NCBI RefSeq assembly: GCF_003725535.1
Contig: NZ_RJSF01000043.1
Coordinates: 181,796-245,795, forward strand
Reading direction: 5' to 3'
From: Nocardioides pocheonensis
GTDB taxonomy: Bacteria; Actinomycetota; Actinomycetes; Propionibacteriales; Nocardioidaceae
Length of the DNA stretch: 64,000 nucleotides
This document shows, piece after piece, positions 1 through 64,000 of this stretch. How positions within the stretch are numbered: the first letter of the stretch is position 1; every line of letters begins with the position of its first letter. Made by a program: the position numbers and the translations under genes. The notes below the pieces were generated by a model, which saw only the letters and a list, made by a program, of their open reading frames with translations, searched no databases and was not told the origin of the DNA.

Positions 1-400
1 CCTCGTCGAGGCCGCCGACCGCGCGGGGGGTGAAGGCCCGCGACACGATCCGCCGGGTGTGCGTGTGCTCGGGTGCGTCCTGGTTGATGATGATCACGCG
101 CTGCATCTCGACCATCTCGCGCTCGATGCCCGCCGGGAAGCGGATGATCGCGCCGTTCTCCCAGCTCGAGAAGACCTTGCTGTTCTTCGACACCGCCGCG
201 ACGTCGGCGTGGCGGGTGAGCGCGTAGTAGCCGTTGCCCGCCTCGGTGGCCATGCCGTGGCGCGCCGCCTGCTCCTGCTCGACCCAGTGGATCGGAGAGG
301 TCTCGCGGAACGCCCGGAACTGCTCGTGGGGCATGCCCTGGCTGAGCAGGTCGGGGTCGGTGAGGTCCACCGTGGGCAGCGGCTGGTCGATGGTCGTCAT
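1..400 (-). CDS. Cytochrome P450, CYP125-like (N-terminal part, cut by window edge)
   Basis: The first 133 residues of a cytochrome P450 are encoded; the heme-binding part lies beyond the window. The stretch FSSWENGAIIRF, then a NQDAPEHTHTRRIVSRAFTP segment, matches what I recall of CYP125, the mycobacterial sterol C26/C27 hydroxylase (FSSYENGVIPRF, NMDAPHHTRLRKIISRGFTP). ATG at 398-400 is preceded by AGGAGAACGACGGC, a good ribosome binding site. The gene diverges from a flavin oxidoreductase across 170 bp containing a KstR-like operator, which fits sterol side-chain oxidation. P450 assignment is firm; the CYP125 subfamily is inferred. Confidence 0.8.
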   Translation of the reverse strand, partial: MTTIDQPLPTVDLTDPDLLSQGMPHEQFRAFRETSPIHWVEQEQAARHGMATEAGNGYYALTRHADVAAVSKNSKVFSSWENGAIIRFPAGIEREMVEMQRVIIINQDAPEHTHTRRIVSRAFTPRAVGGLDE

Positions 401-547
401 GCCGTCGTTCTCCTGGTATTTGGTCAAGCGAGCAAATAGCGGAGTCGACGGTAGCACGAACGTGGTCCGGGTCACAGGCCCTGACGTCCCGACGAGGGAG
501 ACGGACCGGCGTCACCCCTGCTGTCGGATCAGCGCATCGCGAGAAAC

Positions 548-561
548 TGAAACACGTTATA
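548..561. promoter_or_regulatory. KstR-like operator
   Basis: TGAAACACGTTATA fits the 14-bp KstR consensus TNNAACNNGTTNNA at every defined position. KstR is the TetR-type repressor of sterol catabolism in Mycobacterium and Rhodococcus. The site lies in the divergent gap between a CYP125-like gene and a flavin oxidoreductase, 9 bp upstream of the latter's GTG. A wider imperfect palindrome (AACT..AGTT) surrounds it. No KstR gene is in the window. Confidence 0.6.
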
Positions 562-570
562 GTTCTGAAG

Positions 571-1743
571 GTGGTTCCAGACGTCTTCGCGCCCGCCGAG
601 CTCGGTCCGGTCCGGCTGCGCAACCGGGTGGTCAAGGCAGCGACCTTCGAGGGCCGTACGCCGCACGGGCAGGTGACCGACGAGCTGATCGACTTCCACC
701 TCGCGCCCTGCCGGGGCGGGGTCGGGCTCACCACGGTCGCCTACCTGGCGGTCGCGCCGGAGGGGCGCACCCACCGGGAGGTGATCACGGTCGACGCCGG
801 CTCGGCGGCCGGACTCGCCCGCCTTGCCGACGCCGTGCACGAGACCGGGGCGAAGATCGCCGGGCAGCTGGGTCACGCGGGCCCGGTCGCGAACGGCCGC
901 TCCAACGGCGTGCACGCGCTCGCCGCGTCCCGGATGCCCTCGCCGCTGAGCATGCAGATGATCCGATCCGCCACCGAGTCCGACATCACCCGGATCACGC
1001 GCGACTACGTGCGGGCCGCGCGGATCATGGTCGACGCCGGCTTCGACGTGCTCGAGATCCACATGGCCCACGGCTACCTGCTCAGCTCGTTCCTCGCTCC
1101 CGGGCAGAACCGCCGCAAGGACGGCTGGGGCGGCTCGCTGGAGAACCGCGCGCGGTTCGCCCGCCAGGTGGCGCGCGTCGTACGCGAGGAGGTGGGTGAC
1201 GCGGTCGCAGTCACCGCCAAGGTCGGCATGACCGAGGGGTCCCGGGCCGGGTTCTCGATGCCGGAGAGCGTGGAGTTCGCCCAGATGCTCGAGGCCGACG
1301 GCCACCTGGACGCGCTCGAGCTGAGCGCCGGCAGCTCGCTGCTGAACCCGATGTACCTGTTCCGCGGCGACGTCCCGCGCCAGGAGTTCGCCGCGAACAT
1401 GCCTCCGCTGGTGCGGTGGGGGATGAAGACCCCCCTGGGCAAGGGGTTCTTCAAGGAGTACCCGTTCGAGGAGGCGTTCCTGCGCGAGAAGGCGCTGACC
1501 TTCCGGATGGCGGTGAACCTGCCGCTGATCATGCTCGGCGGGATCAACACCCGCGCCACGATGGAGCGCGCGATGGCGGAGGGCTTCGAGTTCGTCGCGA
1601 TGGCCCGCGCCCTGCTCCGCGAGCCCGACCTGGTCCACCGGCTGCAGGGCGGCCGGGCCAGCGAGGGGGCCTGCATCCACTGCAACCAGTGCATGCCGAC
1701 GATCTACACCGGCACACGCTGCACGGTGCTCGATTCCCTGTGA
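571..1743 (+). CDS. NADH:flavin oxidoreductase, Old Yellow Enzyme family
   Basis: A 390-residue TIM-barrel flavoprotein of the OYE / 2,4-dienoyl-CoA reductase N-domain type. It opens with PAELGPVRLRNRVVKAATFE, has HMAHGYLLSSFL in the active-site region and GGINTRATMERAMAEGFEFV near the phosphate-binding end. The C-terminus has a CIHCNQC..C cysteine cluster, like the iron-sulfur motif of dienoyl-CoA reductases, but the FAD/NADPH domain of the full-length enzymes is absent. GTG start. The substrate is unknown; the KstR-like box just upstream and the divergent CYP125-like gene suggest sterol or other lipid catabolism. Confidence 0.8.
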   Translation: MVPDVFAPAELGPVRLRNRVVKAATFEGRTPHGQVTDELIDFHLAPCRGGVGLTTVAYLAVAPEGRTHREVITVDAGSAAGLARLADAVHETGAKIAGQLGHAGPVANGRSNGVHALAASRMPSPLSMQMIRSATESDITRITRDYVRAARIMVDAGFDVLEIHMAHGYLLSSFLAPGQNRRKDGWGGSLENRARFARQVARVVREEVGDAVAVTAKVGMTEGSRAGFSMPESVEFAQMLEADGHLDALELSAGSSLLNPMYLFRGDVPRQEFAANMPPLVRWGMKTPLGKGFFKEYPFEEAFLREKALTFRMAVNLPLIMLGGINTRATMERAMAEGFEFVAMARALLREPDLVHRLQGGRASEGACIHCNQCMPTIYTGTRCTVLDSL

Positions 1744-1816
1744 GCTGGTTGAGCCCTTCGGCAGGCTCAGGAACCACTTGGCGAAACCATCGGTGGTCTC
1801 GGCAAGCTCAACCAGC
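1744..1816. repeat. REP-like inverted repeat at a convergent junction
   Basis: Arms GCTGGTTGAGC (1744-1754) and GCTCAACCAGC (1806-1816) are exact inverted copies flanking a decayed core that contains CTTCGGCAGGCTCAGGAACC. It fills the gap between two convergent genes and may act as a bidirectional terminator. Same family as repeats near 5.7, 12.3, 49.1 and 55.1 kb. Confidence 0.75.
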
Positions 1817-1827
1817 GACAGCCGGGC

Positions 1828-2418
1828 TCAGCTCTCCCCGGCGATCGCGGGCTGGCCCGGCGGGTTGACCACCACGAACACCACGCCGTTGCTCGGATCG
1901 CGGACCATCGTGCCGGAGATGCGGCCGTCGAAGACGAGGTCCCAATAGACCTGCTCGTTGCCGAGCTCGTAGGAGACCCCGAGGCGCACCCGGAAGCCCA
2001 TCTGGGGCAGCACCCGCTTGTAGAAGGCGATCACGCTGTCGAGGTCGGCGGCGTGGATGTCGAACTGCCAGGTGTCGTCGAGCGGGCCCGGGTCCTTGAC
2101 CTTCACGCCCGGGGGCACGGGGAAACCCTGCACGGAGCGGAAGCCGTGGGCCGGCAGCTCGCTGGCTCCCGGCACCGCGGAGAGGGTCGCCTGGGGCTTG
2201 ATCGTGGCCTCGGCCTTGGGCTGCTGGAGCGCGGTGTCCTTCGGCTCGGCGGGCTCGTCCTGCCCGAGCTGGGAGGTGTCCGTGGCGCTCGGGGTGCTCG
2301 GGGTCGTCGTACCGGCGCTCGCGCCCGCACTCGGCCGGTCGCTGCCTCCGCACGCGGCGGTGGTCGCGGCTGTGAGCAGGATGACAAGGATGGCGCCCAC
2401 GAGGCGTCGAAGGGACAC
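1828..2418 (-). CDS. Secreted lipoprotein of unknown function
   Basis: This 196-residue protein starts with a lipoprotein signal (MSLRR, a hydrophobic stretch, then lipobox TTAAC at about residue 22) and a Ser/Thr/Pro-rich linker to about residue 60. The C-terminal domain (about 85-190) has alternating beta/alpha character, with TWQFDIHAADLDSVIAFYKR followed by a GFRVRL strand. It should be anchored to the outer face of the membrane. I do not recognise the family. The ATG at 2416-2418 follows a GGGGGAGGG ribosome binding site. The gene diverges from a thioesterase gene. Confidence 0.75.
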   Translation of the reverse strand: MSLRRLVGAILVILLTAATTAACGGSDRPSAGASAGTTTPSTPSATDTSQLGQDEPAEPKDTALQQPKAEATIKPQATLSAVPGASELPAHGFRSVQGFPVPPGVKVKDPGPLDDTWQFDIHAADLDSVIAFYKRVLPQMGFRVRLGVSYELGNEQVYWDLVFDGRISGTMVRDPSNGVVFVVVNPPGQPAIAGES

Positions 2419-2476
2419 GAACCCTCCCCCTAGAGTCGTCGAGAATCCCTGCGACCGTACCTGACAGGACTGAGCC

Positions 2477-3340
2477 GTGCCTGAACGCCCGACGACCTAC
2501 GAGTTCGACCGCGGCATCGCCGTGACCGCCCACCCCGACGGCGGGTACGCCGCCGAGCTCGACCCGGGCTGGGTCGTCGGCGGCGGCGTCAACGGCGGCT
2601 ACCTGCTCGCCGTGATCGGCAACGCGGTGCGGGAGAGGCTGGCGGCGTCCGGGCACGTGGACCCGTTCTCGGTGAGCGCGCACTACCTGAGTGCCTCGGT
2701 ACCCGGGCCGGCGACGGTGGAGACCGAGGTGGTGCGCGCGGGGGGCCGGTTCTCGACGGTGGCGGCCACGCTGGTGCAGCACGTGGACGGCGTCCGGGTG
2801 CCGCGGATCAGCACGCTGGCGACGTACGGCGACCTCGACGCCGCGCACGACGCGACCACCGACGCCGCCGCGGCCGCGCTCCACCTGGCCCTCCCCGTGC
2901 CCGAGCTGCCGCCGCTCGAGGAGTGCCTGCTGTCCTCGGACGCCCCGCCGGAGTTCAAGGTCGTCGCGCCGCTGCTCGACCGCTTCGGGACGCGGCTCGA
3001 CCCGGCGACGGCGATGTGGGCGGTGGGCAAGCCCAGCCGCAACGGCGTGATCCAGGGCTGGTTCGAGCTCGCCGACCACCGGCCGCTGGACCCGATCGCG
3101 CTGCTGATGGTCGTGGACGCGCTGCCGCCGGTCACCTTCGACCTCGGCATGCCGGGGTGGGCACCGACCCTGGAGCTCACCGCGCACGTGCGGGCCAAGC
3201 CGGCGCCGGGCTGGGCCGTGGTCCGGCACTGCACCCGCACGGTCGCGGGCGGCCTGTTCGAGGAGGACTGCGACGTGTGGGACTCCACCGGCACGCTGGT
3301 GGCGCAGTCGCGGCAGCTGGCCCTGCAGCCCCGGACCTGA
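2477..3340 (+). CDS. Thioesterase family protein (TesB-like double hotdog)
   Basis: This 287-residue protein has the pattern of actinobacterial TesB-like acyl-CoA thioesterases: an N-terminal hotdog with GGGVNGGYLLAVIGNAV and SAHYLSASVPGPATVETEV, and a C-terminal hotdog ending ELTAHVRAKPAPGWAVV and EEDCDVWDSTGTLVAQSRQ. The likely reaction is hydrolysis of an acyl-CoA or related thioester in the cytoplasm; substrate length cannot be read from the sequence. GTG start. It is convergent with the next gene, with a single base between the stop codons. Confidence 0.8.
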   Translation: MPERPTTYEFDRGIAVTAHPDGGYAAELDPGWVVGGGVNGGYLLAVIGNAVRERLAASGHVDPFSVSAHYLSASVPGPATVETEVVRAGGRFSTVAATLVQHVDGVRVPRISTLATYGDLDAAHDATTDAAAAALHLALPVPELPPLEECLLSSDAPPEFKVVAPLLDRFGTRLDPATAMWAVGKPSRNGVIQGWFELADHRPLDPIALLMVVDALPPVTFDLGMPGWAPTLELTAHVRAKPAPGWAVVRHCTRTVAGGLFEEDCDVWDSTGTLVAQSRQLALQPRT

Positions 3341-3341
3341 G

Positions 3342-4346
3342 TCACGGCCGGAGGTCGCCGCGCCGCACGCTGAAGACGAACCGCCGGCCCGGGTACTCGG
3401 TCAGCGACCAGAGCAGGTCGTCGTCCTCCCGGTAGCACAGGTCCTCCGGGCCGGCCGGGAGCGCCTGTCGGTGGGCGTGGAAGGCGCCCGGGTGGCCGAC
3501 CTGGAGTGCGCCGAGCTTCCAGCGGCCGCGGCTGGTGGTCACGTAGTAGGTCCCGCGCACGATCGCCGCGCCCTGCATGTGGCCGAGCCCGCGGTCGTCG
3601 AGGAGGACCGGTCGCGACAGACCGTCCTCCTCCGCTGCGAGGTGGAACGTGCCGGGGTCGAGCGGGTACCGCACGATCCGCCGGGTCATGTCGCCGCGGG
3701 CGTACTCGCCGGCCACCAGGTGCGGCACCTCCGTGCTGCGGTCCAGGGACAGGAAGGAGTACCGCATCGGTTCGCCGTCGCCCGAGGCGTCGTACCCGAA
3801 CCGGACGGGGAGCACGAAGCGGTGGCCGGAGGTCTCCCGACCGGGCTCGACCTCGAGGATCTCCTCCATCCGGCAGGTGAACAGGCCGCGTCGTGTCCCC
3901 GCGACGTACAGGTAGGGGCCGGCCCACACCAGACCCCCGGCATGCACGGCGAGCGGCCGGAGCCGCGCCGCCCCGGACTCGATCTCGGGCACGACCAGCA
4001 GGACGTGGCGGTAGCGCAACGTTTCGAGATCGACCACGGTGATCCGGCTGCCGCGGCCGTCCTTGGCGTACCAGCTGATGACCAGCAGCCGCTGCTCGAT
4101 GCCCGGGACGTGGGCGGAGTTCGTGATCCCCTGCGGCCACCACCGTTCGGAGGCGGCGTCCTCGTCGTCCCACCGGAATCCCCACTCGACGGCCAGTCCG
4201 GGCACCGGAGTCCGCTCGGCACTTCGGTTGAGGTGGTCGAGCACACCGGCGACGCCGACGGGCTCGCCGTGCCGGTCGACGAGCGCATCGATCGCGGCGA
4301 CGTGCCTCTCGGTACGACGCAGGTGGACGCTGGCCGGCCTGGTCAC
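3342..4346 (-). CDS. Conserved hypothetical protein, possible beta-propeller
   Basis: About 334 residues, rich in beta-strand patterns (RITVVDLETLRYRHVLLVVP, GGLVWAGPYLYVAGTRRG, YYVTTSRGRWKLGALQVG), suggesting a propeller-like fold. No signal peptide is evident, so it may be cytoplasmic. I do not recognise a catalytic motif. The GTG at 4344-4346 is chosen; an in-frame TTG at 4353-4355 adds three residues and neither has a clear ribosome binding site. It diverges from the NUDIX gene. Confidence 0.65.
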   Translation of the reverse strand: MTRPASVHLRRTERHVAAIDALVDRHGEPVGVAGVLDHLNRSAERTPVPGLAVEWGFRWDDEDAASERWWPQGITNSAHVPGIEQRLLVISWYAKDGRGSRITVVDLETLRYRHVLLVVPEIESGAARLRPLAVHAGGLVWAGPYLYVAGTRRGLFTCRMEEILEVEPGRETSGHRFVLPVRFGYDASGDGEPMRYSFLSLDRSTEVPHLVAGEYARGDMTRRIVRYPLDPGTFHLAAEEDGLSRPVLLDDRGLGHMQGAAIVRGTYYVTTSRGRWKLGALQVGHPGAFHAHRQALPAGPEDLCYREDDDLLWSLTEYPGRRFVFSVRRGDLRP

Positions 4347-4384
4347 GAACAGCAACCTAGTGGCGGACTCCGTACGCTGCGCCC

Positions 4385-4780
4385 ATGCAGCTGGTCGTCG
4401 GCGTCGCGATCGTCCACGGCGGACGCGTCCTCGCCGCTCGGCGTTCCTACCCGGCGGAGTCGGCGGGTCGGTGGGAGCTGCCCGGAGGCAAGGTGGATCG
4501 GGGCGAGACGCCGGCCGAGGGGGCCGAGCGCGAGATCCTCGAGGAGCTCGGGTGCCGGATCACCGTGACCGGCTGGCTCGAGCCCGAGGTGCAGATCCGC
4601 GACGGCCTGGTCCTGCGCGTGGCCACCGCTGCCCTGTCCGACAGGGAGCCCGTGCCGCGTCACGGCGAGCACGACGCGGTCCGCTGGCTGCGTGCCGACC
4701 GGCTCGACGACGTCGACTGGCTGCCGGCCGACCGTCCGTTCGTCGAGGCGCTGCGAAAAACGCTGGGCGCGGAGAACTAG
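4385..4780 (+). CDS. NUDIX hydrolase, MutT-like
   Basis: A 131-residue single-domain hydrolase. The NUDIX box is intact at about residues 38-60: GGKVDRGETPAEGAEREILE followed by ELG, with the metal-binding REIxEEL core. The opening VVGVAIVHGGRVLAARRSYP resembles MutT proteins that clean 8-oxo-dGTP or related nucleotides. It lies 10 bp upstream of mshB and is probably cotranscribed. The substrate is inferred from resemblance only. Confidence 0.85.
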   Translation: MQLVVGVAIVHGGRVLAARRSYPAESAGRWELPGGKVDRGETPAEGAEREILEELGCRITVTGWLEPEVQIRDGLVLRVATAALSDREPVPRHGEHDAVRWLRADRLDDVDWLPADRPFVEALRKTLGAEN

Positions 4781-4790
4781 GGTCGTGCCC

Positions 4791-5693
4791 ATGGACAAGC
4801 ACCTGCTCCTCGTGCACGCGCATCCTGACGACGAGAGCATCGGTCAGGGCGCGACGATGGCGAAGTACGTTGCGGAGGGCGTCGGGGTCACCCTGGTGAC
4901 CTGCACGGGCGGCGAGATGGGCGAGATCCTCGTGCCCGAGATGGAGCACATGGCCGCGGACAAGGACGACACCCTCGCCGACCAGCGCAAGATCGAGCTG
5001 GACAACGCGATGAAGGAGCTCGGGGTCACCGACCACCGTTACCTCGGCGGCTTCAAGCGCTACCGCGACTCCGGGATGAAGTGGCACGAGGACGGCCACG
5101 CGATCCCCGACGACACCATCCACGAGAACGCCTTCTGGCACGCCGACCTCACCGAGGCCGCGAACGACCTCGTGGCCGTGATCCGGGAGGTGCGGCCGCA
5201 GGTGCTGGTCACCTACGACGAGTTCGGTGGCTACGGCCATCCCGACCACATCCAGGCCCACCGGGTCGCCACGTACGCCGCGTCGCTGGCTGCGGTGCCG
5301 TCGTATCGGCGCGACCTGGGGGAGCACCACGACATCCCGAAGATCTACTGGGGTGCGATGTCGGAGAGCCGCCTGCGGGCCGGGCTCCGGCTGCTGCGCG
5401 ACGCCGGCGACACGACGACGTTCGAGGGCATGGACCCCGACGGCCCGCTGCCCCCGTTCGTCACCGCCGACGAGAACCTCTCCGCGATGATCGACGGGAC
5501 GGCCTACCACCAGCAGAAGATGGCCGCGCTCGCCGCCCACGCCACGCAGATCACCACCGACGGCCCGTTCTTCGCCCTCTCCAACAACGTCGGCGAGACC
5601 GCATGGGGCCTGGAGTTCTACCGGATCGCCAAGGGCGAGCGGGGTCCGCTCAACGAGGACGGCCTCGAGACGGACCTGTTCGCCGGGCTGTGA
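4791..5693 (+). CDS. mshB: N-acetyl-1-D-myo-inositol-2-amino-2-deoxy-glucopyranoside deacetylase
   Basis: MshB deacetylates GlcNAc-inositol to GlcN-inositol, the second committed step of mycothiol synthesis in the cytoplasm. The 300-residue protein carries the LmbE/PIG-L zinc motif AHPDDE at residues 10-15 and a second metal/active-site motif GYGHPDHIQAHR at about residue 145. Length equals that of known MshB proteins. ATG at 4791 is chosen; a GTG two codons upstream is possible. The gene follows a NUDIX hydrolase and precedes fdxA and dapC, an order like that near Rv1170-Rv1178 in M. tuberculosis. Mycothiol supports placement in Actinobacteria. Confidence 0.9.
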   Translation: MDKHLLLVHAHPDDESIGQGATMAKYVAEGVGVTLVTCTGGEMGEILVPEMEHMAADKDDTLADQRKIELDNAMKELGVTDHRYLGGFKRYRDSGMKWHEDGHAIPDDTIHENAFWHADLTEAANDLVAVIREVRPQVLVTYDEFGGYGHPDHIQAHRVATYAASLAAVPSYRRDLGEHHDIPKIYWGAMSESRLRAGLRLLRDAGDTTTFEGMDPDGPLPPFVTADENLSAMIDGTAYHQQKMAALAAHATQITTDGPFFALSNNVGETAWGLEFYRIAKGERGPLNEDGLETDLFAGL

Positions 5694-5697
5694 GCGT

Positions 5698-5834
5698 GGT
5701 TTCGGCAGGCTCAACCACCGGTGGTTGAGCCCTTCGGCAGGCTCAGGAACCTCCTGCCGAAACCTCAGTCGGCCGACAACGGAGCCCTGGGTGGTTGAGC
5801 CCTTCGGCAGGCTGAGGAACCTCCTGCAGAGACC
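5698..5834. repeat. Two REP-like repeats in tandem
   Basis: A perfect 24-bp palindrome centred on CCACCGGTGG (5708-5731) is followed by the unit GTGGTTGAGCCCTTCGGCAG (5721 onward), which recurs at 5791. The two 37-bp copies differ by one base and start 70 bp apart. They fill the junction between the convergent mshB and GNAT genes, so they are candidates for a bidirectional terminator. Confidence 0.8.
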
Positions 5835-6770
5835 TCAGCCGGCCGGGGCCAGGTACCGGCAGCCGTGGTGGACCTCGAGCCCCATCGACTCGTAGAGCGC
5901 GATCGCCGGAGCGTTGCCGGTCTCCACGTGCAGCCACACCGTCAGCGCGCCCTGCTCGGCGCCCCACTCCAGGAGGGCGCCGGTCACCGCGCGCGCCAGC
6001 CCCTGGCGGCGGGCGGCCGGATCGACGTGCAGGCTGTGGATGCCGAGCCAGTCGCCGTCCACCGCGGCCTTCGCGACCGCTCTGCCGGCGATCGCGGCCG
6101 TCGCCCGAGGACCCTCGACGTCGACCTCGACGTCGGCCTCCGCCGGTCCGACGGTGCCGAGCCGGCGTCGGACCCGGGAGAGCGACCCGACCAGGAACAG
6201 CGCGTCGCCGCCGGCCACCGGCTGCCAGCCGGCGCTCTCGAACCATCGTTCGTCGTCGGAGTCCGCCTCGACCTGGACCATCGGCGGGCGCCCGTGCGCG
6301 CGGTAGAAGGACACGACCGCGTCGGCGGCGGAGTCCAGCGGCATCCCCGGGTCACCCATCGCCAGGCACGAGTTGGCCCGCTTGCGCAGCCGGTCGGCCG
6401 GCTGCGGCTCGGTGCGCAGCTCCCACTCGCCCAGCGGCTCGCGGACCACGCCCGGCCAGAGCGGTGCCGCGTGCCCCTCCGACTCGCGCACCGAGAAGCG
6501 CAGTCGGGCGCTCGGCCGGGGCGGGACCGGCTTGCCGGACACGATGTCGGCGGTGGCGATCTCCACCGCGGTGCCGTCCTCGCGACGGACCACGACGACG
6601 CCGTCGCCCCACGACTCGCAGATCCCGAGCACGTCGGTCATCGCCGGCCCCCCCGTGGGGCCGGTCTTGCCGGGCAGCACACGGCGTACGACGACCCGCT
6701 GACCGACGACCTGCGGGCCGAGCCCTGATCTGGTCGGATGTCGAAACGCGGGTCCGTCTGCCTGTGTCAC
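5835..6770 (-). CDS. GNAT acetyltransferase with N-terminal SH3-like domain
   Basis: A 311-residue protein. The C-terminal half is a GNAT domain: IHSLHVDPAARRQGLARAV is the acetyl-CoA binding motif A, followed by VWLHVETGNAPAIALYESMG, typical of motif B. The N-terminal 90 residues (GPQVVGQRVVVRRVLPG, then VVRREDGTAVEIATADIVSG) look like a small beta-barrel, as in mycobacterial Rv0428c-type fusions. The acceptor substrate is unknown. GTG at 6768-6770 is chosen because an upstream alternative would run into the fdxA promoter region. It diverges from fdxA. Confidence 0.75.
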   Translation of the reverse strand: MTQADGPAFRHPTRSGLGPQVVGQRVVVRRVLPGKTGPTGGPAMTDVLGICESWGDGVVVVRREDGTAVEIATADIVSGKPVPPRPSARLRFSVRESEGHAAPLWPGVVREPLGEWELRTEPQPADRLRKRANSCLAMGDPGMPLDSAADAVVSFYRAHGRPPMVQVEADSDDERWFESAGWQPVAGGDALFLVGSLSRVRRRLGTVGPAEADVEVDVEGPRATAAIAGRAVAKAAVDGDWLGIHSLHVDPAARRQGLARAVTGALLEWGAEQGALTVWLHVETGNAPAIALYESMGLEVHHGCRYLAPAG

Positions 6771-6829
6771 TCCGGGGATACTAGGCTTTGCCGAAGTCCG
6801 CACCGGACTCGTACCCCAGGAGGATCCAG

Positions 6830-7156
6830 GTGACCTACGTCATCGCCCAGCCCTGTGTCGACCTGAAGGACCGCGCCTGCGTCGACGAGTGCCCCGTCGA
6901 CTGCATCTACGAAGGCAAGCGGATGCTCTACATCCACCCGGATGAGTGCGTCGACTGCGGTGCGTGCGAGCCGGTCTGCCCGGTCGAGGCGATCTACTAC
7001 GAGGACGACACCCCGTCGGAGTGGAAGGAGTACTACGACGCGAACGTGCACTTCTTCGACGACCTGGGCTCCCCGGGCGGCGCCGCCAAGATGGGTGTCA
7101 TCGACAAGGACCACCCGCTGGTCGCGGCGCTGCCGCCCCAAGAACACGACGAGTGA
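6830..7156 (+). CDS. fdxA: Seven-iron ferredoxin
   Basis: A 108-residue ferredoxin carrying one 3Fe-4S and one 4Fe-4S cluster. The motifs PCVDLKDRACVDECPVDC and CVDCGACEPVCP are present, and the spacing with a reduced first cysteine set is typical of 7Fe ferredoxins (FdxA/FdxC). It is a soluble electron carrier, often serving P450s and other redox enzymes. GTG at 6830 follows a strong AGGAGGA site; the in-frame ATG 42 bp earlier lacks one. It overlaps dapC by GTGA, so the two are cotranscribed. Confidence 0.93.
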   Translation: MTYVIAQPCVDLKDRACVDECPVDCIYEGKRMLYIHPDECVDCGACEPVCPVEAIYYEDDTPSEWKEYYDANVHFFDDLGSPGGAAKMGVIDKDHPLVAALPPQEHDE

Positions 7157-8274
7157 CCTCGCCGGTCCTCCGAGACCTCGTCTCCTCCCGGCTCCCGGAC
7201 TTTCCCTGGGACCAGATCACCTCGTACGGCGACACCGCGCGAGCGCACCCTGACGGCATCGTCGACCTCTCGGTCGGCACGCCCGTGGACCCGACGCCCG
7301 CCCTCGTGCAGCAAGCGCTGCGCGAGGCGGCGGACTCGCCGGGCTACCCGCTGACGATCGGGCTCCCGCAGACGCGACAGGCGTGCATCGACTGGCTGGG
7401 CCGCCGGTTCGGCGTGACCGGGCTCGGCCTCGACGCGGTGCTGCCCGTCATCGGCTCCAAGGAGCTGATCGCCTCGCTGCCGACCCATCTCGGCGTCGGC
7501 CCGGGCGACCTGGTCGTGCAGCCGCTGCTGGCCTACCCGACGTACGAGGTCGGTGCGGTGCTGGCCGGCGCGCGCGTGCTGGCCGCGGACTCGCTGACCG
7601 CGATCGGCCCGGAGCGGCCGCGGATCCTCTGGCTGAACTCCCCGTCGAACCCGACCGGCAAGGTGCTTCCCGTCGACCACCTGCGCAAGGTGGTCGACTG
7701 GTGCCGCGAGCGGGACGTCCTGCTGATCTCCGACGAGTGCTACCTCGAGCTCACCTGGGAGGCCGACGCCCCGGCCGTCTCCGTGCTCCACCCCGACGTG
7801 TGCGGCGGCAGCCACGACGGCATCCTGGCGGTGCACTCGCTGTCGAAGCGCTCGAACCTCGCCGGCTACCGCTGCGCGTTCGTCGCCGGCGACCCGGCCG
7901 TGGTCGGCGAGCTGCTCGCCGTGCGCAAGAACCTCGGGCTGCAGATGCCCGGCCCGCAGCAACGCGCGATGATCGCGGCGCTCGGCGACGACACCCATGT
8001 CGACGAGCAGCGGGCGCTCTACGCCCGCCGCCGGCGGTGGCTGAAGGACGCCCTCGAGGGCGCCGGCTTCCGGATCGACCACTCCCAGGGCTCGCTCTAC
8101 CTCTGGGCCACCCGAGACGAGCCCTGCCTGGACACGCTGTCCTGGTTCGCCGAGCGCGGCATCCTGGTGGCGCCCGGGTCGTTCTACGGGCGCGCCGGGG
8201 GCGAGCACGTCCGGGTCGCGTTCACGGCCACCGACGAGCGCGTCGGGGCAGCGGTGGAGCGCCTCGCCGGTTAG
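7153..8274 (+). CDS. dapC: Succinyldiaminopimelate aminotransferase
   Basis: A fold-type I PLP aminotransferase of 373 residues. The PLP lysine lies in HSLSKRSNLAGYR, with NSPSNPTGK and SDECYLEL as cofactor-contacting motifs. DapC moves an amino group from glutamate to N-succinyl-2-amino-6-ketopimelate in lysine/DAP synthesis. The assignment is supported by dapD and dapE a few kilobases away and by the ferredoxin-aminotransferase pairing seen in other actinobacteria. The GTG start overlaps the fdxA stop. The stop overlaps that of the convergent small gene by 4 bp. Confidence 0.88.
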   Translation: MTSPVLRDLVSSRLPDFPWDQITSYGDTARAHPDGIVDLSVGTPVDPTPALVQQALREAADSPGYPLTIGLPQTRQACIDWLGRRFGVTGLGLDAVLPVIGSKELIASLPTHLGVGPGDLVVQPLLAYPTYEVGAVLAGARVLAADSLTAIGPERPRILWLNSPSNPTGKVLPVDHLRKVVDWCRERDVLLISDECYLELTWEADAPAVSVLHPDVCGGSHDGILAVHSLSKRSNLAGYRCAFVAGDPAVVGELLAVRKNLGLQMPGPQQRAMIAALGDDTHVDEQRALYARRRRWLKDALEGAGFRIDHSQGSLYLWATRDEPCLDTLSWFAERGILVAPGSFYGRAGGEHVRVAFTATDERVGAAVERLAG

Positions 8275-8525
8275 ACCTGGGGCGCTGCCTGCATGGGAAC
8301 GCTCGGACGCGAGGGGGCCGGTGAGTGCACCCGGACCGCGCTGATCGCCTCCAGCCGCGCGACCGCGTGCTCCTGCTCGGAGGTCTCGATCACGACACCG
8401 TGTCCGTCGGTGGCGACGACCTGCCCGCTGATCCAGGTGCCGCTGACCAGGATGTCGACGGACAACTCGTTCGCCTGGGCTCGTTCCAGTGCGGTCCCCA
8501 TCGAGTAGATCATCGTGGTCTGCAT
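8271..8525 (-). CDS. Small conserved protein, possible LSm/Hfq-like barrel
   Basis: 84 residues, with ATG at 8523-8525 after a very strong GGGGGAGGAG site. The central part (VDILVSGTWISGQVVATDGH, then VVIETSEQEHAVARLEAISAVRV) has the strand pattern, Gly and Asp placement and a final A-I-S-x-V resembling an Sm/Hfq fold. Actinobacteria lack a canonical Hfq, so this is only a structural suggestion; a generic SH3-like barrel is equally possible. The gene is convergent with dapC. Confidence 0.65.
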   Translation of the reverse strand: MQTTMIYSMGTALERAQANELSVDILVSGTWISGQVVATDGHGVVIETSEQEHAVARLEAISAVRVHSPAPSRPSVPMQAAPQV

Positions 8526-8663
8526 GGCGGCTCCTCCCCCTGTGGCGCCATGATCCGGACGGACCGGTACGGGCGCCAGCCCTCGCCTCCGGTGGTGTAG
8601 ACCGCCGCCGGTGGTCCGGCACCAAGGGATGCGCCTGATCGTGGGCCTCTGCCGTGCGGCCCG

Positions 8664-9530
8664 TCAGCCGAAGGACACGGTGACCTTGGTCGGCGACGCC
8701 GAGGACGCCACCCAGCCCTTCTCGGAGTGGTCGCCCGTGCGCCAGACCTTGCCGTCGTAGGAGACCGCGGTGACCTTCAGGTCGGAGGCGTGGGCGAGCA
8801 GGAACGCGGCGACGGACCAGCCGATCCGGTTGCCGTCCTGGCCGGTGGCCACGGTGACGGCCAGGTCCTGCCGAGAACCGGTGCGGGCGAGGGTGAGGTC
8901 GCCGTACGCCTTGGTCAGGGCGGACGAGGCGGCGGCCGCGGTGCCGTGCCCGGAGGGCTGGCGGACGACGCAGGTGAAGGTTCCGGCGGGGCTGTAGCCG
9001 GTCAGCGCCGACGCCAGCGCGCGTGCGTCGGGGGCGTGCACCGCGTACGCGTCGGGGTAGCCCGACCGCTGCACCTTCTGCGCGGCCACGGTGATCGGCA
9101 TCGTCTGGTAGCCGTGGATCTTCTCCAGCGCGTCGTAGAACTTGTTGATCGTGTAGTACTCGTCGCTGATCTGCGCCGCGGTGCCCCAGCCCTGCGAGGG
9201 CCGCTGCTGGAAGATGCCGATCGAGTCCCGGTCGCCGTGCGCCAGGTTGCGGATCTTGCTCTCCTGGTACGCCGTGGCCAGGGCGATCGACACCGCCCGC
9301 GCCGGCAGCCCACGGCGGACCCCGATCGCCGCGATCAGCGCGGCGTTGCGCGCCTGGTCGGGCGCGAGGTCGACCGAGCGCCCCGCGACCTCGGCGGTGC
9401 ACCCCGGCGGGTTGGGCAGCGGCCCGGTGCCACGCCACACCGCGATCGTCACGCCCGCGACCACCGCCAGGATGGCGAGGAAGAGCACGAACCCCGACCG
9501 CCGGCGCCCAGACCGCCCGCTAGTTGGCAT
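8664..9530 (-). CDS. Membrane-anchored lysozyme-fold protein (transglycosylase-like)
   Basis: 288 residues. One transmembrane anchor ([19 protein letters not shown], about residues 14-32) is followed by an extracytoplasmic region with [19 protein letters not shown] and [12 protein letters not shown], resembling the glutamate and substrate-binding motifs of lysozyme-like cell-wall enzymes. The C-terminal part ([20 protein letters not shown]) is a domain often found with such proteins in actinobacteria. A role in peptidoglycan turnover is inferred. The start codon overlaps the end of dapD by 11 bp, so the two genes are probably translationally coupled. Confidence 0.7.
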
Positions 9531-10476
9531 GCAGGTCGGCGTTGAGCGCGATGCCGTCGGAGCGCCACGGCACGGCCTCGATGGTGCCGGTGACGGAGTT
9601 GCGCCGGAACAGCACGTTGTTCGCGCCGGAGAGCTCGGCGGCCTTGATCACCTTCGGCTTGTTGTCGATGTCGCGGACGGTGACCTTCGTGCCGGCGGTG
9701 ACGTAGCAGCCCGCCTCCACGACGCAGTCGTCGCCCAGGGAGATCCCGATGCCGGAGTTCGCGCCGAGCAGGCAGCGCCGACCGACCGAGATGACCTCCT
9801 TGCCACCCCCGGACAGCGTGCCCATGATCGACGCTCCACCGCCGACGTCGGAGCCGTCGCCGACCACGACACCCGCGGAGATCCGGCCCTCGACCATCGA
9901 CGCACCGAGCGTGCCGGCGTTGTAGTTGACGAACCCCTCGTGCATCACGGTCGTGCCCTCGGCGAGGTGCGCGCCGAGCCGGACCCGGTCGGCGTCGGCG
10001 ATCCGGACCCCGGTCGGCACGACGTAGTCGGTCATCCGCGGGAACTTGTCGATGCCGAACACCTCGACCGGCCCGTCGGCGCGGAGCGCCGCCCGGACCT
10101 CCTCGAAGCCCGCGACCGCGCAGGGCCCGCGGCTGGTCCACACGACGTTGCTGAGCAGGCCGAAGATGCCGTCCAGGTTCACCTGGTGCGGCGCGACCAG
10201 CCGGTGGCTGAGCAGGTGCAGGCGCAGGTAGACGTCGGCAGCGTCGGCCGGGGGAGCGGAGAGCTCGACCGAGGTCAGCACGACCTCGGTGTGCACCCGG
10301 CGGGCGGGGTCCTTCGCCTCGAGCGAGGTCAGCGAACCGGGCGCGACCGCGTCGCCGGGCGCCTCGCCCAGGGTGGGGGTGGGGTACCAGGTGTCGAGCA
10401 CCGAGCCGTCGTCTGCGAAGGTCGCGAGACCGAAGCCCCACGCCCTGTCCTGGGCACCGGTCGGGGAGTCAGACAT
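9520..10476 (-). CDS. dapD: Tetrahydrodipicolinate N-succinyltransferase
   Basis: DapD succinylates tetrahydrodipicolinate, the step before DapC. The 318-residue protein has a left-handed beta-helix of hexapeptide repeats in its C-terminal half ([59 protein letters not shown]). This is the long actinobacterial form. ATG at 10474-10476 is chosen because GAGG lies 5 bp upstream; a GTG six codons earlier would include that site in the coding region. It lies between dapC and dapE but on the opposite strand. Confidence 0.92.
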
Positions 10477-10521
10477 GGACCTCAGGCTACCCACCGTGCC
10501 TGAGTGCCGGACCGGGCGGGC

Positions 10522-11541
10522 TCAGTCCTCGGATCGCGGACGGCGCAGGTTCTCGTCCAGCCATCCCTTCACCGACCCGAGCAGCCCGGCCACGTCGTGG
10601 ACCAGCTTGCCGAGCGCGTTCTGGCTCTGCCGGAACGACTCGGCGTAGCTCTGCGCGGCCTCCTGGGCGGCGGCGCTGAGCGGGGCGTCCGGGTCCTCCG
10701 AGCGCCGGGGATAGGTGCCGGAGAGGATCGCGGTGTACTCGCCGGAGTCGACCCAGCGGCGCAGCTCGGCCGCACGTACGACGGCGAACGGATGCGACCG
10801 GTTCTCGATCAGCAGCATCTTGAGCACCGAGTCGCGCAGGTCGCCGGACTCGTCGTACTCGCGGCCCTGGTCGAAGAAGGACGTCGTGTCGAGGTCGTCG
10901 AGGTGGCCCCCGCTGGCGAGCTTCATGTGCACGCGGAACGCCACCGCCGGGTCCTGCGTCGCGAGCAGGCCGGCCCGGTCCGCGGACAGCTCGGACTTGC
11001 GCGACCACTCCCGCAGCGCCGCCACCACCATGCGGATGCCGAGTCCGCCGAGCGGGACGGCGTTCAGCACACCGGTCAGCTGGAGAAGGCGGCGCAGCAG
11101 CGTCTGGTAGACGGCGTGGCCGCTGAGCGCGTGGCCGAGCTCGTGCGCCAGCACGAAGGCCATCTCCTCCTCGTCGAGGAGGTCCACGAGGGCGGAGTTG
11201 ACCACGATCAGCGGCCGGTCCATGCCGATGGTCACGGCGTTCAGCGTCGGGTCGGCCGTGACGAAGAGGTCGGGCACCTCCGGGGCGTCGAGCACGGCCG
11301 CCACCTCGGCCAGCTGGCGGCTCATCGCGGGGAACTGCCGGTGGTCCGTGCGGATCGCCGAGCCGAGCAGCTCCAGGCGCACCGCACGCTCGTTGACCAG
11401 GCCGGACATCGCCTTCAGCACCGCGTCGAACCCGCGCAGCTTGCGCAGCGCCACGAGCGCTCCGCGGTCGGCGGGGTGCTCCCACGCACGGGAGCTGATC
11501 TCGGGCAGCGGCACTCGGCGCCGAGTCGGCGAGGACGACAT
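10522..11541 (-). CDS. M48-family metallopeptidase
   Basis: 339 residues with the zinc motif HELGH at about residues 133-137 and the third ligand in SELSADRAG further on, the hallmark of M48 peptidases (HtpX/Ste24 type). Unlike HtpX it has no clear N-terminal membrane helices; moderately hydrophobic segments follow the HELGH motif (LLQLTGVLNAVPLGGLGIRM). The C-terminal 70 residues are charged and probably helical. The role is likely membrane or surface protein quality control. The ATG at 11539-11541 is close to the divergent VOC gene, leaving 34 bp for both promoters. Confidence 0.82.
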   Translation of the reverse strand: MSSSPTRRRVPLPEISSRAWEHPADRGALVALRKLRGFDAVLKAMSGLVNERAVRLELLGSAIRTDHRQFPAMSRQLAEVAAVLDAPEVPDLFVTADPTLNAVTIGMDRPLIVVNSALVDLLDEEEMAFVLAHELGHALSGHAVYQTLLRRLLQLTGVLNAVPLGGLGIRMVVAALREWSRKSELSADRAGLLATQDPAVAFRVHMKLASGGHLDDLDTTSFFDQGREYDESGDLRDSVLKMLLIENRSHPFAVVRAAELRRWVDSGEYTAILSGTYPRRSEDPDAPLSAAAQEAAQSYAESFRQSQNALGKLVHDVAGLLGSVKGWLDENLRRPRSED

Positions 11542-11575
11542 GCCCGCCAGTGTGCCGGTCGGGCACGATGGGCGC

Positions 11576-12268
11576 ATGGGAAACGGAGGAGCGCGGTTCA
11601 AGGAGCTCTGTCTCGACACCGACGGCGACGGTGAGGCGGTCGGCCGGTTCTGGGCCGCGGCGACCGGCTGCGAGTACACGCGGAGCGGTCCCGACGACCC
11701 GGGCGACGTCGTCGGCTCCGAGGAGGGCATGGGCATCGCGATCTGCCGCGTGCCCGAGCCGATGACCGTCAAGAACCGCGTGCACCTCGACCTGCACACG
11801 GCCTCGATCGAGGACCTCGAGGCCCTCGGCGCGACCGTCGCCCCCGAGCAGGACGACGACGACCCGTGGACGGTCATGCTCGACCCGGAGGGCAACGTGC
11901 TGTGCGGCTTCGTGCGCGAGCCGGAGCGCATGCCGGCGTACCGGGTCTACGAGCTGGCCGTCGACGCCGCCGACCCCGAGGCGATCGGGCGCTGGTGGGC
12001 CGACGTGTTCGGGGTCGAGCTCCGGCACAAGGACGGCACCACCTGGTGGTGGCTGGAGGACGTGCCCGGCATGCCCTTCGACGCCTGGGTCTTCGGTGCC
12101 GTCCCGGAGCCGAAGACGGTCAAGAACCGCATGCACTGGGACGTGTACGGCGACGTCGCCGACTTCGAGGCGCGCGGCGCCACGCGGCTGTGGGAGATGC
12201 CGCGCTGGACCGTGCTCGCCGACCCCGAGGGCAACGAGTTCTGCGCCTTCCCCTTCCCCGAGCAGTAG
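11576..12268 (+). CDS. VOC (glyoxalase-like) family protein
   Basis: 230 residues made of two related halves, each with a beta-alpha-beta-beta-beta pattern: FKELCLDTDGDGEAVGRFWA..LDPEGNVLCGF and VYELAVDAADPEAIGRWWAD..LADPEGNEFCAF. This tandem arrangement is typical of vicinal-oxygen-chelate proteins. The His and Glu metal ligands seem partly preserved (KNRVHLDL, KNRMHWDV). Reaction and substrate cannot be assigned. A perfect 22-bp-arm palindrome follows it. Confidence 0.75.
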   Translation: MGNGGARFKELCLDTDGDGEAVGRFWAAATGCEYTRSGPDDPGDVVGSEEGMGIAICRVPEPMTVKNRVHLDLHTASIEDLEALGATVAPEQDDDDPWTVMLDPEGNVLCGFVREPERMPAYRVYELAVDAADPEAIGRWWADVFGVELRHKDGTTWWWLEDVPGMPFDAWVFGAVPEPKTVKNRMHWDVYGDVADFEARGATRLWEMPRWTVLADPEGNEFCAFPFPEQ

Positions 12269-12274
12269 TCGATG

Positions 12275-12319
12275 GGTTTCGGCAGGCTCAACCACCGGGT
12301 GGTTGAGCCTGCCGAAACC
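12275..12319. repeat. Perfect palindromic repeat, 22-bp arms
   Basis: The arms at 12275-12296 and 12298-12319 are exact inverted copies around a single base; each starts GGTTTCGGCAGGCTCAACC. It lies between two genes on the same strand and could form a terminator or cruciform. It is the best-preserved copy of the repeat family in this window. Confidence 0.85.
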
Positions 12320-12352
12320 ACGCAGCCGCGCCGTGCTGACAAGATGACGGGC

Positions 12353-13414
12353 ATGGTTCTGGATCTCTCCACCGACGTCGTCGCGCTGACCGAGGCCGTG
12401 GTCGACGTCGAGTCGGTCAGCCGCAACGAGCAGGCACTCGCCGACGCGATCGAGGCCGCCCTGCGGGCGTGCGACCACCTCGAGGTGACCCGCCTGGGCA
12501 ACTCGCTCGTGGCGCGCACGGACCTCGGCCGCGGCGAGCGCGTCGTGATCGCCGGGCACATCGACACGGTTCCCCTCAACGACAACCTCCCCGTGCGCAA
12601 CGACGGCACGATGCTGCACGGCTTGGGCACCTGCGACATGAAGGGCGGCGTCGCGGTCGCCCTCAAGCTCGCGGCCGGCGTGCGGGACCCGAACCGTGAC
12701 ATCACCTATGTCTTCTACGACTGCGAGGAGATCGAGGCCGTGCACAACGGTCTCCGCCGGATCGCCGAGGAGCGCCCCGACCTGGTCGAGGCGGACTTCG
12801 CGATCCTGATGGAGCCCTCCGACGCCGCGATCGAGGCCGGGTGCCAGGGCACCCTGCGGGTCGAGGTGCGCACCCACGGCGAGCGGGCGCACTCCGCGCG
12901 GTCCTGGAAGGGCGTCAACGCGATCCACCGGGCGGGCGAGGTGCTGCGCCGGCTCGAGGCGTACGACGCGCGCCGGCCGGTCGTCGACGGCCTCGAGTAC
13001 CACGAGGGCCTCAACGCCGTGCTGATCAGCGGCGGGGTCGCCACGAACGTGATCCCCGACGAGGCCGTCGTCACGGTCAACTACCGGTTCGCCCCCGATC
13101 GCACCGAGGAGGAGGCGCTGGCCTTCGTGCGCGACTTCTTCGACGGGTACGACGTCACGGTGACCGACTCCGCCCCGGGCGCGCGGCCCGGGCTCGACCT
13201 GCCGGCGGCCAAGGCGTTCGTCGAGGCCGTCGGAGGCGAGGTGAAGCCGAAGTTCGGCTGGACCGACGTCGCCCGGTTCACCGTCCTGGGCGTGCCCGCG
13301 GTGAACTACGGGCCGGGTGACCCGTCGTACGCGCACAAGGCGGACGAGCACGTGCCGATCGAGCACCTCCGCCGCTGCGAGCAGACCCTGCGGTCCTGGC
13401 TGGGGGCGTCATGA
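12353..13414 (+). CDS. dapE: Succinyl-diaminopimelate desuccinylase
   Basis: DapE hydrolyses N-succinyl-LL-DAP to LL-DAP and succinate. The 353-residue M20 metallopeptidase-like enzyme shows the di-zinc motifs AGHIDTVPLN, GTCDMKGGVAVAL, YDCEEIEA and the dimerisation-domain segment GERAHSARSWKGVNAIH. It completes the dapC/dapD/dapE set of the succinylase route. ATG at 12353 is chosen; an ATG three codons earlier is equally possible. It overlaps the LOG gene by ATGA. Confidence 0.92.
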   Translation: MVLDLSTDVVALTEAVVDVESVSRNEQALADAIEAALRACDHLEVTRLGNSLVARTDLGRGERVVIAGHIDTVPLNDNLPVRNDGTMLHGLGTCDMKGGVAVALKLAAGVRDPNRDITYVFYDCEEIEAVHNGLRRIAEERPDLVEADFAILMEPSDAAIEAGCQGTLRVEVRTHGERAHSARSWKGVNAIHRAGEVLRRLEAYDARRPVVDGLEYHEGLNAVLISGGVATNVIPDEAVVTVNYRFAPDRTEEEALAFVRDFFDGYDVTVTDSAPGARPGLDLPAAKAFVEAVGGEVKPKFGWTDVARFTVLGVPAVNYGPGDPSYAHKADEHVPIEHLRRCEQTLRSWLGAS

Positions 13415-14190
13415 GCGACCGGCCCGACGCGCAGTCGCCCGACCGGCCCGGCGACGTCGCCCACGACCTGGCCCGGCCGGTCAAGCGCAAGGGGCCGACC
13501 TTCCTGCGCGACAAGCAGGTGGACCTCTCCACCACCGACCAGCGGCTGCTCGACTCGCGCGGCTCCAGCGACTGGGTGCACACCGACCCGTGGCGGGTGC
13601 TGCGGATCCAGGCGGAGTTCGTCGAGGGCTTCGGTGCGCTCGCCGAGCTCGGCCCGGCGATCGCGGTGTTCGGCAGCTCGCGGACGCCGCGCGACGATCC
13701 TTATTACGCCCAGGGCGTCGCGCTCGGCGCCGCGCTCGCGCGGGAGGGCTTCGCCGTGATCACCGGGGGCGGCCCGGGTGCGATGGAGGCCGCCAACCGG
13801 GGTGCCGCCGAGGCCGGCGGCGTCAGCGTCGGGCTCGGCATCGAGCTGCCCTTCGAGGAGGGCGTGAACGACTTCGTCAACCTCGGCGTGAACTTCCGCT
13901 ACTTCTTCGCCCGCAAGACCATGTTCGTGAAGTACTCCCAGGGCTTCGTGGTGATGCCGGGCGGCATGGGCACGTTCGACGAGCTGTTCGAAGCGGTGAC
14001 CCTGGTGCAGACGCGCAAGGTCACGTCGTTCCCGGTCGTGCTGGTCGGCGTCGACTACTGGACGGGTCTGCTCGACTGGCTGCGCGGCACGGTCCTGGGC
14101 GAGGGCAAGATCAGCCAGACCGACGTGGACATGCTGCAGCTGACCGACGACGTGGACGAGGCGGTCGCGATCATGGCGGCCGCCCGGTGA
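13411..14190 (+). CDS. LOG family protein (nucleoside 5'-monophosphate phosphoribohydrolase-like)
   Basis: 259 residues with the two LOG signatures, GGGPGAMEAANRGAAEAGG and PGGMGTFDELFE. The family includes cytokinin-activating phosphoribohydrolases and was long mislabelled lysine decarboxylase. The N-terminal 60 residues are a family extension with GPTFLRDKQVDLSTTDQRLL. The start overlaps dapE by ATGA, giving a dapE-LOG pairing also known near Rv1202-Rv1205 in mycobacteria. The exact nucleotide substrate is unknown. Confidence 0.85.
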   Translation: MSDRPDAQSPDRPGDVAHDLARPVKRKGPTFLRDKQVDLSTTDQRLLDSRGSSDWVHTDPWRVLRIQAEFVEGFGALAELGPAIAVFGSSRTPRDDPYYAQGVALGAALAREGFAVITGGGPGAMEAANRGAAEAGGVSVGLGIELPFEEGVNDFVNLGVNFRYFFARKTMFVKYSQGFVVMPGGMGTFDELFEAVTLVQTRKVTSFPVVLVGVDYWTGLLDWLRGTVLGEGKISQTDVDMLQLTDDVDEAVAIMAAAR

Positions 14191-14212
14191 GCCGGGAGGA
14201 GATGGTGCGGCC

Positions 14213-14494
14213 GTGATGTGGTTCTTCGCCGTCCTCATCGTGCTCGCGATCGGCGGGGTCGCGGTCGTCGCCTCCGGTCAGGGCGCTCCGCTCGCACCGG
14301 CGTACGACGACCGGCCCGACGCCGTCGTACCGACCGACCGGCCACTGACCGGCGACGACCTGAGGGCGGTGCGGTTCTCCACGGCGGTCCGCGGCTACCG
14401 CGCCAGCGAGGTCGACGCGCTGCTCGAAAGGCTCGCGGCACAGCTCGACGCATCCCCCCCTCAGGAGTCCGGTTCGGGCACACTGAGCCCGTGA
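14213..14494 (+). CDS. Small membrane protein with DivIVA-like motif
   Basis: 93 residues. One N-terminal transmembrane helix (MWFFAVLIVLAIGGVAVVAS) is followed by a short cytoplasmic part with LTGDDLRAVRFSTAVRGYRA and SEVDALLERLAAQL. This is the DivIVA N-terminal motif (FxxxxRGY..EVDxFL), used to sense curved membranes or bind other cell-end proteins. Either of the two adjacent ATGs may be the start. The stop overlaps the next gene's GTG. It lies in the dapE-LOG unit and is probably cotranscribed. Confidence 0.75.
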   Translation: MMWFFAVLIVLAIGGVAVVASGQGAPLAPAYDDRPDAVVPTDRPLTGDDLRAVRFSTAVRGYRASEVDALLERLAAQLDASPPQESGSGTLSP

Positions 14495-14907
14495 CTCCCG
14501 AACGCATCGCCTTCGTGCTCACTGCCCTCGCGGCCGTGGTCGTCGTGCTGACCCGGGTGCGGATGACCAGCCGCGAGGAGGAGGCCGCCGGACGGCTGGA
14601 CATCCCTCGCCAGCTGGTGAACGTGCACACGGTCTTCGGGGTGCTCGCACTCGGGCTCTGGGGCACCTTCCTGTTCGCCCACGTCAGCACGGCGATCGGG
14701 TACGCCGGCCTCGCCTGCTGGTGGGTGACCAACGCGGCCGGCCTGCTTGTCCTCATGCGCTGGCTGCCCGCGCGCGGACGGCACGCGTCGGGTCCCGCGG
14801 CCGACTCGTGGGGCGAGGGGCCCGGCCTGTCGGTGCTCGGTCACGTGGGGCTGCTGGTCGGCTCGATCGTGTGGACCTACCTCTTGGTGGCGGGCAGACT
14901 GTCCTGA
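14491..14907 (+). CDS. Small integral membrane protein
   Basis: 138 residues with four hydrophobic segments (IAFVLTALAAVVVVLTRV, VFGVLALGLWGTFLFAHV, AGLACWWVTNAAGLLVLM, LSVLGHVGLLVGSIVWTYLL). No catalytic motif is visible and I do not recognise the family. The GTG start overlaps the previous stop (GTGA), and its own stop overlaps the next ATG by one base (TGATG), so it belongs to the dapE-LOG-DivIVA-like operon. Confidence 0.7.
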   Translation: MTPERIAFVLTALAAVVVVLTRVRMTSREEEAAGRLDIPRQLVNVHTVFGVLALGLWGTFLFAHVSTAIGYAGLACWWVTNAAGLLVLMRWLPARGRHASGPAADSWGEGPGLSVLGHVGLLVGSIVWTYLLVAGRLS

Positions 14908-15692
14908 TGCCCCGCCTCTCGGGTGTGCTGTCCTTCGTCCTGACGATCCTGCTCGTCCCAGCGGCCGGGCTCGCGCCCGCCGCCGACGCGCAGGGCCTGC
15001 ACCCTCACGCAGCCGTGGCGTCGACGGTGTCGTCGTCGGCGGGCGCGGTGCTCGAGGAGCGGGTCATCGGGCACAGCGTCCTGGGCCGGCCGATCCGCGC
15101 CTGGCACCTCGGCGACCCGGCGTCTCCGGTGAAGGCGGTGTTCATCGGGGCGATGCACGGTGACGAGGCCCAGCCGTCGCGGATCCTGCAGAACCTGCGC
15201 GACGGCCGGACGATCATGGGCGCCGACGTCTGGGTGGTGCCGTTCATGAACCCCGACGGCGTGCACCGGCACACGCGCCGCAACGCCCACGGCGTCGACC
15301 TGAACCGCAACTTCCCGGTGCACTGGATCCGGCAGGGCGGCAGCTTCTACTCCGGCCCGCGGCCCGCCTCGGAGCCGGAGACCCAGGCGATGATGGCCTT
15401 CCTGGCGGAGATCCGGCCGGCGTACGTCGTGAGCTTCCACCAGCCGCTGTTCGGTGTGGACACGTCGTTCTCCAAGACCCGCGCGCTCGGCCGCCGCCTG
15501 AGCCGCTACCTCCGCCTCCCGCGGAAGCGGTTCAACTGCAACAACGGCTGCCACGGCACGATGACCCAGTGGTTCAACCAGACCCTCCCCGGAGCCGCGA
15601 TCACCGTCGAGTACGCCCACCACCTGACCTTCCGGCAGAAGTACCGCACCGGCCCCCGCGGCCTCCTCCGCTCCGTCGGCGCCACTCGTTGA
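14907..15692 (+). CDS. Secreted M14 zinc carboxypeptidase (MpaA-like)
   Basis: 261 residues with an N-terminal signal peptide (about residues 1-28, ending near APAADAQG). The catalytic domain keeps the M14 ligands: GAMHGDEAQ (His and Glu), later SFHQPLFGVD (His), and TVEYAHH with the probable catalytic Glu; NPDGVHRHTRRNAHGVDLNR carries the substrate-binding Asn-Arg pair. This resembles MpaA and related amidases that trim murein peptides. It is the last gene of the dapE operon. Its final codon and stop fall inside a large palindrome. Confidence 0.8.
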   Translation: MPRLSGVLSFVLTILLVPAAGLAPAADAQGLHPHAAVASTVSSSAGAVLEERVIGHSVLGRPIRAWHLGDPASPVKAVFIGAMHGDEAQPSRILQNLRDGRTIMGADVWVVPFMNPDGVHRHTRRNAHGVDLNRNFPVHWIRQGGSFYSGPRPASEPETQAMMAFLAEIRPAYVVSFHQPLFGVDTSFSKTRALGRRLSRYLRLPRKRFNCNNGCHGTMTQWFNQTLPGAAITVEYAHHLTFRQKYRTGPRGLLRSVGATR

Positions 15693-15781
15693 GTTGGGGG
15701 TTCGTACCCCTTGAGTGGGGTGTTCGTGCTCGTTCCGCGGAACGAACTCCCCACTGACCGGGGACAAACGCCCCACTCAAC
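15688..15781. repeat. Large imperfect palindrome at a convergent junction
   Basis: A 94-bp imperfect inverted repeat runs from GTTGAGTTGGGG at the left to CCCCACTCAAC at the right and is centred on the perfect 14-bp palindrome CGTTCCGCGGAACG. Each end carries CGTTGAGT, so the repeat supplies the last codon and the TGA stop of both convergent genes (M14 peptidase and enoyl-CoA hydratase). It is a likely bidirectional terminator and is not related to the GGTTGAGCC repeat family. Confidence 0.75.
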
Positions 15782-16574
15782 GGCCGTGGAAGGTGGGCTT
15801 CTCCTTGGCGAGGAAGGCGGCGACGGCGTTGCGGTGGTCCTCGGAGGCGCCGGTGAGGTTCATCTTGTCCCGCTCGAAGTCGAGCGACTCGACGAGGTCG
15901 TGGGTGCTGGAGAAGTTCACCGACTGGCGCATGGACGCGTAGGACAGGGTGGGGCCGGAGGCGAGGGTCGCGGCGAGGGTGGTGACCTCGGTGACCAGGT
16001 CGGCGTCCGGTACGACGGACGTGGCCAACCCGAGCTCGAGGGCCTTGCCCGAGTCGATCGTGCTGGGGAAGTACAGCAGCTCGATCGCCTTGGCCCGGCC
16101 GACCAGACGAGGGAGGGTCCAGGACGCGCCGGTGTCGCAGGAGAGCGCGACGCCGGGGAAGGCGAGGTTGAACCCTGCCGACTCGGCCACCACGCGCAGG
16201 TCGCAGGCGAACGCCAGGCTCGCACCGGCGCCGGCGGCCACTCCGTTGATCGCGGCGATCACCGGCTTCGGCATGGTCGCGAGCGCCGTCACGGTCGGGT
16301 TGTAGTGCTTCTCGACCGTCGTGAACAGCTGGTCGGAGCCGCCGCTCTCGAGCAGCTGCACGTGCTCCTTGAGGTCCTGGCCGACGCAGAAGGCCCGGCC
16401 GGTGCCGGTGAGCACCACGCAGCGGACGGCGTCGTCCTCGGCCGCCTCGACCACGGTGTCCCGGAGCAGCTCCTTGGTGGCGATGTCCAGGCTGTTCATC
16501 GCCTCGGGCCGGTTGAGGGTGATCGTCGCGACGCCCTCGGTGAGGTCGTAGGTCACGGGCTGCGGGTCGGTCAT
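15777..16574 (-). CDS. Enoyl-CoA hydratase/isomerase family protein
   Basis: 265 residues of the crotonase fold. ITLNRPEAMNSLD opens the domain, FCVGQDLKEH gives the first oxyanion-hole loop, and AINGVAAGAGASLAFACDLR the second. The position normally held by the second catalytic Glu reads SCDTGASW, as in PaaG-type isomerases, where an Asp is used. It overlaps the paaX-like gene by ATGA, so the pair suggests phenylacetate or related aromatic acid catabolism, although no other paa genes are present. Confidence 0.82.
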   Translation of the reverse strand: MTDPQPVTYDLTEGVATITLNRPEAMNSLDIATKELLRDTVVEAAEDDAVRCVVLTGTGRAFCVGQDLKEHVQLLESGGSDQLFTTVEKHYNPTVTALATMPKPVIAAINGVAAGAGASLAFACDLRVVAESAGFNLAFPGVALSCDTGASWTLPRLVGRAKAIELLYFPSTIDSGKALELGLATSVVPDADLVTEVTTLAATLASGPTLSYASMRQSVNFSSTHDLVESLDFERDKMNLTGASEDHRNAVAAFLAKEKPTFHGR

Positions 16575-17380
16575 GTGCGGGCTCCTGCTTCGGTCGGGGT
16601 CAGGCACTGGTCGATGAACCGGGTGGCTGCGGGGAGGAGTCGGGCGGCGTGCTCGTCGAAGAATGCCGCAGCACGTCGACCGGGCCAGTCGGGGGGCAGC
16701 AACGCGGGCGGCAGCCCCGGGTCGCTGAAGAGGAACTTGCGCCAGCTGTGCAGCAGCTCGGACCGTACGACGAACGCGGTGACCGGGTCCGCCCCGGGAC
16801 CCGCCCTGCCGACCAGTCGGGTCGCCACGGTCAGCCACGCCTCGTAGCTCTCGGCGAGCGCCGTGACGTCGAAGGCCTCCAGCAGCCGCGGCAGCGGACC
16901 GACGTCGGCGCTGCTGAGGCACACCGCCGAGATGCCCTCGTCGGCGAGGAGCCGGTCGACCTCCTCGGAGGCGTGCGGGCTGACCCAGGTGCTGTCGCTG
17001 ATCGGCGCGAGGCCCAGGAAGCGGAGCTGGCTGCGGACCCGCTCGCGTCGGCTCCGGTCCGCGATCGGCGACAGCACGCGCAGGTGCCAGCGGCCGTCCC
17101 AGTCGGTGTGATCGGTGCGGTAGATACGGGCGCCGGCGTGGTCCAGCCGCACGCGGGCCCGGTCGGTGACCGCGTAGCCCGGGACCGAGGTCCCGGCCAC
17201 CTCGAGCTCCACGGGTGCGAGCCACCCCTGCGCGACCATGCGGGACACGGCGGTCCGCACCGCGGCCGCCCGGATCCCGAGCGGCTCGAGCAGCCGGATC
17301 AGCGCCGCGACGGGCGCGCTTCCGCCGCGGCCGAGGAGGTGGTCGCCGTACAGGTCGAACAGCGCGGAGCGGGCATGCAC
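16571..17380 (-). CDS. PaaX-family transcriptional regulator
   Basis: 269 residues with the three PaaX parts: an N-terminal winged helix (SALFDLYGDHLLGRGGSAPV, RAAAVRTAVSRMVAQGWL), a central cassette (WDGRWHLRVLSPIADRSRRE), and a C-terminal helical domain. PaaX proteins repress aromatic-acid catabolism genes and release DNA on binding phenylacetyl-CoA. The GTG at 17378-17380 is chosen by alignment with the family start. It is cotranscribed with the enoyl-CoA hydratase gene. Confidence 0.82.
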   Translation of the reverse strand: MHARSALFDLYGDHLLGRGGSAPVAALIRLLEPLGIRAAAVRTAVSRMVAQGWLAPVELEVAGTSVPGYAVTDRARVRLDHAGARIYRTDHTDWDGRWHLRVLSPIADRSRRERVRSQLRFLGLAPISDSTWVSPHASEEVDRLLADEGISAVCLSSADVGPLPRLLEAFDVTALAESYEAWLTVATRLVGRAGPGADPVTAFVVRSELLHSWRKFLFSDPGLPPALLPPDWPGRRAAAFFDEHAARLLPAATRFIDQCLTPTEAGART

Positions 17381-17609
17381 AGCCCGAGTCTGCCGCACGC
17401 GGGCGGATCGGATCGGGCGACGGCTACCGGTGCGGGCCCGGGCGCTCCGCGGCCGCGGACTACCACGAACGCCCGTAGCAGCGGCCGTGCCTCGCCGGGC
17501 GCACTTTCCGCGGATTGTCCGCCGTCGGCGGTCATGGGGAATAATGACCTCGGCAGCGTCATACGTCTTGAAGCGGCGCTCGGATTCTCGCAAAGGAAGA
17601 GGTGTGCGC

Positions 17610-17777
17610 ATGGCGGCGATGAAGCCGCGGACCGGCGACGGGCCGCTCGAGGTCACCAAGGAGGGGCGCGGCATCGTGATGCGGGTCCCGCTCGAAGGCG
17701 GTGGTCGACTGGTGGTCGAGCTCAACGCGGAGGAAGCCGGCGCACTCGGCGACGCACTCAAGGACGTGGTCGGCTGA
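17610..17777 (+). CDS. DUF3117 domain-containing protein
   Basis: A 55-residue acidic/basic protein starting MAAMKPRTGDGPLEVTKEGR, which I recognise as the short DUF3117 family conserved across actinobacteria (Rv1211 in M. tuberculosis). Function is unknown. An AAGGAAG ribosome binding site precedes the ATG at 17610, and a strong terminator follows, so the gene is probably a single transcription unit. It diverges from paaX across about 230 bp. Confidence 0.88.
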   Translation: MAAMKPRTGDGPLEVTKEGRGIVMRVPLEGGGRLVVELNAEEAGALGDALKDVVG

Positions 17778-17796
17778 CGCCGCCCCCAGGCATCAC

Positions 17797-17833
17797 GAAG
17801 GCCCCGCCACCGCATCCGGTCGGCGGGGCCTTC
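17797..17833 (+). terminator. Rho-independent-like terminator after the DUF3117 gene
   Basis: GAAGGCCCCGCC (17797-17808) and GGCGGGGCCTTC (17822-17833) form a perfect 12-bp GC-rich stem with a 13-nt loop. It starts 19 bp after the DUF3117 stop and ends 15 bp before pepA. No long T tract follows, which is common in high-GC actinobacteria. Confidence 0.8.
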
Positions 17834-17848
17834 GCGTAAGGTCGCTCC

Positions 17849-19354
17849 GTGCCGATGCCGCCCGCCTTCTCGCCCCCGGCGTTCTCCCAGAGCGAGGAGG
17901 CACCGTCGCGCACCGGCGTACCGGTGCTGGCTCTGGCGCTCCTCGACGACGACGGCGAGCTCGAGCTCGGTCCCGGTGCCGCGGAGCTCGCCGAGGACCT
18001 CGACCTCGACCTGCTCGAGCTGCTCGAGCCGCTGGGGCCCGGCGCACGGGCGGGCGACCTCACCACGCTCTCGCTGCCCGGGTACGTCGTCCACGTCGTC
18101 GGCGTCGGGGACACCGGGCCGACGGCACTGCGTCGCGCCGGGGCATCCTTGGCGCGGGCCACGCGGGGCTGCGACGCCGTGGCCTCGGCGGTGCAGGCCG
18201 TCGCGGACGAGGACGGCCTGACCGCGTTCGTCGCCGGCGCCGTGCTGGGCGCCTTCACCTACTCGCTGCGCACGCCGGGCGGCCCCGGCTCACCGGACCC
18301 CGCGGTCGCCCGCATCCTGCTGGCGTCCGGGCCCCGCGTCGAGGCCGCGGTGCTCGAGCGCGCCGAGGCGATCGCGCGGGCCGGCTGGGAAGCCAGGCGG
18401 CTCGCGGCCGTGCCGTCGAACATCAAGTCGCCGGCCTGGCTCGCCGACGAGATCGTCCGGATGGGCGAGGCGGCCGGGCTCCAGACCCGCGTCTGGGACG
18501 ACGAGCAGCTGCGCAAGGAGGGCTTCGGTGGCATCGTCGCGGTCGGGCAGGCCTCCGCGACCCCACCCCGGCTGGTCCAGCTGGAGTACACCCCGCGCCG
18601 GTCGAGGCGGGTCCCGCACGTCGTCCTGGTCGGCAAGGGAATCACGTTCGACACCGGCGGGCTCTCGATCAAGCCCGGCGAGAGCATGGTGAACATGAAG
18701 CGCGACATGACCGGCGCCGGAGTGGTCGCCGCGACCCTGTGCGCGCTGGGCGCGGTCGGCTCGCAGGTCCGCGTGACCGGCCTGATGGCGATCGCCGAGA
18801 ACGCGATCGGCGGCAGCGCCCTCCGCCCCGGCGACGTGATCCGGCACTGGGGCGGCCGCACCACCGAGGTCACCAACACCGACGCCGAAGGCCGGCTCGT
18901 GCTCGCCGACGCGCTGCAGTACGCCGCGACGAAGCTGCGCCCCGACCTCCTCGTCGACGTCGCCACCCTGACCGGCGCGATGAAGGTGGCCCTCGGGCTG
19001 AGCACCGGTGGGTACTTCGCCACCGACGACGCGGTCGCCGCCCTGATCGACGCGGCCGCGGTGTCCTCCGGTGAGCGGATGTGGCGGATGCCGCTGGCCG
19101 AGGTCTACGAACCGCTGCTCGAGTCGAAGGTCGCCGACGCCGACAACGCGCCGCGCCAGGCGCAGGCGATCTCGGCCGCCCTCTTCCTCCAGCACTTCAC
19201 CGGTGGCCTGCCGTGGGCGCACCTCGACATCGCCTCGGTGGGCGACTCGGTCCGGGAGAACTTTGAGTGGACCAAGGGCCCGACCGGCTTCGGAGCCCGC
19301 CTGCTGCTGCACTGGCTGGGCTCGGCCCAGCCCCTGGAAGGAGTTCGCACATGA
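17849..19354 (+). CDS. pepA: Leucyl aminopeptidase (M17)
   Basis: 501 residues. The C-terminal catalytic domain contains VGKGITFDTGGLSIKP, MKRDMTGAG and the signature NTDAEGRL, which supply the two-metal site of cytosolic leucine aminopeptidases. The N-terminal domain (to about residue 170) is the poorly conserved M17 regulatory domain. It removes N-terminal residues from peptides. The GTG/ATG region near 17849 has no ideal ribosome binding site, so the N-terminus is slightly uncertain. The stop overlaps the next ATG. Confidence 0.9.
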   Translation: MPMPPAFSPPAFSQSEEAPSRTGVPVLALALLDDDGELELGPGAAELAEDLDLDLLELLEPLGPGARAGDLTTLSLPGYVVHVVGVGDTGPTALRRAGASLARATRGCDAVASAVQAVADEDGLTAFVAGAVLGAFTYSLRTPGGPGSPDPAVARILLASGPRVEAAVLERAEAIARAGWEARRLAAVPSNIKSPAWLADEIVRMGEAAGLQTRVWDDEQLRKEGFGGIVAVGQASATPPRLVQLEYTPRRSRRVPHVVLVGKGITFDTGGLSIKPGESMVNMKRDMTGAGVVAATLCALGAVGSQVRVTGLMAIAENAIGGSALRPGDVIRHWGGRTTEVTNTDAEGRLVLADALQYAATKLRPDLLVDVATLTGAMKVALGLSTGGYFATDDAVAALIDAAAVSSGERMWRMPLAEVYEPLLESKVADADNAPRQAQAISAALFLQHFTGGLPWAHLDIASVGDSVRENFEWTKGPTGFGARLLLHWLGSAQPLEGVRT

Positions 19355-19716
19355 CCGCCACCCCGATGCCCGGGCTCACCGTGCGCTGGTCCCTCGCCGA
19401 CGCGCCCGACGGCGCCGAGGAGGCCCTGGCCGCGTACGTCGAGAGGACCTCGCACGCGCGGTTCACGGGCATGGCCGGGCTCCGTTTCAAGACCTGGCGG
19501 ATGCGCCCGCGCGAGTGGTTCGAGGGGTGCTACGTCTTCGTCGACGAGGCCGCGCGCGACGCGTTCGAGACCGCCTTCACGGCGACCGCCGCCGAGTCGC
19601 CGGGCTCGCAGCTGGTCGGGTCGGCCCCGATCCTCATCGAGCCGTGCAGCATCGTCGCGGTCGCCGAGGGCGGGGCAGGGTTCGCCGCTCCCGCTCGCTA
19701 CGCGGTCGGCGGCTGA
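19351..19716 (+). CDS. Hypothetical protein, possible YdhR/ABM-like dimeric barrel
   Basis: 121 residues, with ATG at 19351 after GGAAGGA, overlapping pepA by ATGA. The pattern LTVRWSLADAPDGAEEALAA, GLRFKTWRMRPREWFEGCYV and FVDEAARDAFETAF resembles YdhR-type putative monooxygenases that share the antibiotic-biosynthesis-monooxygenase barrel. Function is not assigned beyond that resemblance. Confidence 0.7.
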   Translation: MTATPMPGLTVRWSLADAPDGAEEALAAYVERTSHARFTGMAGLRFKTWRMRPREWFEGCYVFVDEAARDAFETAFTATAAESPGSQLVGSAPILIEPCSIVAVAEGGAGFAAPARYAVGG

Positions 19717-19722
19717 CCGGCC

Positions 19723-19977
19723 TCAGACGTCCTCGAGGTCGCCGACCTCGGGTACCTCGCCGGTGGCCTCCTGCGCCGGCTCGCGCTTGACGGCGGCTGG
19801 GTCCGGCAGGGCCCAGGTGGCGACCACGCTCAGGGCCGCCCAGCACAGCACCAGCGCGACCAGGTAGCGGGTCAGCGCGACGTCCAGCGGCAGCGTCCGG
19901 TCGACCAGCGCCAGCCAGAGCGCGGGCGAGGAGACGATGGTCGCGCCGCCGATCACGCCCCCGGACAGCGGGCTCAT
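19723..19977 (-). CDS. Small membrane protein at the end of the flagellar operon
   Basis: 84 residues with two hydrophobic segments (GGATIVSSPALWLALVD, YLVALVLCWAALSVVATWAL) and an acidic tail. ATG at 19975-19977 lies 22 bp after the flhA stop on the same strand, so it is the last gene of the fliM-flhA unit. It has no family signature that I recognise; a link with the export gate is only positional. Confidence 0.6.
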   Translation of the reverse strand: MSPLSGGVIGGATIVSSPALWLALVDRTLPLDVALTRYLVALVLCWAALSVVATWALPDPAAVKREPAQEATGEVPEVGDLEDV

Positions 19978-19999
19978 CGGAGGGCACCCGGGAGAGGTG

Positions 20000-22036
20000 T
20001 CATGCAGTCACCGCCATTCGGTCGGGGGAGACCACGCCGACCGACCGCACCGTCGCGGCGCCGACGAGCTCCTGGTAGGACAGCACCGGAAGCTGGTGGA
20101 ACGAGGGCCGCAGCAGCCGCCGCAGGGCGGAGCGGATCTGCGGTGAGCAGACCAGCACGGGGTGGTGGCCGGAGTTCTCGGCGGACGTGAGCAGCCCGGA
20201 GACCTGGTGCAGCACGGACTGGCCGAGCTCGGGGTCCAGGGCGATCACGGTGCCGTGCTCGGTCGGACGCAGGTCCTCGAGCATGCGCTGCTCGAGCTGC
20301 GGGTCGAGGCTCATCACGTGGATCGCGCCGTCGGCGACGTACGGCGCGACGATCGCCGGGCCGAGCGCCTGGCGAGCGGCGTCGACGAGCGAGTCGAGGT
20401 CCTTGGTGACGGCCGCCCGCAGCGAGAGCGCCTCGTAGATCCGGACCAGGTCGCGCACCGAGACGCCCTCGTCGAGCAGCGACTGGAGGACGCGCTGCAC
20501 CTCGCCGAGGCTCAGTGCGGCCGGGGTCAGCTCGTCCACGACGACAGGGTGGGTCCGCTTCACGACGTCGGTGAGCATCCGCACGTCCTCGCGGCCGAGG
20601 AGCCGCGCGGCGTGCGTGGTGACCACCTCGGCGAGGTGCGTGGTGATCACGGAGGCACGGTCGACGACCGTCGCCCCGCCCATCTCGGCCTGGTTGCGCA
20701 GCTCGGCAGGGATCCACTTCGCCTCGAGGCCGAAGACCGGCTCCCGGGTGGGCTGGCCGGGCAGCGAGCCGAGGAAGTCGCCGATCGCGAGCACCGTGCC
20801 CGGGGGCGCCTCGCCGCGGGCGACCTCGATGCCGAACAGCTTGATCGCGTAGGTGCGCAGCGGCAGGTCCAGGTTGTCGCGGGTCCGCACGGGCGGCACC
20901 ACGATGCCGATGTCGGAGGCCACCTTGCGGCGCAGGGCCTTGACCCGGTCGAGCAGGTCGCCCCCGGCGCTCGGGTCGACCAGGTCGATGATGTCCGCGG
21001 ACAGCTCGAGGCCGAGTGGGTCCACGCGGATCTCAGCGGCGAGGATCTCCGGCGAGTCCGGCGACGGCAGTGCCAGCGCAGCGGCCTCGGACAGCTCCGG
21101 CTCGACCTCGTCGGCGACCCGCGTCGAGGCGAGCAGCACGATGCCACCGGCGATGATGAACGGGATCTTGGGCAGGCCCGGGATCAGGCACAGCGCCAGC
21201 GCGGCGAAGCCGGCCACGCGCATCGGCACCCGGTTGCTGGTCATCTGGCGCAGGATGTCCGAGCCCATGTCCTCCTCGCCGGTGGACCGCGTCACGATGA
21301 GGCCGGTCGCGACCGAGAGCAGCAGGGCGGGGATCTGGGAGACGAGGCCGTCACCGATCGACAGCAGGCTGTACGTCGACACCGCGTCGCCGAAGGGCAT
21401 GTGCTTCTGCGCGACGCCGACGCCGAAGCCGCCGACCAGGTTCACCAGCGTGATCACGATCGCGGCGATCGCGTCGCCCTTCACGAACTTCGAGGCACCG
21501 TCCATCGCCCCGTAGAAGTCCGCCTCGGCGTGCACCTCGCGCCGACGGCGGCGTGCCTCCTCCTCGTCGATCAGCCCGGAGTTCAGGTCGGCGTCGATCG
21601 CCATCTGCTTGCCGGGCATCGCGTCCAGGGTGAACCGCGCGCCGACCTCGGCGACCCGGCCGGCACCGTTGGTGATGACCACGAACTGGATCACCAGCAG
21701 GATCGCGAACACGATCAGCCCGACCAGCAGCGAGCCGCCGACGACGAAGTGCCCGAAGGTGTCGATCACCTTGCCGGCGTACCCGTGCAGGAGGACGAGC
21801 CGGGTGGCGCTGACGTTGAGGGCCAGCCGGAAGAGCGTCATCACCAGGATGACCGCGGGGAACGCGGCGAAGTCCAGCGGCCGGTGGATGAACATCGCGG
21901 TGAGCAGGATCAGCAGCGCGCCGGTGATGTTGAGGGCGATGAACAGGTCGAGCAGGATCGCGGGCAGCGGGACGACCAGCATCACCACGATGAACACGAT
22001 GCCGACCGGGACGCCGAGCTGCGTCGCACGCTTCAT
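20000..22036 (-). CDS. flhA: Flagellar export gate protein FlhA
   Basis: 678 residues. The N-terminal half is a multi-helix membrane domain with the FHIPEP signature region FRLALNVSATRLVLLHGYAG and the cytoplasmic loop VAEVGARFTLDAMPGKQMAI. The C-terminal half is the soluble ring domain that docks chaperone-substrate complexes and FliI. ATG at 22034-22036 matches the usual FlhA start. Located after flhB with a 77-bp gap. With FlhB and FliPQR it forms the type III export gate at the flagellar base. Confidence 0.95.
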   Translation of the reverse strand: MKRATQLGVPVGIVFIVVMLVVPLPAILLDLFIALNITGALLILLTAMFIHRPLDFAAFPAVILVMTLFRLALNVSATRLVLLHGYAGKVIDTFGHFVVGGSLLVGLIVFAILLVIQFVVITNGAGRVAEVGARFTLDAMPGKQMAIDADLNSGLIDEEEARRRRREVHAEADFYGAMDGASKFVKGDAIAAIVITLVNLVGGFGVGVAQKHMPFGDAVSTYSLLSIGDGLVSQIPALLLSVATGLIVTRSTGEEDMGSDILRQMTSNRVPMRVAGFAALALCLIPGLPKIPFIIAGGIVLLASTRVADEVEPELSEAAALALPSPDSPEILAAEIRVDPLGLELSADIIDLVDPSAGGDLLDRVKALRRKVASDIGIVVPPVRTRDNLDLPLRTYAIKLFGIEVARGEAPPGTVLAIGDFLGSLPGQPTREPVFGLEAKWIPAELRNQAEMGGATVVDRASVITTHLAEVVTTHAARLLGREDVRMLTDVVKRTHPVVVDELTPAALSLGEVQRVLQSLLDEGVSVRDLVRIYEALSLRAAVTKDLDSLVDAARQALGPAIVAPYVADGAIHVMSLDPQLEQRMLEDLRPTEHGTVIALDPELGQSVLHQVSGLLTSAENSGHHPVLVCSPQIRSALRRLLRPSFHQLPVLSYQELVGAATVRSVGVVSPDRMAVTA

Positions 22037-22113
22037 GGGCGGTTCGACTCCGTCGAGTTGCGGGGCGCGCCGTCCGTGGCGTGGGGTGACGGCCGTCCTG
22101 GGCGTCGAGGTCC

Positions 22114-23259
22114 CTATCGGCCGATCGCCGGAGGACCTGAGGGCTTCGAACGCCGTCTTCCGGCCGGTACGACGCTCGGCAGCTCGCCCTGGCCACGCGG
22201 GGTGTGGTGCTCGCCGCCGTGCTGGCCCTGGGTCCGGCGGCTGATCACGAACGCGAGCACCTGGGCGACCGCGGCGAACAGCTCGGGCGGGATCTCCTGC
22301 CCCACCTTGGTCGAGCGGTAGAGCGCGCGCGCGAGGGGGACGTCGCGCACGAGCGGGACCTTCTCGTCGGTGGCGAGCTCGCGGATCTTGGCCGCGATCG
22401 CGCCGGCCCCGCGTGCGACCACCCGGGGTGCCCCGCGCGCCGGCTCGTAGCGCAGGGCCACCGCGACGTGCGTGGGGTTGACCAGCACCACGTCGGCGGT
22501 CGGCACGTCGGCCATCATCCGGTTGCGTGCGGCGGCCAGCTGGCGCGACCGGATCGCGCTCTTGACCATCGGGTCGCCCTCGGACTGCTTGTGCTCCTGC
22601 TTGACCTCTTCCTTGCTCATCCGGGTCTGCTTGCCGACCCGGCGCCGTTGCATGGCGTAGTCGGCCGCGGCCATGCCCAGCCCGACGAACGCGATGTTGC
22701 GGACCAGGCCGAGCGCCCGGCCGCGCACGGTGTCGAGCACGGTCTCGACCGGCACCAGGCCGCCGATCAGCGGCATCACCGACCGGATCGTGGCGTAGAC
22801 GAGGAGCGCGACGAACGCGCTCTTCAGCAGCATCTTGGCGCCCTCCCACAGGGCGTGCGGCCCGAAGATCCGCTTGGCTCCCTTGATCGGGTCGAGCTTG
22901 CTGAGCTTGGGCTTGAGCGACTTGGTGGCGAAGTACAGGCCGCCCTGGGCGAGCGCCGAGCCGACCCCGATCACCATGATCGAGCAGCCGAGGATCACGA
23001 GCGCGTAGATGATGTGCTGGCCGCCCTGGCCGAGCAGGCCCAGGGCCCGTTCGGGCGTCGCCCGGTCGCCGAGGCTCAGGCAGGTCACCATCAGCTGCTG
23101 CAGCGACCCGAGCTCCCGGGAGAGCAGCGTCGGCGCCGCGGCACCGACGACGAGCAGGGACGCCCAGCCGCCGAGCTCCTGGGTGCGCGGGACCTGTCCC
23201 TCCTTGCGCGACTCCTTGCGGCGCCGGGCGGTGGGCTTCTCGGTCTTCTCCGAACTCAT
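22114..23259 (-). CDS. flhB: Flagellar export switch protein FlhB
   Basis: 381 residues. The N-terminus SSEKTEKPTARRRKESRKEG is the FlhB hallmark; four transmembrane segments follow. The cytoplasmic domain carries the autocleavage motif NPTH in VLVNPTHVAVALRYEP, where self-cleavage switches export from hook to filament substrates. The C-terminal 40 residues (QHGGEHHTPRGQG onward) are a basic tail longer than usual. ATG at 23257-23259 is chosen; longer frames only add unrelated residues. Confidence 0.94.
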   Translation of the reverse strand: MSSEKTEKPTARRRKESRKEGQVPRTQELGGWASLLVVGAAAPTLLSRELGSLQQLMVTCLSLGDRATPERALGLLGQGGQHIIYALVILGCSIMVIGVGSALAQGGLYFATKSLKPKLSKLDPIKGAKRIFGPHALWEGAKMLLKSAFVALLVYATIRSVMPLIGGLVPVETVLDTVRGRALGLVRNIAFVGLGMAAADYAMQRRRVGKQTRMSKEEVKQEHKQSEGDPMVKSAIRSRQLAAARNRMMADVPTADVVLVNPTHVAVALRYEPARGAPRVVARGAGAIAAKIRELATDEKVPLVRDVPLARALYRSTKVGQEIPPELFAAVAQVLAFVISRRTQGQHGGEHHTPRGQGELPSVVPAGRRRSKPSGPPAIGR

Positions 23260-23335
23260 CCGCGTCCTCGCTCCGCTGCGGGCGCGGGCGAGGCTCCCAC
23301 CGCACTGTGCCTGATGGTGAGCTCGCTGCGCTCGC

Positions 23336-24100
23336 TCACGGTGCCCCCGCAATCGTCGAGGTGGCCTGGTTGGCCAGGTCGATGAGCCGACTCATCGCCT
23401 CCGGAAGCACCGGGAACGACAGCCCGACCAGGAGGAGGGTGAGGCCGATCTTCGCCGGGAACATCACGTTGATCGCGTTCAGCTGCGGCGCCACCTTCGT
23501 GAGGAGCGCCAGGCCGAGGTCGGCGATGAACAGCACCGCGATCATCGGCAGGGCGATCTGCACCGCCGTGGTGAAGAACATCCCGAACGCGGTGACCAGC
23601 ATGTCGGTGGGCCCGCTGATGTGCGGGCTCTTGCCCAGGGGCAGGAACTGGAAGGTCTTGAGCAGGCCCCCGATCACCAGCAGGTGCCCGCCGCTGGCGA
23701 AGAGCAGCATGGTCGCGAGCATCTGGTGGAACTTGCCGAAGATCGTGTTCATCGTGAGACCGAGCGGGTCGAAGCCCTGGGCGAGGGCGAAGCCGCCGAA
23801 CAGGTCGATGAGGCTCCCGGCCGTGGCGATCGCCTGGAACAGCAGGTAGGTGATGAACCCCATCCCCGCGCCGATCAGCACCTGCGTCACGACGTTGACC
23901 GCGAGCTCGGCGAAGCCGACCGGGATGTCGCCCGAGAGCGTCGGCGACACCGCGAAGGCCAGGCCCAGGGAGAGCACCACCTTGGCCATCGAGGGCACCG
24001 CCCGCGAGGAGAACGGCGGCACGATCGCGAACCACGCCAGGATGCGCACCGAGGCGAGCAGGTAGGCGATCAGCGGCTCGCCGGCCAGGGTGAGGGTCAC
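23336..24100 (-). CDS. fliR: Flagellar export gate protein FliR
   Basis: 254 residues, nearly all hydrophobic, with about six transmembrane segments. Family landmarks are IAYLLASVRILAWFAIVPPF at the start, TAGSLIDLFGGFALAQGFDP in the middle and LPVLPEAMSR-like LSFPVLPEAMSRLIDLANQA near the end. It assembles with FliP and FliQ into the gate complex. GTG start at 24098-24100, 13 bp after the fliQ stop. Confidence 0.94.
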   Translation of the reverse strand: MTLTLAGEPLIAYLLASVRILAWFAIVPPFSSRAVPSMAKVVLSLGLAFAVSPTLSGDIPVGFAELAVNVVTQVLIGAGMGFITYLLFQAIATAGSLIDLFGGFALAQGFDPLGLTMNTIFGKFHQMLATMLLFASGGHLLVIGGLLKTFQFLPLGKSPHISGPTDMLVTAFGMFFTTAVQIALPMIAVLFIADLGLALLTKVAPQLNAINVMFPAKIGLTLLLVGLSFPVLPEAMSRLIDLANQATSTIAGAP

Positions 24101-24113
24101 GACAGGGGTGCCT

Positions 24114-24383
24114 TCAGCCCAGCAGGGAGGGAATGCCCTCGAACAGGTTGACGGTGAAGTCCACGAGGGTGTGCAGCATCCAGTTGCCGCACACGAGCAG
24201 CGCGATGCCGACCCCGATGACCTTGGGGACGAACGCCAGCGTGAACTCCTGGATCTGGGTCATCGACTGGAACAGCGAGATCGTGAACCCGATGACCAGC
24301 GAGGTGACCAGGATCGGCGCGGAGAGCTTCAGCGCGACCAGCATGGTCTGCAGGGCGAGGGAGATGATCGTGGTGTCGGACAT
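24114..24383 (-). CDS. fliQ: Flagellar export gate protein FliQ
   Basis: 89 residues, the normal FliQ length, with two transmembrane hairpin helices (SAPILVTSLVIGFTISLFQS and VIGVGIALLVCGNWML) joined by the conserved TQIQEFTLAFVPK loop. ATG at 24381-24383 gives MSDTTIISL, a typical FliQ start. Located 11 bp after fliP. Confidence 0.95.
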   Translation of the reverse strand: MSDTTIISLALQTMLVALKLSAPILVTSLVIGFTISLFQSMTQIQEFTLAFVPKVIGVGIALLVCGNWMLHTLVDFTVNLFEGIPSLLG

Positions 24384-24394
24384 GGCGCCGTTCC

Positions 24395-25318
24395 CTACCC
24401 GGTTCCGTAGCTGGCCACGACGGACCGGATCACCAGGCCCCACCCGTCGACGAGCACGAACAGCAGGAGCTTGAACGGCAGCGACACCATCACGGGCGGC
24501 ATCATCATCATGCCCAGTGCCATCAGGGCCCCGCTGACGACGATGTCGATCACGAGGAACGGGATGAACACGATGAACCCGATGATGAAGGCCTGCTTGA
24601 GCTCGCTGAGCACGAACGCCGGCACGAGCGTCGCCATCGAGACGTCGTCCTTGTTCTTGGGCAGGTCGCGCTTGGCCACGCTGGTCAGCAGGGTGAGCTC
24701 GTCCTTGTTCGTGTGCTCGAGCATGAAGCCCTTCAGCGGCTTCACGCCGTCCTGGTAGGCCTGCGCGCTGGTCTTGGTGCCGTGCAGGTAGGGCTGCACG
24801 CCGGCTTCGTTGATGCTGCTCAGCACCGGGGACATGATGAACAGGCTCAGGAACAGCGCGAGGCCGGCGAGCACCTGGTTCGGCGGCGTCTGCTGCAGGC
24901 CGAGCGCGTTGCGGGTCAGGCCGAGGACCACGAGGATCTTGGTGAAGCTCGTGCAGGTGAGCAGGATCGCCGGCAGCAGCGAGAGCAGGGTCAGCGCGAT
25001 GATCACGGTGACCGAGGTGCTCGGCTTGTTCGTGAGCCCGCCCAGGTCGACGGTCACCGAGGTGTCGGTGCCCGTGCCGGTGCCCGTGGGCCCGTTCGGC
25101 CCGTGGGGACCCGGTACGTCGGGCATCCGGACGTCGATCGCGCTGACCGGCCCGACGCGAGGCGCCGTGACCGGCGTACCGGAGGAGGCGGCGGCGGTGC
25201 GCGCGGTGACGGCCGAGGGGTCGGCGGACGCTGCTCCGGCGGGCGCCAGCACCAGCACGACGCCGGCGGCCAGGCCGAGGGCGAGCGTGCCCAGGACCTG
25301 CACGAGTCGCCGGGTCAC
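24395..25318 (-). CDS. fliP: Flagellar export gate protein FliP
   Basis: 307 residues. A signal peptide is followed by an unusually long low-complexity periplasmic linker (GPHGPNGPTGTGTGTDTS) before the conserved FliP core: LLTCTSFTKILVVLGLTRNA, TPPNQVLAGLALFLSLFIMS, and VPAFVLSELKQAFIIGFIVF. The C-terminal pair of helices includes MMMMPPVMVSLPFKLLLFVL. The GTG at 25316-25318 overlaps the fliO stop. Confidence 0.94.
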   Translation of the reverse strand: MTRRLVQVLGTLALGLAAGVVLVLAPAGAASADPSAVTARTAAASSGTPVTAPRVGPVSAIDVRMPDVPGPHGPNGPTGTGTGTDTSVTVDLGGLTNKPSTSVTVIIALTLLSLLPAILLTCTSFTKILVVLGLTRNALGLQQTPPNQVLAGLALFLSLFIMSPVLSSINEAGVQPYLHGTKTSAQAYQDGVKPLKGFMLEHTNKDELTLLTSVAKRDLPKNKDDVSMATLVPAFVLSELKQAFIIGFIVFIPFLVIDIVVSGALMALGMMMMPPVMVSLPFKLLLFVLVDGWGLVIRSVVASYGTG

Positions 25319-25803
25319 GAGGCCCGCCGGCCGGTGGCCCGGTTGGCGGCCTGGCTGGCCACGTGGAACGCCTGCCGCCAGGTCTGCACCGACAGGACCG
25401 ACCCGGCGAGCGGCCCCCGCTGCAGCGGGTCGGCGATCATCGGACGCTGGTTCCGGACCGCGTGCCGGACCCCGAGGGTGTCCAGCGTCGCGATCTCGTC
25501 GGTCTCGTCGAGGGGGTCGACCAGGTCCGTGGCGAGGGCGAGGTCGGCCTCGCCGTCCAGCTCCTCCGGCTCCAGCTCGGTGAGGATGCTGACCTGGTGC
25601 TCGGTGGTGCCGAGGACGAGGACGCGCGAGCCCACCGTGACCACGGCGACCGCCGAGGTGCGGCTCAGCGGCTGCCGGTGCACCACGCGGACGAGCGCTC
25701 CGGCCTGGCCGCGGAACTTGCGCGCGCCCACCCGGGCGAGCACGAGGAGGAGACCGACGACGATCGCGAGGGAGACGATCAGCCGGATGGTGAGCTCGAG
25801 CAT
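25315..25803 (-). CDS. fliO: Flagellar assembly protein FliO
   Basis: 162 residues. One N-terminal transmembrane helix (TIRLIVSLAIVVGLLLVLAR) is followed by the FliO barrel (VRVVHRQPLSRTSAVAVVTV, SRVLVLGTTEHQVSILTEL) and an acidic tail. FliO stabilises FliP during gate assembly. Positioned between fliN (6-bp gap) and fliP (4-bp overlap), the canonical place. Confidence 0.88.
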   Translation of the reverse strand: MLELTIRLIVSLAIVVGLLLVLARVGARKFRGQAGALVRVVHRQPLSRTSAVAVVTVGSRVLVLGTTEHQVSILTELEPEELDGEADLALATDLVDPLDETDEIATLDTLGVRHAVRNQRPMIADPLQRGPLAGSVLSVQTWRQAFHVASQAANRATGRRAS

Positions 25804-25809
25804 CGGGCG

Positions 25810-26715
25810 TCAGACCGCCCTGGCGTCGTCGACGATCTCGGTGACCCGCAGGCCGAAGTCCTCGTCGACGACGACGACCTCGCCCCGCGCGATCAGGCGG
25901 CCGTTGACCAGCAGGTCGGCCGGGCTGCCGGCCGCCCGGTCGAGCTCGAGCACGGCGCCGGGCGTGAGGGCGAGCAGGTCGCGCACGGTCATGCGGGTGC
26001 GGCCGAGCTCGACGGTCACCTCCATGTCGACGCCGTGGAGCATCTCGATACCGCGGGTCGCGGGCAGCGGGGTGACCGACCCGCCGGCGGCGACCGGCTG
26101 GCCCACGGGCTGGGCGACGGGCTCGGCAACGGGCTGGGCAACGGGCTGGGCAACCGGCTGGGTGACCGGCTGTGCGGGCGCCGGCGGCGCCGCGTCGACG
26201 ACGGTGTCCGCGAGCTGCTGGGCCGCGGTGGGCTCGGGCTGAGCGGCGACCGGGGCGGCCGCGACGTCGACCGGCTGGTCGAGCAGGTGGTCCTGGATCA
26301 GGATGGAGGCGGCGATGCCGGCGCCGATCAGGGGCACCACGGTGAAGTCCGCGCCCAGGTCGGAGACCACCAGGTCGAGGTCGACCGTGCGCGCGGCCCG
26401 GGCGGCGACACCGAGGGTGGCGGCGACGGCGTCGAGGGCCGGCTGGGTCGCGGCCGCGAGGTCGAGCCCCTCGAGCGGGCTGGCGGCGAGCGCGTCGGTG
26501 AGCTCCTCGCCGACGAGCACGGCGATCCGGCCGGTCCGGGCGCCCTCGAGCTCGGCGATCGCGGCTCCGGAGAACGCGGCCGTGACGTGCTCGTTGCCCG
26601 GCTGCGCCCCGGCGGCCATGAGCGGCTCCACCGACGGCAGCACGGCCGCGGCGGCGGTGGCCGCGGCCAGCGCGAGGTCCGCACCGGTCGGGTGGTCGAG
26701 CGGGGAGGTGGTCAT
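25810..26715 (-). CDS. fliN: Flagellar motor switch protein FliN with long N-terminal domain
   Basis: 301 residues, far longer than the about 130 of enterobacterial FliN. The C-terminal 80 residues are the SpoA/FliN domain (VDMEVTVELGRTRMTVRDLL, LTPGAVLELDRAAGSPADLL, VDEDFGLRVTEIV). The N-terminal 150 residues look like the CheC-like domain of FliY. Between them is a PVAQ-rich linker encoded by 12-bp DNA repeats. It forms the lower C-ring with FliM. Overlaps fliM by ATGA. Confidence 0.9.
   Translation of the reverse strand: MTTSPLDHPTGADLALAAATAAAAVLPSVEPLMAAGAQPGNEHVTAAFSGAAIAELEGARTGRIAVLVGEELTDALAASPLEGLDLAAATQPALDAVAATLGVAARAARTVDLDLVVSDLGADFTVVPLIGAGIAASILIQDHLLDQPVDVAAAPVAAQPEPTAAQQLADTVVDAAPPAPAQPVTQPVAQPVAQPVAEPVAQPVGQPVAAGGSVTPLPATRGIEMLHGVDMEVTVELGRTRMTVRDLLALTPGAVLELDRAAGSPADLLVNGRLIARGEVVVVDEDFGLRVTEIVDDARAV
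26094..26174 (-). repeat. 12-bp tandem repeats inside fliN
   Basis: Six or more 12-bp units close to GGCTGGGCAACG (plus strand) encode the repeated tetrapeptide QPVA/QPVT/EPVA. The repeats keep frame, so length changes would lengthen or shorten the linker between the two FliN domains without a frameshift. Confidence 0.85.
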
Positions 26716-27671
26716 CGGTTCTCCTTACGGGTGCCCACGATGAGGGCGGCGAGGCGCTGGCCCTGGGCGCCGGCGGTGGCGTGGGCAAAGGTCACGTCGT
26801 CCACGGTCACGTCGAGCGGTGCGGACGAGGGGTGGTTGAGGCGCAGGACGGCACCCGGCTCGAGGGTCGTGAGCGCGTCGGGGGCGAGGTGGGTGGCGCG
26901 GAAGCGCACGGCGACGTCCAGCGGGACGCTCTGGAACCGCGTCTGCAGCTGCTGGGCGGCTTCCGCGCGCTTGAGGCGCTCGCGCTCGGAGGCCGGGGCC
27001 GGGGCGGCGGCGGAGGTCAGGTGGGGGAGCAGCCCGCTGAAGGGCAGGCAGACCGTCAGCTGGTTCTGCCGCTCGTCGATCCGCAGGTCGAAGGTGCAGA
27101 CCACCATCACGTCGGCAGCGCCCGCGACCTGCGCGAACTGGGGGCTGTACTCGATGCCGCGCACGGCGGGCTCGAGCGGCACGATCGCGGCGAGGGAGTA
27201 GCGCATCTCGCCGAGCAGCCGCTCGATGAGGCCGCCGATGACGCCGCTCTCGATCTCGGTCAGCGGGCGCTCGGGCTGGTCGGTGTGTCCGGGCCCGCCG
27301 AGCATGTGGTCGACGCAGGCCATCGTCGCCACCAGCGGGATCTCGAGCACGCCGAGGCCCGGCATCGGGTCGGCCGAGAACATGGTGAGGTACGTCGAGG
27401 CGTCCAGCGAGTCGACGTACTCGGCGTAGCTGCGCTGCTCGATGGAGGCCAGCGAGACCTGGCACACGGTGCGCAGCGAGGACGTGAACACGGTGGTCGA
27501 CTGGCGCGCGAAGCCGTCGAAGCCGAGCTGGAGGATGCGCGAGTGCTCCCGGGAGAGCTGGATCGGCCGCCGGAAGTCGTAGGGCACCGGCGCGACGGTG
27601 CCCGCACGCCTGCGGGCGCGCGAGGACGTCGAGCCCGACCGCGCGGGGGACGCTGACCCAAGGAGACTCAC
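26712..27671 (-). CDS. fliM: Flagellar motor switch protein FliM
   Basis: 319 residues. The core begins at VPYDFRRPIQLSREHSRILQ; the middle domain includes PMPGLGVLEIPLVATMACVD and GLIERLLGEMRYSL, and the C-terminal SpoA domain ends VDDVTFAHATAGAQGQRLAA. The usual LSQxEIDxLL CheY-binding peptide is not visible in the 40-residue N-terminal extension, which is Ser/Arg rich. The GTG at 27669-27671 is chosen because a sigma-28-like promoter at 27679-27705 would start RNA almost exactly there, implying a leaderless message. A TTG at 27719 lies upstream of that promoter. Confidence 0.9.
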   Translation of the reverse strand: MSLLGSASPARSGSTSSRARRRAGTVAPVPYDFRRPIQLSREHSRILQLGFDGFARQSTTVFTSSLRTVCQVSLASIEQRSYAEYVDSLDASTYLTMFSADPMPGLGVLEIPLVATMACVDHMLGGPGHTDQPERPLTEIESGVIGGLIERLLGEMRYSLAAIVPLEPAVRGIEYSPQFAQVAGAADVMVVCTFDLRIDERQNQLTVCLPFSGLLPHLTSAAAPAPASERERLKRAEAAQQLQTRFQSVPLDVAVRFRATHLAPDALTTLEPGAVLRLNHPSSAPLDVTVDDVTFAHATAGAQGQRLAALIVGTRKENR

Positions 27672-27678
27672 GGGGGTC

Positions 27679-27705
27679 GAATCGGCGCGGTCGGCGCCGA
27701 CCTGA
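27679..27705 (-). promoter_or_regulatory. Sigma-28-like promoter for fliM operon
   Basis: On the minus strand TCAG, 15 nt, then GCCGATTC fits the FliA pattern shared by the other flagellar units. The expected start of transcription is at about 27672-27674, directly before the fliM GTG. A terminator-like hairpin lies immediately upstream. Confidence 0.65.
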
Positions 27706-27726
27706 GTGAAACTGGCCAAGGACGTT

Positions 27727-27751
27727 TCGCCCGCCGGGTTCCGGCGGGCGA
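27727..27751 (-). terminator. Hairpin between fliL and fliM
   Basis: TCGCCCGCCGG and CCGGCGGGCGA form a perfect 11-bp stem with a 3-nt loop, 11 bp after the fliL stop. It probably terminates the flbD-motAB-fliL message, with fliM restarting from its own promoter just downstream. Confidence 0.7.
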
Positions 27752-27762
27752 GCCGACCTGGA

Positions 27763-28212
27763 CTACTGGGTGACGAATTCGGTGAAGTACACCCCCATCA
27801 CGTCCCCGTCGTAGCTCTTGCCGAGCTTGTCCTCCAGCGCCTTCTTGTACGTCGCCCGCTTGGCCGGGTCGTTCACCGCGTCCATCGGGAGGCCGCTGAA
27901 CTCCTCGATGGTCGCGTCGAGCGCCTTGCTGCCGTCCACCTTCGCGGCGCCGGCGACCAGCTGCAGGGCGATCCCCACCCGCAGGTAGTGGGACGCGGAG
28001 AGGTTCACCTGGATCGGCTCGAGCGTGACCACGTCCCCGGGCTTCGGCGGCCCCGGAGGCGGGCTGGGCTTGAGGAAGAACCAGTAGCCGCCGCCGCCGA
28101 TCGCCAGCACGGCGACGAGGATCACGATCAGCTTCTTCTTGCTGCGGCCGCCCTTGGCGGCGGCGTCGGCCTCGTCCTGGGTGGGTGTCTGGGGTATCGC
28201 GGTCACGGTCAT
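27763..28212 (-). CDS. fliL: Flagellar basal body-associated protein FliL
   Basis: 149 residues: a basic cytoplasmic tip, one transmembrane helix (KKLIVILVAVLAIGGGGYWF) and a periplasmic stomatin-like domain ending YDGDVMGVYFTEFVTQ, the typical FliL terminus. FliL rings surround and stabilise stators at the motor. The start overlaps motB by 4 bp (ATGA). Confidence 0.92.
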   Translation of the reverse strand: MTVTAIPQTPTQDEADAAAKGGRSKKKLIVILVAVLAIGGGGYWFFLKPSPPPGPPKPGDVVTLEPIQVNLSASHYLRVGIALQLVAGAAKVDGSKALDATIEEFSGLPMDAVNDPAKRATYKKALEDKLGKSYDGDVMGVYFTEFVTQ

Positions 28213-29105
28213 GAGAGCCCTCCTCCGGCTCCTTGCTCCTGCATCACCTGGGTGATCAGGGCTCTGGTCTCACTGGGCAGTGTCGAGAGGATCACGATGT
28301 CCACGCGCTTGTTGATCCGCTGGGATCCGGGCTTGGACGGGTCCACGAGCGGCTTCTCGTGGCCGAACGCCGACGCCGTCATCCGGTCGGCCGGCACGCG
28401 GTCGACCTCGTTGAGGTGGCGCAGGACGGTCACCGCGCGGGCCGCGGAGAGCTCCCAGTCGGTGGGGTAGAACTTCGGCTTGACCTTCACCTGGTTGGTG
28501 TGGCCGTCGATCTCGAGCGGGTCGGGGATGTCACGCAGCACCGGCGCCAGGGTGTCGACGACCAGCTGGCCCCGGGGTGAGAGCGTCGCGAGGTTCGGCT
28601 CGAACACCACGTGCCGCGAGACCAGGCTGACCACCAGGCCGCGGTTGTCGATCGAGGCCTGGACGTCGTCCTGGAGGTGGTGCGCGCGGAGGGCCCGGTT
28701 CAGCCGCTCGAGCAGCGCCTTGAGCCGGTCGACCTCGGAGCGCGCGTCGGCCAGGCGGGCCTGCTGCACGGCGTCCTCGTGCGCCGCGATCGCCTTCGAC
28801 GTCGCCGAGGTCTTCATGCTCTTGGGGTCGAGGGACAGCTGCTGCGGGGCGATCGCCTCGGCTGCGCTCTCGCCCTGCTGGTCCAGGATCGACGACGATC
28901 CCTCCTTGATCGAGGGCGACTGCCCGAAGCCGACGGCGAGGCCGGCGCGGAGCTGGTCGAACTTCTTCTGGTCCACCTGGCTCATCGCGAACATGACGAT
29001 GAAGAGCACCATCAGCAGGGTCACCATGTCGGCGTACGTCACCAGCCAGCGCTCGTGGTTCTCGTGCTCCTCCTCGTGCCCGGAGGAGCGGCGACGGCGT
29101 GACAT
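28209..29105 (-). CDS. motB: Flagellar stator protein MotB
   Basis: 298 residues. WLVTYADMVTLLMVLFIVMF is the single transmembrane helix with the proton-binding Asp in TYAD. The C-terminal OmpA-like peptidoglycan-binding domain has DPLEIDGHTNQVK and WELSAARAVTVLRHL. A coiled-coil linker (about 95-150) lies between. MotA4B2 stators drive rotation. ATG at 29103-29105 overlaps the motA stop (TGATG). Confidence 0.94.
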   Translation of the reverse strand: MSRRRRSSGHEEEHENHERWLVTYADMVTLLMVLFIVMFAMSQVDQKKFDQLRAGLAVGFGQSPSIKEGSSSILDQQGESAAEAIAPQQLSLDPKSMKTSATSKAIAAHEDAVQQARLADARSEVDRLKALLERLNRALRAHHLQDDVQASIDNRGLVVSLVSRHVVFEPNLATLSPRGQLVVDTLAPVLRDIPDPLEIDGHTNQVKVKPKFYPTDWELSAARAVTVLRHLNEVDRVPADRMTASAFGHEKPLVDPSKPGSQRINKRVDIVILSTLPSETRALITQVMQEQGAGGGLS

Positions 29106-29875
29106 CAGGCCGCCTCGACCTCGGCGCGCTCCCGCGAGGGGAGCAGCGACGTGAGCTTCTGGGCGATGATGCGCGGGTTCGAACCGGCCTGGATCGCCGC
29201 GACTCCCTCGATCGCGAGCTCCATCCGGTCGCACTCGAGCTGTCCGAGGCGCTTGAGCCGGCTGCTCAGCGGCAGCCAGAGCACGTTGGCCGAGGTGACG
29301 CCCCACAGGGTGGCGACGAACGCCCCGGCGATCAGCGGCCCGAGCTCGTCGGGGGTGGTGAGGTTCTCCAGCACGTGCACCAGGCCCATGACCGTGCCGA
29401 TGATGCCGATCGTGGGTGCGTAGGCGCCGGCGTCGGCGAAGAACTTCGCGGCCTGGCGGTCCTCGCCGCGCTTGGCGTGCACCTCGGCCTCGAGGATGTC
29501 GCGCAGCTCCTCGGGGTCGGTGCCGTCGATCGCCATCGTGACGCCCTTGACCAGGAAGGGGTCGTCGATCGTGGTCAGGGTCTCCTCCAGCGCGAGCAGG
29601 CCCTCGCGGCGGGCGCGCTCGGCGAGCGTGACGATCTCGGGGATCATCGCGGAGGCCGGCTCGACCTTGCCCGTGAAGGCGCGCACCATCGACCCGACGA
29701 TGTTCTTCGCGTCGCTCATGGTGCCACCGGCGATGCTGACCAGGATCGTGGTGCCGAAGACGAGCAGCAGCGGCGGTCCGAGGATGAGGCTGGAGGGGTT
29801 GCCGCCTTCGAGGACGTTGGCGGCGATGACGACCGCGAAGCCGCCGGCGATGCCGATTGCGGGTGCGAGGTCCAT
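29105..29875 (-). CDS. motA: Flagellar stator protein MotA
   Basis: 256 residues with four transmembrane segments. The pattern APAIGIAGGFAVVIAANVLE, then the cytoplasmic loop ARREGLLALEETLTTIDDPF and the helices YAPTIGIIGTVMGLVHVLEN and GPLIAGAFVATLWGVTSANV is typical of proton-type MotA. ATG at 29873-29875 overlaps the flbD stop. Forms stators with MotB. Confidence 0.94.
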   Translation of the reverse strand: MDLAPAIGIAGGFAVVIAANVLEGGNPSSLILGPPLLLVFGTTILVSIAGGTMSDAKNIVGSMVRAFTGKVEPASAMIPEIVTLAERARREGLLALEETLTTIDDPFLVKGVTMAIDGTDPEELRDILEAEVHAKRGEDRQAAKFFADAGAYAPTIGIIGTVMGLVHVLENLTTPDELGPLIAGAFVATLWGVTSANVLWLPLSSRLKRLGQLECDRMELAIEGVAAIQAGSNPRIIAQKLTSLLPSRERAEVEAA

Positions 29876-30180
29876 CAGCACTCCCCGTGGGGACGAGCCA
29901 GCGGGACGAGGTTGGAGCGCTCGGACGACGCGTGCTCGGGCTCGTTGCCGCGTGCGCTCCTCAGCGGCGGGGGCGGTGCCTCGGCGATCTGGGAGCCGAA
30001 GGCGACCACCTGGCTGCGGTAGTCGCGGACCGCGTCGACGATGGTCTCCAGCGACTCCGAGACCACGTACTTCTTGCCGTCGATCAGGGTGATCACGGTG
30101 TCAGGCGTGCAGTCGATGCGCTCGATCAGGTCGGAGTTCAGCACGAACGCCGATCCCGAGAGCCGCGTGAGCGTGATCAT
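29875..30180 (-). CDS. flbD: FlbD family flagellar protein
   Basis: 101 residues. The N-terminal 60 residues (MITLTRLSGSAFVLNSDLIE, ERIDCTPDTVITLIDGKKYV) match the small FlbD family found before motA in Gram-positive flagellar operons (not the Caulobacter NtrC-type FlbD). A Pro/Ser-rich tail follows. Function is not well defined. ATG at 30178-30180 has an AAGGAAGG ribosome binding site that lies within a predicted CsrA target region. Confidence 0.88.
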   Translation of the reverse strand: MITLTRLSGSAFVLNSDLIERIDCTPDTVITLIDGKKYVVSESLETIVDAVRDYRSQVVAFGSQIAEAPPPPLRSARGNEPEHASSERSNLVPLARPHGEC

Positions 30181-30187
30181 GTGCGCA

Positions 30188-30224
30188 CCTTCCTTGTGCC
30201 TGGAACCCGGGCCGTCCATGGCCC
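30188..30224 (-). promoter_or_regulatory. CsrA-type target in the flbD leader
   Basis: The leader RNA can form GGGCC-AUGGAC-GGCCC (30209-30224), a 5-bp stem with GGA in a six-base loop. The ribosome binding site AAGGAAGG (30188-30195) follows. A GGA hexaloop plus a GGA-containing binding site is the classic CsrA target arrangement. Confidence 0.55.
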
Positions 30225-30235
30225 TTCGAGGAGGT

Positions 30236-30262
30236 AGATCGGCTGCCTGTCGCCGTACTTGA
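30236..30262 (-). promoter_or_regulatory. Sigma-28-like promoter for flbD-motAB-fliL
   Basis: On the minus strand TCAA, 15 nt, GCCGATCT closely fits the FliA consensus (TAAA-N15-GCCGATAA). It lies between the flgE terminator hairpin and the flbD start, and predicts a leader of about 50 nt. Confidence 0.75.
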
Positions 30263-30328
30263 GCGGTTGGGGCGAAGCGCCGGGAGCAGGTGCTTCCGGT
30301 CCGGTCACGCCCGGACGCGCCGAAGCGC

Positions 30329-30357
30329 CGCAGGCGGGGGATGACCCCACGCCTGCG
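30329..30357 (-). terminator. Terminator-like hairpin after flgE
   Basis: On the minus strand CGCAGGCG, one unpaired base and GGGG pair with CCCC-CGCCTGCG across a TCAT loop, a 12-bp stem starting 18 bp beyond the flgE stop. It separates the flgB-flgE operon from flbD. Confidence 0.7.
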
Positions 30358-30375
30358 ACGCCTCGACAGCGTGCG

Positions 30376-31230
30376 TCAGCGCTTGATGTTGACCAGGTCC
30401 TCGAGCACCTGGTCGGACGTCGTGATCACGCGCGAGCTCGCCTGGAACCCGCGCTGGGCGAGGATCAGGTTGGTGAACTCCGCGGACAGGTCCACGTTCG
30501 ACATCTCCAGCGCACCGCCCACGAGCGTGCCCAGGCGGCCCTGGCCGGCGACGCCGAGCTGGGCGACGCCGGAGTTGGCCGACTGCCGGAACGACGTCTC
30601 GCCGACCTTCTCCAGGCCCATCGGGTTGTTGAAGTTGGCCAGCGCGAGCTGGGCCATGTCGCGCTGGACGCCGTCGTCGAAGATGCCGCGCAGCTTGCCG
30701 TCGGCACCGATGTTGTACGACGTCAGCTGGACGCCGGCCGGCACCGGCGGGGTCAGCGCGCCCGTGTTGAGGGTGACGTCGATCAGGCCGCCGGTGGGCA
30801 GGCCCGCCGCGTCGAGGGCGTAGCCCTGGACCCGGTTGCCGGTGGGGGTGACCAGCGTGCCGTTGTTGTCGAAGGTGAACGCGCCGGCCCGGGTGTAGAG
30901 CTGCTCGTTGCCCTTCTGCACGACGAACATGCCGTCGCCCTGGATCATCAGGTCCGTGGGACGCCCGGTGGTCTGGGCGGCACCCTGGTTGAAGTTGGTG
31001 TTGGTGGCCGCGAGCTGCACGCCGAGCCCGACCTGCATGGGGTTCGTGCCTCCCCGGGTGGCGTTCGCGCTGGAGGCTGCGGTGAGCATCTGGCTCAGCG
31101 TGTCCTGGAACACCGTCGACGAGGACTTGAAGCCGATCGTGTTCGCGTTGGCGATGTTGTTGCCGGTGACGTCGAGCATGGTCTGGTTGACGCGGAGCCC
31201 GCTGATGCCGGCGAAGAGTGAGCGAAGCAT
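30376..31230 (-). CDS. flgE: Flagellar hook protein FlgE (short form)
   Basis: 284 residues, a rod/hook axial protein. The N-terminus has SLFAGISGLRVNQTMLDVTG and GNNIANANTIGFK, the C-terminus [20 protein letters not shown] and VLEDLVNIKR, which form the coiled-coil D0 core. It is short compared with proteobacterial FlgE (about 400), similar to compact Gram-positive hook proteins. No separate flgF or flgG is in the cluster. It follows flgD with a 25-bp gap. Confidence 0.88.
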   Translation of the reverse strand: MLRSLFAGISGLRVNQTMLDVTGNNIANANTIGFKSSSTVFQDTLSQMLTAASSANATRGGTNPMQVGLGVQLAATNTNFNQGAAQTTGRPTDLMIQGDGMFVVQKGNEQLYTRAGAFTFDNNGTLVTPTGNRVQGYALDAAGLPTGGLIDVTLNTGALTPPVPAGVQLTSYNIGADGKLRGIFDDGVQRDMAQLALANFNNPMGLEKVGETSFRQSANSGVAQLGVAGQGRLGTLVGGALEMSNVDLSAEFTNLILAQRGFQASSRVITTSDQVLEDLVNIKR

Positions 31231-31255
31231 GGTGTGTCCTAACCGTTCGGTGGCC

Positions 31256-31705
31256 TCAGGCGGCCGGGTTGGTGGTGGAGTTCTTGTCGGTGACGGAGAC
31301 GACGGAGGCGAGCGGGAGGGTGGTCCCGTTGACGTCGAGCTCGGGTCCCTTGGCCCCGAACGTCACGCTCGAGACGACCCCGCTCTTGCTGGCGCCGTCG
31401 GAGTCGAGCCAGCTGACCTGCTTGCCGATCAGCCCGCTGGCGCCGAACGCCATCTGGGCCGAGAGCAGCATCGAGGTCTGGTCGGCGACGTTCTGCATCT
31501 TCTCCAGCGCGGTGAACTGGGCCGACTGGGACAGGAACTGGCTCGAGTCGGTCGGGTTCATCGGGTCCTGGTACTTCATCTGCGCGACGAGGAGCTGCAG
31601 GAACATGTCCTTGTCCGCAGACGTCTTCGTCGTGCCGGCCGTCGACGAAGCCGTCGTCGTGCCGAACATGCCGGGGGTCACGGACTCGGTGGCCGGGATC
31701 GACAT
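31256..31705 (-). CDS. flgD: Flagellar hook-capping protein FlgD
   Basis: 149 residues. The conserved N-terminal segment KDMFLQLLVAQMKYQDPMNP with QFLSQSAQFTALEKMQNV is the FlgD signature. The C-terminal part is reduced to a small barrel (GASGLIGKQVSWLDSDG). FlgD caps the growing hook. Follows fliK with a 10-bp gap. Confidence 0.93.
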   Translation of the reverse strand: MSIPATESVTPGMFGTTTASSTAGTTKTSADKDMFLQLLVAQMKYQDPMNPTDSSQFLSQSAQFTALEKMQNVADQTSMLLSAQMAFGASGLIGKQVSWLDSDGASKSGVVSSVTFGAKGPELDVNGTTLPLASVVSVTDKNSTTNPAA

Positions 31706-31715
31706 CGTTCCCTCC

Positions 31716-32942
31716 TCACATGGTCACGTCGACACCCGAGGGGGTGCGCGTGACCGACTGGACCGGCCGGGGCGCGCTCGCCCCGGTGGTGCTGCTGATC
31801 TGCCGGCCGTCCGTGGCTTCGTGCTCCGCACGCGTCCCTGCGTGCTGGTCCTGGGACCGGTTGTCCCCGGCACCGAGGCCCGCGCCCTGACCGAGGTCGG
31901 GGCCGGTGCCGGATCCGGTGTCGGAACCGGTGCTGGTTCCGGTGGTGGGTGCGGTCGCTCCGGAGAGGTCGCGCACGGCGATGCGGGTCTCGGTCGCGCC
32001 GGCCCGCTCGAGCAGCCGGCTCAGCTCGGTGGATCCCTCGAGCAGGGCCTGCTGCGCCTCGTGCCCGGCCGCGAGGCGCACGTGCACCGCGCCGTCGCGC
32101 ACGGTCATCACGACCCGCACCTCGCCGAGTGCCTCGGGCTTGAGGGTGAGCGTGATCCGGTGGGTGCCGTTGCCGCGGGAGACCAGGCTGGTCACCTCGG
32201 GGAAGACCTGTCCGCCGACGTGCGCGGCCGGTGCGGTCGCGGTCGCGGGGGCGGTTCCCGCTGCCGGCGCTGCAGTCGCCGTCGTCGGCACGAGGCCGAG
32301 CAGTACGTCGCCCTGGGGACGACCACCCGGGTCCCCGTGCTGGCCGAGGCTCTGGCCGCTGTCGCCGGCGGCGGTCGGGGCGGCGGGCGCCGCGGGTGTC
32401 GCCGTCACGTCGGCGGCCGGGCCACCGGCCGGGTCCGAGGCGTGGTGGCTGGATGTGCCGTGTCCGGCCGCGCCCTTCGCGACGCCGTCCGTGGCGGGGA
32501 GACCCTGCCCGGTGGAGGCGGCGGTGACCCCGGGGGCCGAGCCGTCGGACGGTCCGGTGCCGGTGGGCGTCACCTGAGGCATCGGAGCGACCACGGCCGT
32601 CAGCCCGGCGGCGGCCGCGGCCAGGGCCGCGTCCTTCCCGGTGTCCGTCTCGGTGCCTGCCGTGGGGTCGGCCGGGTCCGGACCGGCGGACGCACCGGCG
32701 CTCGTCCCGGTGGCTCCGGGCAGGGCCGGCGTGGCGCCGACGACGGTCGCGGCCGGCGTACCGGTGGCGGCCCCCGGGGTCCCGGTGCCTGCGGACGCGC
32801 TGTCCGGCGCGCCCCCGAGCGCGTCGGCGAGGGCCTGCTGGACCAGGGCGAGGAAGTCGCCGGGCACGGTGGCTGCCGCGCCCGGCTCGGCCGCGCCGGC
32901 CGGCACGACCGCGGGTGCGGGGGCGGTGGGTGTGATGGTCAT
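31716..32942 (-). CDS. fliK: Flagellar hook-length control protein FliK
   Basis: 408 residues. The N-terminal two thirds are Ala/Gly/Thr/Pro-rich low complexity, as in many FliK proteins that act as secreted rulers. The C-terminal Flg_hook domain has [20 protein letters not shown] and [20 protein letters not shown], which triggers the FlhB specificity switch. ATG at 32940-32942 overlaps the upstream hydrolase stop (TGATG). Confidence 0.9.
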
Positions 32943-33958
32943 GCGGCCGCCTTCATGAGGGACATGACGTTGCGCACGTAGCGCTGCGTCTCGGGATAGG
33001 GCGGGACGCCCTGGTACTTCAGGACGGCTCCCGGGCCGGCGTTGTACGCCGCCAGGGCGAGCTCGGTGCTGCCGAACCGGTGGGTCAGGTCGCGCAGCAT
33101 CCGGGCGGCACCGTCGATCGCCTGGGCCGGGTCGAGCGGGTTGACGCCGAGGTGCTTCGCGGTGCCGGGCATCAGCTGCATCAGCCCCTGGGCGCCGGCC
33201 CGGCTCACCGCCGACGGGTTGTAGCCCGACTCCTGCTTGGCGACGGCGGAGAGGAGGGCCGCCGGTACGCCGTACTTCTGCGCCGCGGCTGCGAACATGC
33301 CGTCGTACGGCGTGGCGCCGGCGGTGGTCCGGAAGGCGGTCCCGGTGATCGCGTTCCACCCGTTGACCGTGCCCGCCGAGGCGGTGGCGCCGGTGGCGCC
33401 GGTGGTGCCCGCCGTGGCCGCGGTGCCGGCGTCCGGGAGGATCCGCCGGATGATCGGGCTGCCGTAGACGTCGCTGATCCGGATGTTCGTGCCCGGGCGC
33501 GCGGCCTCGATCATCTTGCCGTCGCCGATGTAGATCGCCACGTGGTCGGCGCCGTTGTTCCGGCTCGAGTTGTCCCAGGCCAGGATGTCGCCGGGCTGGG
33601 CGTCGGCGAGGCTGGCGACCGGACGACCTGAGCGCGCCTGGTCGGCCGAGATCCGCGGCAGGTCGTAGCCGAGGTCCTTGTAGACCCGCTGCACCAGCCC
33701 GGAGCAGTCCAGGCCCTTGGTCGGGTCGGTGCCGCCCCAGATGTAGGGGAGGCCGAGGTACTTCTTCGCGTCCTCGACGACCGCCTGGCCGTCCCCGCTG
33801 CCGGTGCCGCCCGACGCGGTCGGCGTCGACGTGGCGTCGAGCGCGGCGGCGAAGTCCGAGCCGCTGGTCGCCGTCGTACCGGTGGTGGCCGCCGGGTTGA
33901 GCAGCGCCAGCTGCGCCTGGATCTGCTGGATCCGGGCGGTCACGTCCGTGACGCTCAT
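32939..33958 (-). CDS. Bifunctional NlpC/P60 peptidase and lytic transglycosylase, FlgJ-like role
   Basis: 339 residues with two cell-wall hydrolase domains. Residues about 60-180 are NlpC/P60: catalytic Cys in [12 protein letters not shown], His in [13 protein letters not shown]. Residues about 225-339 are an SLT domain with the catalytic Glu in [20 protein letters not shown] and [13 protein letters not shown] Thr/Gly/Ala linker joins them. No signal peptide is seen, so it may be exported by the flagellar apparatus like FlgJ. Lies between fliJ and fliK with 4-bp overlaps on both sides, so a role in opening peptidoglycan for the rod is inferred. Confidence 0.87.
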
Positions 33959-34410
33959 GCGCCCTCCCGCTCGGACGCGCGGCGCTGCCACCGCTGCACG
34001 GCGATCTCGTCGAGCTCGCGGGCCTCGCGGCGCGCGGCCTCGGCCCGCGTGGCCTCGGCGCGCCGCTCGATCAGTGCCTCCACCGCCGCGAGCCGGGCCC
34101 GGTCCAGCGCCCACTGCGCGTACGCCGCCTCGCTGACCGTGCGGTGCGCGGCGACGTCGAACTCCGCGGACCGGATCGCCGCGCTGAGCGCGTCCAGCGA
34201 GGCCCGCAGCGCCAGGAACGAACCGGCCGAGCCCGAGTCGAAGAAGCTCCCGCTCTCGAGGCGTCCGCGGAGCTCGGCCACACGGGCCTCGTGCAGCCGC
34301 TGCTCGGCGAGCGCCTGCTGGAGACCGGTCCGGCTGTCCTGCTCGCGCACGCCGCGCACGCGCTCGACCGCCCGCATGCCGTCCTGGCTGCGGTTGTCCT
34401 GGGCGCTCAT
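33955..34410 (-). CDS. fliJ: Flagellar export protein FliJ
   Basis: 151 residues predicted to be almost wholly helical and coiled coil, rich in Arg, Ala and Glu ([40 protein letters not shown]). Sequence is poorly conserved in this family; the call rests on position directly after fliI, length and coiled-coil character. FliJ is the central stalk of the FliI ATPase ring. Overlaps both neighbours by 4 bp. Confidence 0.82.
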
Positions 34411-35711
34411 GCGGCCACCAGCTCGTGCAGGCGCGACCAGGTCTCGGCCAGCGGCGTCGACTCGTCCATCGGCTGCCGCAGGAACGCGTCGATGTCCGGC
34501 ATCAGGTCCAGTGCCCGGTCGGCGTCGTGGTCGGCGCCGGAGACGTAGGCCCCGATCTCGACCAGCTCGCGGACGTCGCGGTGGGCGGCGAGCATCCGGC
34601 GCAGCGCGGTCGCGTCCGCGCGCTGACCCGGGCCGGTGACCGCGCTCGTCGTCCGGGAGATCGACTCGAGGACGTCGATGCTCGGGAAGTGCCCCGAGGT
34701 GGCGAGCCGACGTGAGAGCACGACGTGCCCGTCGAGGATCGAGCGCGCGGTGTCGCCGATCGGGTCCTGGAGGTCGTCGCCCTCGACCAGCACCGTGTAG
34801 AGCCCGGTGATGCTGCCGTGCGCCGAGGTGCCGGCGCGCTCGAGCAGCCGGGGCAGGAGCCCGAAGACGCTCGGCGGGTAGCCGCGGGTCGCGGGCGGCT
34901 CGCCCGCGGAGAGCCCGATCTCGCGCTGCGCCATGGCGACCCGGGTGAGGCTGTCCATCATCAGCACCACGTGGCGGCCGGCGTCGCGGAAGGACTCGGC
35001 GATGCGGGTGGCGACGAACGCCGCACGCAGCCGCTCGACCGGAGGCGCGTCGCTCGTCGCGACGACCACCACCGAGCGGGCGAGACCCTCGGGCCCGAGG
35101 TCGTTGTCGAGGAACTCGCGCACCTCGCGTCCACGCTCGCCGACGAGCGCGATCACCGAGACCTCGGCGTCCGTGCCCCGGGCGACCATCGAGAGCAGGC
35201 TCGACTTGCCCACGCCGGAGCCCGCCATGATGCCGATCCGCTGGCCGCGACCGCAGGGCACCAGCGCGTCCAGGGCGCGCACGCCGAGGCCGAGCTGGTG
35301 GTCGATCCGCGGGCGGCTCAGCGCCGGCGGGGCGCTGTGCTCGACCGGGACCGCGGGCAGGTGGTCGAGCGACGGTCCGCCGTCCACGGGTCGGCCCAGC
35401 CCGTCGAGCACCCGGCCGCGCAGGGCGTCGCCGACGTGGATGTGCAGCGGGCCACCGGTGTGGCGCACGAGCGCTCCGGCCTGGAGCCCGGACGTGCTGG
35501 TCAGCGGAAGGCAGACGAGGCCTCGAGGTCCGCTCGCGGCGACCTCGGCGAGCGCCGGCGTCGGTCCCTCGATCTCCACGAGGTCCCCGACCGCGGCCGG
35601 GAGGCCGGTGACGAGCAGGTGCAGGCCGACGAGCTCCACGACGCGTCCGAGCCGCAGCGGCGCGGCGGCGCGCAGCGCCCGGTGCCGCACGTAGGGCGTC
35701 AACGTGGTCAT
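34407..35711 (-). CDS. fliI: Flagellum-specific ATPase FliI
   Basis: 434 residues. Walker A is [14 protein letters not shown], Walker B is [20 protein letters not shown], and [20 protein letters not shown] is the FliI/F1-beta signature. It forms a hexamer at the export gate and unfolds or releases substrates from chaperones. ATG at 35709-35711 is chosen because AGGGAGG lies 7 bp upstream. Confidence 0.95.
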
Positions 35712-35790
35712 GCGCGCCTCCCTGAGAAGGTCTGGCGCAGGCGTGCGGACGCGCATGACCACGGGTGGCTGTGCTGTATCGGTCGCTCGC

Positions 35791-36609
35791 TCATGAGAGC
35801 ACCTCCCGCACCCGCTCGAGCGCGGTCCGGAAGCGCATGTCGATCACGTGGTCGGAGGTCTCGGCGAGGGCGTCGCCCCAGGCGAGCGCCGGGTCGTTGA
35901 CCACCTTGATGCCGTGGTCGGCCAGCTCGGCGAGGTCGGCCGCGGTGAGCTCGGCCGCGTGGTCGGGGTGCAGGTGGAGCTTGGCGATCGGCTCGGTCGG
36001 CGCCAGCTGCAGCGCCCGGCGTACGACGTCGGGGCCGGTGGCGCTGCGCAGCTCGTGCCCCACCAGCTCACGGGTGAGGTCCCAGGCCAGCGTGGTCGCC
36101 TGCTCCTCGACGTGTGCGGCCATCCCGTCGACGGCCTCGTGCAGGCGTGCCGCGGCGAGCTCGAGGGCAGCCACCGCGGCGCGGTGCTCGCGCTCGCGCT
36201 CCTCCTCGGCCTCGAGCCGGTCCTGCTCTGCGGCGTCGGCCTCGATCCGGGCCCGCTCTCGCGCGGCACGCTGGCCGGCGGCCCAGCCGACGGCGTAGCC
36301 CTGCGACCGGGCGGCGGTGCGGGTGCTCTCGGCGAGGGCCGAGAGGGTCTCCTCGGTGACCGCGTCGCCGAGGACCGCGCTGTCCCCGAAGCGGGTCCAG
36401 ACGCCGGTCCGCAGCTCCGGGGTCGCCAGCCGGGTCAGGCTCTCGGTGGACGCGACCACGGCGACCTGTCCGGCCGCCGTGGTCGCGAGCTCGGATTTCG
36501 AGACACGCGGTTCCGGCCTCGTCCCTCGGCCGGACGCGCCCTCAATCTCTTCGGCCGACGCGTCGTGCGAGCGAGCTCGCACGACGCTGGCCTCAGACGA
36601 CGAACTCAT
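35791..36609 (-). CDS. fliH: Flagellar assembly protein FliH
   Basis: 272 residues. The central part (about 110-155) is a charged coiled coil (QRAARERARIEADAAEQDRL) and the C-terminal domain resembles FliH/V-ATPase E subunit (ATTLAWDLTRELVGHELRSA, VVNDPALAWGDALAETSDHV). FliH tethers FliI. The first 45 residues are encoded by a decayed genomic repeat and have no family counterpart. An in-frame GTG near residue 50 is an alternative start. The ATG at 36607-36609 overlaps fliG by 17 bp. Confidence 0.85.
   Translation of the reverse strand: MSSSSEASVVRARSHDASAEEIEGASGRGTRPEPRVSKSELATTAAGQVAVVASTESLTRLATPELRTGVWTRFGDSAVLGDAVTEETLSALAESTRTAARSQGYAVGWAAGQRAARERARIEADAAEQDRLEAEEEREREHRAAVAALELAAARLHEAVDGMAAHVEEQATTLAWDLTRELVGHELRSATGPDVVRRALQLAPTEPIAKLHLHPDHAAELTAADLAELADHGIKVVNDPALAWGDALAETSDHVIDMRFRTALERVREVLS
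36490..36590. repeat. Decayed REP-like repeat inside fliH
   Basis: The stretch contains TTTCGAGACACGCG, CGGCCTCGTCCCTCGGCCG and CCTCAATCTCTTCGG, pieces also seen in the intergenic repeats (the second is nearly identical at 49107-49125). It encodes about residues 7-40 of FliH in an open frame. Confidence 0.6.
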
Positions 36610-37606
36610 CGTCGTTGCCTCGGCGGACCATGATCTGGCCCTGCTCCTCGAGCTGGCGGATGGTGCGGATGATCGACTGCTGCGCCTCCTCGACCTGGGT
36701 CAGCCGGACCGCACCGAGCAGCTCGACCTCCTCGACCAGGTTCTCGGCGGCCCGCGCGGAGAGGTTGCTCGTGATCTTCTCGCGCACCGGGTCCGGCACG
36801 CCCTTGAGCGCCAGCGCCAGCTCGTTGCCCTCGACCTGCCGCAGCACCAGCTGCACCGAGCGGTCGTCGAGGCTGACGATGTCCTCGAACATGAACATCC
36901 GGCTCTTCACCTCGTCGGCGAGCGCGGCGTCCAGGGCCTCGAGGCCGTCGACGATCTGGCGCTCGGTCGACCGGTCGGAGCGGTTGATGATGTTGACCAG
37001 GGGGTCGACGCCGCCGACGCGGGACATCTCGGCCGGCTGCAGCATCGAGGACAGCTTGCGCTCGAGCGTGCTCTCCACCGCGCGGATGATCTCCGGCGAC
37101 GTCCGGTCCATCACCGCGATCCGGTGGGCGACCTGGGCCTGCTGCGTCGGCGGGAGGCCGGAGAGCAGGAGCGAGGCCTTGTCGGGCGTCATGTGGGCCA
37201 GCACCAGGGCGATCACCTGCGGGTGCTCGTCGGCGATGAAGGAGCGCAGCTGGGCAGGGTCGGCCCGGTGCAGGAACTGGAAGGGCATCTGCACCGCAGC
37301 GGCCTTCACCCGCTCGATGATCTCCGCGGCGCGGTCGGCGCCCAGCGACTGCTCGAGGAGGCTCTGGGCGAACCCGAGGCCGCCCTGGGCGATGTGGGCA
37401 CGCGCGACCATCATGTCGCGGAACTCGCTGAGCACCTGCTCGGTCTCCGCGCCGCTGATCGACTCGAGCCGGGCGATCTCGGCGGAGATCGCCTCGACCT
37501 CGGCGTCGGACAGGTGGCCCATCACGCTGGAGGCACGGTCCTTGCCCATCTGGATGAGCAGGATCGCGGCCTTCCGGACGCCCAGGCCGGCAATGGTTGC
37601 CGTCAT
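36593..37606 (-). CDS. fliG: Flagellar motor switch protein FliG
   Basis: 337 residues with the armadillo-like FliG domains. Landmarks: KAAILLIQMGKDRASSVMGH at the N-terminus, FLHRADPAQLRSFIADEHPQ before the middle EHPQ motif, and the torque helix region SRMFMFEDIVSLDDRSVQLV in the C-domain. FliG couples stator ion flow to rotation and binds FliF. The ATG at 37604-37606 overlaps fliF by 4 bp. Confidence 0.95.
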   Translation of the reverse strand: MTATIAGLGVRKAAILLIQMGKDRASSVMGHLSDAEVEAISAEIARLESISGAETEQVLSEFRDMMVARAHIAQGGLGFAQSLLEQSLGADRAAEIIERVKAAAVQMPFQFLHRADPAQLRSFIADEHPQVIALVLAHMTPDKASLLLSGLPPTQQAQVAHRIAVMDRTSPEIIRAVESTLERKLSSMLQPAEMSRVGGVDPLVNIINRSDRSTERQIVDGLEALDAALADEVKSRMFMFEDIVSLDDRSVQLVLRQVEGNELALALKGVPDPVREKITSNLSARAAENLVEEVELLGAVRLTQVEEAQQSIIRTIRQLEEQGQIMVRRGNDDEFVV

Positions 37607-39201
37607 CGGGGCTCCACCAGCCATCCGCGGAGCAGGGCGGCGACGTCCTCGGGCTGGCGCTCGACCAGCGACGCCAGCTCCTCCCGGATCTCGTCGGACT
37701 GCGAGTGCTCCATCGACTCCAGCGCCAGCATCGCCGCGGACGGCTCGACGGGCGTCTGCGTCGCGGCCCGCTCGAGGGCCTCGAGGCGCAGCTGCTCGAC
37801 GACGTACGACGCCGCGTCGGCGCGCTCCTTGGCCCGCTTGCGGCCCTTGAACCAGGCGAGCAGGACGATCAGCAGGATCAGCACGGCCAGGCCGCTGTTG
37901 CGGATCAGCGTCGCCTGCTTGGCGCTCGCGTCGGCCTGCTTCGCCGCGGCCAGCTCGGCCTTCGCGGCCTTCTCGGCAGAGCGGTCGAAGGGCAGCGAGT
38001 CGACCTGCACGGTGTCGCCGCGCGTCGGGTCGATGCCGACCGCGCTGGCGATCAGCGTCTGGATCTGGTTCGGGTCGATGGACCGCGCGGCCGCGGCATC
38101 GAGGACGACGCCGACGTGCAGGTTGCGGACGCCGCCCGGAGCGGTCTCCCGGTGCTCGACGGTCGTGTCGACGGCGTTGTCCACGGTGTCCGAGGACTTC
38201 TCGTACTGCGAGTTCGCGCTGCCCGCCACGCTGGTGGAGTCCATCTGCCCGTCCGGGCCGACGACGCCGGTCAGGCCACTGCCCGCACCGGGACCGGTGA
38301 ACTTCTCGATGTTCTTGCTCTCCGAGAGCGGCGGGTTGTTCTTGTTGTAGGTGTAGGACTTCTTCTCGGTCACCGACTTGTCGAAGTCGAGGTTCGCGGT
38401 GACGGCGACGCTCGAGTTGCCGGGCCCGACGACGCGGTCGAGCATCTGCTGGACCCGCGTGCTCATCTGGTTCTGGTAGTCCTGCACCTGCTGGTCGCGG
38501 CTGCTGGCGATGCCGGCGGTGCCGTCGGTCGCGGAGAGCACGTGGCCGGCCGCGTCGGCGACGGTCACCTTGTCCGGCTGGAGGCCGTCGACCGAGGACG
38601 CGATCAGGTTCACGATCGCCTGGACCTGCTCGGCGCTGAGCTCGCTGCCGGGCTTGGTCGAGACCAGCACCGACGCCGTCGGCGGGTCCTGCTTGTCGGC
38701 GAAGACCTGCTTCTCCGGGAGCGCCAGGTGCACGACCGCGGTGTCCACGCCGTTGAGCGCCTCGACGGTGCGGGAGAGCTCGGCCTCCATCGCCCGCTTG
38801 AAGTTGGTCTGCTCCTGGAACTGCGAGGTCGACAGGCTCTGCTTGTCGAGGATCGAGTAGCCGCTGTCCGAGCTGCTGGGCAGGCCCTGGCCGCTGAGGC
38901 TGATCCGGGTCGAGTAGACCTTGTCCTTGGGCACCATCACGGTGTTGCCGCCGTTGGTGAGCTTGTACGGCACGCCCTGGCTGTCCAGCTTGTCGATCAC
39001 CGCGGAGGCGTCCGACGACGAGAGGTTGCTGTAGAGCGGGGCGTAGCTCGGGGTCGACGCCCAGCGGAAGATCATGAAGCCGGCCAGCAGCAGCGCGACC
39101 GTGCCGACGACGGCCACGGCCTTCTGCCCGGGCGTGAACCCGGCGAACGTGCGCTGGTAGCGGCTGAGCGTGCGGGAGAGCCCGTCCTTCATCGTGCGCA
39201 T
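37603..39201 (-). CDS. fliF: Flagellar MS-ring protein FliF
   Basis: 532 residues. The first transmembrane helix is at about 28-46 (AVAVVGTVALLLAGFMIF), then the ring-building motifs (SSSDASAVIDKLDSQGVPYK, GLPSSSDSGYSILDKQSLST, DTAVVHLALPEKQVFADKQD), a second helix at about 437-455 (GLAVLILLIVLLAWFKGR) and the cytoplasmic FliG-binding tail. It is the foundation of the basal body. The start overlaps the fliE stop by one base. Confidence 0.95.
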   Translation of the reverse strand: MRTMKDGLSRTLSRYQRTFAGFTPGQKAVAVVGTVALLLAGFMIFRWASTPSYAPLYSNLSSSDASAVIDKLDSQGVPYKLTNGGNTVMVPKDKVYSTRISLSGQGLPSSSDSGYSILDKQSLSTSQFQEQTNFKRAMEAELSRTVEALNGVDTAVVHLALPEKQVFADKQDPPTASVLVSTKPGSELSAEQVQAIVNLIASSVDGLQPDKVTVADAAGHVLSATDGTAGIASSRDQQVQDYQNQMSTRVQQMLDRVVGPGNSSVAVTANLDFDKSVTEKKSYTYNKNNPPLSESKNIEKFTGPGAGSGLTGVVGPDGQMDSTSVAGSANSQYEKSSDTVDNAVDTTVEHRETAPGGVRNLHVGVVLDAAAARSIDPNQIQTLIASAVGIDPTRGDTVQVDSLPFDRSAEKAAKAELAAAKQADASAKQATLIRNSGLAVLILLIVLLAWFKGRKRAKERADAASYVVEQLRLEALERAATQTPVEPSAAMLALESMEHSQSDEIREELASLVERQPEDVAALLRGWLVEPR

Positions 39202-39542
39202 CAGACCTGCATCCGCATGATCTCGTTGAACGCGTCGACGGCCTTGTTGCGGACCGCGACGGTCAGCTGCGTCGTGACGTTCGCCTCGGTGGCCGCGATC
39301 GTGTAGTCGTGGATCGCGTTGAGGTCACCGGTCGCCGCCTTCACCGCCAGCTGGTCGCTGGTGTCCTGCACCCGCTCCAGCTTGTCGAGCCCGTCGAGCA
39401 CCATGCTGCCGAACGCCTTGCCGGTGCCGGTGACGTCGCTGGTGCCCGTCGAGAGACTGGTGGTGTCCGTGGTGCCGACCTGTGGAGCGACGTACGGCGT
39501 GAAGCCGGAGGCCCCGATGCCTGCGATCCCTGAGATACTCAT
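39201..39542 (-). CDS. fliE: Flagellar hook-basal body protein FliE
   Basis: 113 residues. The C-terminal half is typical FliE ([40 protein letters not shown]). It links the MS ring to the rod. The N-terminal half is Thr/Ser rich. Overlaps flgC by 4 bp. Confidence 0.93.
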
Positions 39543-39931
39543 GCCCGTCCGATCTGGAGTGCGGAGCTGTAGGTGTCCTGTGCGTCCTTGGTGACCTGCA
39601 CCGAGGCCTGGAAGCCGCGCTGGGCCATGACCAGCTGGCTCATCTCGCTGGCGAGGTCGATCTCGGGCATCCGCACGTTGCCCTGCGCGTCGGCGACCGC
39701 GTTCTCCGGGTCGTTGACGACCCGTCCCTGCGGGTCGGAGTAGGCGATGCCGCCGACGTCGACGCCACCGTCCGGGCGGGCCTTCGCCATGACCATCTGG
39801 GCCTGGAAGGCGTTGCCGCTCGTCGGCTGCGCGGTGTTGATGTTCGCGATGTTGTTGGCCAGCGCGTCGAGCCAGGTCTGGTGGAAGCCGAGGCTCGTGT
39901 TCGCGATCCTCAGCATGTCGAAGGCGCCCAT
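39539..39931 (-). CDS. flgC: Flagellar rod protein FlgC
   Basis: 130 residues. [15 protein letters not shown] is the N-terminal rod motif and [20 protein letters not shown] the C-terminal one; [20 protein letters not shown] lies between. Forms the proximal rod with FlgB. The start overlaps the flgB stop by one base. Confidence 0.95.
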
Positions 39932-40296
39932 CAGAACGGCCCTGCTGCGGTCTTGACGAGGTTGTACCGGTCGTTCACCGCGCGGGTGAGGATCTGGTAC
40001 TGGAACTGGCTCTGGACCGCGGCCATCGTCTCCTTGCGGAGGTCGACGTTGTTGCCGTTCGCCCCGACGGGGGTGTCGGTGGGCGACGTGGTGGCCTGGA
40101 TGCTGTCGACGCCGTTCTCGAAGCTGCCGTCGCTGATCGCGGCCTTCAGCTGCGTCTCGAAGTCGACGCTGGACGCGCGGAACCCCGGGGTGTCGACGTT
40201 GGCGATGTTGTCGGCGATCACCCGCTGACGCAGGGACACGCCGTCAAGGGCCGACGCCAGGACCTGGCTGACCGCATCGGACACGGCGAAGGACAA
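39931..40296 (-). CDS. flgB: Flagellar rod protein FlgB
   Basis: 121 residues with the rod motif [20 protein letters not shown] and a typical C-terminal coiled-coil [20 protein letters not shown]. First gene of the rod/ring operon. It begins with TTG at 40294-40296 six bases after GGAGG; no ATG or GTG fits. The ribosome binding site is part of a possible CsrA target. Confidence 0.92.
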
Positions 40297-40302
40297 GGCG
40301 AG

Positions 40303-40339
40303 CCTCCGGGAAGCAAGAGGGTGGCGCCGGTCCTTCGGC
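40303..40339 (-). promoter_or_regulatory. CsrA-type target in the flgB leader
   Basis: GCCG-AAGGAC-CGGC (40326-40339) folds as a short stem with GGA in a six-base loop, and CGGAGG at the ribosome binding site (40303-40308) carries a second GGA. The AAGGAC loop is close to the CsrA consensus ARGGAU. The stem is only 4 bp, so this is the weakest of the three leader sites. Confidence 0.45.
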
Positions 40340-40368
40340 AGCAGGTGAGCGTTCCGTGCTCGATGAGT

Positions 40369-40395
40369 TGTTCGGCTTCAGGCGGGCCGTCCTGA
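40369..40395 (-). promoter_or_regulatory. Sigma-28-like promoter for the flgB operon
   Basis: On the minus strand TCAG, 15 nt, GCCGAACA. Transcription would begin near 40362, giving a leader of about 65 nt before the TTG of flgB. Confidence 0.65.
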
Positions 40396-40437
40396 GGCAA
40401 ACGCGGTGGTCGGGACGTTCGGCCCCAACGATCTGTC

Positions 40438-40917
40438 CTAACGGACGAGCACGACCGACAGTCGACCCGGGCCGTAGCCGCCGACCTCGACGGCCAGGTC
40501 CTCCCGGCGGCCCAGGGTCAGCGCCTTGGCGAGCACGTCCGGCGGCAGCGGTACGCCGATGTGGTGCGCGTCGTAGAGGCGGAGATGGTCGGCGCCCTCC
40601 ACGTTGAACAGGGAGGCGGCGATGTTGAGCACCTCGTAGACGTTCTCGCGCAGGGTGTCGTTGAGCACGCCCTCCTCGATCGCGGCGTCGGCGCCCGCGG
40701 CGGGGACGAGGCCGATCGCGGCGCCGGCGCGGGCCGAGAGTGGGAGGTCGAACGCGACGATCGCGGTGACCTGCAGGCGGTCGTCGACGTAGACGCCGAC
40801 CGTGCACGGGTTCTTCGGGGTCGGCGCCAGCGGGGCGCTCGGGGAGAGCGTGACCTCCCGGTCGAGCAGGTCGGTGAGGAGGTCGCGGATCTCCTTGGGG
40901 ACGGGGAGGTGCGACAT
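40438..40917 (-). CDS. CheX/CheC-like chemotaxis phosphatase
   Basis: 159 residues. The segment ENVYEVLNIAASLFN has the E-x-x-N catalytic motif of CheX/CheC phosphatases in a helix at about residue 90, and the fold pattern (strand-rich N-half with VGVYVDDRLQVTAIVAFDLP) agrees. These proteins dephosphorylate CheY-P. It starts one base after the cheY stop, which strongly supports the call. The family is divergent, so identity is inferred from motif and neighbourhood. Confidence 0.65.
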   Translation of the reverse strand: MSHLPVPKEIRDLLTDLLDREVTLSPSAPLAPTPKNPCTVGVYVDDRLQVTAIVAFDLPLSARAGAAIGLVPAAGADAAIEEGVLNDTLRENVYEVLNIAASLFNVEGADHLRLYDAHHIGVPLPPDVLAKALTLGRREDLAVEVGGYGPGRLSVVLVR

Positions 40918-40918
40918 C

Positions 40919-41284
40919 TCAGCCCTTCAGGACGGGAGCGAGCGCCTCGTCGAAGGCCTCGGGCGTGAACGGCTTGGCGATCAGGAACAGTGCGCCGCCG
41001 GCCGATGCCCGCGCGCGCATGTCCGGCGAGCCCTCGGAGGTGACGAACCCGAACGGCACGGCGGAGCCCGACGAACGCAGGGCCGCGAGCAGGTCGATGC
41101 CGTTCATCTCGGGCATGTTCCAGTCCGAGAGGACCAGGTCCGGTGACTCGGCGTGCACCAGGTCGAGCGCCTGGCGGCCGTTCTCGGCCTCGACGATGTC
41201 GTGGCCGGCGTACCCCGCCTGGCGCAGCGTGCGGATCACGATCTGGCGCATGACGCGGCTGTCGTCGGCGACGAGGATCTTCAT
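40919..41284 (-). CDS. CheY-like response regulator
   Basis: A 121-residue stand-alone receiver. Acidic pocket DD (ADDSRVMRQ), phosphorylated Asp in VLSDWNMPEMNG, Thr in FVTSEGSP and Lys in LIAKPFTPEAF are all present. It would bind the motor switch or export components. No CheA or receptor gene occurs in the window. The ATG at 41282-41284 is preceded by AAGGAA, with a sigma-28-like promoter about 100 bp upstream. Confidence 0.9.
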   Translation of the reverse strand: MKILVADDSRVMRQIVIRTLRQAGYAGHDIVEAENGRQALDLVHAESPDLVLSDWNMPEMNGIDLLAALRSSGSAVPFGFVTSEGSPDMRARASAGGALFLIAKPFTPEAFDEALAPVLKG

Positions 41285-41387
41285 GGTTCGTTCCTTAAGG
41301 GCAGTGGAGGAGCGGAGGTCCACCCCCTTGCGGCGCCCCGTGCCCGGCACGGAGCCGCCGCTCGGTGGGGAGGTCCTGACGTGGTTC

Positions 41388-41414
41388 TGATCGGTCACGG
41401 TCGGCCGATCCTGA
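41388..41414 (-). promoter_or_regulatory. Sigma-28-like promoter for cheY-cheX
   Basis: On the minus strand TCAG, 15 nt, ACCGATCA. It lies between the fliT-like gene and cheY. Confidence 0.6.
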
Positions 41415-41448
41415 GCGGATTGGTGGCGCGTCGGAGTCAGTGTCGGGG

Positions 41449-41775
41449 TCAGGCGTCGACGTCGAGGTACACCGGTGCCGCCGGCGCCTGGCCGGTGGCC
41501 TCGGTCACCCGGTCCCCGTAGGCGATCTGCCGCTGCGCGGCCGCGAGCGAGTGGCGGAGCAGCTCGGTCGCCCGGTCCTGGCGGTCGAGCAGCTCCTGGG
41601 CGCGCACGACCAGGTCGGAGGGCATCTGGCCGGGGATCGACGGCGGGGTCCAGGGCTCGTTGGGCAGGGCGCTCAGGCCCTTGAGGACCCGCTCGACGCG
41701 GAGGACGTCGAGCTCGAGCCGGTCGAGCTCCGCCTCCCAGATCGCCCGGACGCAGCTCTCGTTCACGGCGCTCAC
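41449..41775 (-). CDS. FliT-like flagellar protein (by position)
   Basis: 108 residues, mostly helical (WEAELDRLELDVLRVERVLK, LVVRAQELLDRQDRATELLR). No clear family signature. It follows fliS with a GTGA overlap, the place where the FliD chaperone FliT or a similar small chaperone is usually encoded. Function is therefore inferred from neighbourhood only. Confidence 0.65.
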   Translation of the reverse strand: MSAVNESCVRAIWEAELDRLELDVLRVERVLKGLSALPNEPWTPPSIPGQMPSDLVVRAQELLDRQDRATELLRHSLAAAQRQIAYGDRVTEATGQAPAAPVYLDVDA

Positions 41776-42161
41776 GCGCTCTGCTCGGTCGCGCACTGCA
41801 GCGCCGCCTGTCGCCAGGTCTCGCAGAGGTCGGTCACGAGGGTGAGCACCTCGTCGGTGATCGAGGCGTCCTTGCGGATGTTGGCCATCACGAGCTGCCG
41901 GTGCAGGAAGCTGTAGAGCGCGGCGAGCTCGTAGCCGCCCTTGAACTCCTCGGGCCGCAGGCTGCTGGCCAGCTCGAGGAGGATGTCCTGCGCGTGGGTG
42001 AGGTGCTTGTGCGTCTCCTCCACGTCGCCGCCGCGCTGGGCCTCGAGACCGCGCCGTACGTCGAGCACGAGGCGGTCGAACAGCATCACCAGCAGCCGCG
42101 CGGGGCTGGCGGTGGCGATCGACGCGTCGAGGTACGCGGCGCGGGCGTTGGGCTTCATCAT
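41772..42161 (-). CDS. fliS: Flagellin export chaperone FliS
   Basis: 129 residues. AYLDASIATASPARLLVMLF and the helical bundle pattern DRLVLDVRRGLEAQRGGDVE, SLYSFLHRQL-like AALYSFLHRQLVMANIRKD identify FliS, which keeps flagellin soluble until export. Two adjacent ATGs are possible starts. It follows fliD by 13 bp. Confidence 0.92.
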   Translation of the reverse strand: MMKPNARAAYLDASIATASPARLLVMLFDRLVLDVRRGLEAQRGGDVEETHKHLTHAQDILLELASSLRPEEFKGGYELAALYSFLHRQLVMANIRKDASITDEVLTLVTDLCETWRQAALQCATEQSA

Positions 42162-42174
42162 GTGGGTGCCTTCC

Positions 42175-43506
42175 TTAGCTTCCCGACTTGAGTGATGAGA
42201 GCTGTCCGGACAGCCAGCTGGACTGGCTGTTCATCTGGCTGAGTGCGGTTTCGAGTGCGGTGAACTGGCGCTGCAAGGACTCCTGCCGCAGCGCCAGACG
42301 CGTGTCCCACTCGGCGATGCTGTCCTGCATCCGCTTGATCTCGGAGTTGCGGCCCGTGATGGAGGTGGTGATGGTCCCGGTGAACGGGTCGCTGGCGCGC
42401 TTGCCGGCGGCCTGGACCCGCGCGGCGAAACCGTCGGTGGCGCCGGTGGTGAACTTCGCCGCCACGCCGGCGGGGTCGGCGGCGTACGCGGTCTTGAACG
42501 CCGCCTCGTCGAAGGTCAGCTTGCCGAACTTGTCGAGCTGGATGCCCACGCTGGCCAGGGAGGTGCCGTCGGTGGGGTACACGGTGTTCAGCAGGTCCGA
42601 GCGGACGGCACGCACACCGCTGTCGCCCGCCAGGGGACCCGACGTGTTGGTGGACGCGTCGTACGCCGTGAGGCTGTCGATCTTGCTGAGTGCGTCGTTG
42701 ATCGCGTCGACGATTCCCTTGACCTTCGCGGTCATGCCCGCGGTGTCCTGCTGCGCGTCGAGGTTCACCACGGTGCCGCTCGTCACGGTGGACCCGAGGC
42801 TGATCGTCAGCCCGTTCGCCACGTCGGAGAACGTGTTCGTCGAGGAGTGCAGGACGTCGGTGCCGATCGTGATCTCGGCGTCCTGGCCGGCGGTGACCAC
42901 CGCGCCGCCGAGCAGGTCGGAGCCGTCGAGGTTCTTGAGCGTGAAGTCCGAGGCCGCGCCGGTCGTCGACGCCGTGACCTGGAGCCGGTAGGTGCCGTCG
43001 TCGAGGCGCACGGTGCTGGCCTTCACGCCGGTGCCGGAGCCGTTCAGGGCGTTCACCAGGCCCTGGAGCGAGCCGTCACCGGTGTCCAGGTCCATCGTGG
43101 TGCCGTCGAGCCGGTCGAGCGTGACGTGGGTCGAGCCGGTGGTGACGGTGGCGGTGAGGGCGGCGGTGCTGGTGAAGGACAGCTGGTGGGCGCGGGCGGT
43201 GTGGCCGACGGTGAAGGTCAGCGGGCCGGGGACGGCCGCAGTGCCGGCGGTCGCGGTGACGAGGGTGCTCGAGCTGGTCACCGTGATCGGGTTCCACGCG
43301 CCCGGGTCGGCCAGGTCGCCCGCGCTGCTGGTGAGTGCCGCGAACTTGCTGTTCAGGTCCTGCAGGGACTTCAGGTCGGTCTGCGCCGTGCCGAGCTGGG
43401 TCTTGATCCGGGTCTGGCTCTGCGCCTCGACCTGCATCAGCTGGGAGATGATCGTGGCCGTGTCGAGGCCGCTGACCAGTCCGCTCACGCTGGTGGTGCC
43501 GGCCAT
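42175..43506 (-). CDS. fliD: Flagellar filament cap protein FliD
   Basis: 443 residues. N-terminal ASSTVSGLVSGLDTATIISQ-type start (VSGLVSGLDTATIISQLMQV) and the C-terminal heptad region (SEIKRMQDSIAEWDTRLALR, RQFTALETALSQMNSQSSWL) are typical. Caps the filament and promotes flagellin folding. It begins 57 bp downstream of the fliC terminator, with an AAGGAGAGAGG ribosome binding site and no sigma-28-like box. Confidence 0.93.
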   Translation of the reverse strand: MAGTTSVSGLVSGLDTATIISQLMQVEAQSQTRIKTQLGTAQTDLKSLQDLNSKFAALTSSAGDLADPGAWNPITVTSSSTLVTATAGTAAVPGPLTFTVGHTARAHQLSFTSTAALTATVTTGSTHVTLDRLDGTTMDLDTGDGSLQGLVNALNGSGTGVKASTVRLDDGTYRLQVTASTTGAASDFTLKNLDGSDLLGGAVVTAGQDAEITIGTDVLHSSTNTFSDVANGLTISLGSTVTSGTVVNLDAQQDTAGMTAKVKGIVDAINDALSKIDSLTAYDASTNTSGPLAGDSGVRAVRSDLLNTVYPTDGTSLASVGIQLDKFGKLTFDEAAFKTAYAADPAGVAAKFTTGATDGFAARVQAAGKRASDPFTGTITTSITGRNSEIKRMQDSIAEWDTRLALRQESLQRQFTALETALSQMNSQSSWLSGQLSSLKSGS

Positions 43507-43525
43507 CCTGGGTCCTCTCTCCTTG

Positions 43526-43555
43526 CTGGGTGGTACGTGAAGCCTGGGTGGTACG
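43526..43555 (-). repeat. Direct repeat in the fliD leader
   Basis: CGTACCACCCAG (minus strand) occurs at 43526-43537 and 43544-43555, spaced 18 bp, between the fliC terminator and fliD. It might be a protein-binding pair or a simple duplication. Confidence 0.6.
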
Positions 43556-43562
43556 AAAAGAG

Positions 43563-43606
43563 GGTCCGGGCGAGGGCGAGTCTGGGACTCTGCCCTCGCC
43601 CGGACC
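43563..43606 (-). terminator. Terminator of fliC
   Basis: GGTCCGGGCGAGGGC and its exact complement (43563-43577 and 43592-43606) form a perfect 15-bp stem, with a further inner GAGTC/GACTC pairing, followed on the minus strand by CTCTTTTC. It starts 32 bp after the fliC stop. Confidence 0.9.
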
Positions 43607-43637
43607 GTGTGCTGTGTGACTAGTCGCCGGTGAGCGA

Positions 43638-44462
43638 TCAGCCGCGGAGCAGCTGCAGCACGCCCTGCGGGCCCTGGTTGGCCTGGGCGAGCATCGCGGT
43701 ACCGGCCTGCGACAGGATGTTGGCGCGGGTGAAGTTCACCATCTCCGACGCCATGTCGGTGTCACGGATCCGGCTCTCGGAGGCCGACAGGTTCTCCACG
43801 GCCACGTTGAGGTTGTTGATCTTGTGCTCGAGGCGGTTCTGCACCGCACCGAGACCGGCACGCTCGGTCGAGACCGTTCCGATCGCGGTGTCGATGTTGG
43901 CCAGAGCCGTCTGGGCGTTGGCAGCGGTCTTGATGTCGCCGACGCCGCCGGTGATCGTGGCCGCCTTCATGTCACCGATCGACACGGTGAGCGTGTCGCC
44001 GGCGTTGGCACCGACCTGGAAGTCCTTGTTGCTGAAGCTTCCGTCGAGCAGCTTGGTGCCGTTGAAGCTGGTCTTGTTGGCGATGTCGTCGAGCTCGGAG
44101 GCGAGGGCCTGGTACTCCTTGTCGGCCTTCGTCTTGTCGGTGTTGCTCAGCGCGCCGTCGTTGGAGGCCTGGACCGCCAGGTCACGCATGCGCTGCAGGA
44201 TCGAGTGCGTCTCGGTGAGTGCGCCCTCAGCGGTCTGCACGACGGAGACACCGTCCTGCGCGTTGCGAACCGCGACCTTGAGGCCACCGACCTGCGAGCG
44301 CAGGCCCTCGGAGATCGCCAGACCGGCGGCGTCGTCCGCGGCCCGGTTGATCCGGAAACCGCTGGACAGCTTCTCCAGCGACTTCGACAGCTGGCCCTGG
44401 GTGACCGACAGGTTGCGGTACGAGTTCAGGGCGTCGATGTTCTGGTTGATGCGAAGACTCAT
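43638..44462 (-). CDS. fliC: Flagellin
   Basis: 274 residues, a minimal flagellin made of the D0/D1 core with little variable region. N-terminus SLRINQNIDALNSYRNLSVT and SGFRINRAADDAAGLAISEG; C-terminus VNFTRANILSQAGTAMLAQA and a final LLRG. Exported with FliS and polymerised into the filament. ATG at 44460-44462 follows AGGAAGGA. Regulation: its own sigma-28-like promoter and a CsrA-type leader. Confidence 0.96.
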   Translation of the reverse strand: MSLRINQNIDALNSYRNLSVTQGQLSKSLEKLSSGFRINRAADDAAGLAISEGLRSQVGGLKVAVRNAQDGVSVVQTAEGALTETHSILQRMRDLAVQASNDGALSNTDKTKADKEYQALASELDDIANKTSFNGTKLLDGSFSNKDFQVGANAGDTLTVSIGDMKAATITGGVGDIKTAANAQTALANIDTAIGTVSTERAGLGAVQNRLEHKINNLNVAVENLSASESRIRDTDMASEMVNFTRANILSQAGTAMLAQANQGPQGVLQLLRG

Positions 44463-44468
44463 GATGGT

Positions 44469-44516
44469 TCCTTCCTGGATGTGTGAGTCACGTGCTGGAG
44501 CCCTTCCTTGGGCTCC
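44469..44516 (-). promoter_or_regulatory. CsrA-type target in the fliC leader
   Basis: GGAGCCC-AAGGAA-GGGCUCC (44497-44516) is a perfect 7-bp stem with GGA in a six-base loop. About 20 nt further on, the ribosome binding site AGGAAGGA (44469-44476) has more GGA motifs. The arrangement mirrors the two CsrA sites known in the Bacillus hag leader. Confidence 0.75.
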
Positions 44517-44525
44517 GTGCCGTAC

Positions 44526-44552
44526 TCATCGGCGGTACGACAACGTGCTTGA
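44526..44552 (-). promoter_or_regulatory. Sigma-28-like promoter of fliC
   Basis: On the minus strand TCAA, 15 nt, GCCGATGA: two changes in the twelve defined bases of the FliA consensus. It gives a leader of about 55-60 nt that contains the CsrA-type hairpin. Confidence 0.8.
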
Positions 44553-44593
44553 GAGGTTTCGCCCGGCTTTTTGGCCGGCTTCCCCGGGACCGG

Positions 44594-45433
44594 TCAGGCG
44601 GTCTCGTCGAGGGCCGACAGGCCGAGCGGCCGGCGTACCGACGCGGCGTGACGGGCGGCGACGGCGGCGAAGTACGCGTCGCGGCGACGGGCGGCCGAAC
44701 CCTGCGGCCGGGCGTGCGGCGTGAGCTGGCCGGGGTCGAGCTCGTGGTTGAGCGCGTCGCGGAGCAGCACGAGCGCCTCGGCCCGCATCTGGGAGACGCG
44801 GGACTCCGTCACTCCGAGCTCGGCGGCGATCTCCGCCATCGGGCGCTCTTCGAGGAAGTAGTCGGAGATGACGATGCGCAGGCGGTCGGGCAGCTCGGCG
44901 ACGGCCTCGACCAGGTAGGTGAGCCGCTCGCGGTGCTCCACCATCTGCTCCGGCGTGGGCCCGTGGGCCGGGAGCAGGTCGTCGAGCGAGGCGTCCTGCG
45001 CACCCTGGAGGGAGAGCACCTGGGCGCGGGCGATGTCCTCGTCGTTCTGGGCGATCTCCGCGAGCGTCATGCCGGCCGCGTCCGCGACCTCCTGGGTGCT
45101 GGGGGTCCGGCCGAGGATCGAGGACAGCTGGGCGCGGGTCGCGTCGAGGTCCCGGGCGCGCCGCCGGACCGAGCGGGAGGCCCAGTCGATGCCGCGGAGC
45201 TCGTCGAGGATCGCGCCCCGCACGCGGGTGGCGGCGTACCGGGCGAACGGGACGCCGCGCTCGGCGTCGAAGGACTTGCTGGCCTGGACGAGGGCGGCGA
45301 GACCGGCCGAGGTGAGGTCGTCGCGATTGACATGGCTGGGGACCCGGCCCATGGTCTCCCGGACGATGTGGCTCACGACGGGGATGTGGCTGGTGATCAG
45401 GCTGTCCAGCTCGTGGCTCTCGGTGTCCCTCAT
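44594..45433 (-). CDS. fliA: Sigma factor FliA (sigma-28/WhiG type)
   Basis: 279 residues. Region 2 reads TSHIPVVSHIVRETMGRVPS, DDLTSAGLAALVQASKSFDA, RYAATRVRGAILDELRGIDW; region 3 SVRRRARDLDATRAQLSSIL; region 4 VISDYFLEERPMAEIAAELG and VTESRVSQMRAEALVLLR. This is the FliA/SigD/WhiG group. The ATG at 45431-45433 is chosen; upstream extension lacks family similarity. It probably drives the six flagellar promoters seen here. No flgM (anti-sigma factor) is visible in the window. Confidence 0.92.
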   Translation of the reverse strand: MRDTESHELDSLITSHIPVVSHIVRETMGRVPSHVNRDDLTSAGLAALVQASKSFDAERGVPFARYAATRVRGAILDELRGIDWASRSVRRRARDLDATRAQLSSILGRTPSTQEVADAAGMTLAEIAQNDEDIARAQVLSLQGAQDASLDDLLPAHGPTPEQMVEHRERLTYLVEAVAELPDRLRIVISDYFLEERPMAEIAAELGVTESRVSQMRAEALVLLRDALNHELDPGQLTPHARPQGSAARRRDAYFAAVAARHAASVRRPLGLSALDETA

Positions 45434-45576
45434 GGGCGTAACCTTTGGGGAGAAATGTCCGTTTTGGTAGGGCTTGTCGACAGGATTGACCGCTCGGTTC
45501 GGCAGGTCGGGACCAAGGGCCCGATCGGCCATGGCCCGTTGGGATCACACGGGGGCGAAATCGGTTGCGAAAACCC

Positions 45577-45603
45577 TTCAAGACCGCTTCGCCCTGCCGA
45601 TGG
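45577..45603 (+). promoter_or_regulatory. Sigma-28-like promoter for flgN-flgK-flgL-fliW-csrA
   Basis: TTCAAG then GCCGATGG. With TCAA the spacer is 14 nt; with TTCA it is 15. It lies 47 bp upstream of the flgN ATG. Confidence 0.6.
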
Positions 45604-45649
45604 ACAAGGTCAGGACTCCGCTCGGGAGGCCGTCGACGAAGGGTCAATC

Positions 45650-46129
45650 ATGGAGAAGCTGTCACAGATCCTGTGGCGGGAACGAGAGCTGCTCGAGACC
45701 TTGCTGTTCAAGCTCGAGGAGGAGCAGCTGGTGCTTGCCGCCGGCCGCACCCGCTGGCTCGCGCGCTCCGCGCGCGAGGTGGAGAACGTGCTGGAGACGA
45801 TCCGGGAGACCGAGATCCTGCGTGCCGTCGCCGCCGAGGAGGCCGCGGCCGTCTTCGGTCTGGGCCCGAACCCGAGCCTGCGAGCACTCGCCGAGGCGGC
45901 CGACGAGCCCTGGCAGAGCCTGCTGCTGGACCACTACGAGGCGTTCACCACGATCACCCACGAGATCACGTCGCTGGCCGACGCGAACCGCGAGCTGATC
46001 ACGACCGGCTACCGCTCCGCCCGGGAGACGCTGATGACCCTCGGTGAGGGCACCGAGTCCTACGCCGCCGACGGCTCGGCGGTCGCCGTGTCGCAGGCCC
46101 GTCGTCCGATGGTCGACTGGAGCCTGTGA
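45650..46129 (+). CDS. flgN: Flagellar chaperone FlgN
   Basis: 159 residues, helical, with EKLSQILWRERELLETLLFK at the N-terminus and ITSLADANRELITTGYRSAR towards the end, the FlgN pattern. It chaperones the hook-filament junction proteins FlgK and FlgL, which are the next two genes. ATG at 45650; one base separates it from flgK. Confidence 0.87.
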   Translation: MEKLSQILWRERELLETLLFKLEEEQLVLAAGRTRWLARSAREVENVLETIRETEILRAVAAEEAAAVFGLGPNPSLRALAEAADEPWQSLLLDHYEAFTTITHEITSLADANRELITTGYRSARETLMTLGEGTESYAADGSAVAVSQARRPMVDWSL

Positions 46130-46130
46130 G

Positions 46131-47525
46131 ATGACCGGTTCCTTCTCCTCGCTGAACACTGCGCTCTCGGCGCTGCGTTACAACCGCGTGGCGATGGACG
46201 TGGCGAGCGGGAACATCGCCAACGTCGGGACCGAGGGCTACGCCCGGCGCCGCGTCAACGGGCAGGCCGTCGGTGCGCCGACACGCCCCGCGATGTGGTC
46301 CCGGTACGACGGCGGCGGAGACGGGGTCACCGCGGCCGGGATCGACCGCATGACCGACGCCCTGCTCGACGTGCGCGCCCGTCGTGAGCACGGCAACCAG
46401 AGCTACCTCGACGTCCGCCAGTCGGTCCTCGAGCGGGTCGAGAGCGGCATCGGCGAGCCCGGCGACAACGGTGTCGCCGCGGCGATCGCCGACTTCCGCT
46501 CCGCGTGGCACGACCTCGCCAACAACCCGGGCAGCGACGCCGCACGCTCCCAGGTGCTCGGCCGGGCGGCGACGCTGGCCGACGCGCTGCGGATCCAGTC
46601 CCGCAACATCGACGCGGAGTCCGGGGACCAGCGCGTGCGTGCGGTCGCCGACGTCGCCGAGGTCAACACGGTGGCCTCCGACCTGGCCGCCACCAACCGG
46701 AGCATCGCGATCGCCAGCCTGAACGGCGACGACGCCGGTGTGCTCCTCGACAAGCGCGACCAGCTCGCGATGCGGCTCTCCGAGCTCACCGGCTCGAAGA
46801 CCACCCAGCGGCCCGACGGCGGCTTCGACGTCACCCTCAACGGGGTCTCCCTGGTGAACGGCGCCAGTGCCGGCACGCTGCAGATCGCCTCGGGCATCAC
46901 CCCCGCGGGCGCCAGCGACGGCAACCCGATCACCTACTCCATCACCGACGCCAGCGGCACCACCGCCGTTCCTGCCGGGATGACCGGCGAGCTCGGCGGG
47001 GTCACCGACCTGCTGACCACCACGCTCCCGGCGTACTCGGTCGGGCTCGGTGCGGTCGCCCAGCAGCTGGCGGACGAGATCAACACCCAGCACCAGGCCG
47101 GGTACGACGCCGCCGGCAACCCCGGCCAGCCGTTCTTCAGCTACAACCCCGCCGACCCGGCAGGCACGATCGCCGTGGCGCTCACGACCTCGTCGCAGGT
47201 CGCGGCCTCCTCCCTGCCCGGGGGCGTGCTCGACGCGGGCAACGCCAACGCGCTCGCCACCGCGACCGGGGCCGAGGACTCCTACCAGCGGCTGATCAAC
47301 GGCTTCGGCACCGAGGTCGCCTCGGTCAAGCGCCTGGCCGCCAACCAGCAGGTGCTGACCGGTCAGGTGGACGCCTCCCGCGAGCAGCTCTCCGGGGTGA
47401 ACCTGGACGAGGAGATGGTCTCGATGATGTCCTCGCAGCGCGCGTACGAGGCCGCTTCCCGCGTGATGACCACGGTCGACTCGGTGCTCGACACCCTCAT
47501 CAACCGGACAGGACTGGTGCACTGA
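46131..47525 (+). CDS. flgK: Flagellar hook-associated protein 1 FlgK
   Basis: 464 residues. The N-terminal axial motif MDVASGNIANVGTEGYARRR and the C-terminal VNLDEEMVSMMSSQRAYEAA, ASRVMTTVDSVLDTLI are typical. First of the two hook-filament junction proteins. Its stop overlaps the flgL ATG by one base. Confidence 0.95.
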   Translation: MTGSFSSLNTALSALRYNRVAMDVASGNIANVGTEGYARRRVNGQAVGAPTRPAMWSRYDGGGDGVTAAGIDRMTDALLDVRARREHGNQSYLDVRQSVLERVESGIGEPGDNGVAAAIADFRSAWHDLANNPGSDAARSQVLGRAATLADALRIQSRNIDAESGDQRVRAVADVAEVNTVASDLAATNRSIAIASLNGDDAGVLLDKRDQLAMRLSELTGSKTTQRPDGGFDVTLNGVSLVNGASAGTLQIASGITPAGASDGNPITYSITDASGTTAVPAGMTGELGGVTDLLTTTLPAYSVGLGAVAQQLADEINTQHQAGYDAAGNPGQPFFSYNPADPAGTIAVALTTSSQVAASSLPGGVLDAGNANALATATGAEDSYQRLINGFGTEVASVKRLAANQQVLTGQVDASREQLSGVNLDEEMVSMMSSQRAYEAASRVMTTVDSVLDTLINRTGLVH

Positions 47526-48415
47526 TGGCACTCACTCGCGTGACCCAGAGCATGATGAGCAAGGGCTCGGTGGCTGCGATGCAGACCAGCCTGGCCCGCC
47601 TGGCGAAGGTCCAGGAGCAGCTGTCGACCGGTCGGGTGCTCAACCGCCCGTCCGACTCTCCGACGGACACGACGTCGGCGATGCGGATCCGCTCCTCGAT
47701 CACCGACACCCAGCAGTACGGCCGGAACGCCGAGGACGGCAACGGCTGGCTGAGCACGATCGACTCCGCCCTGACCAACGCCAACGACCAGGTGCTGCGC
47801 GCCCGCGACCTGGCCCTCCAGGGCGCGAACGACGGCATGTCCGGCCAGACGTCGCGCGACGCGCTGGCCGTCGAGGTCGACCAGATCCGCGACGGCCTGG
47901 TGAACACCGCCAACACCAGCTACCTGGGCCGGCCCGTCTTCGGCGGCATCACGGCGGGCCCGGCGGCGTACGACGCCACCGGCACGTACGTCGGCACGCC
48001 CGGCGCGGTGAACCGGACCATCGGCGAGGGCACGACCGTGCGCGTCGACGTCGACGGCAACACGGCCTTCGGGCCGGCAGGCAACTCCGTCTTCGACCAC
48101 CTCACGGCCCTGTCCGCCGCGCTGCGCTCGGGCAACCAGGCCGCGATCAGCGCCGGCATCTCCGCGCTCGAGGGTGACCGCGACCAGATCACGACCACCC
48201 AGGCCGACGTCGGCAGCCGGCAGAACCGGATCCAGTCCGCCATCCAGTCCGCCTCCGACGACGAGCTCCGGCTGAAGAACTCGCTGTCGTCGGTCGAGAA
48301 CGCCGACCTGCCGAAGACCATCGTCGACCTGCAGATGCAGCAGGTGGCGTACCAGGCCTCGCTCGGGGCGACTGCGCGTGTGATGCAGCCGAGCCTGCTG
48401 GACTTTCTGCGATGA
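47525..48415 (+). CDS. flgL: Flagellar hook-associated protein 3 FlgL
   Basis: 296 residues. Flagellin-like ends: RVTQSMMSKGSVAAMQTSLA and LSTGRVLNRPSDSPTDTTSA at the N-terminus, KTIVDLQMQQVAYQASLGAT at the C-terminus. Second junction protein. Overlaps fliW by 4 bp. Confidence 0.94.
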   Translation: MALTRVTQSMMSKGSVAAMQTSLARLAKVQEQLSTGRVLNRPSDSPTDTTSAMRIRSSITDTQQYGRNAEDGNGWLSTIDSALTNANDQVLRARDLALQGANDGMSGQTSRDALAVEVDQIRDGLVNTANTSYLGRPVFGGITAGPAAYDATGTYVGTPGAVNRTIGEGTTVRVDVDGNTAFGPAGNSVFDHLTALSAALRSGNQAAISAGISALEGDRDQITTTQADVGSRQNRIQSAIQSASDDELRLKNSLSSVENADLPKTIVDLQMQQVAYQASLGATARVMQPSLLDFLR

Positions 48416-48810
48416 TCGTGGCCGTGCCTGACATTCCGTCGATCGAGCTCGTCCATCCCCTTCCGGGATTCCCGGACATGCGCCGCTTCGCGCTCGTGCA
48501 GCTCGACGACGAGGGTGTGCTCTGCCAGCTCAGGTCGCTGGAGGACCCGTCGCTCCGCTTCCTCGTGATGCCTCCGGTGCCGTTCTTCCCCGACTACGCA
48601 CCCGAGGTCGGCGACGACGTGGTCGAGGACCTCCAGATCGACTCCGCCGAGGACGTCATCGTGCTGCTCGTGCTCAACGCGGGCGACACGCTGGACACCA
48701 CCACGGCGAACCTCATGGCACCGGTCGTCGTCAACACCGCGACCCTGCGGGCGAGCCAGGTCATCCTCGACGACCCGACCCTCCCGCTCGCCGCGCCTCT
48801 GGTGGCGTAA
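48412..48810 (+). CDS. fliW: Flagellar assembly factor FliW
   Basis: 132 residues. The FliW barrel is recognised by PLPGFPDMRRFALVQLDDEG, FLVMPPVPFFPDYAPEV and the tail VNTATLRASQVILDDPTLPL. In Bacillus, FliW binds flagellin or CsrA and so relieves CsrA repression when flagellin is low. It lies directly before csrA, the conserved pairing. ATG overlaps flgL; an in-frame GTG four codons later is possible. Confidence 0.93.
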   Translation: MIVAVPDIPSIELVHPLPGFPDMRRFALVQLDDEGVLCQLRSLEDPSLRFLVMPPVPFFPDYAPEVGDDVVEDLQIDSAEDVIVLLVLNAGDTLDTTTANLMAPVVVNTATLRASQVILDDPTLPLAAPLVA

Positions 48811-48819
48811 CCTCACTGC

Positions 48820-49068
48820 ATGCTGGTCCTCAGTCGCCGTGCCGGCGAGAGTGTCGTGATCGGTGAGGACGTGACCATCACCGTGCTCGAAGTGCGCGGC
48901 GACGTGATCCGGATCGGCATCGACGCACCGCGGTCGGTCGCGGTGCACCGCGCCGAGCTGCTCGAGCAGCTGGAGACCGTCAACCGCGAGGCGGCCTCGC
49001 CGAGCGAGGACGCCGTGCAGTCGCTGAGCGCCGCGCTGCGGTCGCGTCCCGGGAACCACGCCGGCTGA
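48820..49068 (+). CDS. csrA: Carbon storage regulator CsrA
   Basis: 82 residues. MLVLSRRAGESVVIGEDVTI and VLEVRGDVIRIGIDAPRSVA match the RNA-binding beta core, including the conserved arginine near residue 44. The C-terminal tail (from about 62) is longer than the about 60-residue enteric form, as in FliW-dependent CsrA proteins. It likely blocks translation of fliC and perhaps flbD and flgB by binding the GGA hairpins in their leaders. Confidence 0.95.
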   Translation: MLVLSRRAGESVVIGEDVTITVLEVRGDVIRIGIDAPRSVAVHRAELLEQLETVNREAASPSEDAVQSLSAALRSRPGNHAG

Positions 49069-49080
49069 GCGCGCACCTCA

Positions 49081-49165
49081 CCAGGTTTCGGCACGCTCCG
49101 TCGCGGCCTCGTCCCTCGGCCGCGGTCGCTGCTACGCCGTACTGAGCCTGCCGAAGTGAACCACC
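49081..49165. repeat. REP-like repeat between csrA and the response regulator
   Basis: A degenerate copy of the repeat family: AGGTTTCGGCACGCTCC at the left, a central CGGCCTCGTCCCTCGGCCG, and TGAGCCTGCCGAAGTGAACC at the right as the inverted end. It lies at a convergent junction. Confidence 0.7.
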
Positions 49166-49200
49166 ATCGAGCAGGCGCGCTGACGCGCGTCTGCTCAGCG

Positions 49201-49833
49201 CTAGAGCAGGCGGGAGGCCAGCAGAGCGGCCTGGGTGCGGCGCTGCACCCCGAGCTTGGCGAGGATCCGGGTCACGTGGTTCTTGACGGTCTTCTCCGCC
49301 AGGTAGAGCCGGCTGCCGATCTCCTTGTTGGTCAGACCTTCGGCGAGCAGCGACAGGATCCGCAGCTGCTGGTCGGTCAGCCCTGCCAGCTCGGCGGGCG
49401 AGTCGCTGGTCTGCTCCATCCAGTTGATCATCCGACGGGCCAGCACCGGGTCGATCAGGGAGTGCCCGCTGGCGATCGTGCGCACCGCGCTGAGCAGCGA
49501 GCCGGCCTCGACCTGCTTGAGCACGTAGCCCACCGCCCCCGCGTGCATCGCGGCGACGATCGACTCCTCGGTGTCGTCCGAGGTCAGCACCATGGCCCGG
49601 GACTCCGGCGAGAGCCTGCGCAGGTCACGGCAGAGGTCGATGCCGGAGCCGTCCGGCAGCTGGGTGTCCATGACGACCACGCGGGGGAGCAGCTCGGGGA
49701 CCAGGCGGCGCGCGTCGGCGATCGTGCTCGCCTCGCCGACGATCTCGATGTCGCCCTCGGACTCGAGGAGTGCGCGCACGCCCTTGCGCACGATGTCATG
49801 GTCATCGAGGAGGAAGACTCTCAGCGTGCTCAC
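49201..49833 (-). CDS. LuxR/NarL-family response regulator, DevR/DosR-like
   Basis: 210 residues: an N-terminal receiver (LLDDHDIVRKGVRALLESEG, phosphorylated Asp in VVMDTQLPDGSGIDLCRDLR, Lys in YVLKQVEAGSLL) and a LuxR helix-turn-helix (ILSLLAEGLTNKEIGSRLYL, EKTVKNHVTRILAKLGVQRR). The overall pattern is close to what I recall of mycobacterial DevR/DosR. No sensor kinase is adjacent. It is placed right after the flagellar csrA on the other strand, so a role in motility control is possible but unproven. Confidence 0.85.
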   Translation of the reverse strand: MSTLRVFLLDDHDIVRKGVRALLESEGDIEIVGEASTIADARRLVPELLPRVVVMDTQLPDGSGIDLCRDLRRLSPESRAMVLTSDDTEESIVAAMHAGAVGYVLKQVEAGSLLSAVRTIASGHSLIDPVLARRMINWMEQTSDSPAELAGLTDQQLRILSLLAEGLTNKEIGSRLYLAEKTVKNHVTRILAKLGVQRRTQAALLASRLL

Positions 49834-50028
49834 GCACGATTTTTACCGTGTCTGGCAACCCCCTACGTCCGAAATGCCCAAATGTTCCGATGAATCGGGC
49901 AAACGGTATAGACCGGGTCAGGTCGCTGCAGGATCAACTCCGCAAACCGGGCGTAACCTACCGGTATCCACCTCGTTGGACCGGATGCAACTCACCGGAG
50001 GGGTGGGCGAGCAGGGGAGAGGGTCATC

Positions 50029-50400
50029 GTGGAGCTCATCGACATCGAACTCAGCGAGTTCACGCGTCGCAGCCGTTCGCTCGTCCTCGCGCACGCCGAT
50101 TCCGGCCTGCGCCGCGGACTCGAGTACGGCGAGCGGGTCATCCTGCACACCGGCGGCGACGAGTACCGCACCGCGGTCGTGGCCGACGTCGACTTCGCCC
50201 TCGAGGACACCCACTACCGGCTGATCCTCGGTGGCCGCGTGCCCGCCGAGCTGGTCCCCGAGAAGGTGGCCGGCACCGCCCCGAGCCTGTCCGGCCGGGT
50301 CTCGGTGCACGACATCGCCGACATGCTGGCCCGCTCCGGCGCGGCCAACCGGATCCCGATGCAGCGCCGCGCGGCGCAGCGCCTCCTCTTCGACCGCTGA
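50029..50400 (+). CDS. Conserved hypothetical protein
   Basis: 123 residues, GTG start after GGGAGAGGG. The N-terminal part alternates short strands (ERVILHTGGDEYRTAVVADV, HYRLILGGRV) and the C-terminal 40 residues are helical and basic (MLARSGAANRIPMQRRAAQR). No family is recognised. It diverges from the response regulator across 195 bp, in which a small CCGAT-GA-ATCGG palindrome (49887-49898) occurs. Confidence 0.65.
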   Translation: MELIDIELSEFTRRSRSLVLAHADSGLRRGLEYGERVILHTGGDEYRTAVVADVDFALEDTHYRLILGGRVPAELVPEKVAGTAPSLSGRVSVHDIADMLARSGAANRIPMQRRAAQRLLFDR

Positions 50401-50508
50401 ACCGCTCGCGGACCGCTCACCCGGCGTCGCCCGAGGAGCCTTTCGCCCGCTGCGCTCCCTCGGTGCCCGTCCCACGCGGGTCGTGCGCGCGCCTGACACA
50501 ATGGTCCG

Positions 50509-51198
50509 GTGAGTGACCTCATCGACACCACCGAGATGTACCTCCGCACGATCTACGAACTCGTCGAGGAGGGCATCGTCCCGCTCCGGGCCCGCATCGC
50601 AGAGCGGCTGCACCAGAGCGGACCGACGGTCAGCCAGACCGTGGCGCGGATGGAGCGCGACGGCCTGGTCACCGTCGAGGGGGACCGTCACCTCCAGCTG
50701 ACCGAGCAGGGCATGCACCTGGCCACGCGGGTGATGCGCAAGCACCGGCTCGCCGAGCGGCTGCTGGTCGACGTGATCGGCCTGGACTGGGAGCTGGTCC
50801 ACGCCGAGGCCTGCCGCTGGGAGCACGTGATCAGCGAGAGCGTCGAGCGGCGCCTGCTCGACCTGCTCGACAACCCCACCGAGTCGCCGTACGGCAACCC
50901 GATCCCGGGTCTGGCCGAGCTCGGTGCCAGCGACGGCGAGACGTTCATGAGCGGCGTCGTCCCGCTCAGCGAGGTCGCCGGCCGTGAGACCCGGCGCGTG
51001 CGCGTGCGCCGGATCTCCGAGGAGATGCAGAAGGACGAGGAGCTGATGGGTGTGCTGCGCCGCATCGGCGCCCAGCCGGGCGAGTCGGTCGCGGTCGTGG
51101 GCACGGACGAGGGCGTGATGCTCGGTAGCGGCGGCGAGACCGCCGAGATCGTCTCCGAGGCGGCCGACCACATCTTCGTGACCGCCTCCGACGGCTGA
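50509..51198 (+). CDS. DtxR/IdeR-type iron-dependent repressor
   Basis: 229 residues, full length for this group. The N-terminal winged helix (LIDTTEMYLRTIYELVEEGI, LHQSGPTVSQTVARMERDGL) and the metal-binding dimerisation region (RKHRLAERLLVDVIGLDWEL, ACRWEHVISESVERRLLDLL) are followed by a C-terminal SH3-like domain. With ferrous iron it represses genes carrying 19-bp boxes; one such box lies before efeU at 58.6 kb. GTG start. Confidence 0.88.
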   Translation: MSDLIDTTEMYLRTIYELVEEGIVPLRARIAERLHQSGPTVSQTVARMERDGLVTVEGDRHLQLTEQGMHLATRVMRKHRLAERLLVDVIGLDWELVHAEACRWEHVISESVERRLLDLLDNPTESPYGNPIPGLAELGASDGETFMSGVVPLSEVAGRETRRVRVRRISEEMQKDEELMGVLRRIGAQPGESVAVVGTDEGVMLGSGGETAEIVSEAADHIFVTASDG

Positions 51199-51222
51199 CC
51201 CCTCAGCCCAGTTCCGAAGTGG

Positions 51223-51489
51223 CTAGCCGTACCTGAGCTCGGCCCGGGCGCGCGCCTTGGCCGCCTCCACCTCGCGGTTCTTCGGCGGCGCGGCACTCAC
51301 CAGGTCGTCGAGCAGGTGCGCGGTGACGTGCGCGATCTCCTGGACGGCCCGGTCGAAGGCGGCCTGGTTGGCCTGGGACGGCTTGGTCGTCCCGCTCACC
51401 TTGCGCACGTACTGCAGCGCCGCGGCCTGCACCTCGTCGCTGGTTGCCGGGGGCTCGAAGTTGTGGAGCGTCCTGATGTTGCGGCACAT
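51223..51489 (-). CDS. DUF2277 family protein
   Basis: 88 residues beginning MCRNIRTLHNFEPPATSDEV and AALQYVRKVSGTTKPSQANQ, which I recognise as the DUF2277 family. It is common in actinobacteria and other phyla, function unknown. Convergent with the dtxR-like gene. Confidence 0.85.
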   Translation of the reverse strand: MCRNIRTLHNFEPPATSDEVQAAALQYVRKVSGTTKPSQANQAAFDRAVQEIAHVTAHLLDDLVSAAPPKNREVEAAKARARAELRYG

Positions 51490-51554
51490 GTCCCGAGCGT
51501 ACGACGGGCCGCGGGCGGACTCCTCCTGAAATCTGCGGGTCCCCGGGGCCGCGT

Positions 51555-51830
51555 TCAGGGCCGGCCGGGGTCGGCGCTCGTCCGGCCCGCTGACCTGGCC
51601 ACGGTGTTGCCGAGGTGCGCCGGGACCGGGGTCGAGGGAAGGTCGCGCATGCGCCGCAGCAGGCGACGCTCTCCCAGACGCACGCCCAGGAAGACCCCGA
51701 GGGCGAGCCAGAACAGTGCGAACAGGAAGACGGCCACCACCGCCGCAGCTCCGAGCATGCCGCCGACGGTACGTCGGGCGATCCTGTGCCGCTCGCCTTT
51801 CGGGGGACCACGCGTGCGGCCGTCCGGCAC
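51555..51830 (-). CDS. Small membrane protein
   Basis: 91 residues with one clear transmembrane segment (AAAVVAVFLFALFWLALGVF) and a basic cytoplasmic tail. No family recognised. The start is uncertain: GTG at 51828-51830 has GAGG only two bases upstream, and the ATG at 51756-51758 would give a 67-residue protein beginning at the membrane helix. It follows the beta-propeller gene on the same strand. Confidence 0.55.
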   Translation of the reverse strand: MPDGRTRGPPKGERHRIARRTVGGMLGAAAVVAVFLFALFWLALGVFLGVRLGERRLLRRMRDLPSTPVPAHLGNTVARSAGRTSADPGRP

Positions 51831-51833
51831 TCC

Positions 51834-53870
51834 TCAGCCCAGGCTCAGCAGGCGCACACCGTGCTGGTCGTCGACCAGGGCGACCCGGCCGTCCGCGAGC
51901 GGCAGCGTGCGTGCCGACCAGCCGGCGTCGGTGACCAGGTCGCGCGCGTCGAGCGCGCCACCGGCGCCGACGTGCAGCGCGACCAGGCGGAGCAGGCCGG
52001 AGCTGCCGCCCTCCACCGTCGTCAGCGCGGTGCGCTGGTCGGGCAGCCAGGTGAACGCCCTCGGGTCGTCCAGGGCGGGCAGGTAGGACTGCTCGCCGAA
52101 GCCGAGGTGGGCCAGCCGCTGCGGAGCGGCGAGGTCGTGGATGTCGAAGACCGCCGACTGGGCGCCCAGCGACCGGCCCAGGTCCGTGGCGTCGACGCCG
52201 AGTCCGAGCAGCAGGCCGTCACCCAGCGGGTGCAGGTACCCCGAGTAGCCCGGGATCTTCAGCTGCCCGATCTCGCGCGGATGGGTGGGGTCGGTGAGGT
52301 CGATCGTGTAGAGCGGGTCCATCTGCCGGAAGGTCACCAGCACGGCGAAGTCGTCGAACCAGCGCACCGACTGGATGTTCTCGTCGACCCCCAGGTCGTC
52401 CACGGTGCCGGTGGGCACCAGGGCACCGTCCTTCTCGGCGAGAACCGTGATCCCGTTGCGGGTCGCCTGCCGGGTCTCCCCGTTGGCGTCGGTGATCGTC
52501 CGCGAGCCGTCCTTCGTCCATGCCACCCGCAGCAGCCCGCCGTGCTCGTCCAGCGACCAGCGGTCCCGCACGGAGCCGTCGACGTGTCCGGACCCGACGT
52601 ACTGGGTGGTGGTGCCCTCCAGCGCGAACGCGTGGAGCTGGGTCCGCACGTCCTGCGCCCGGATCGGCATCGCGCCTCCGGTCATGGAGCCGTTCATGGG
52701 GCCGGGCATCCGCCGCCAAGGGCTGGGCGGGTCGACCCGGGTCGAGGCGACGTAGAGCCGGTCGGCGGAGGAGTAGACGACCTGCCCGTCGGCGGTGACC
52801 GCCACCGCGGTGCGGTGCGCCGGGTCGCCGACGTCGTACGTCGTGACCGCGGTGGTGTCGCTGCCGGACCAGTCCTGGGGGTGGTAGACGTCCGTGCAGC
52901 TCACCAGGGGCGCCGGGCGGGAACCGGCGACCATGTTGTCGACCACGGTCGGCAGCCAGTCGTCGATCGTGGTCGCCCGCACCAGCGCCTCGTTGTGCCG
53001 GGTGGCGTTGCGCTCCCAGGACGTGCCCGGGCGGTCGTTCCGGGGCCTGGCCCACGGGAGCTCGGGCCGGCCGGTCGTCGTGACCAGGCGCACCGTGTCG
53101 CCGTACAGGCGCATCGAGACCTGCCGGCCGCTGTAGGTGTCGTCGTGCGCGATCCGCGGGTGTGCGGGGTCGCTGATGTCGACGTCCACGATCCGGGTCC
53201 CGCCGGCGGGCATCATCGTCCGCTGCACGCCCTCCTGGGGGACGGCGAGGTCGGGAGCGACGAGGTCACCCTCCATCGGCATCGGGCGGCCCCACGCGCC
53301 GGCCGCCTGCGAGACCAGCACGTGGTCGCCGGCCAGCAGCAGCTCGCCGCCGTAGACGTCGATCGGCAGGGAGATCCGGCCGAGCTCCCGGGGCTCGGGT
53401 CCGGTGACGTCGGTGACCACCAGGACCCGCTGGTCGACCAGCCGGACCACCCGACGCCCGTCGGTCTTGACCAGGTCGGGCTCGTCGACGTCGGCCTCCT
53501 GGGTGTTGGTGCCGGTGCCGCTGCTCGAGCGCGCGTCCGAGCCCTTGATCGCTGCCTCCGGCCCCTGTCCGGCCGAGGACGCGGCCAGACCGGCCCCGCT
53601 GGGCATCGGGACGGCGTCGTCCATCGCGTACATCACGGGGCCGTTCCACCCGTAGGGGCCGACCTCCGCGGTCCCGTGCTCGACGTACCAGTTCCGCAGC
53701 GCTGCGCAGCTGTCGAACCGGGACAGCGAGTCGGCGCTCGCCCGCGGTGCCAGCGGGTCGGTGAGGACCAGCGTTGCGGTGGTGGCGGCGAGGCCGCCCA
53801 CGAAGAGGCCGCCGACGACGGCTGCCGACACGAAGCCCCCGCTGAGCGCGAGGCGGGACCGGGTACGCAT
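51834..53870 (-). CDS. Secreted beta-propeller domain protein
   Basis: 678 residues. A signal peptide (about 1-45) is followed by a linker and the family hallmark TNTQEADVDEPDLVKTDGRR at about residue 125, which opens the beta-propeller domain found in secreted proteins of archaea and actinobacteria. Repeated blades follow (VRLVDQRVLVVTDVTGPEPR, GELLLAGDHVLVSQ). Function is unknown; extracellular location is inferred from the signal peptide. Confidence 0.85.
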   Translation of the reverse strand: MRTRSRLALSGGFVSAAVVGGLFVGGLAATTATLVLTDPLAPRASADSLSRFDSCAALRNWYVEHGTAEVGPYGWNGPVMYAMDDAVPMPSGAGLAASSAGQGPEAAIKGSDARSSSGTGTNTQEADVDEPDLVKTDGRRVVRLVDQRVLVVTDVTGPEPRELGRISLPIDVYGGELLLAGDHVLVSQAAGAWGRPMPMEGDLVAPDLAVPQEGVQRTMMPAGGTRIVDVDISDPAHPRIAHDDTYSGRQVSMRLYGDTVRLVTTTGRPELPWARPRNDRPGTSWERNATRHNEALVRATTIDDWLPTVVDNMVAGSRPAPLVSCTDVYHPQDWSGSDTTAVTTYDVGDPAHRTAVAVTADGQVVYSSADRLYVASTRVDPPSPWRRMPGPMNGSMTGGAMPIRAQDVRTQLHAFALEGTTTQYVGSGHVDGSVRDRWSLDEHGGLLRVAWTKDGSRTITDANGETRQATRNGITVLAEKDGALVPTGTVDDLGVDENIQSVRWFDDFAVLVTFRQMDPLYTIDLTDPTHPREIGQLKIPGYSGYLHPLGDGLLLGLGVDATDLGRSLGAQSAVFDIHDLAAPQRLAHLGFGEQSYLPALDDPRAFTWLPDQRTALTTVEGGSSGLLRLVALHVGAGGALDARDLVTDAGWSARTLPLADGRVALVDDQHGVRLLSLG

Positions 53871-53925
53871 GCCGATCGGACGTCGCTAGGCTGCCAGCGG
53901 TTCCCCACCTCCCGAGGAGTACGCC

Positions 53926-55101
53926 GTGCCGGCTGACCGTGACTACGACATCGTGCTCTTCGGAGCCACCGGCTTCACCGGCGAGCTCACCGCTGCCTAC
54001 CTCGCCGAGCACGCGCCCGCCGGCTGCCGCTGGGCGCTCGCGGGCCGCAACGCGACCAAGCTCGAGGACGTCCGGGCCCGGCTCGCGAAGGTCAACCCGG
54101 AGTGCGCCGACCTGCCCCTGCTGCACGCCGACGCCGGTGACCCGGCGTCGCTGCGGTCGGTGGCCGAGGCCACGAAGGTCGTGATCACCACGGTGGGCCC
54201 CTACCTGCTGTACGGCGAGCCGCTGGTCGCCGCCTGCGCCGAGGCGGGCACCGACTACGTCGACCTGACCGGCGAGCCGGAGTTCGTCGACCGGATGTAC
54301 CTCGAGCACCACGACCGCGCGGTGGCGACCGGTGCCCGGATCGTGCACGCCTGCGGCTTCGACTCGATCCCCCACGACCTCGGTGCGTACTTCACCGTCA
54401 AGCAGCTCCCTGCGGGCCGGCCGATCAGGATGCGGGGGGTGGTGCGCTCCAACGCGACGTTCTCGGGCGGCACCTTCCACTCGGCGATGACGGCGTTCTC
54501 CCGCGCGAAGCAGATGAAGGACGCCATGAGCGCGCGGCGCGGCAAGGAGCCGCGTCCCGAGGGTCGGCGCTCGCGTGCGGTGGCCGGCAAGCCGGGCCGT
54601 GACTCCGTGCTCGGCTACTGGCTGCTGCCGCTGCCGACGATCGACCCGTTCATCGTGGCCCGCTCGGGCGCGGCGCTGCCGGCGTACGGTCCCGACTTCC
54701 GCTACTCCCACTACGCCGGCCTCAAGACCCTCCGCTACACCGTCGGGGGAGCCGTGGGCGCGGTCTCGATGGGTCTCGCCGCGCAGGTGCCGCCCGTGCG
54801 CAAGGCGCTGATGAACCGGATCAAGCCCGGTGACGGGCCCTCTGAAGCACGCCGGGCGAAGTCGCACTTCAGCGTCGACTTCGTCGCCGAGTCCGGGGGC
54901 GCCACCGTGCACACCCGCGTGTCGGGCGGCGACCCCGGCTACACCGAGACGGCCAAGATGCTGGCCGAGTCCGCGCTGTGCCTGGCCTTCGACGACAACC
55001 CCGCGACGGCCGGGCAGGTCACCACCGCCCAGGCGATGGGCGACAGCCTGCTCGAGCGGCTGCAGAAGGCCGGCATCAAGTTCAGCACCGTCGCGGCGTA
55101 G
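53926..55101 (+). CDS. Saccharopine dehydrogenase-like / trans-acting enoyl reductase family protein
   Basis: 391 residues. The N-terminal Rossmann motif is GATGFTGELTAAYLAEHAP; later VGPYLLYGEPLVAACAEAGT and DYVDLTGEPEFV are typical of saccharopine-dehydrogenase-like oxidoreductases, including the mycobacterial lipid enoyl reductases (Rv2449c, Rv2953). The C-terminal helix VGGAVGAVSMGLAAQVPPVR may contact membrane. NAD(P)-dependent reduction of a lipid intermediate is plausible. GTG start. Confidence 0.8.
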   Translation: MPADRDYDIVLFGATGFTGELTAAYLAEHAPAGCRWALAGRNATKLEDVRARLAKVNPECADLPLLHADAGDPASLRSVAEATKVVITTVGPYLLYGEPLVAACAEAGTDYVDLTGEPEFVDRMYLEHHDRAVATGARIVHACGFDSIPHDLGAYFTVKQLPAGRPIRMRGVVRSNATFSGGTFHSAMTAFSRAKQMKDAMSARRGKEPRPEGRRSRAVAGKPGRDSVLGYWLLPLPTIDPFIVARSGAALPAYGPDFRYSHYAGLKTLRYTVGGAVGAVSMGLAAQVPPVRKALMNRIKPGDGPSEARRAKSHFSVDFVAESGGATVHTRVSGGDPGYTETAKMLAESALCLAFDDNPATAGQVTTAQAMGDSLLERLQKAGIKFSTVAA

Positions 55102-55109
55102 CCGCGTCC

Positions 55110-55156
55110 CAACCACCGGTGGTTGAGGTGCGAGCGAAGCGAGCCTCGAAACCCCA
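55110..55156. repeat. REP-like repeat before efeB
   Basis: A perfect 16-bp palindrome (CAACCACCGGTGGTTG, 55110-55125) is followed by GAGGTGCGAGCGAAGCGAGC and CTCGAAACCCC. It fills a convergent junction and belongs to the same family as the others. Confidence 0.75.
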
Positions 55157-55159
55157 CGC

Positions 55160-56458
55160 CTACGCGAACAGCGCCTGACCGACGTACTCGCCCGGCCGCA
55201 CGCCCGGCGGCACCGCCCAGAGCCCGGATCCGGTGTGCTGGAGGTACTCCATCAGGCCGTCCTTGGCGGACAGCTGGTTCTGCATCGGGACGTAGTGCCG
55301 GTCGGGGTCGCGGACGAAGGCGACGAAGAAGAGACCGGCGTCCAGCCGGCCGAGGCTGTCGCTGCCGTCGGTGAAGTTGTAGCCGCGCCGGAGCATCCGC
55401 GTGCCGTCGTTCTGCGTGGGGTGGGCCAGCCGGACGTGGGAGTTCAGGGGCACCAGCGGTCCGGCGCTGCCCTGCAGGTCGAGGTCCGGCTCGGTGTGCT
55501 CGGTGCCGCCGGACAGCGGGGCGCCGTGGGCGCGGTCGCGCCCGACCAACGCCTCCTGCTCCCGCAGCGAGGTGCGGTCCCAGGTCTCGATGTGCATGTT
55601 GATCCGGCGGGCGACCAGGTAGGACCCGCCGGCCAGCCACCGCGCTGCCGGGTCGTCGTCGTGGCCGACCCAGACGAACGTCTCGAGGTCGGCGGTCTCC
55701 TCGGCCTTGAGGTTCGCGGTGCCGTCCTTGAAGCCGAGCAGGTTGCGCGGCGTCTGCTGGCTGCGCGAGGTCGACGAGGTGCGACCGAAGCCGAGCTGGG
55801 CCCACCGCACGGCGACGGTGCCGAAGCCGATCCGGGCCAGGTTGCGGATCGCGTGCACGGCGACCTGGGGGTCGTTCGCACACGCCTGCACGCAGAGGTC
55901 GCCGTCGCTGCGCGCAGGGTCGAGGTCGTCGCCGGGGAAGTGGGGGAGCCGGCGCAGCCCCGCGGGCCGGCGGTCGCGCAGGCCGAACCGGTCGACGCCG
56001 TCCTTCTCGAAGAGGGTCGGGCCGAAGCCGAAAGTCAGGGTCAGACCGGCCGGCGGCAGGCCCAGCGCCTCGCCGGTGTCGCCGGGCGGTGAGTCGTAGC
56101 TGGTCGCGGTCGCGCTGCCGACCGCCTTGCCGGCGGTCATCGCCGCGGCCGCCTCGGTCCACGCGCGCAGCAGGGCGACCAGCGCGTCGCGCGAGTCGGT
56201 GGTGACGTCGAACGAGGCGAAGTGCAGCCGGTCCTGGGCCGGGGTGACGATGCCCGCTTGGTGCTCGCCGTGGAACGCGTAGCCGAGCCCGGCATCCGGC
56301 GAGTTGTCCTCCTGCTGCGCCTGGGCCACGCCGAAGCCGCCCAGTCCGGCGGCGCCGGCCAGTGCGCCGGCGCCCGCGACACCGAGCAGCCGGCGGCGCG
56401 ACAGCGCTCCCGGGTCGCTCGCTGCGGTGGTCGACTCGGCGTGCGGCCCCGTGGTCAC
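55160..56458 (-). CDS. efeB: Tat-exported Dyp-type peroxidase EfeB
   Basis: 432 residues. A twin-arginine signal (SRRRLLGVAGAGALAGAAGL) leads to a Dyp-type peroxidase with the GFKDGTANL motif (catalytic Asp) and the heme-ligand region around EHTEPDLDLQ. In EfeUOB systems EfeB is exported folded with heme and helps extract or oxidise iron. The GTG at 56456-56458 overlaps the efeO stop. Confidence 0.9.
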   Translation of the reverse strand: MTTGPHAESTTAASDPGALSRRRLLGVAGAGALAGAAGLGGFGVAQAQQEDNSPDAGLGYAFHGEHQAGIVTPAQDRLHFASFDVTTDSRDALVALLRAWTEAAAAMTAGKAVGSATATSYDSPPGDTGEALGLPPAGLTLTFGFGPTLFEKDGVDRFGLRDRRPAGLRRLPHFPGDDLDPARSDGDLCVQACANDPQVAVHAIRNLARIGFGTVAVRWAQLGFGRTSSTSRSQQTPRNLLGFKDGTANLKAEETADLETFVWVGHDDDPAARWLAGGSYLVARRINMHIETWDRTSLREQEALVGRDRAHGAPLSGGTEHTEPDLDLQGSAGPLVPLNSHVRLAHPTQNDGTRMLRRGYNFTDGSDSLGRLDAGLFFVAFVRDPDRHYVPMQNQLSAKDGLMEYLQHTGSGLWAVPPGVRPGEYVGQALFA

Positions 56459-57618
56459 GCCGTGACCGCGCCGGTCATCTTCGACAGCGGCTCGGCCAGC
56501 GCGTTGACCGCGTCGGACAGCTGCTTGCGCTGCTCGGGTGTCACGGTGTCGTAGGAGACGAAGCCGTCCCCCGACCTGTACTGGTCGAGCAGCTTCTGCA
56601 GGTCGTCGAACCGCTCGTCGATCTGCTCCTCGAGGTCGTGGTCCTTGACCGCGAGGATCGGCTCGAGCAGCTCGAAGGCGGTCCTGGCGCCGTCGACGTT
56701 GGCCTGGAAGTCCCACAGGTCGGTGTGCGACCAGATCTCCTCCTCGCCGGTGATCTTGCCGGTCGCGACCTCGTCCATCAGCTCCTTGGAGCCGTTGCCG
56801 AGGTGGGTGACGTCGTAGGTCTGGGTCTGGACCCGGGTGTGCAGGGTCTTGGTGTTGGCGAGCAGGTCCTGGGCGTACGTCGCCCGCTGCGCCCGGTTGA
56901 GAGCGGTGTAGCCCTTCGCCGGCGGCCAGAGGTCCTTCTCCAGCAGGTGCCAGCCGGTCCACTTCTGGCCCTGCTCGAGGTCGGCCTCGCGCAGGTCCAT
57001 CTTCGGGTCGAGGTCGCCGAAGGACTCCGCCACCGGCTCGATCCGCTCCCAGTGCTGCCGCGCCGTGGGGTACAGCGAGCGGGCCTTCGCGTCGTCGCCG
57101 GACCGGTACGCCGCGACGAACTGCGTGGTGCCTTCCAGCAGTGCGTCCGCCTCCTGCTTGACGTAGTCGGCGTAGGACTCGGTGGCGTGCTCGAGGGTCT
57201 CCTGGTCGACGTCGGCGACCGAGCTCTTCCGGCCGGAGTCCGTGACGGTCAGCTTGCCGCGGATGCCGTCGCCCTCCATGCCGGGCTTGCAGGCCGTGAC
57301 GTAGGTGCCCGGCGCCACGCTCACGACGAGGTCGCGGGTCAGTCCGGGACCGATGTTCTCGACCTCACCGACGATCCGCTTGCCGTCCTCGGCGTACAGG
57401 TAGAACTCGGTCACCTTGCTGCCGGTGTTCTTGATCCGGAACGTCACCCGCCCGGAGCCCGCCTTGGTGCTGGAGAGCTCGCACGCGGTGGCCGACGAGG
57501 TGACCGTGATCGGGCCGCTGCCCTCGGCGCCGTCGCTCTTGTTGGACTGGGTGAGGCTGCAGGCGGTGAGCGGGACGGCCAGAAGAGCGCAGGCTGCCGC
57601 GGTCGGGAGGATCTTCAC
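56455..57618 (-). CDS. efeO: Iron uptake system lipoprotein EfeO
   Basis: 387 residues. The signal ends in a lipobox (VPLTAC), so it is a membrane-anchored lipoprotein. An N-terminal cupredoxin-like domain (VTVTSSATACELSSTKAGSG) is followed by the M75/imelysin domain with HWERIEPVAESFGDLDPKMD, whose HxxE binds metal. It delivers iron to EfeU. GTG at 57616-57618 follows GGAAAGG. Confidence 0.9.
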   Translation of the reverse strand: MKILPTAAACALLAVPLTACSLTQSNKSDGAEGSGPITVTSSATACELSSTKAGSGRVTFRIKNTGSKVTEFYLYAEDGKRIVGEVENIGPGLTRDLVVSVAPGTYVTACKPGMEGDGIRGKLTVTDSGRKSSVADVDQETLEHATESYADYVKQEADALLEGTTQFVAAYRSGDDAKARSLYPTARQHWERIEPVAESFGDLDPKMDLREADLEQGQKWTGWHLLEKDLWPPAKGYTALNRAQRATYAQDLLANTKTLHTRVQTQTYDVTHLGNGSKELMDEVATGKITGEEEIWSHTDLWDFQANVDGARTAFELLEPILAVKDHDLEEQIDERFDDLQKLLDQYRSGDGFVSYDTVTPEQRKQLSDAVNALAEPLSKMTGAVTA

Positions 57619-57718
57619 GGGGGACCTTTCCAGGGGTGACCGGCCGTCGGCCGACGTTCGAAGGCCGGCCACGAGAGTCGGTGACAGGGGAGGTGGGGAC
57701 GAGCGAGGGTGACGAACG

Positions 57719-58582
57719 TCAGCGGGGTGCGGCCGGCGTGGGTGCCGGGGCCGGCGCGGGTGCCGCTGCCGGGGTGCGGACCCGTCGCAGGAAGATGGTC
57801 AGCGTCGGCACGACGTACAGGACCCAGGCGATGAGCTCGAGCCAGGTGGTCGCCGGGGAGAAGTTGAAGACGCCCTTGAGGAAGGTGCCCAGCCACGACG
57901 TCGGGTCGATCGTGCCGCTGACGTCGAACGCGAGGCTGTTCAGCCCGGGCAGGATGCCGGCCTCCTGGAGGTCGTGGAAGCCGTAGGCCAGCACGCCGGC
58001 CGCAACCACGATGAGGATGGCGCCGGTCCAGGTGAAGAACTTCGACAGGTTGATCCGCAGCACGCCCTTGTAGAAGGCGTAGCCCATCGCGACCGCGGTG
58101 AGGATCCCGAGCAGGGCTCCGAGCAGCGGTGAGACTGAGGAGGCTCCGCTGCTCGTCGCGGCCTGCGTGGCCGCCCACAGGAACAGCGCGGTCTCGAGGC
58201 CCTCGCGCCCGACGGCGAGCGCGGCGACCAGGACGAGGCTCGCGCGGCCGCCCTCGGCCGCGAGGTCGATCTTGCCGCGCAGCTCGCCGGAGAGCCCGCG
58301 AGCGTGACGGGCCATCCAGAAGACCATCCAGGTCACGAAGCCGACCGCGATGATCGACAACGTGCCCCCGATCGCCTCCTGGGCCTCGAAGGTCAGGCTG
58401 CGCGGACCCCAGGTGAGCAGCGCACCGAAGGCGAGCGACACCCCGACGGCCGCGGCGATGCCGGTCCAGATGCGGGGGAGCAGCTGCGTGCGGTCGCTCT
58501 TGACCAGGTAGGCGATCAGGATCACCACGACCAGCGACGCTTCGAGTCCCTCGCGGAGACCGATCAGGTAGTTGGCGAGCAC
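57719..58582 (-). CDS. efeU: Iron permease EfeU (FTR1 family)
   Basis: 287 residues, seven transmembrane segments. Both FTR1 iron-passage motifs are present: REGLEASL at about residue 9 and GREGLETALF at about 123. It imports ferric iron across the cytoplasmic membrane. The C-terminus is an Ala/Pro-rich tail. GTG start. An IdeR/DtxR box lies 16 bp upstream, so the efeUOB operon is probably iron-repressed. Confidence 0.92.
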   Translation of the reverse strand: MLANYLIGLREGLEASLVVVILIAYLVKSDRTQLLPRIWTGIAAAVGVSLAFGALLTWGPRSLTFEAQEAIGGTLSIIAVGFVTWMVFWMARHARGLSGELRGKIDLAAEGGRASLVLVAALAVGREGLETALFLWAATQAATSSGASSVSPLLGALLGILTAVAMGYAFYKGVLRINLSKFFTWTGAILIVVAAGVLAYGFHDLQEAGILPGLNSLAFDVSGTIDPTSWLGTFLKGVFNFSPATTWLELIAWVLYVVPTLTIFLRRVRTPAAAPAPAPAPTPAAPR

Positions 58583-58598
58583 GACGCACTCCGTAGGA

Positions 58599-58617
58599 TC
58601 AGGTTAGGCTTACCTAA
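58599..58617. promoter_or_regulatory. IdeR/DtxR operator before efeUOB
   Basis: TCAGGTTAGGCTTACCTAA matches the 19-bp iron-box consensus TTAGGTTAGGCTAACCTAA at 17 positions. It lies 16 bp upstream of the efeU start, where binding would cover the promoter. Confidence 0.85.
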
Positions 58618-58622
58618 TCAGT

Positions 58623-58883
58623 AAACACCGCGGTCTTCGCGGCCAGCAAGTCGGGGCTCGTGTGCGATGAGCCACAGCGGCCGTCGCTGCCGACGGTACC
58701 CACGCCGATCCCCGCGCAACGCCGGTCGTTGTGCCCTGCAGTTCAGGACCTTGGCCCTGACTTCGTCCGGTGTGGTCGCGGGTCAGCTCGGCGGCGTGCG
58801 ATGCGTCGGACCCGCTGCATCGGGATCGGCCGGGGAGCGTGCGCGGCAGCCGTCCGACCGGGGCGGCTGTCGCGCCGCGGCAG
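58623..58883. other. Intergenic, nothing recognised
   Basis: I see no convincing gene, RNA or repeat here. Open frames through the region lack ribosome binding sites and family similarity. Base composition is slightly less GC-rich than in the neighbouring genes. Confidence 0.5.
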
Positions 58884-58928
58884 TGCCCCAGGCCAGAGTC
58901 GAACTGGCGACCTTTCGCTTAGGAGGCG
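58884..58928 (-). other. tRNA-Arg(CCT) 3' fragment, probable attachment site
   Basis: Read on the minus strand: anticodon loop CTCCTAA, 3' anticodon arm GCGAA, variable loop, T-arm GCCAG-TTCGACT-CTGGC, acceptor CTGGGGC and discriminator A. The 5' half is missing: no matching GCCCCAG acceptor strand lies upstream, and the 5' anticodon arm stops matching after three bases. Such a tail is what remains at the far end of an element integrated in a tRNA gene. Confidence 0.8.
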
Positions 58929-59074
58929 GCTGCACATGTGGCGCTGACCTGCGACAACGCAGGTTACCGAGGCAAATTGACAGAAGATTGACATACGAGT
59001 GCCGCCCACCTCGGTCGTCGATCGGGTCCGCGGCGCCTTGGCACGCTCCGTCACGGTCCGCACACCTCAGCGAC

Positions 59075-59416
59075 ATGAGCACCGCACCGAATCCGTCGGA
59101 GGGACTGCCCGTCCTCCTCACCATCCACGACATTGCAGCGCTATTCCGGGTGCAGCGGACCACTGCATATGCCCGGACTCGCGACCCCGACTTCCCGGAC
59201 CCGCTGGTGATCTCGGGCTCCTGCTACCGCTGGTATGCCCACGAGGTGCTGGCCTACATCGACGCGAGGCGCACCCAAAAGAAGGCGCACCTGCGCCGCA
59301 CTGCACCCGAAGTCGGCGGAGCGCTCCCAGCGCTTGCAAGCCCGCCAGGTGTGCCCAAGGCGCGCACGACCAGACGCCAGCGGCGGACGAGCAGCGCCGC
59401 CACATCCAATGCGTGA
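59075..59416 (+). CDS. Excisionase-like HTH protein
   Basis: 113 residues. The N-terminal 60 residues (LLTIHDIAALFRVQRTTAYA, RTRDPDFPDPLVISGSCYRW) form a MerR/AlpA-type helix-turn-helix as in recombination directionality factors. The C-terminal 40 residues are basic and low complexity. It precedes the integrase by 25 bp, the usual xis-int arrangement. ATG at 59075 is chosen over longer frames that run back into the attachment site. Confidence 0.75.
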   Translation: MSTAPNPSEGLPVLLTIHDIAALFRVQRTTAYARTRDPDFPDPLVISGSCYRWYAHEVLAYIDARRTQKKAHLRRTAPEVGGALPALASPPGVPKARTTRRQRRTSSAATSNA

Positions 59417-59441
59417 AGCGTCGACCCAAGGAGGAGACCCC

Positions 59442-60821
59442 GTGCCACGCCCGCAGCCCTACGACCGATACGAAGACCCCACGCGCCCGGACGACGACCA
59501 GACGTCCTGGGACACCCCGCTGGGCCTGGTGGCGCTCTACGCGCCGACCCAGGCCGTCCCCTATTACCGGATCGTCTGGGGCAACCCGCAGGAGGGCACC
59601 ACCGTCGGCAGGTACTTCGACCGGGGCTGGGCAAAGGCCCTCGTGCGAGAGCAGCTCATCGTCGCCGGCGCGACGCCAAGAACGGAGCAGCCCGTGTCGG
59701 TGGGGATCGACTACTGGCTGTCGCCGGAGCGCCCGAAGCCGCGGGGCTCTTGGGGCGAGTCGCACACAAAGACGATGACCTACTACGCCGAGCGGTACTT
59801 CAGGCCGGTGTTCGGAACCACCCGCCACCTGGATCTGCGGCGCTCTCACGTCCAACAGGCAGTGAACCTCGCCCCGACCGAGTCCGAGGGGAGGAACGTC
59901 CGCCGCGCAGCCCGATCGCTGATCGGGGCGCTGCGCCAAGGCGACTACCTCCTGGAGAACCAGGTGATCGACCTCGCCACGGTCTGGTGGCACGGCGTGC
60001 GAATCGTGAAGGTCACCGACCAGAGCGATGGCAGAGTCGACTTCGTTCCCCGCAGCAAGCGACCCACCCACACTGAGGTGAGGGCGCTGCGCGAGTCGAT
60101 GGCGAGACGCCGCCGAAGAGGCACCAAGGGGTGGCGAGCGCTCGCCGTCGAGCTCGCCGCATACTCAGGGGTCCGCCGCGGCGAGCTCGCCGTGCTGGAC
60201 GACACAACCGTCTCAAGTGATGGCCGCATCCGCGTCCAATGGCGGCTCGAGACCATCGGCGGACCGCACCTCGCTCTGCCCAAGGGGAACAAACGCCGGT
60301 GGACCACATACCCACAGATCACACCGACCGGCTTCCCCCTGGCCGACGCCATCGCCGAGCGCCTGGACGAGATCGCGAGAGAGAAAGCTGCTGGCACGAA
60401 CCCGCGGGGACTCCTTTTCCCGTCCGAACGCGGAACCTGGCTGCTCGGCAGCAACTTCCATCGCGACGTCTTCGAGCCTGCGGCACTTTACGCTGGCTGG
60501 CCCTTCGTCGAAGAGGTGAAGCCTTGGGGCATAGGAAAGACCCGGCGCCAACGCACCTGGGCCCTCACCTGGCACTCGCTTCGACACACCTTCGTGACGT
60601 GGCAGCTCGAAGACCTCCACCAGCCCCCATCGCGAGTCGCGACTCTCGCCGGTCACGAATCAGCGGAGTTCACCCTCGCCCGCTACGTCTCCGGCACCAC
60701 TGACGACATCACCGACTCCCTGGCCGCCCTCGGCTGGCGCACGGACGAGGCCGAGGTGCCAGCACAGCTCACCGGCCACCGCGAGCCGGTTACCCCACAG
60801 ACGAGCTTCATCGCGAGCTAA
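59442..60821 (+). CDS. Tyrosine integrase
   Basis: 459 residues. The catalytic set is complete: Arg in AYSGVRRGELAVL (about 245), HSLRH (about 378-382), GH in LAGHESAEFTLARY (about 405) and the nucleophile Tyr at about 415. The N-terminal 200 residues contain a SAM-like core-binding domain. It integrates the element at the tRNA-Arg site. GTG at 59442 follows AAGGAGGAG; an ATG at 59409 overlaps the previous gene and is less likely. Confidence 0.92.
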   Translation: MPRPQPYDRYEDPTRPDDDQTSWDTPLGLVALYAPTQAVPYYRIVWGNPQEGTTVGRYFDRGWAKALVREQLIVAGATPRTEQPVSVGIDYWLSPERPKPRGSWGESHTKTMTYYAERYFRPVFGTTRHLDLRRSHVQQAVNLAPTESEGRNVRRAARSLIGALRQGDYLLENQVIDLATVWWHGVRIVKVTDQSDGRVDFVPRSKRPTHTEVRALRESMARRRRRGTKGWRALAVELAAYSGVRRGELAVLDDTTVSSDGRIRVQWRLETIGGPHLALPKGNKRRWTTYPQITPTGFPLADAIAERLDEIAREKAAGTNPRGLLFPSERGTWLLGSNFHRDVFEPAALYAGWPFVEEVKPWGIGKTRRQRTWALTWHSLRHTFVTWQLEDLHQPPSRVATLAGHESAEFTLARYVSGTTDDITDSLAALGWRTDEAEVPAQLTGHREPVTPQTSFIAS

Positions 60822-60887
60822 CGGTTGCCGGATCGCTCGTGCACGCTCGCTGCGACAGGAGGGAAGCGCGAGCGGGGTGCTGTCACG

Positions 60888-62201
60888 CTACATCTGCTGA
60901 ACGTCGGGTTTCGTTCGCTTGGGTAGTGGGCGGTGGATCAGCGCCGCGTGCAGTTCGGCCCGAGTTGGATCGGGAATGGCGTGCTGGATTCGGCGCCGCG
61001 GTCGAAGTTCGGTGTGAACTGTCTGGAGGACCGCGAGGTCGGAGGCGCGGGTAACGGGCATGTAGCGCTCCCGTACGGGTTGAACGAGGCTACCTGTGCC
61101 GGTGACCAAGCGCGGTACGGTCAATCGCCTCAGGTAGGCACCGCGTGCAACACCGTCTTCGACGATATCGGCAATCCGTTCGTCGAGCTTGTCGAAGAGC
61201 TCCTCGAAGCCTTTAAGAGCGCGAGGATCGATGATGGTGTCGTGCGCGAGAGCCGCGAGTCTGCTAACCGCGTTCGCTCCTTCAGCGGCGGCGAGCTCGC
61301 CCTTGCCGAGTTGTCCGCCGATGTCGCGGAGCTGCTGCTGAATCAGCGAATACGTCGCAGCGCGCGACTCCCACCGTTGTGCCAGTCGCTGATCGACCCT
61401 GGCGGCGAAGGGAGCGAGTCGGCTCGACAGCAGCCGCTGCGAGTCGACGACGAGGCGCAGGTTCACGGCATTCGGGAACGACTTCAGGCGGACTAGCAGG
61501 TTGTGCTCGGCCTGGAGGACGCCGAGGATCCCTGGCCTGGCGTGTCCGCGGATCGGCTTTGTCCTCGGACGCCAGCCCTTGGTGTCGATGGAGTAGTCGG
61601 GCTGACCGAGGCTGACGTCGAGAGCGGCTGCCAAGGCTGCCCAGCCGAGTCGGGCGCCTTGATGGAGATGCTCCCAGTCTGGGGTGTTCCGGTATCGCTG
61701 ATCTAGTACGACGAGCGCCTGTGCGATTGCCGCAACGTCACCTACCAGTGCCCGGGCCTGCGGCACGTCCATGTGGGCCGCGAGCTCACCGCCCGTGTCA
61801 TGTTCAGCCAGGGCGGCCGCACGAGCCGCCTCGCGCCAGTGCTCCACAACCTCGTTGCCGCTCGGCGTCGTCAACAGCTCGGTCGACGCGGGCGGAGTGG
61901 ATGACTGCGTCGTCGCATTGTCGAGCGCTCGCGCGAGTTCTCCGGCAGCGGACACGCTGGGTCGGTCGGCGCGGAACGGATTCGCTGGTTTGGCCGGCAG
62001 GTTGGGGAAGATGAGCGGCGAGGCTGCCTTCATCGCCTGATTGCACCAGATCAGGACGCTTTGCCGGTACTGCCGGATCTGCAGTCCCTGACCGTCGCGG
62101 TCTGGCTCGGAAGGGCCACCCAAACGGAGCTGAATCCGATGCTGCCGCAGAAGCGCGGCGAGCTCGCGACGCATGGCGGCGCCGTTCTCGCCGTACATCA
62201 C
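60888..62201 (-). CDS. Unknown element-borne protein
   Basis: 437 residues, mostly helical by appearance, with no signal peptide, membrane segment or motif that I recognise. Segments such as LGWAALAAALDVSLGQPDYS and FEELFDKLDERIADIVEDGV are amphipathic. The start is GTG at 62199-62201 or the adjacent ATG. It overlaps the stop of the 99-residue gene (GTGA), so the two form a translation-coupled pair pointing toward the integrase. Confidence 0.7.
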   Translation of the reverse strand: MMYGENGAAMRRELAALLRQHRIQLRLGGPSEPDRDGQGLQIRQYRQSVLIWCNQAMKAASPLIFPNLPAKPANPFRADRPSVSAAGELARALDNATTQSSTPPASTELLTTPSGNEVVEHWREAARAAALAEHDTGGELAAHMDVPQARALVGDVAAIAQALVVLDQRYRNTPDWEHLHQGARLGWAALAAALDVSLGQPDYSIDTKGWRPRTKPIRGHARPGILGVLQAEHNLLVRLKSFPNAVNLRLVVDSQRLLSSRLAPFAARVDQRLAQRWESRAATYSLIQQQLRDIGGQLGKGELAAAEGANAVSRLAALAHDTIIDPRALKGFEELFDKLDERIADIVEDGVARGAYLRRLTVPRLVTGTGSLVQPVRERYMPVTRASDLAVLQTVHTELRPRRRIQHAIPDPTRAELHAALIHRPLPKRTKPDVQQM

Positions 62202-62497
62202 GCGCCGTCCACGGTGTGTGCGTCATCGAGCATGGCGAGGACCAGCTCGACGCTCAGTGGATCGATGCCGTATTGCTCAAGTTCCTCAATGCGCGACGAG
62301 GCAGCGGCAAGCAGGGCCGCCCGATCGCCGGGAAGAGTCTCGTCGTAGAGGGCCGGCGATTCATCACCATGAATACGGTCGAGCTCCATCAGCACGTGCT
62401 CGTACGCGGACGACGCCTCGACGGAACCTGCCAGGTCCGCCAGCGACGCGACATACGTGCGCGCCTGCCCAAGCGCGAGCGCGTGAGGATCAAGCAT
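62198..62497 (-). CDS. Unknown small protein, partner of the 437-residue protein
   Basis: 99 residues, acidic and helical (AYEHVLMELDRIHGDESPAL, AASSRIEELEQYGIDPLSVE). No family recognised. ATG at 62495-62497. The 4-bp overlap with the large gene implies cotranslation and possibly complex formation. Confidence 0.65.
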   Translation of the reverse strand: MLDPHALALGQARTYVASLADLAGSVEASSAYEHVLMELDRIHGDESPALYDETLPGDRAALLAAASSRIEELEQYGIDPLSVELVLAMLDDAHTVDGA

Positions 62498-62616
62498 GCT
62501 GCCCTCCGTTCGTGGGTCCTGGAGCTCGACAGTCCTACGACCGCTGCGTGTGCGATGGCGCCGTTGGCCTTCTGTGGATAGTCGCGCCCGGTGCGCGCAT
62601 ATGAGCCCTTGGCGTC

Positions 62617-63150
62617 TCAGCCGACAAAGTCCTGGTTCGCCACATGTTCAGTACGGCGCCGTCGCAGGATGTCGTCGCGCACGAACTCCTCGAAGTCGCG
62701 GTCGCGGTCGCGGATCTCGACCTCACCGCCGGAAGCTTCGGCCGGCTCACCCGGCCAGGTCGTTTGTCGTGTGGGGCGGTCTCGGTCGAGCCGGGTTCCA
62801 CAGATGGCGACCCAGTCACGTAGCCGGAACCGCGCGTCAGCGAAATCGCGTAGCCAACCGATCGGCGCCGAGGGCGAGGCCGTCTCGTGGTAGGCGCTGA
62901 GCCAATGCGTGTGGAGAGCGGACAGCTCCCACACCAGCTCATCGTGGCGATGCCAGTACGGCGGAACGATGGCCGGGGGCAGCCCAAAGCTCACCCTGAG
63001 CCACTTAACCCACCTGTCGAGGTCGCGCCACTCGACTTCCGCCTCATCCGCGGTCAGCAGGTTCCAGTTGATCGGCGCGGGCGGCTCATCGAAGAACTCG
63101 CCTCGTCGTCGATCACCGTCGTCACCTGGTTCACCTTCGTACTCCTGCAC
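62617..63150 (-). CDS. DUF4913-like protein
   Basis: About 177 residues. WNLLTADEAEVEWRDLDRWV, PPYWHRHDELVWELSALHTH and WLRDFADARFRLRDWVAICG resemble the DUF4913 family of actinobacterial integrative elements; function unknown. The GTG at 63148-63150, 13 bp after the ssb-like stop, is the likely start because the upstream reading frame is antisense-like and overlaps the ssb gene. No strong ribosome binding site is visible. Confidence 0.65.
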   Translation of the reverse strand: MQEYEGEPGDDGDRRRGEFFDEPPAPINWNLLTADEAEVEWRDLDRWVKWLRVSFGLPPAIVPPYWHRHDELVWELSALHTHWLSAYHETASPSAPIGWLRDFADARFRLRDWVAICGTRLDRDRPTRQTTWPGEPAEASGGEVEIRDRDRDFEEFVRDDILRRRRTEHVANQDFVG

Positions 63151-63163
63151 GTCAGTCGACGAA

Positions 63164-63580
63164 TCAGAGGCCGACCGCTGGCGGCTGCGAAGCGGGAGCG
63201 AGCTCGGGATCGACCGAGATTTGGCGTCCCCGTTGGACCGTGTACCTCGTCCGGTTCGCGTTGTGCCCGATCTTGCGGGCGACGAACTCCTCCTTGATGA
63301 CGCTGCCGCCTGGATTCTCGACTTCGTACTCGTGGACGTAGCCGCTGGCCAGGAAGCTGTCACCGGGTTGGAACCGCGCGTAAGTCTCCCGGGCAGTGCT
63401 CTCGAAGGCGACCATGTCGTGGAAGGTTGGGTCGAGCTTTGTGAAAGTCCCGTCCACCTCCTTGCGCCAGTGTTCGACGCCGACGCGGACGCGGGCGTAC
63501 TCCTTGCCTGCCTCTGTGAAGTGCAGTTCGGGCGCGGTAGCGATGAAGCCGACCAAGCTCAACTGGGTCTGGATGCTCAT
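63164..63580 (-). CDS. Single-stranded DNA-binding protein-like
   Basis: 138 residues. SLVGFIATAPELHFTEAGKE, ARVRVGVEHWRK, FHDMVAFESTARETYARFQP and GDSFLASGYVHEYEVEN fit the SSB OB fold. It lacks a long acidic tail ending in DDDIPF. ATG at 63578-63580 has AGGAG five bases upstream; the ATG before it is too close. Element-encoded SSBs often protect the single-stranded transfer intermediate. Confidence 0.8.
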   Translation of the reverse strand: MSIQTQLSLVGFIATAPELHFTEAGKEYARVRVGVEHWRKEVDGTFTKLDPTFHDMVAFESTARETYARFQPGDSFLASGYVHEYEVENPGGSVIKEEFVARKIGHNANRTRYTVQRGRQISVDPELAPASQPPAVGL

Positions 63581-63809
63581 CATGACTCCTGACTCCATGC
63601 GGCCTCCGGATGAGCACCGCGTTCAGGGGTTAGGTGCGCGGCCGCCCCCGCACCGGGTTTTAGGGCAGCTTCGGGAAGATGGCAGTTCCTTCTCCGACGC
63701 CATCTACCGGATGTGACGCGTCCTCGGCACCGATCGGCGTTGCCGGCTTCGGCCTGTTGCGTTCTTTCGGGTCGGCTCATACGGTGATGCGAACCTGGAG
63801 GGGGTCACG

Positions 63810-64000
63810 TTGACAACAGATGAGCATGGAGCCACCCGCGCCGACCGCACCAGCGCAGCCGCCCGACTGCTCGAGATCGCGGCACGCAACGCAGACGAGC
63901 TTCTCGGGGAGGCGAGGGCCGAGGCTACCGCGATCGTGGCTGCGGCGCAGAGCAACGGCGACCAGCTCGCAGAGTCGAGCCGGGCACAGGCCGAAAGAGC
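63810..64000 (+). CDS. Coiled-coil protein, N-terminal part (cut by window edge)
   Basis: TTG at 63810 follows GGAGGGGG and opens a frame to the end: RADRTSAAARLLEIAARNAD, ELLGEARAEATAIVAAAQSN, DQLAESSRAQAER. The repeating alanine/glutamate heptads predict a long coiled coil, as in DivIVA-like or element-borne scaffold proteins of actinobacteria. It diverges from the ssb-like gene across 229 bp that I cannot otherwise explain. Confidence 0.7.
   Translation, partial: MTTDEHGATRADRTSAAARLLEIAARNADELLGEARAEATAIVAAAQSNGDQLAESSRAQAER

Follow-up and report, generated by a model that had tools for sequence, protein, structure and literature searches.

In Bacillus subtilis, the first CsrA site in the leader of the flagellin gene hag lies in a hairpin, and fliW and csrA are located within a flagellar cluster. 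The hag leader carries two CsrA sites, one of them over the ribosome-binding site, and CsrA is antagonized by FliW (PMC7652899). A comparable arrangement has been described for Campylobacter jejuni flaA, whose short leader presents two GGA loops, SL1 and SL2, of which SL2 covers the ribosome-binding site; transcription is by sigma-28, compensatory changes are seen among relatives, FliW is again the antagonist, and flaG, flaB, flgI and others are further CsrA targets (PMC4894983). In the phylum of the organism studied here, flagellin was predicted in 2008 as a CsrA target in Kineococcus radiotolerans, with csrA in a motility island; the same report pointed to a csrA next to flagellar genes in Nocardioides sp. 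JS614 as well (PMC2587704).

The original prediction for the present locus held that FliW-CsrA control has been little described in actinobacteria. As an idea, CsrA control of flagellin has been in print since that 2008 report, at the ribosome-binding site only, which qualifies this part; the conserved hairpin described below, and the same layout before flbD and, less clearly, flhA, were not found in print. Actinobacteria are placed among the possible users of FliW in a 2015 survey (PMC4682653), CsrA and FliW appear a single time, in a gene list, in the accessible text of a 2023 study of actinobacterial flagella (PMC10746217), fliW and csrA are among the genes changed in an Actinosynnema phoP mutant (PMC9019756), and csrA is named as a starvation gene in Modestobacter (PMC8602919). 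The full-text literature searched, screened by titles and abstract openings and with most subscription journals outside it, yielded no description of the hairpin, or of CsrA sites ahead of flbD or flhA, for actinobacteria.

The window analyzed here is a 64,000-nucleotide stretch of Nocardioides pocheonensis DNA. On its minus strand, a gene for a flagellin of 274 aa (43638..44462; Flagellin_N 2.7e-45, Flagellin_C 6.8e-31) is preceded by a leader in which we observed, from 5' to 3', a promoter, a hairpin, the motif GACTCA, the ribosome-binding site AGGAAGGA and the ATG (44462-44460). The hairpin, GGAGCCC-AAGGAA-GGGCTCC (44497..44516, minus strand; loop 44504-44509), is a putative high-affinity CsrA site (BS1). 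It has seven perfect pairs and a hexaloop with GGA, as had been predicted, and it was present in the predicted folds of 91, 111 and 149 nt. Also in line with the original prediction, the ribosome-binding site (44469..44476, minus strand) holds two GGA motifs, making it a putative second site (BS2), and begins after a gap of 20 nt from the hairpin, with 32 nt from GGA to GGA. A GGA in the ribosome-binding site would by itself mean little, unlike the hairpin. Between the two lies GACTCA (44484..44489, minus strand), the complement of TGAGTC (44456-44461) over the start codon, so placed that the ribosome-binding site is enclosed between them. When 4227 Rfam models were compared with positions 38000-50000, no match was obtained at E values up to 1, and assignment of the leader to a known RNA family was therefore rejected.

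Directly upstream of the flagellin gene is a sigma factor gene (44594..45433, minus strand) with Sigma70 regions 2, 3 and 4, probably that of the flagellar sigma-28, for which FliA would be the presumptive name. A sigma-28-type promoter, CTCA-N17-CCGAT (44528..44553, minus strand), was recognized by the recurrence of the motif upstream of the leaders of relatives, the pattern itself having been obtained by comparing them. CCGA[TA] was found upstream in 102 of 133 distinct flagellin leaders; 84 of the 102 combine it with a CTCA-like box, and in 70 leaders CCGA[TA] lay 17-19 nt before the loop. Taken alone the motif is weak, since with one mismatch allowed the window has 25 matches where 16.75 are expected. 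No sigma-70 promoter was found by consensus in 44300-45600. Sigma-28 transcripts usually start some 7 nt past the -10 box, and the transcript start is accordingly predicted at about 44517-44521, within a few bases of the hairpin; because the promoter ends just upstream, the predicted mRNA begins near the hairpin. A start below the hairpin, which the original prediction had named as evidence against its reading, is thus not what the promoter indicates, as far as the sequence tells, the start being a prediction.

Being GC-rich and placed between two genes of the same strand, the hairpin might be read as a transcription terminator, or as an attenuator, separating the sigma gene from flagellin. 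However, no T-run follows it, the terminator scan was empty over 44300-45600, and the hairpin, whose loop type is kept, lies downstream of where the promoter is predicted and 20 nt short of the ribosome-binding site. This reading is hardly credible and was rejected, and we return to the hairpin as a candidate CsrA site.

The proteins required by such a switch are encoded nearby. Genes for fliW (48412..48810, plus strand; PF02623 5.5e-33; PDB 5dmb_A, E 9.4e-20) and csrA (48820..49068, plus strand; PF02599 6.9e-24) lie 9 nt apart and about 4 kb from the flagellin gene, so that the predicted presence of both in the same cluster (plus strand, 48412-49068) was borne out. Both products match chains of PDB entry 5dmb, which contains both proteins. 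Only one csrA was found in the source genome; in another genome (G318), two copies above the cut-off, one of them weaker, were seen on separate contigs. Roles of N55 and V51 of CsrA have been described, N55 being needed for FliW binding in Campylobacter and, per the same paper, in Bacillus (PMC7829508). The CsrA of the window has 82 aa and carries L4, R44 and N55, that is, the FliW contact residue together with the C-terminal extension that marks CsrA of FliW systems. N55, which the search did not demand, was present in 36/36 CsrA sequences (31 distinct, one from Alkalibacillus); R44 was present in 36/36 and L4 in 35/36, parts of these two motifs being demanded by the search pattern itself. 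At position 51, V in C. jejuni, 27 sequences have L, eight have V and one has I.

Presence of csrA and of flagellin agreed in 34 of the 36 genus and family genomes. The two disagreements were a draft with csrA alone (G021) and a contaminated draft with flagellin alone (G036), in which the hairpin was present and csrA and fliW were not found. Among genomes chosen for a flagellin-like match (plus G021), csrA was detected in 49/53 and fliW in 65/69; outside the class, 53 of 55 genomes chosen in the same manner had csrA. One genome (G115) combined a weak flagellin-like match and fliW, with csrA not found.

To set the hairpin against chance, 159 flagellin leaders were collected: that of the window, 18 from the genus and family, 60 from the class and 80 from named loci. 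Two Firmicutes (L192, L195) were among the named loci and hence among the windows counted below, and class genomes with only FlgL-like or fragment matches were left out (e.g., G065, G081, G111, G115, G271 and G399). Dropping G290 and G336, which had no located start, and then 14 duplicates left 143 distinct leader windows, each reaching from 85 to 12 nt before the start, in which a hairpin was called if it had an ANGGAN hexaloop and a stability of -8 kcal/mol or better. Such a hairpin was found in 131 of the 143, the window's own included; these come from related sequences and so are not 131 independent events, with stems that differ widely. In 40 sets of dinucleotide shuffles, the mean was 1.35 and the maximum 3; the opposite strand gave 2, and eight other loop motifs gave 1-3 each. 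The background density, measured on the 80 named loci on both strands with the leaders included, was 0.016 ANGGAN hairpins per 73-nt window. All 18 of the genus and family leaders fetched carry the hairpin. Its occurrence in flagellin leaders is not chance.

The invariance of the loop A and of GGA was imposed by the search itself; the closing pair was C-G in 125 of 128 distinct hairpins, all picked for the ANGGAN loop. With no loop requirement, the most stable hairpin had a GGA loop in 109/143 windows, exactly ANGGAN in 70, and in 34/143 a different hairpin was the most stable. Since A can pair with T, loops such as ACGGAT also admit a tetraloop fold.

The stem was examined in an alignment of 57 leaders. 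Pairing was found in 81.0% of cells, against 56.2% with shuffled partners and 27-44% when slid, and the covariation score was 0.517 against 0.145. Changes on both sides were seen in eight of nine stem pairs. In a separate comparison, stem pairs 2-8 each exceeded all 500 shuffles. For example, G033 has GCGGCTC/GAGCCGC where the window has GGAGCCC/GGGCTCC, a different stem with the same loop type. The ANGGAN hexaloop therefore sits on a stem maintained by compensatory change, and the likeness to the Bacillus hag leader that had been proposed for this locus is supported by a layout that is widely conserved among flagellated members of the class.

A second stem may exist over the start codon. GACTCA/TGAGTC, which encloses the ribosome-binding site, showed up in the fold predictions for 91 and 111 nt and was absent from that for 149 nt. 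Among 127 distinct leaders, GACTC stood in the spacer of 22 of the 24 genes whose start codon is followed by AGTC, and the 58 with GGTC after the start had GACCC in 29 cases, GACCT in 10, GACTC in 4 and none in 15; leaders with other starts mostly had no matching spacer complement. The mean longest complement was 4.53; swapping the start regions among leaders 200 times never gave more than 4.33. This covarying switch, GACTC-ATGAGTC versus GACCC/GACCT-GGTC (39/58), supports a possible start-codon stem, but it may reflect few events on the tree. The stem is similar to SL2 of Campylobacter flaA (PMC4894983).

Exceptions to the conservation of the hairpin were also recorded. It was missing at -8 kcal/mol from four leaders of genomes with csrA (G096_L063, G188_L071, G123_L107 and G254_L116) and from the named loci L143, L170 and L176; G393_L109, at -7.7 kcal/mol, and L192, from a Lachnospiraceae, at -7.1 kcal/mol, were near misses. 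Several leaders without the hairpin belong to extra copies whose sister copy has it, as in G096, G188 and G254 and, by record name, in L143 beside L157 and L170 beside L163. Script-picked starts were doubtful or wrong for G400_L113 and G412_L073 and, in the set from outside the class, for L205 and L224. In that set, the upstream hairpin was found in 24/60 flagellin leaders, and in many of the remaining ones a GGA hairpin covers the ribosome-binding site; neither was seen in 14/60 (gap-free stems of at least 3 pairs), with csrA in 10 of the 11 source genomes. Because of these two counts, the strong claim is confined to the class. In two further families of the phylum, f53 (L204, L206, L226, L232, L234, L236) and f59 (L227-L230, L233, L235, L237), an ANGGAN hairpin can form at the ribosome-binding site itself, with no upstream one.

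Two genomes of family f20, G299 and G400, are 7.6-9.2 Mb in size, lack csrA, fliW and FlbD and have distant flagellins. The hairpin is missing from all three of their flagellin leaders, including one whose start is uncertain, a contrast that involves few genomes and flagellins with 33-46% identity over segments. It bears on the possibility that the hairpin is a 5'-terminal stabilizer that slows the decay of the mRNA, with the GGA loop incidental and CsrA uninvolved. Flagellin mRNA is usually abundant, and the hairpin is indeed stable and at the predicted 5' end. However, a stabilizer needs no fixed loop, whereas ANGGAN was found in 131/143 windows against 1-3 for eight loops of like design, and the flagellins of the csrA-less genomes do without the hairpin. 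We regard a stabilizer of this kind as quite improbable and keep to the hairpin as a CsrA site.

The same layout was found before other flagellar genes of the window. A model built on the flagellin leaders gave a second match at 30178-30231, in the leader of flbD (30169-30263, minus strand), with a promoter at the same spacing. As at flagellin, this promoter is of the sigma-28 type (30238..30263, minus strand); it is followed by the hairpin GGGCC-ATGGAC-GGCCC (30209..30224, minus strand), which is in the predicted fold, and by GCAC-AAGGAAG-GTGC (30185..30199, minus strand), a stem absent from the predicted fold in whose loop the flbD ribosome-binding site may lie. The gene itself (29875..30180, minus strand; swrD type, PF06289 5.6e-27, and identified also by its neighbors) is the first of flbD-motA-motB-fliL-fliM. 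From 50 flbD leaders fetched, three with no located start were removed and some flbD genes were left out; in the resulting 47, an ANGGAN hairpin at -8 kcal/mol was present in 35, comprising 27/27 in the window's family and 8/20 outside it, against a shuffled mean of 0.65 (maximum 4) and none on the other strand.

When promoter and hairpin were searched for jointly, CTCA-N17-CCGAT-N13-24-CANGGANG gave 32 matches in 12 of 17 genomes, these being all 12 flagellated ones, and none in three flagellin-less genus-mates, in two csrA-less genomes or when reversed. In the window's genome, it matched twice, at flagellin and at flbD. A combined model, R2, pointed to a third place, 22082-22141, before flhA (20000..22036, minus strand; PF00771 1.9e-253). 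The flhA leader (22025-22141, minus strand) is looser: the model matched the sigma-28-type promoter (22116..22141, minus strand) and a first GGA hairpin with an imperfect stem and the loop CAGGAC (22088..22106, minus strand), the loop being CAGGAC or AGGAC in general. Nearer the start, C-ANGGAN-G hairpins have 3-5 pairs where seen; the one in the window, CGCC-ACGGAC-GGCG (22068..22081, minus strand), is a possible hairpin absent from the predicted fold, and another possible GGA hairpin was noted at 22044-22056. Of the 15 flagellated genomes searched with R2, seven had a match at flhA, and the FlhA N-terminus was read in all seven. At E 0.01, five of six control genomes gave no match and G009 gave one, at 0.0099. 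The matches of R2 at flagellin and flbD of the window are not independent, because the window's own leaders of both were in its training set; flhA was not.

A leader-only model, R1, was also tried for targets beyond flagellin. Its matches were weak and occurred also in csrA-less or non-flagellated genomes (best 2.1e-4, in G400), so these candidates were rejected; what is claimed for flbD and flhA derives from the promoter-plus-hairpin pattern together with R2. Since both of these contain the promoter, their lack of matches in non-flagellated genomes says little about the hairpin itself. Before flgN of G220 (L403), whose product looks like the FlgN of the window, the promoter is present and the hairpin absent; therefore, the hairpin is not merely part of this promoter.

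Some further genes were seen behind the module in other genomes. In G010 (L356), a gene for a PAS-GGDEF-EAL protein, by Pfam, is downstream of the promoter and a GGA hairpin; at L358, the gene is for a patatin-like protein, judged by eye, and on folding no hairpin formed around the matched loop. Two kinds of secreted proteins were also encountered, one at L351, L352 and L399 and the other at L362/L406, L408, L409, L410 and L400; they were grouped by eye, with no Pfam match for one of each, and at L399 a GGA hairpin is possible at the ribosome-binding site too. Among the loci compared for these matches, some script-picked starts were wrong or doubtful.

Taken with the two described systems, the leader, its covariation and its partner genes suggest that FliW-controlled CsrA very probably represses flagellin translation through a leader switch, as at Bacillus hag and Campylobacter flaA. 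CsrA binding, repression and release by FliW we infer from those two organisms. Sigma-28 would make a flagellin mRNA with the GGA hairpin as its 5' end, as the promoter predicts. A CsrA dimer would grip the hairpin loop with one RNA pocket and, 32 nt further on, the ribosome-binding-site GGA with the other, and loading of the 30S subunit would thus be blocked; pairing of GACTCA with the start codon region may contribute to holding this site shut. Flagellin in the cytoplasm would hold FliW, and free FliW would bind CsrA around N55 and release the mRNA. With flagellin titrating FliW and FliW freeing the mRNA, flagellin would be made only while it is being exported, and actinobacteria with this leader probably meter flagellar protein production as Bacillus and Campylobacter do.

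It is also conceivable that CsrA binds and mainly alters the lifetime of the mRNA, or that the abundant leader is a CsrA sponge sparing other flagellar mRNAs, with the ribosome block secondary. The flaA leader of Campylobacter antagonizes CsrA (PMC4894983), CsrA of Bacillus also restricts accumulation of the hag transcript (PMC6529632), and titration has candidates here, because other genes share the layout. The second GGA, however, overlaps the ribosome-binding site, as a direct block predicts, a weak point given that ribosome-binding sites tend to hold GGA anyway. We judge a main effect on lifetime or titration unlikely and prefer repression of flagellin translation.

Whether actinobacterial CsrA reaches beyond flagellin, as a second layer over part of the sigma-28 regulon, is evenly balanced on the present comparisons. 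The composite module, a sigma-28 promoter and then a GGA hairpin at nearly fixed distance, would act at flagellin, at flbD-motA-motB, which includes the stator genes, more loosely at flhA, for the export gate, and in some species before genes for a GGDEF-EAL protein and secreted proteins. Through FliW released as flagellin is exported, the synthesis of stator and export gate would be timed with that of the filament. This wider reading is weakened by the flhA hairpins, which are either short or outside the ANGGAN type. Should the flbD and flhA leaders also respond, an export checkpoint would control stator and export-gate genes, which would bear on the timing of filament, motor and export, and the promoter-plus-hairpin model already provides a list of candidate CsrA targets.

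If the flagellin switch is real, translation control by protein titration would extend to a large phylum, for which no earlier test was found in the literature searched, and the leader is conserved well enough for designed mutations. Compared with Bacillus hag, the stem here is GC-rich, flagellin is on the strand opposite to fliW-csrA, and other flagellar leaders have the layout. In sequence, the flagellin hexaloop fits the high-affinity RsmE/CsrA site ANGGAN with no difference seen (PMC7652899). In contrast to Campylobacter flaA, where the leader has 45 nt, the present leader is longer, and its second loop would use the start codon region (PMC4894983). The Kineococcus prediction was a 9/12 match at the ribosome-binding site, and in the accessible text of that report no upstream hairpin is named and FliW is absent (PMC2587704). 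The flagellin leader would thus belong with the known CsrA-FliW switches, and the wider promoter-plus-hairpin module would be the novel case.
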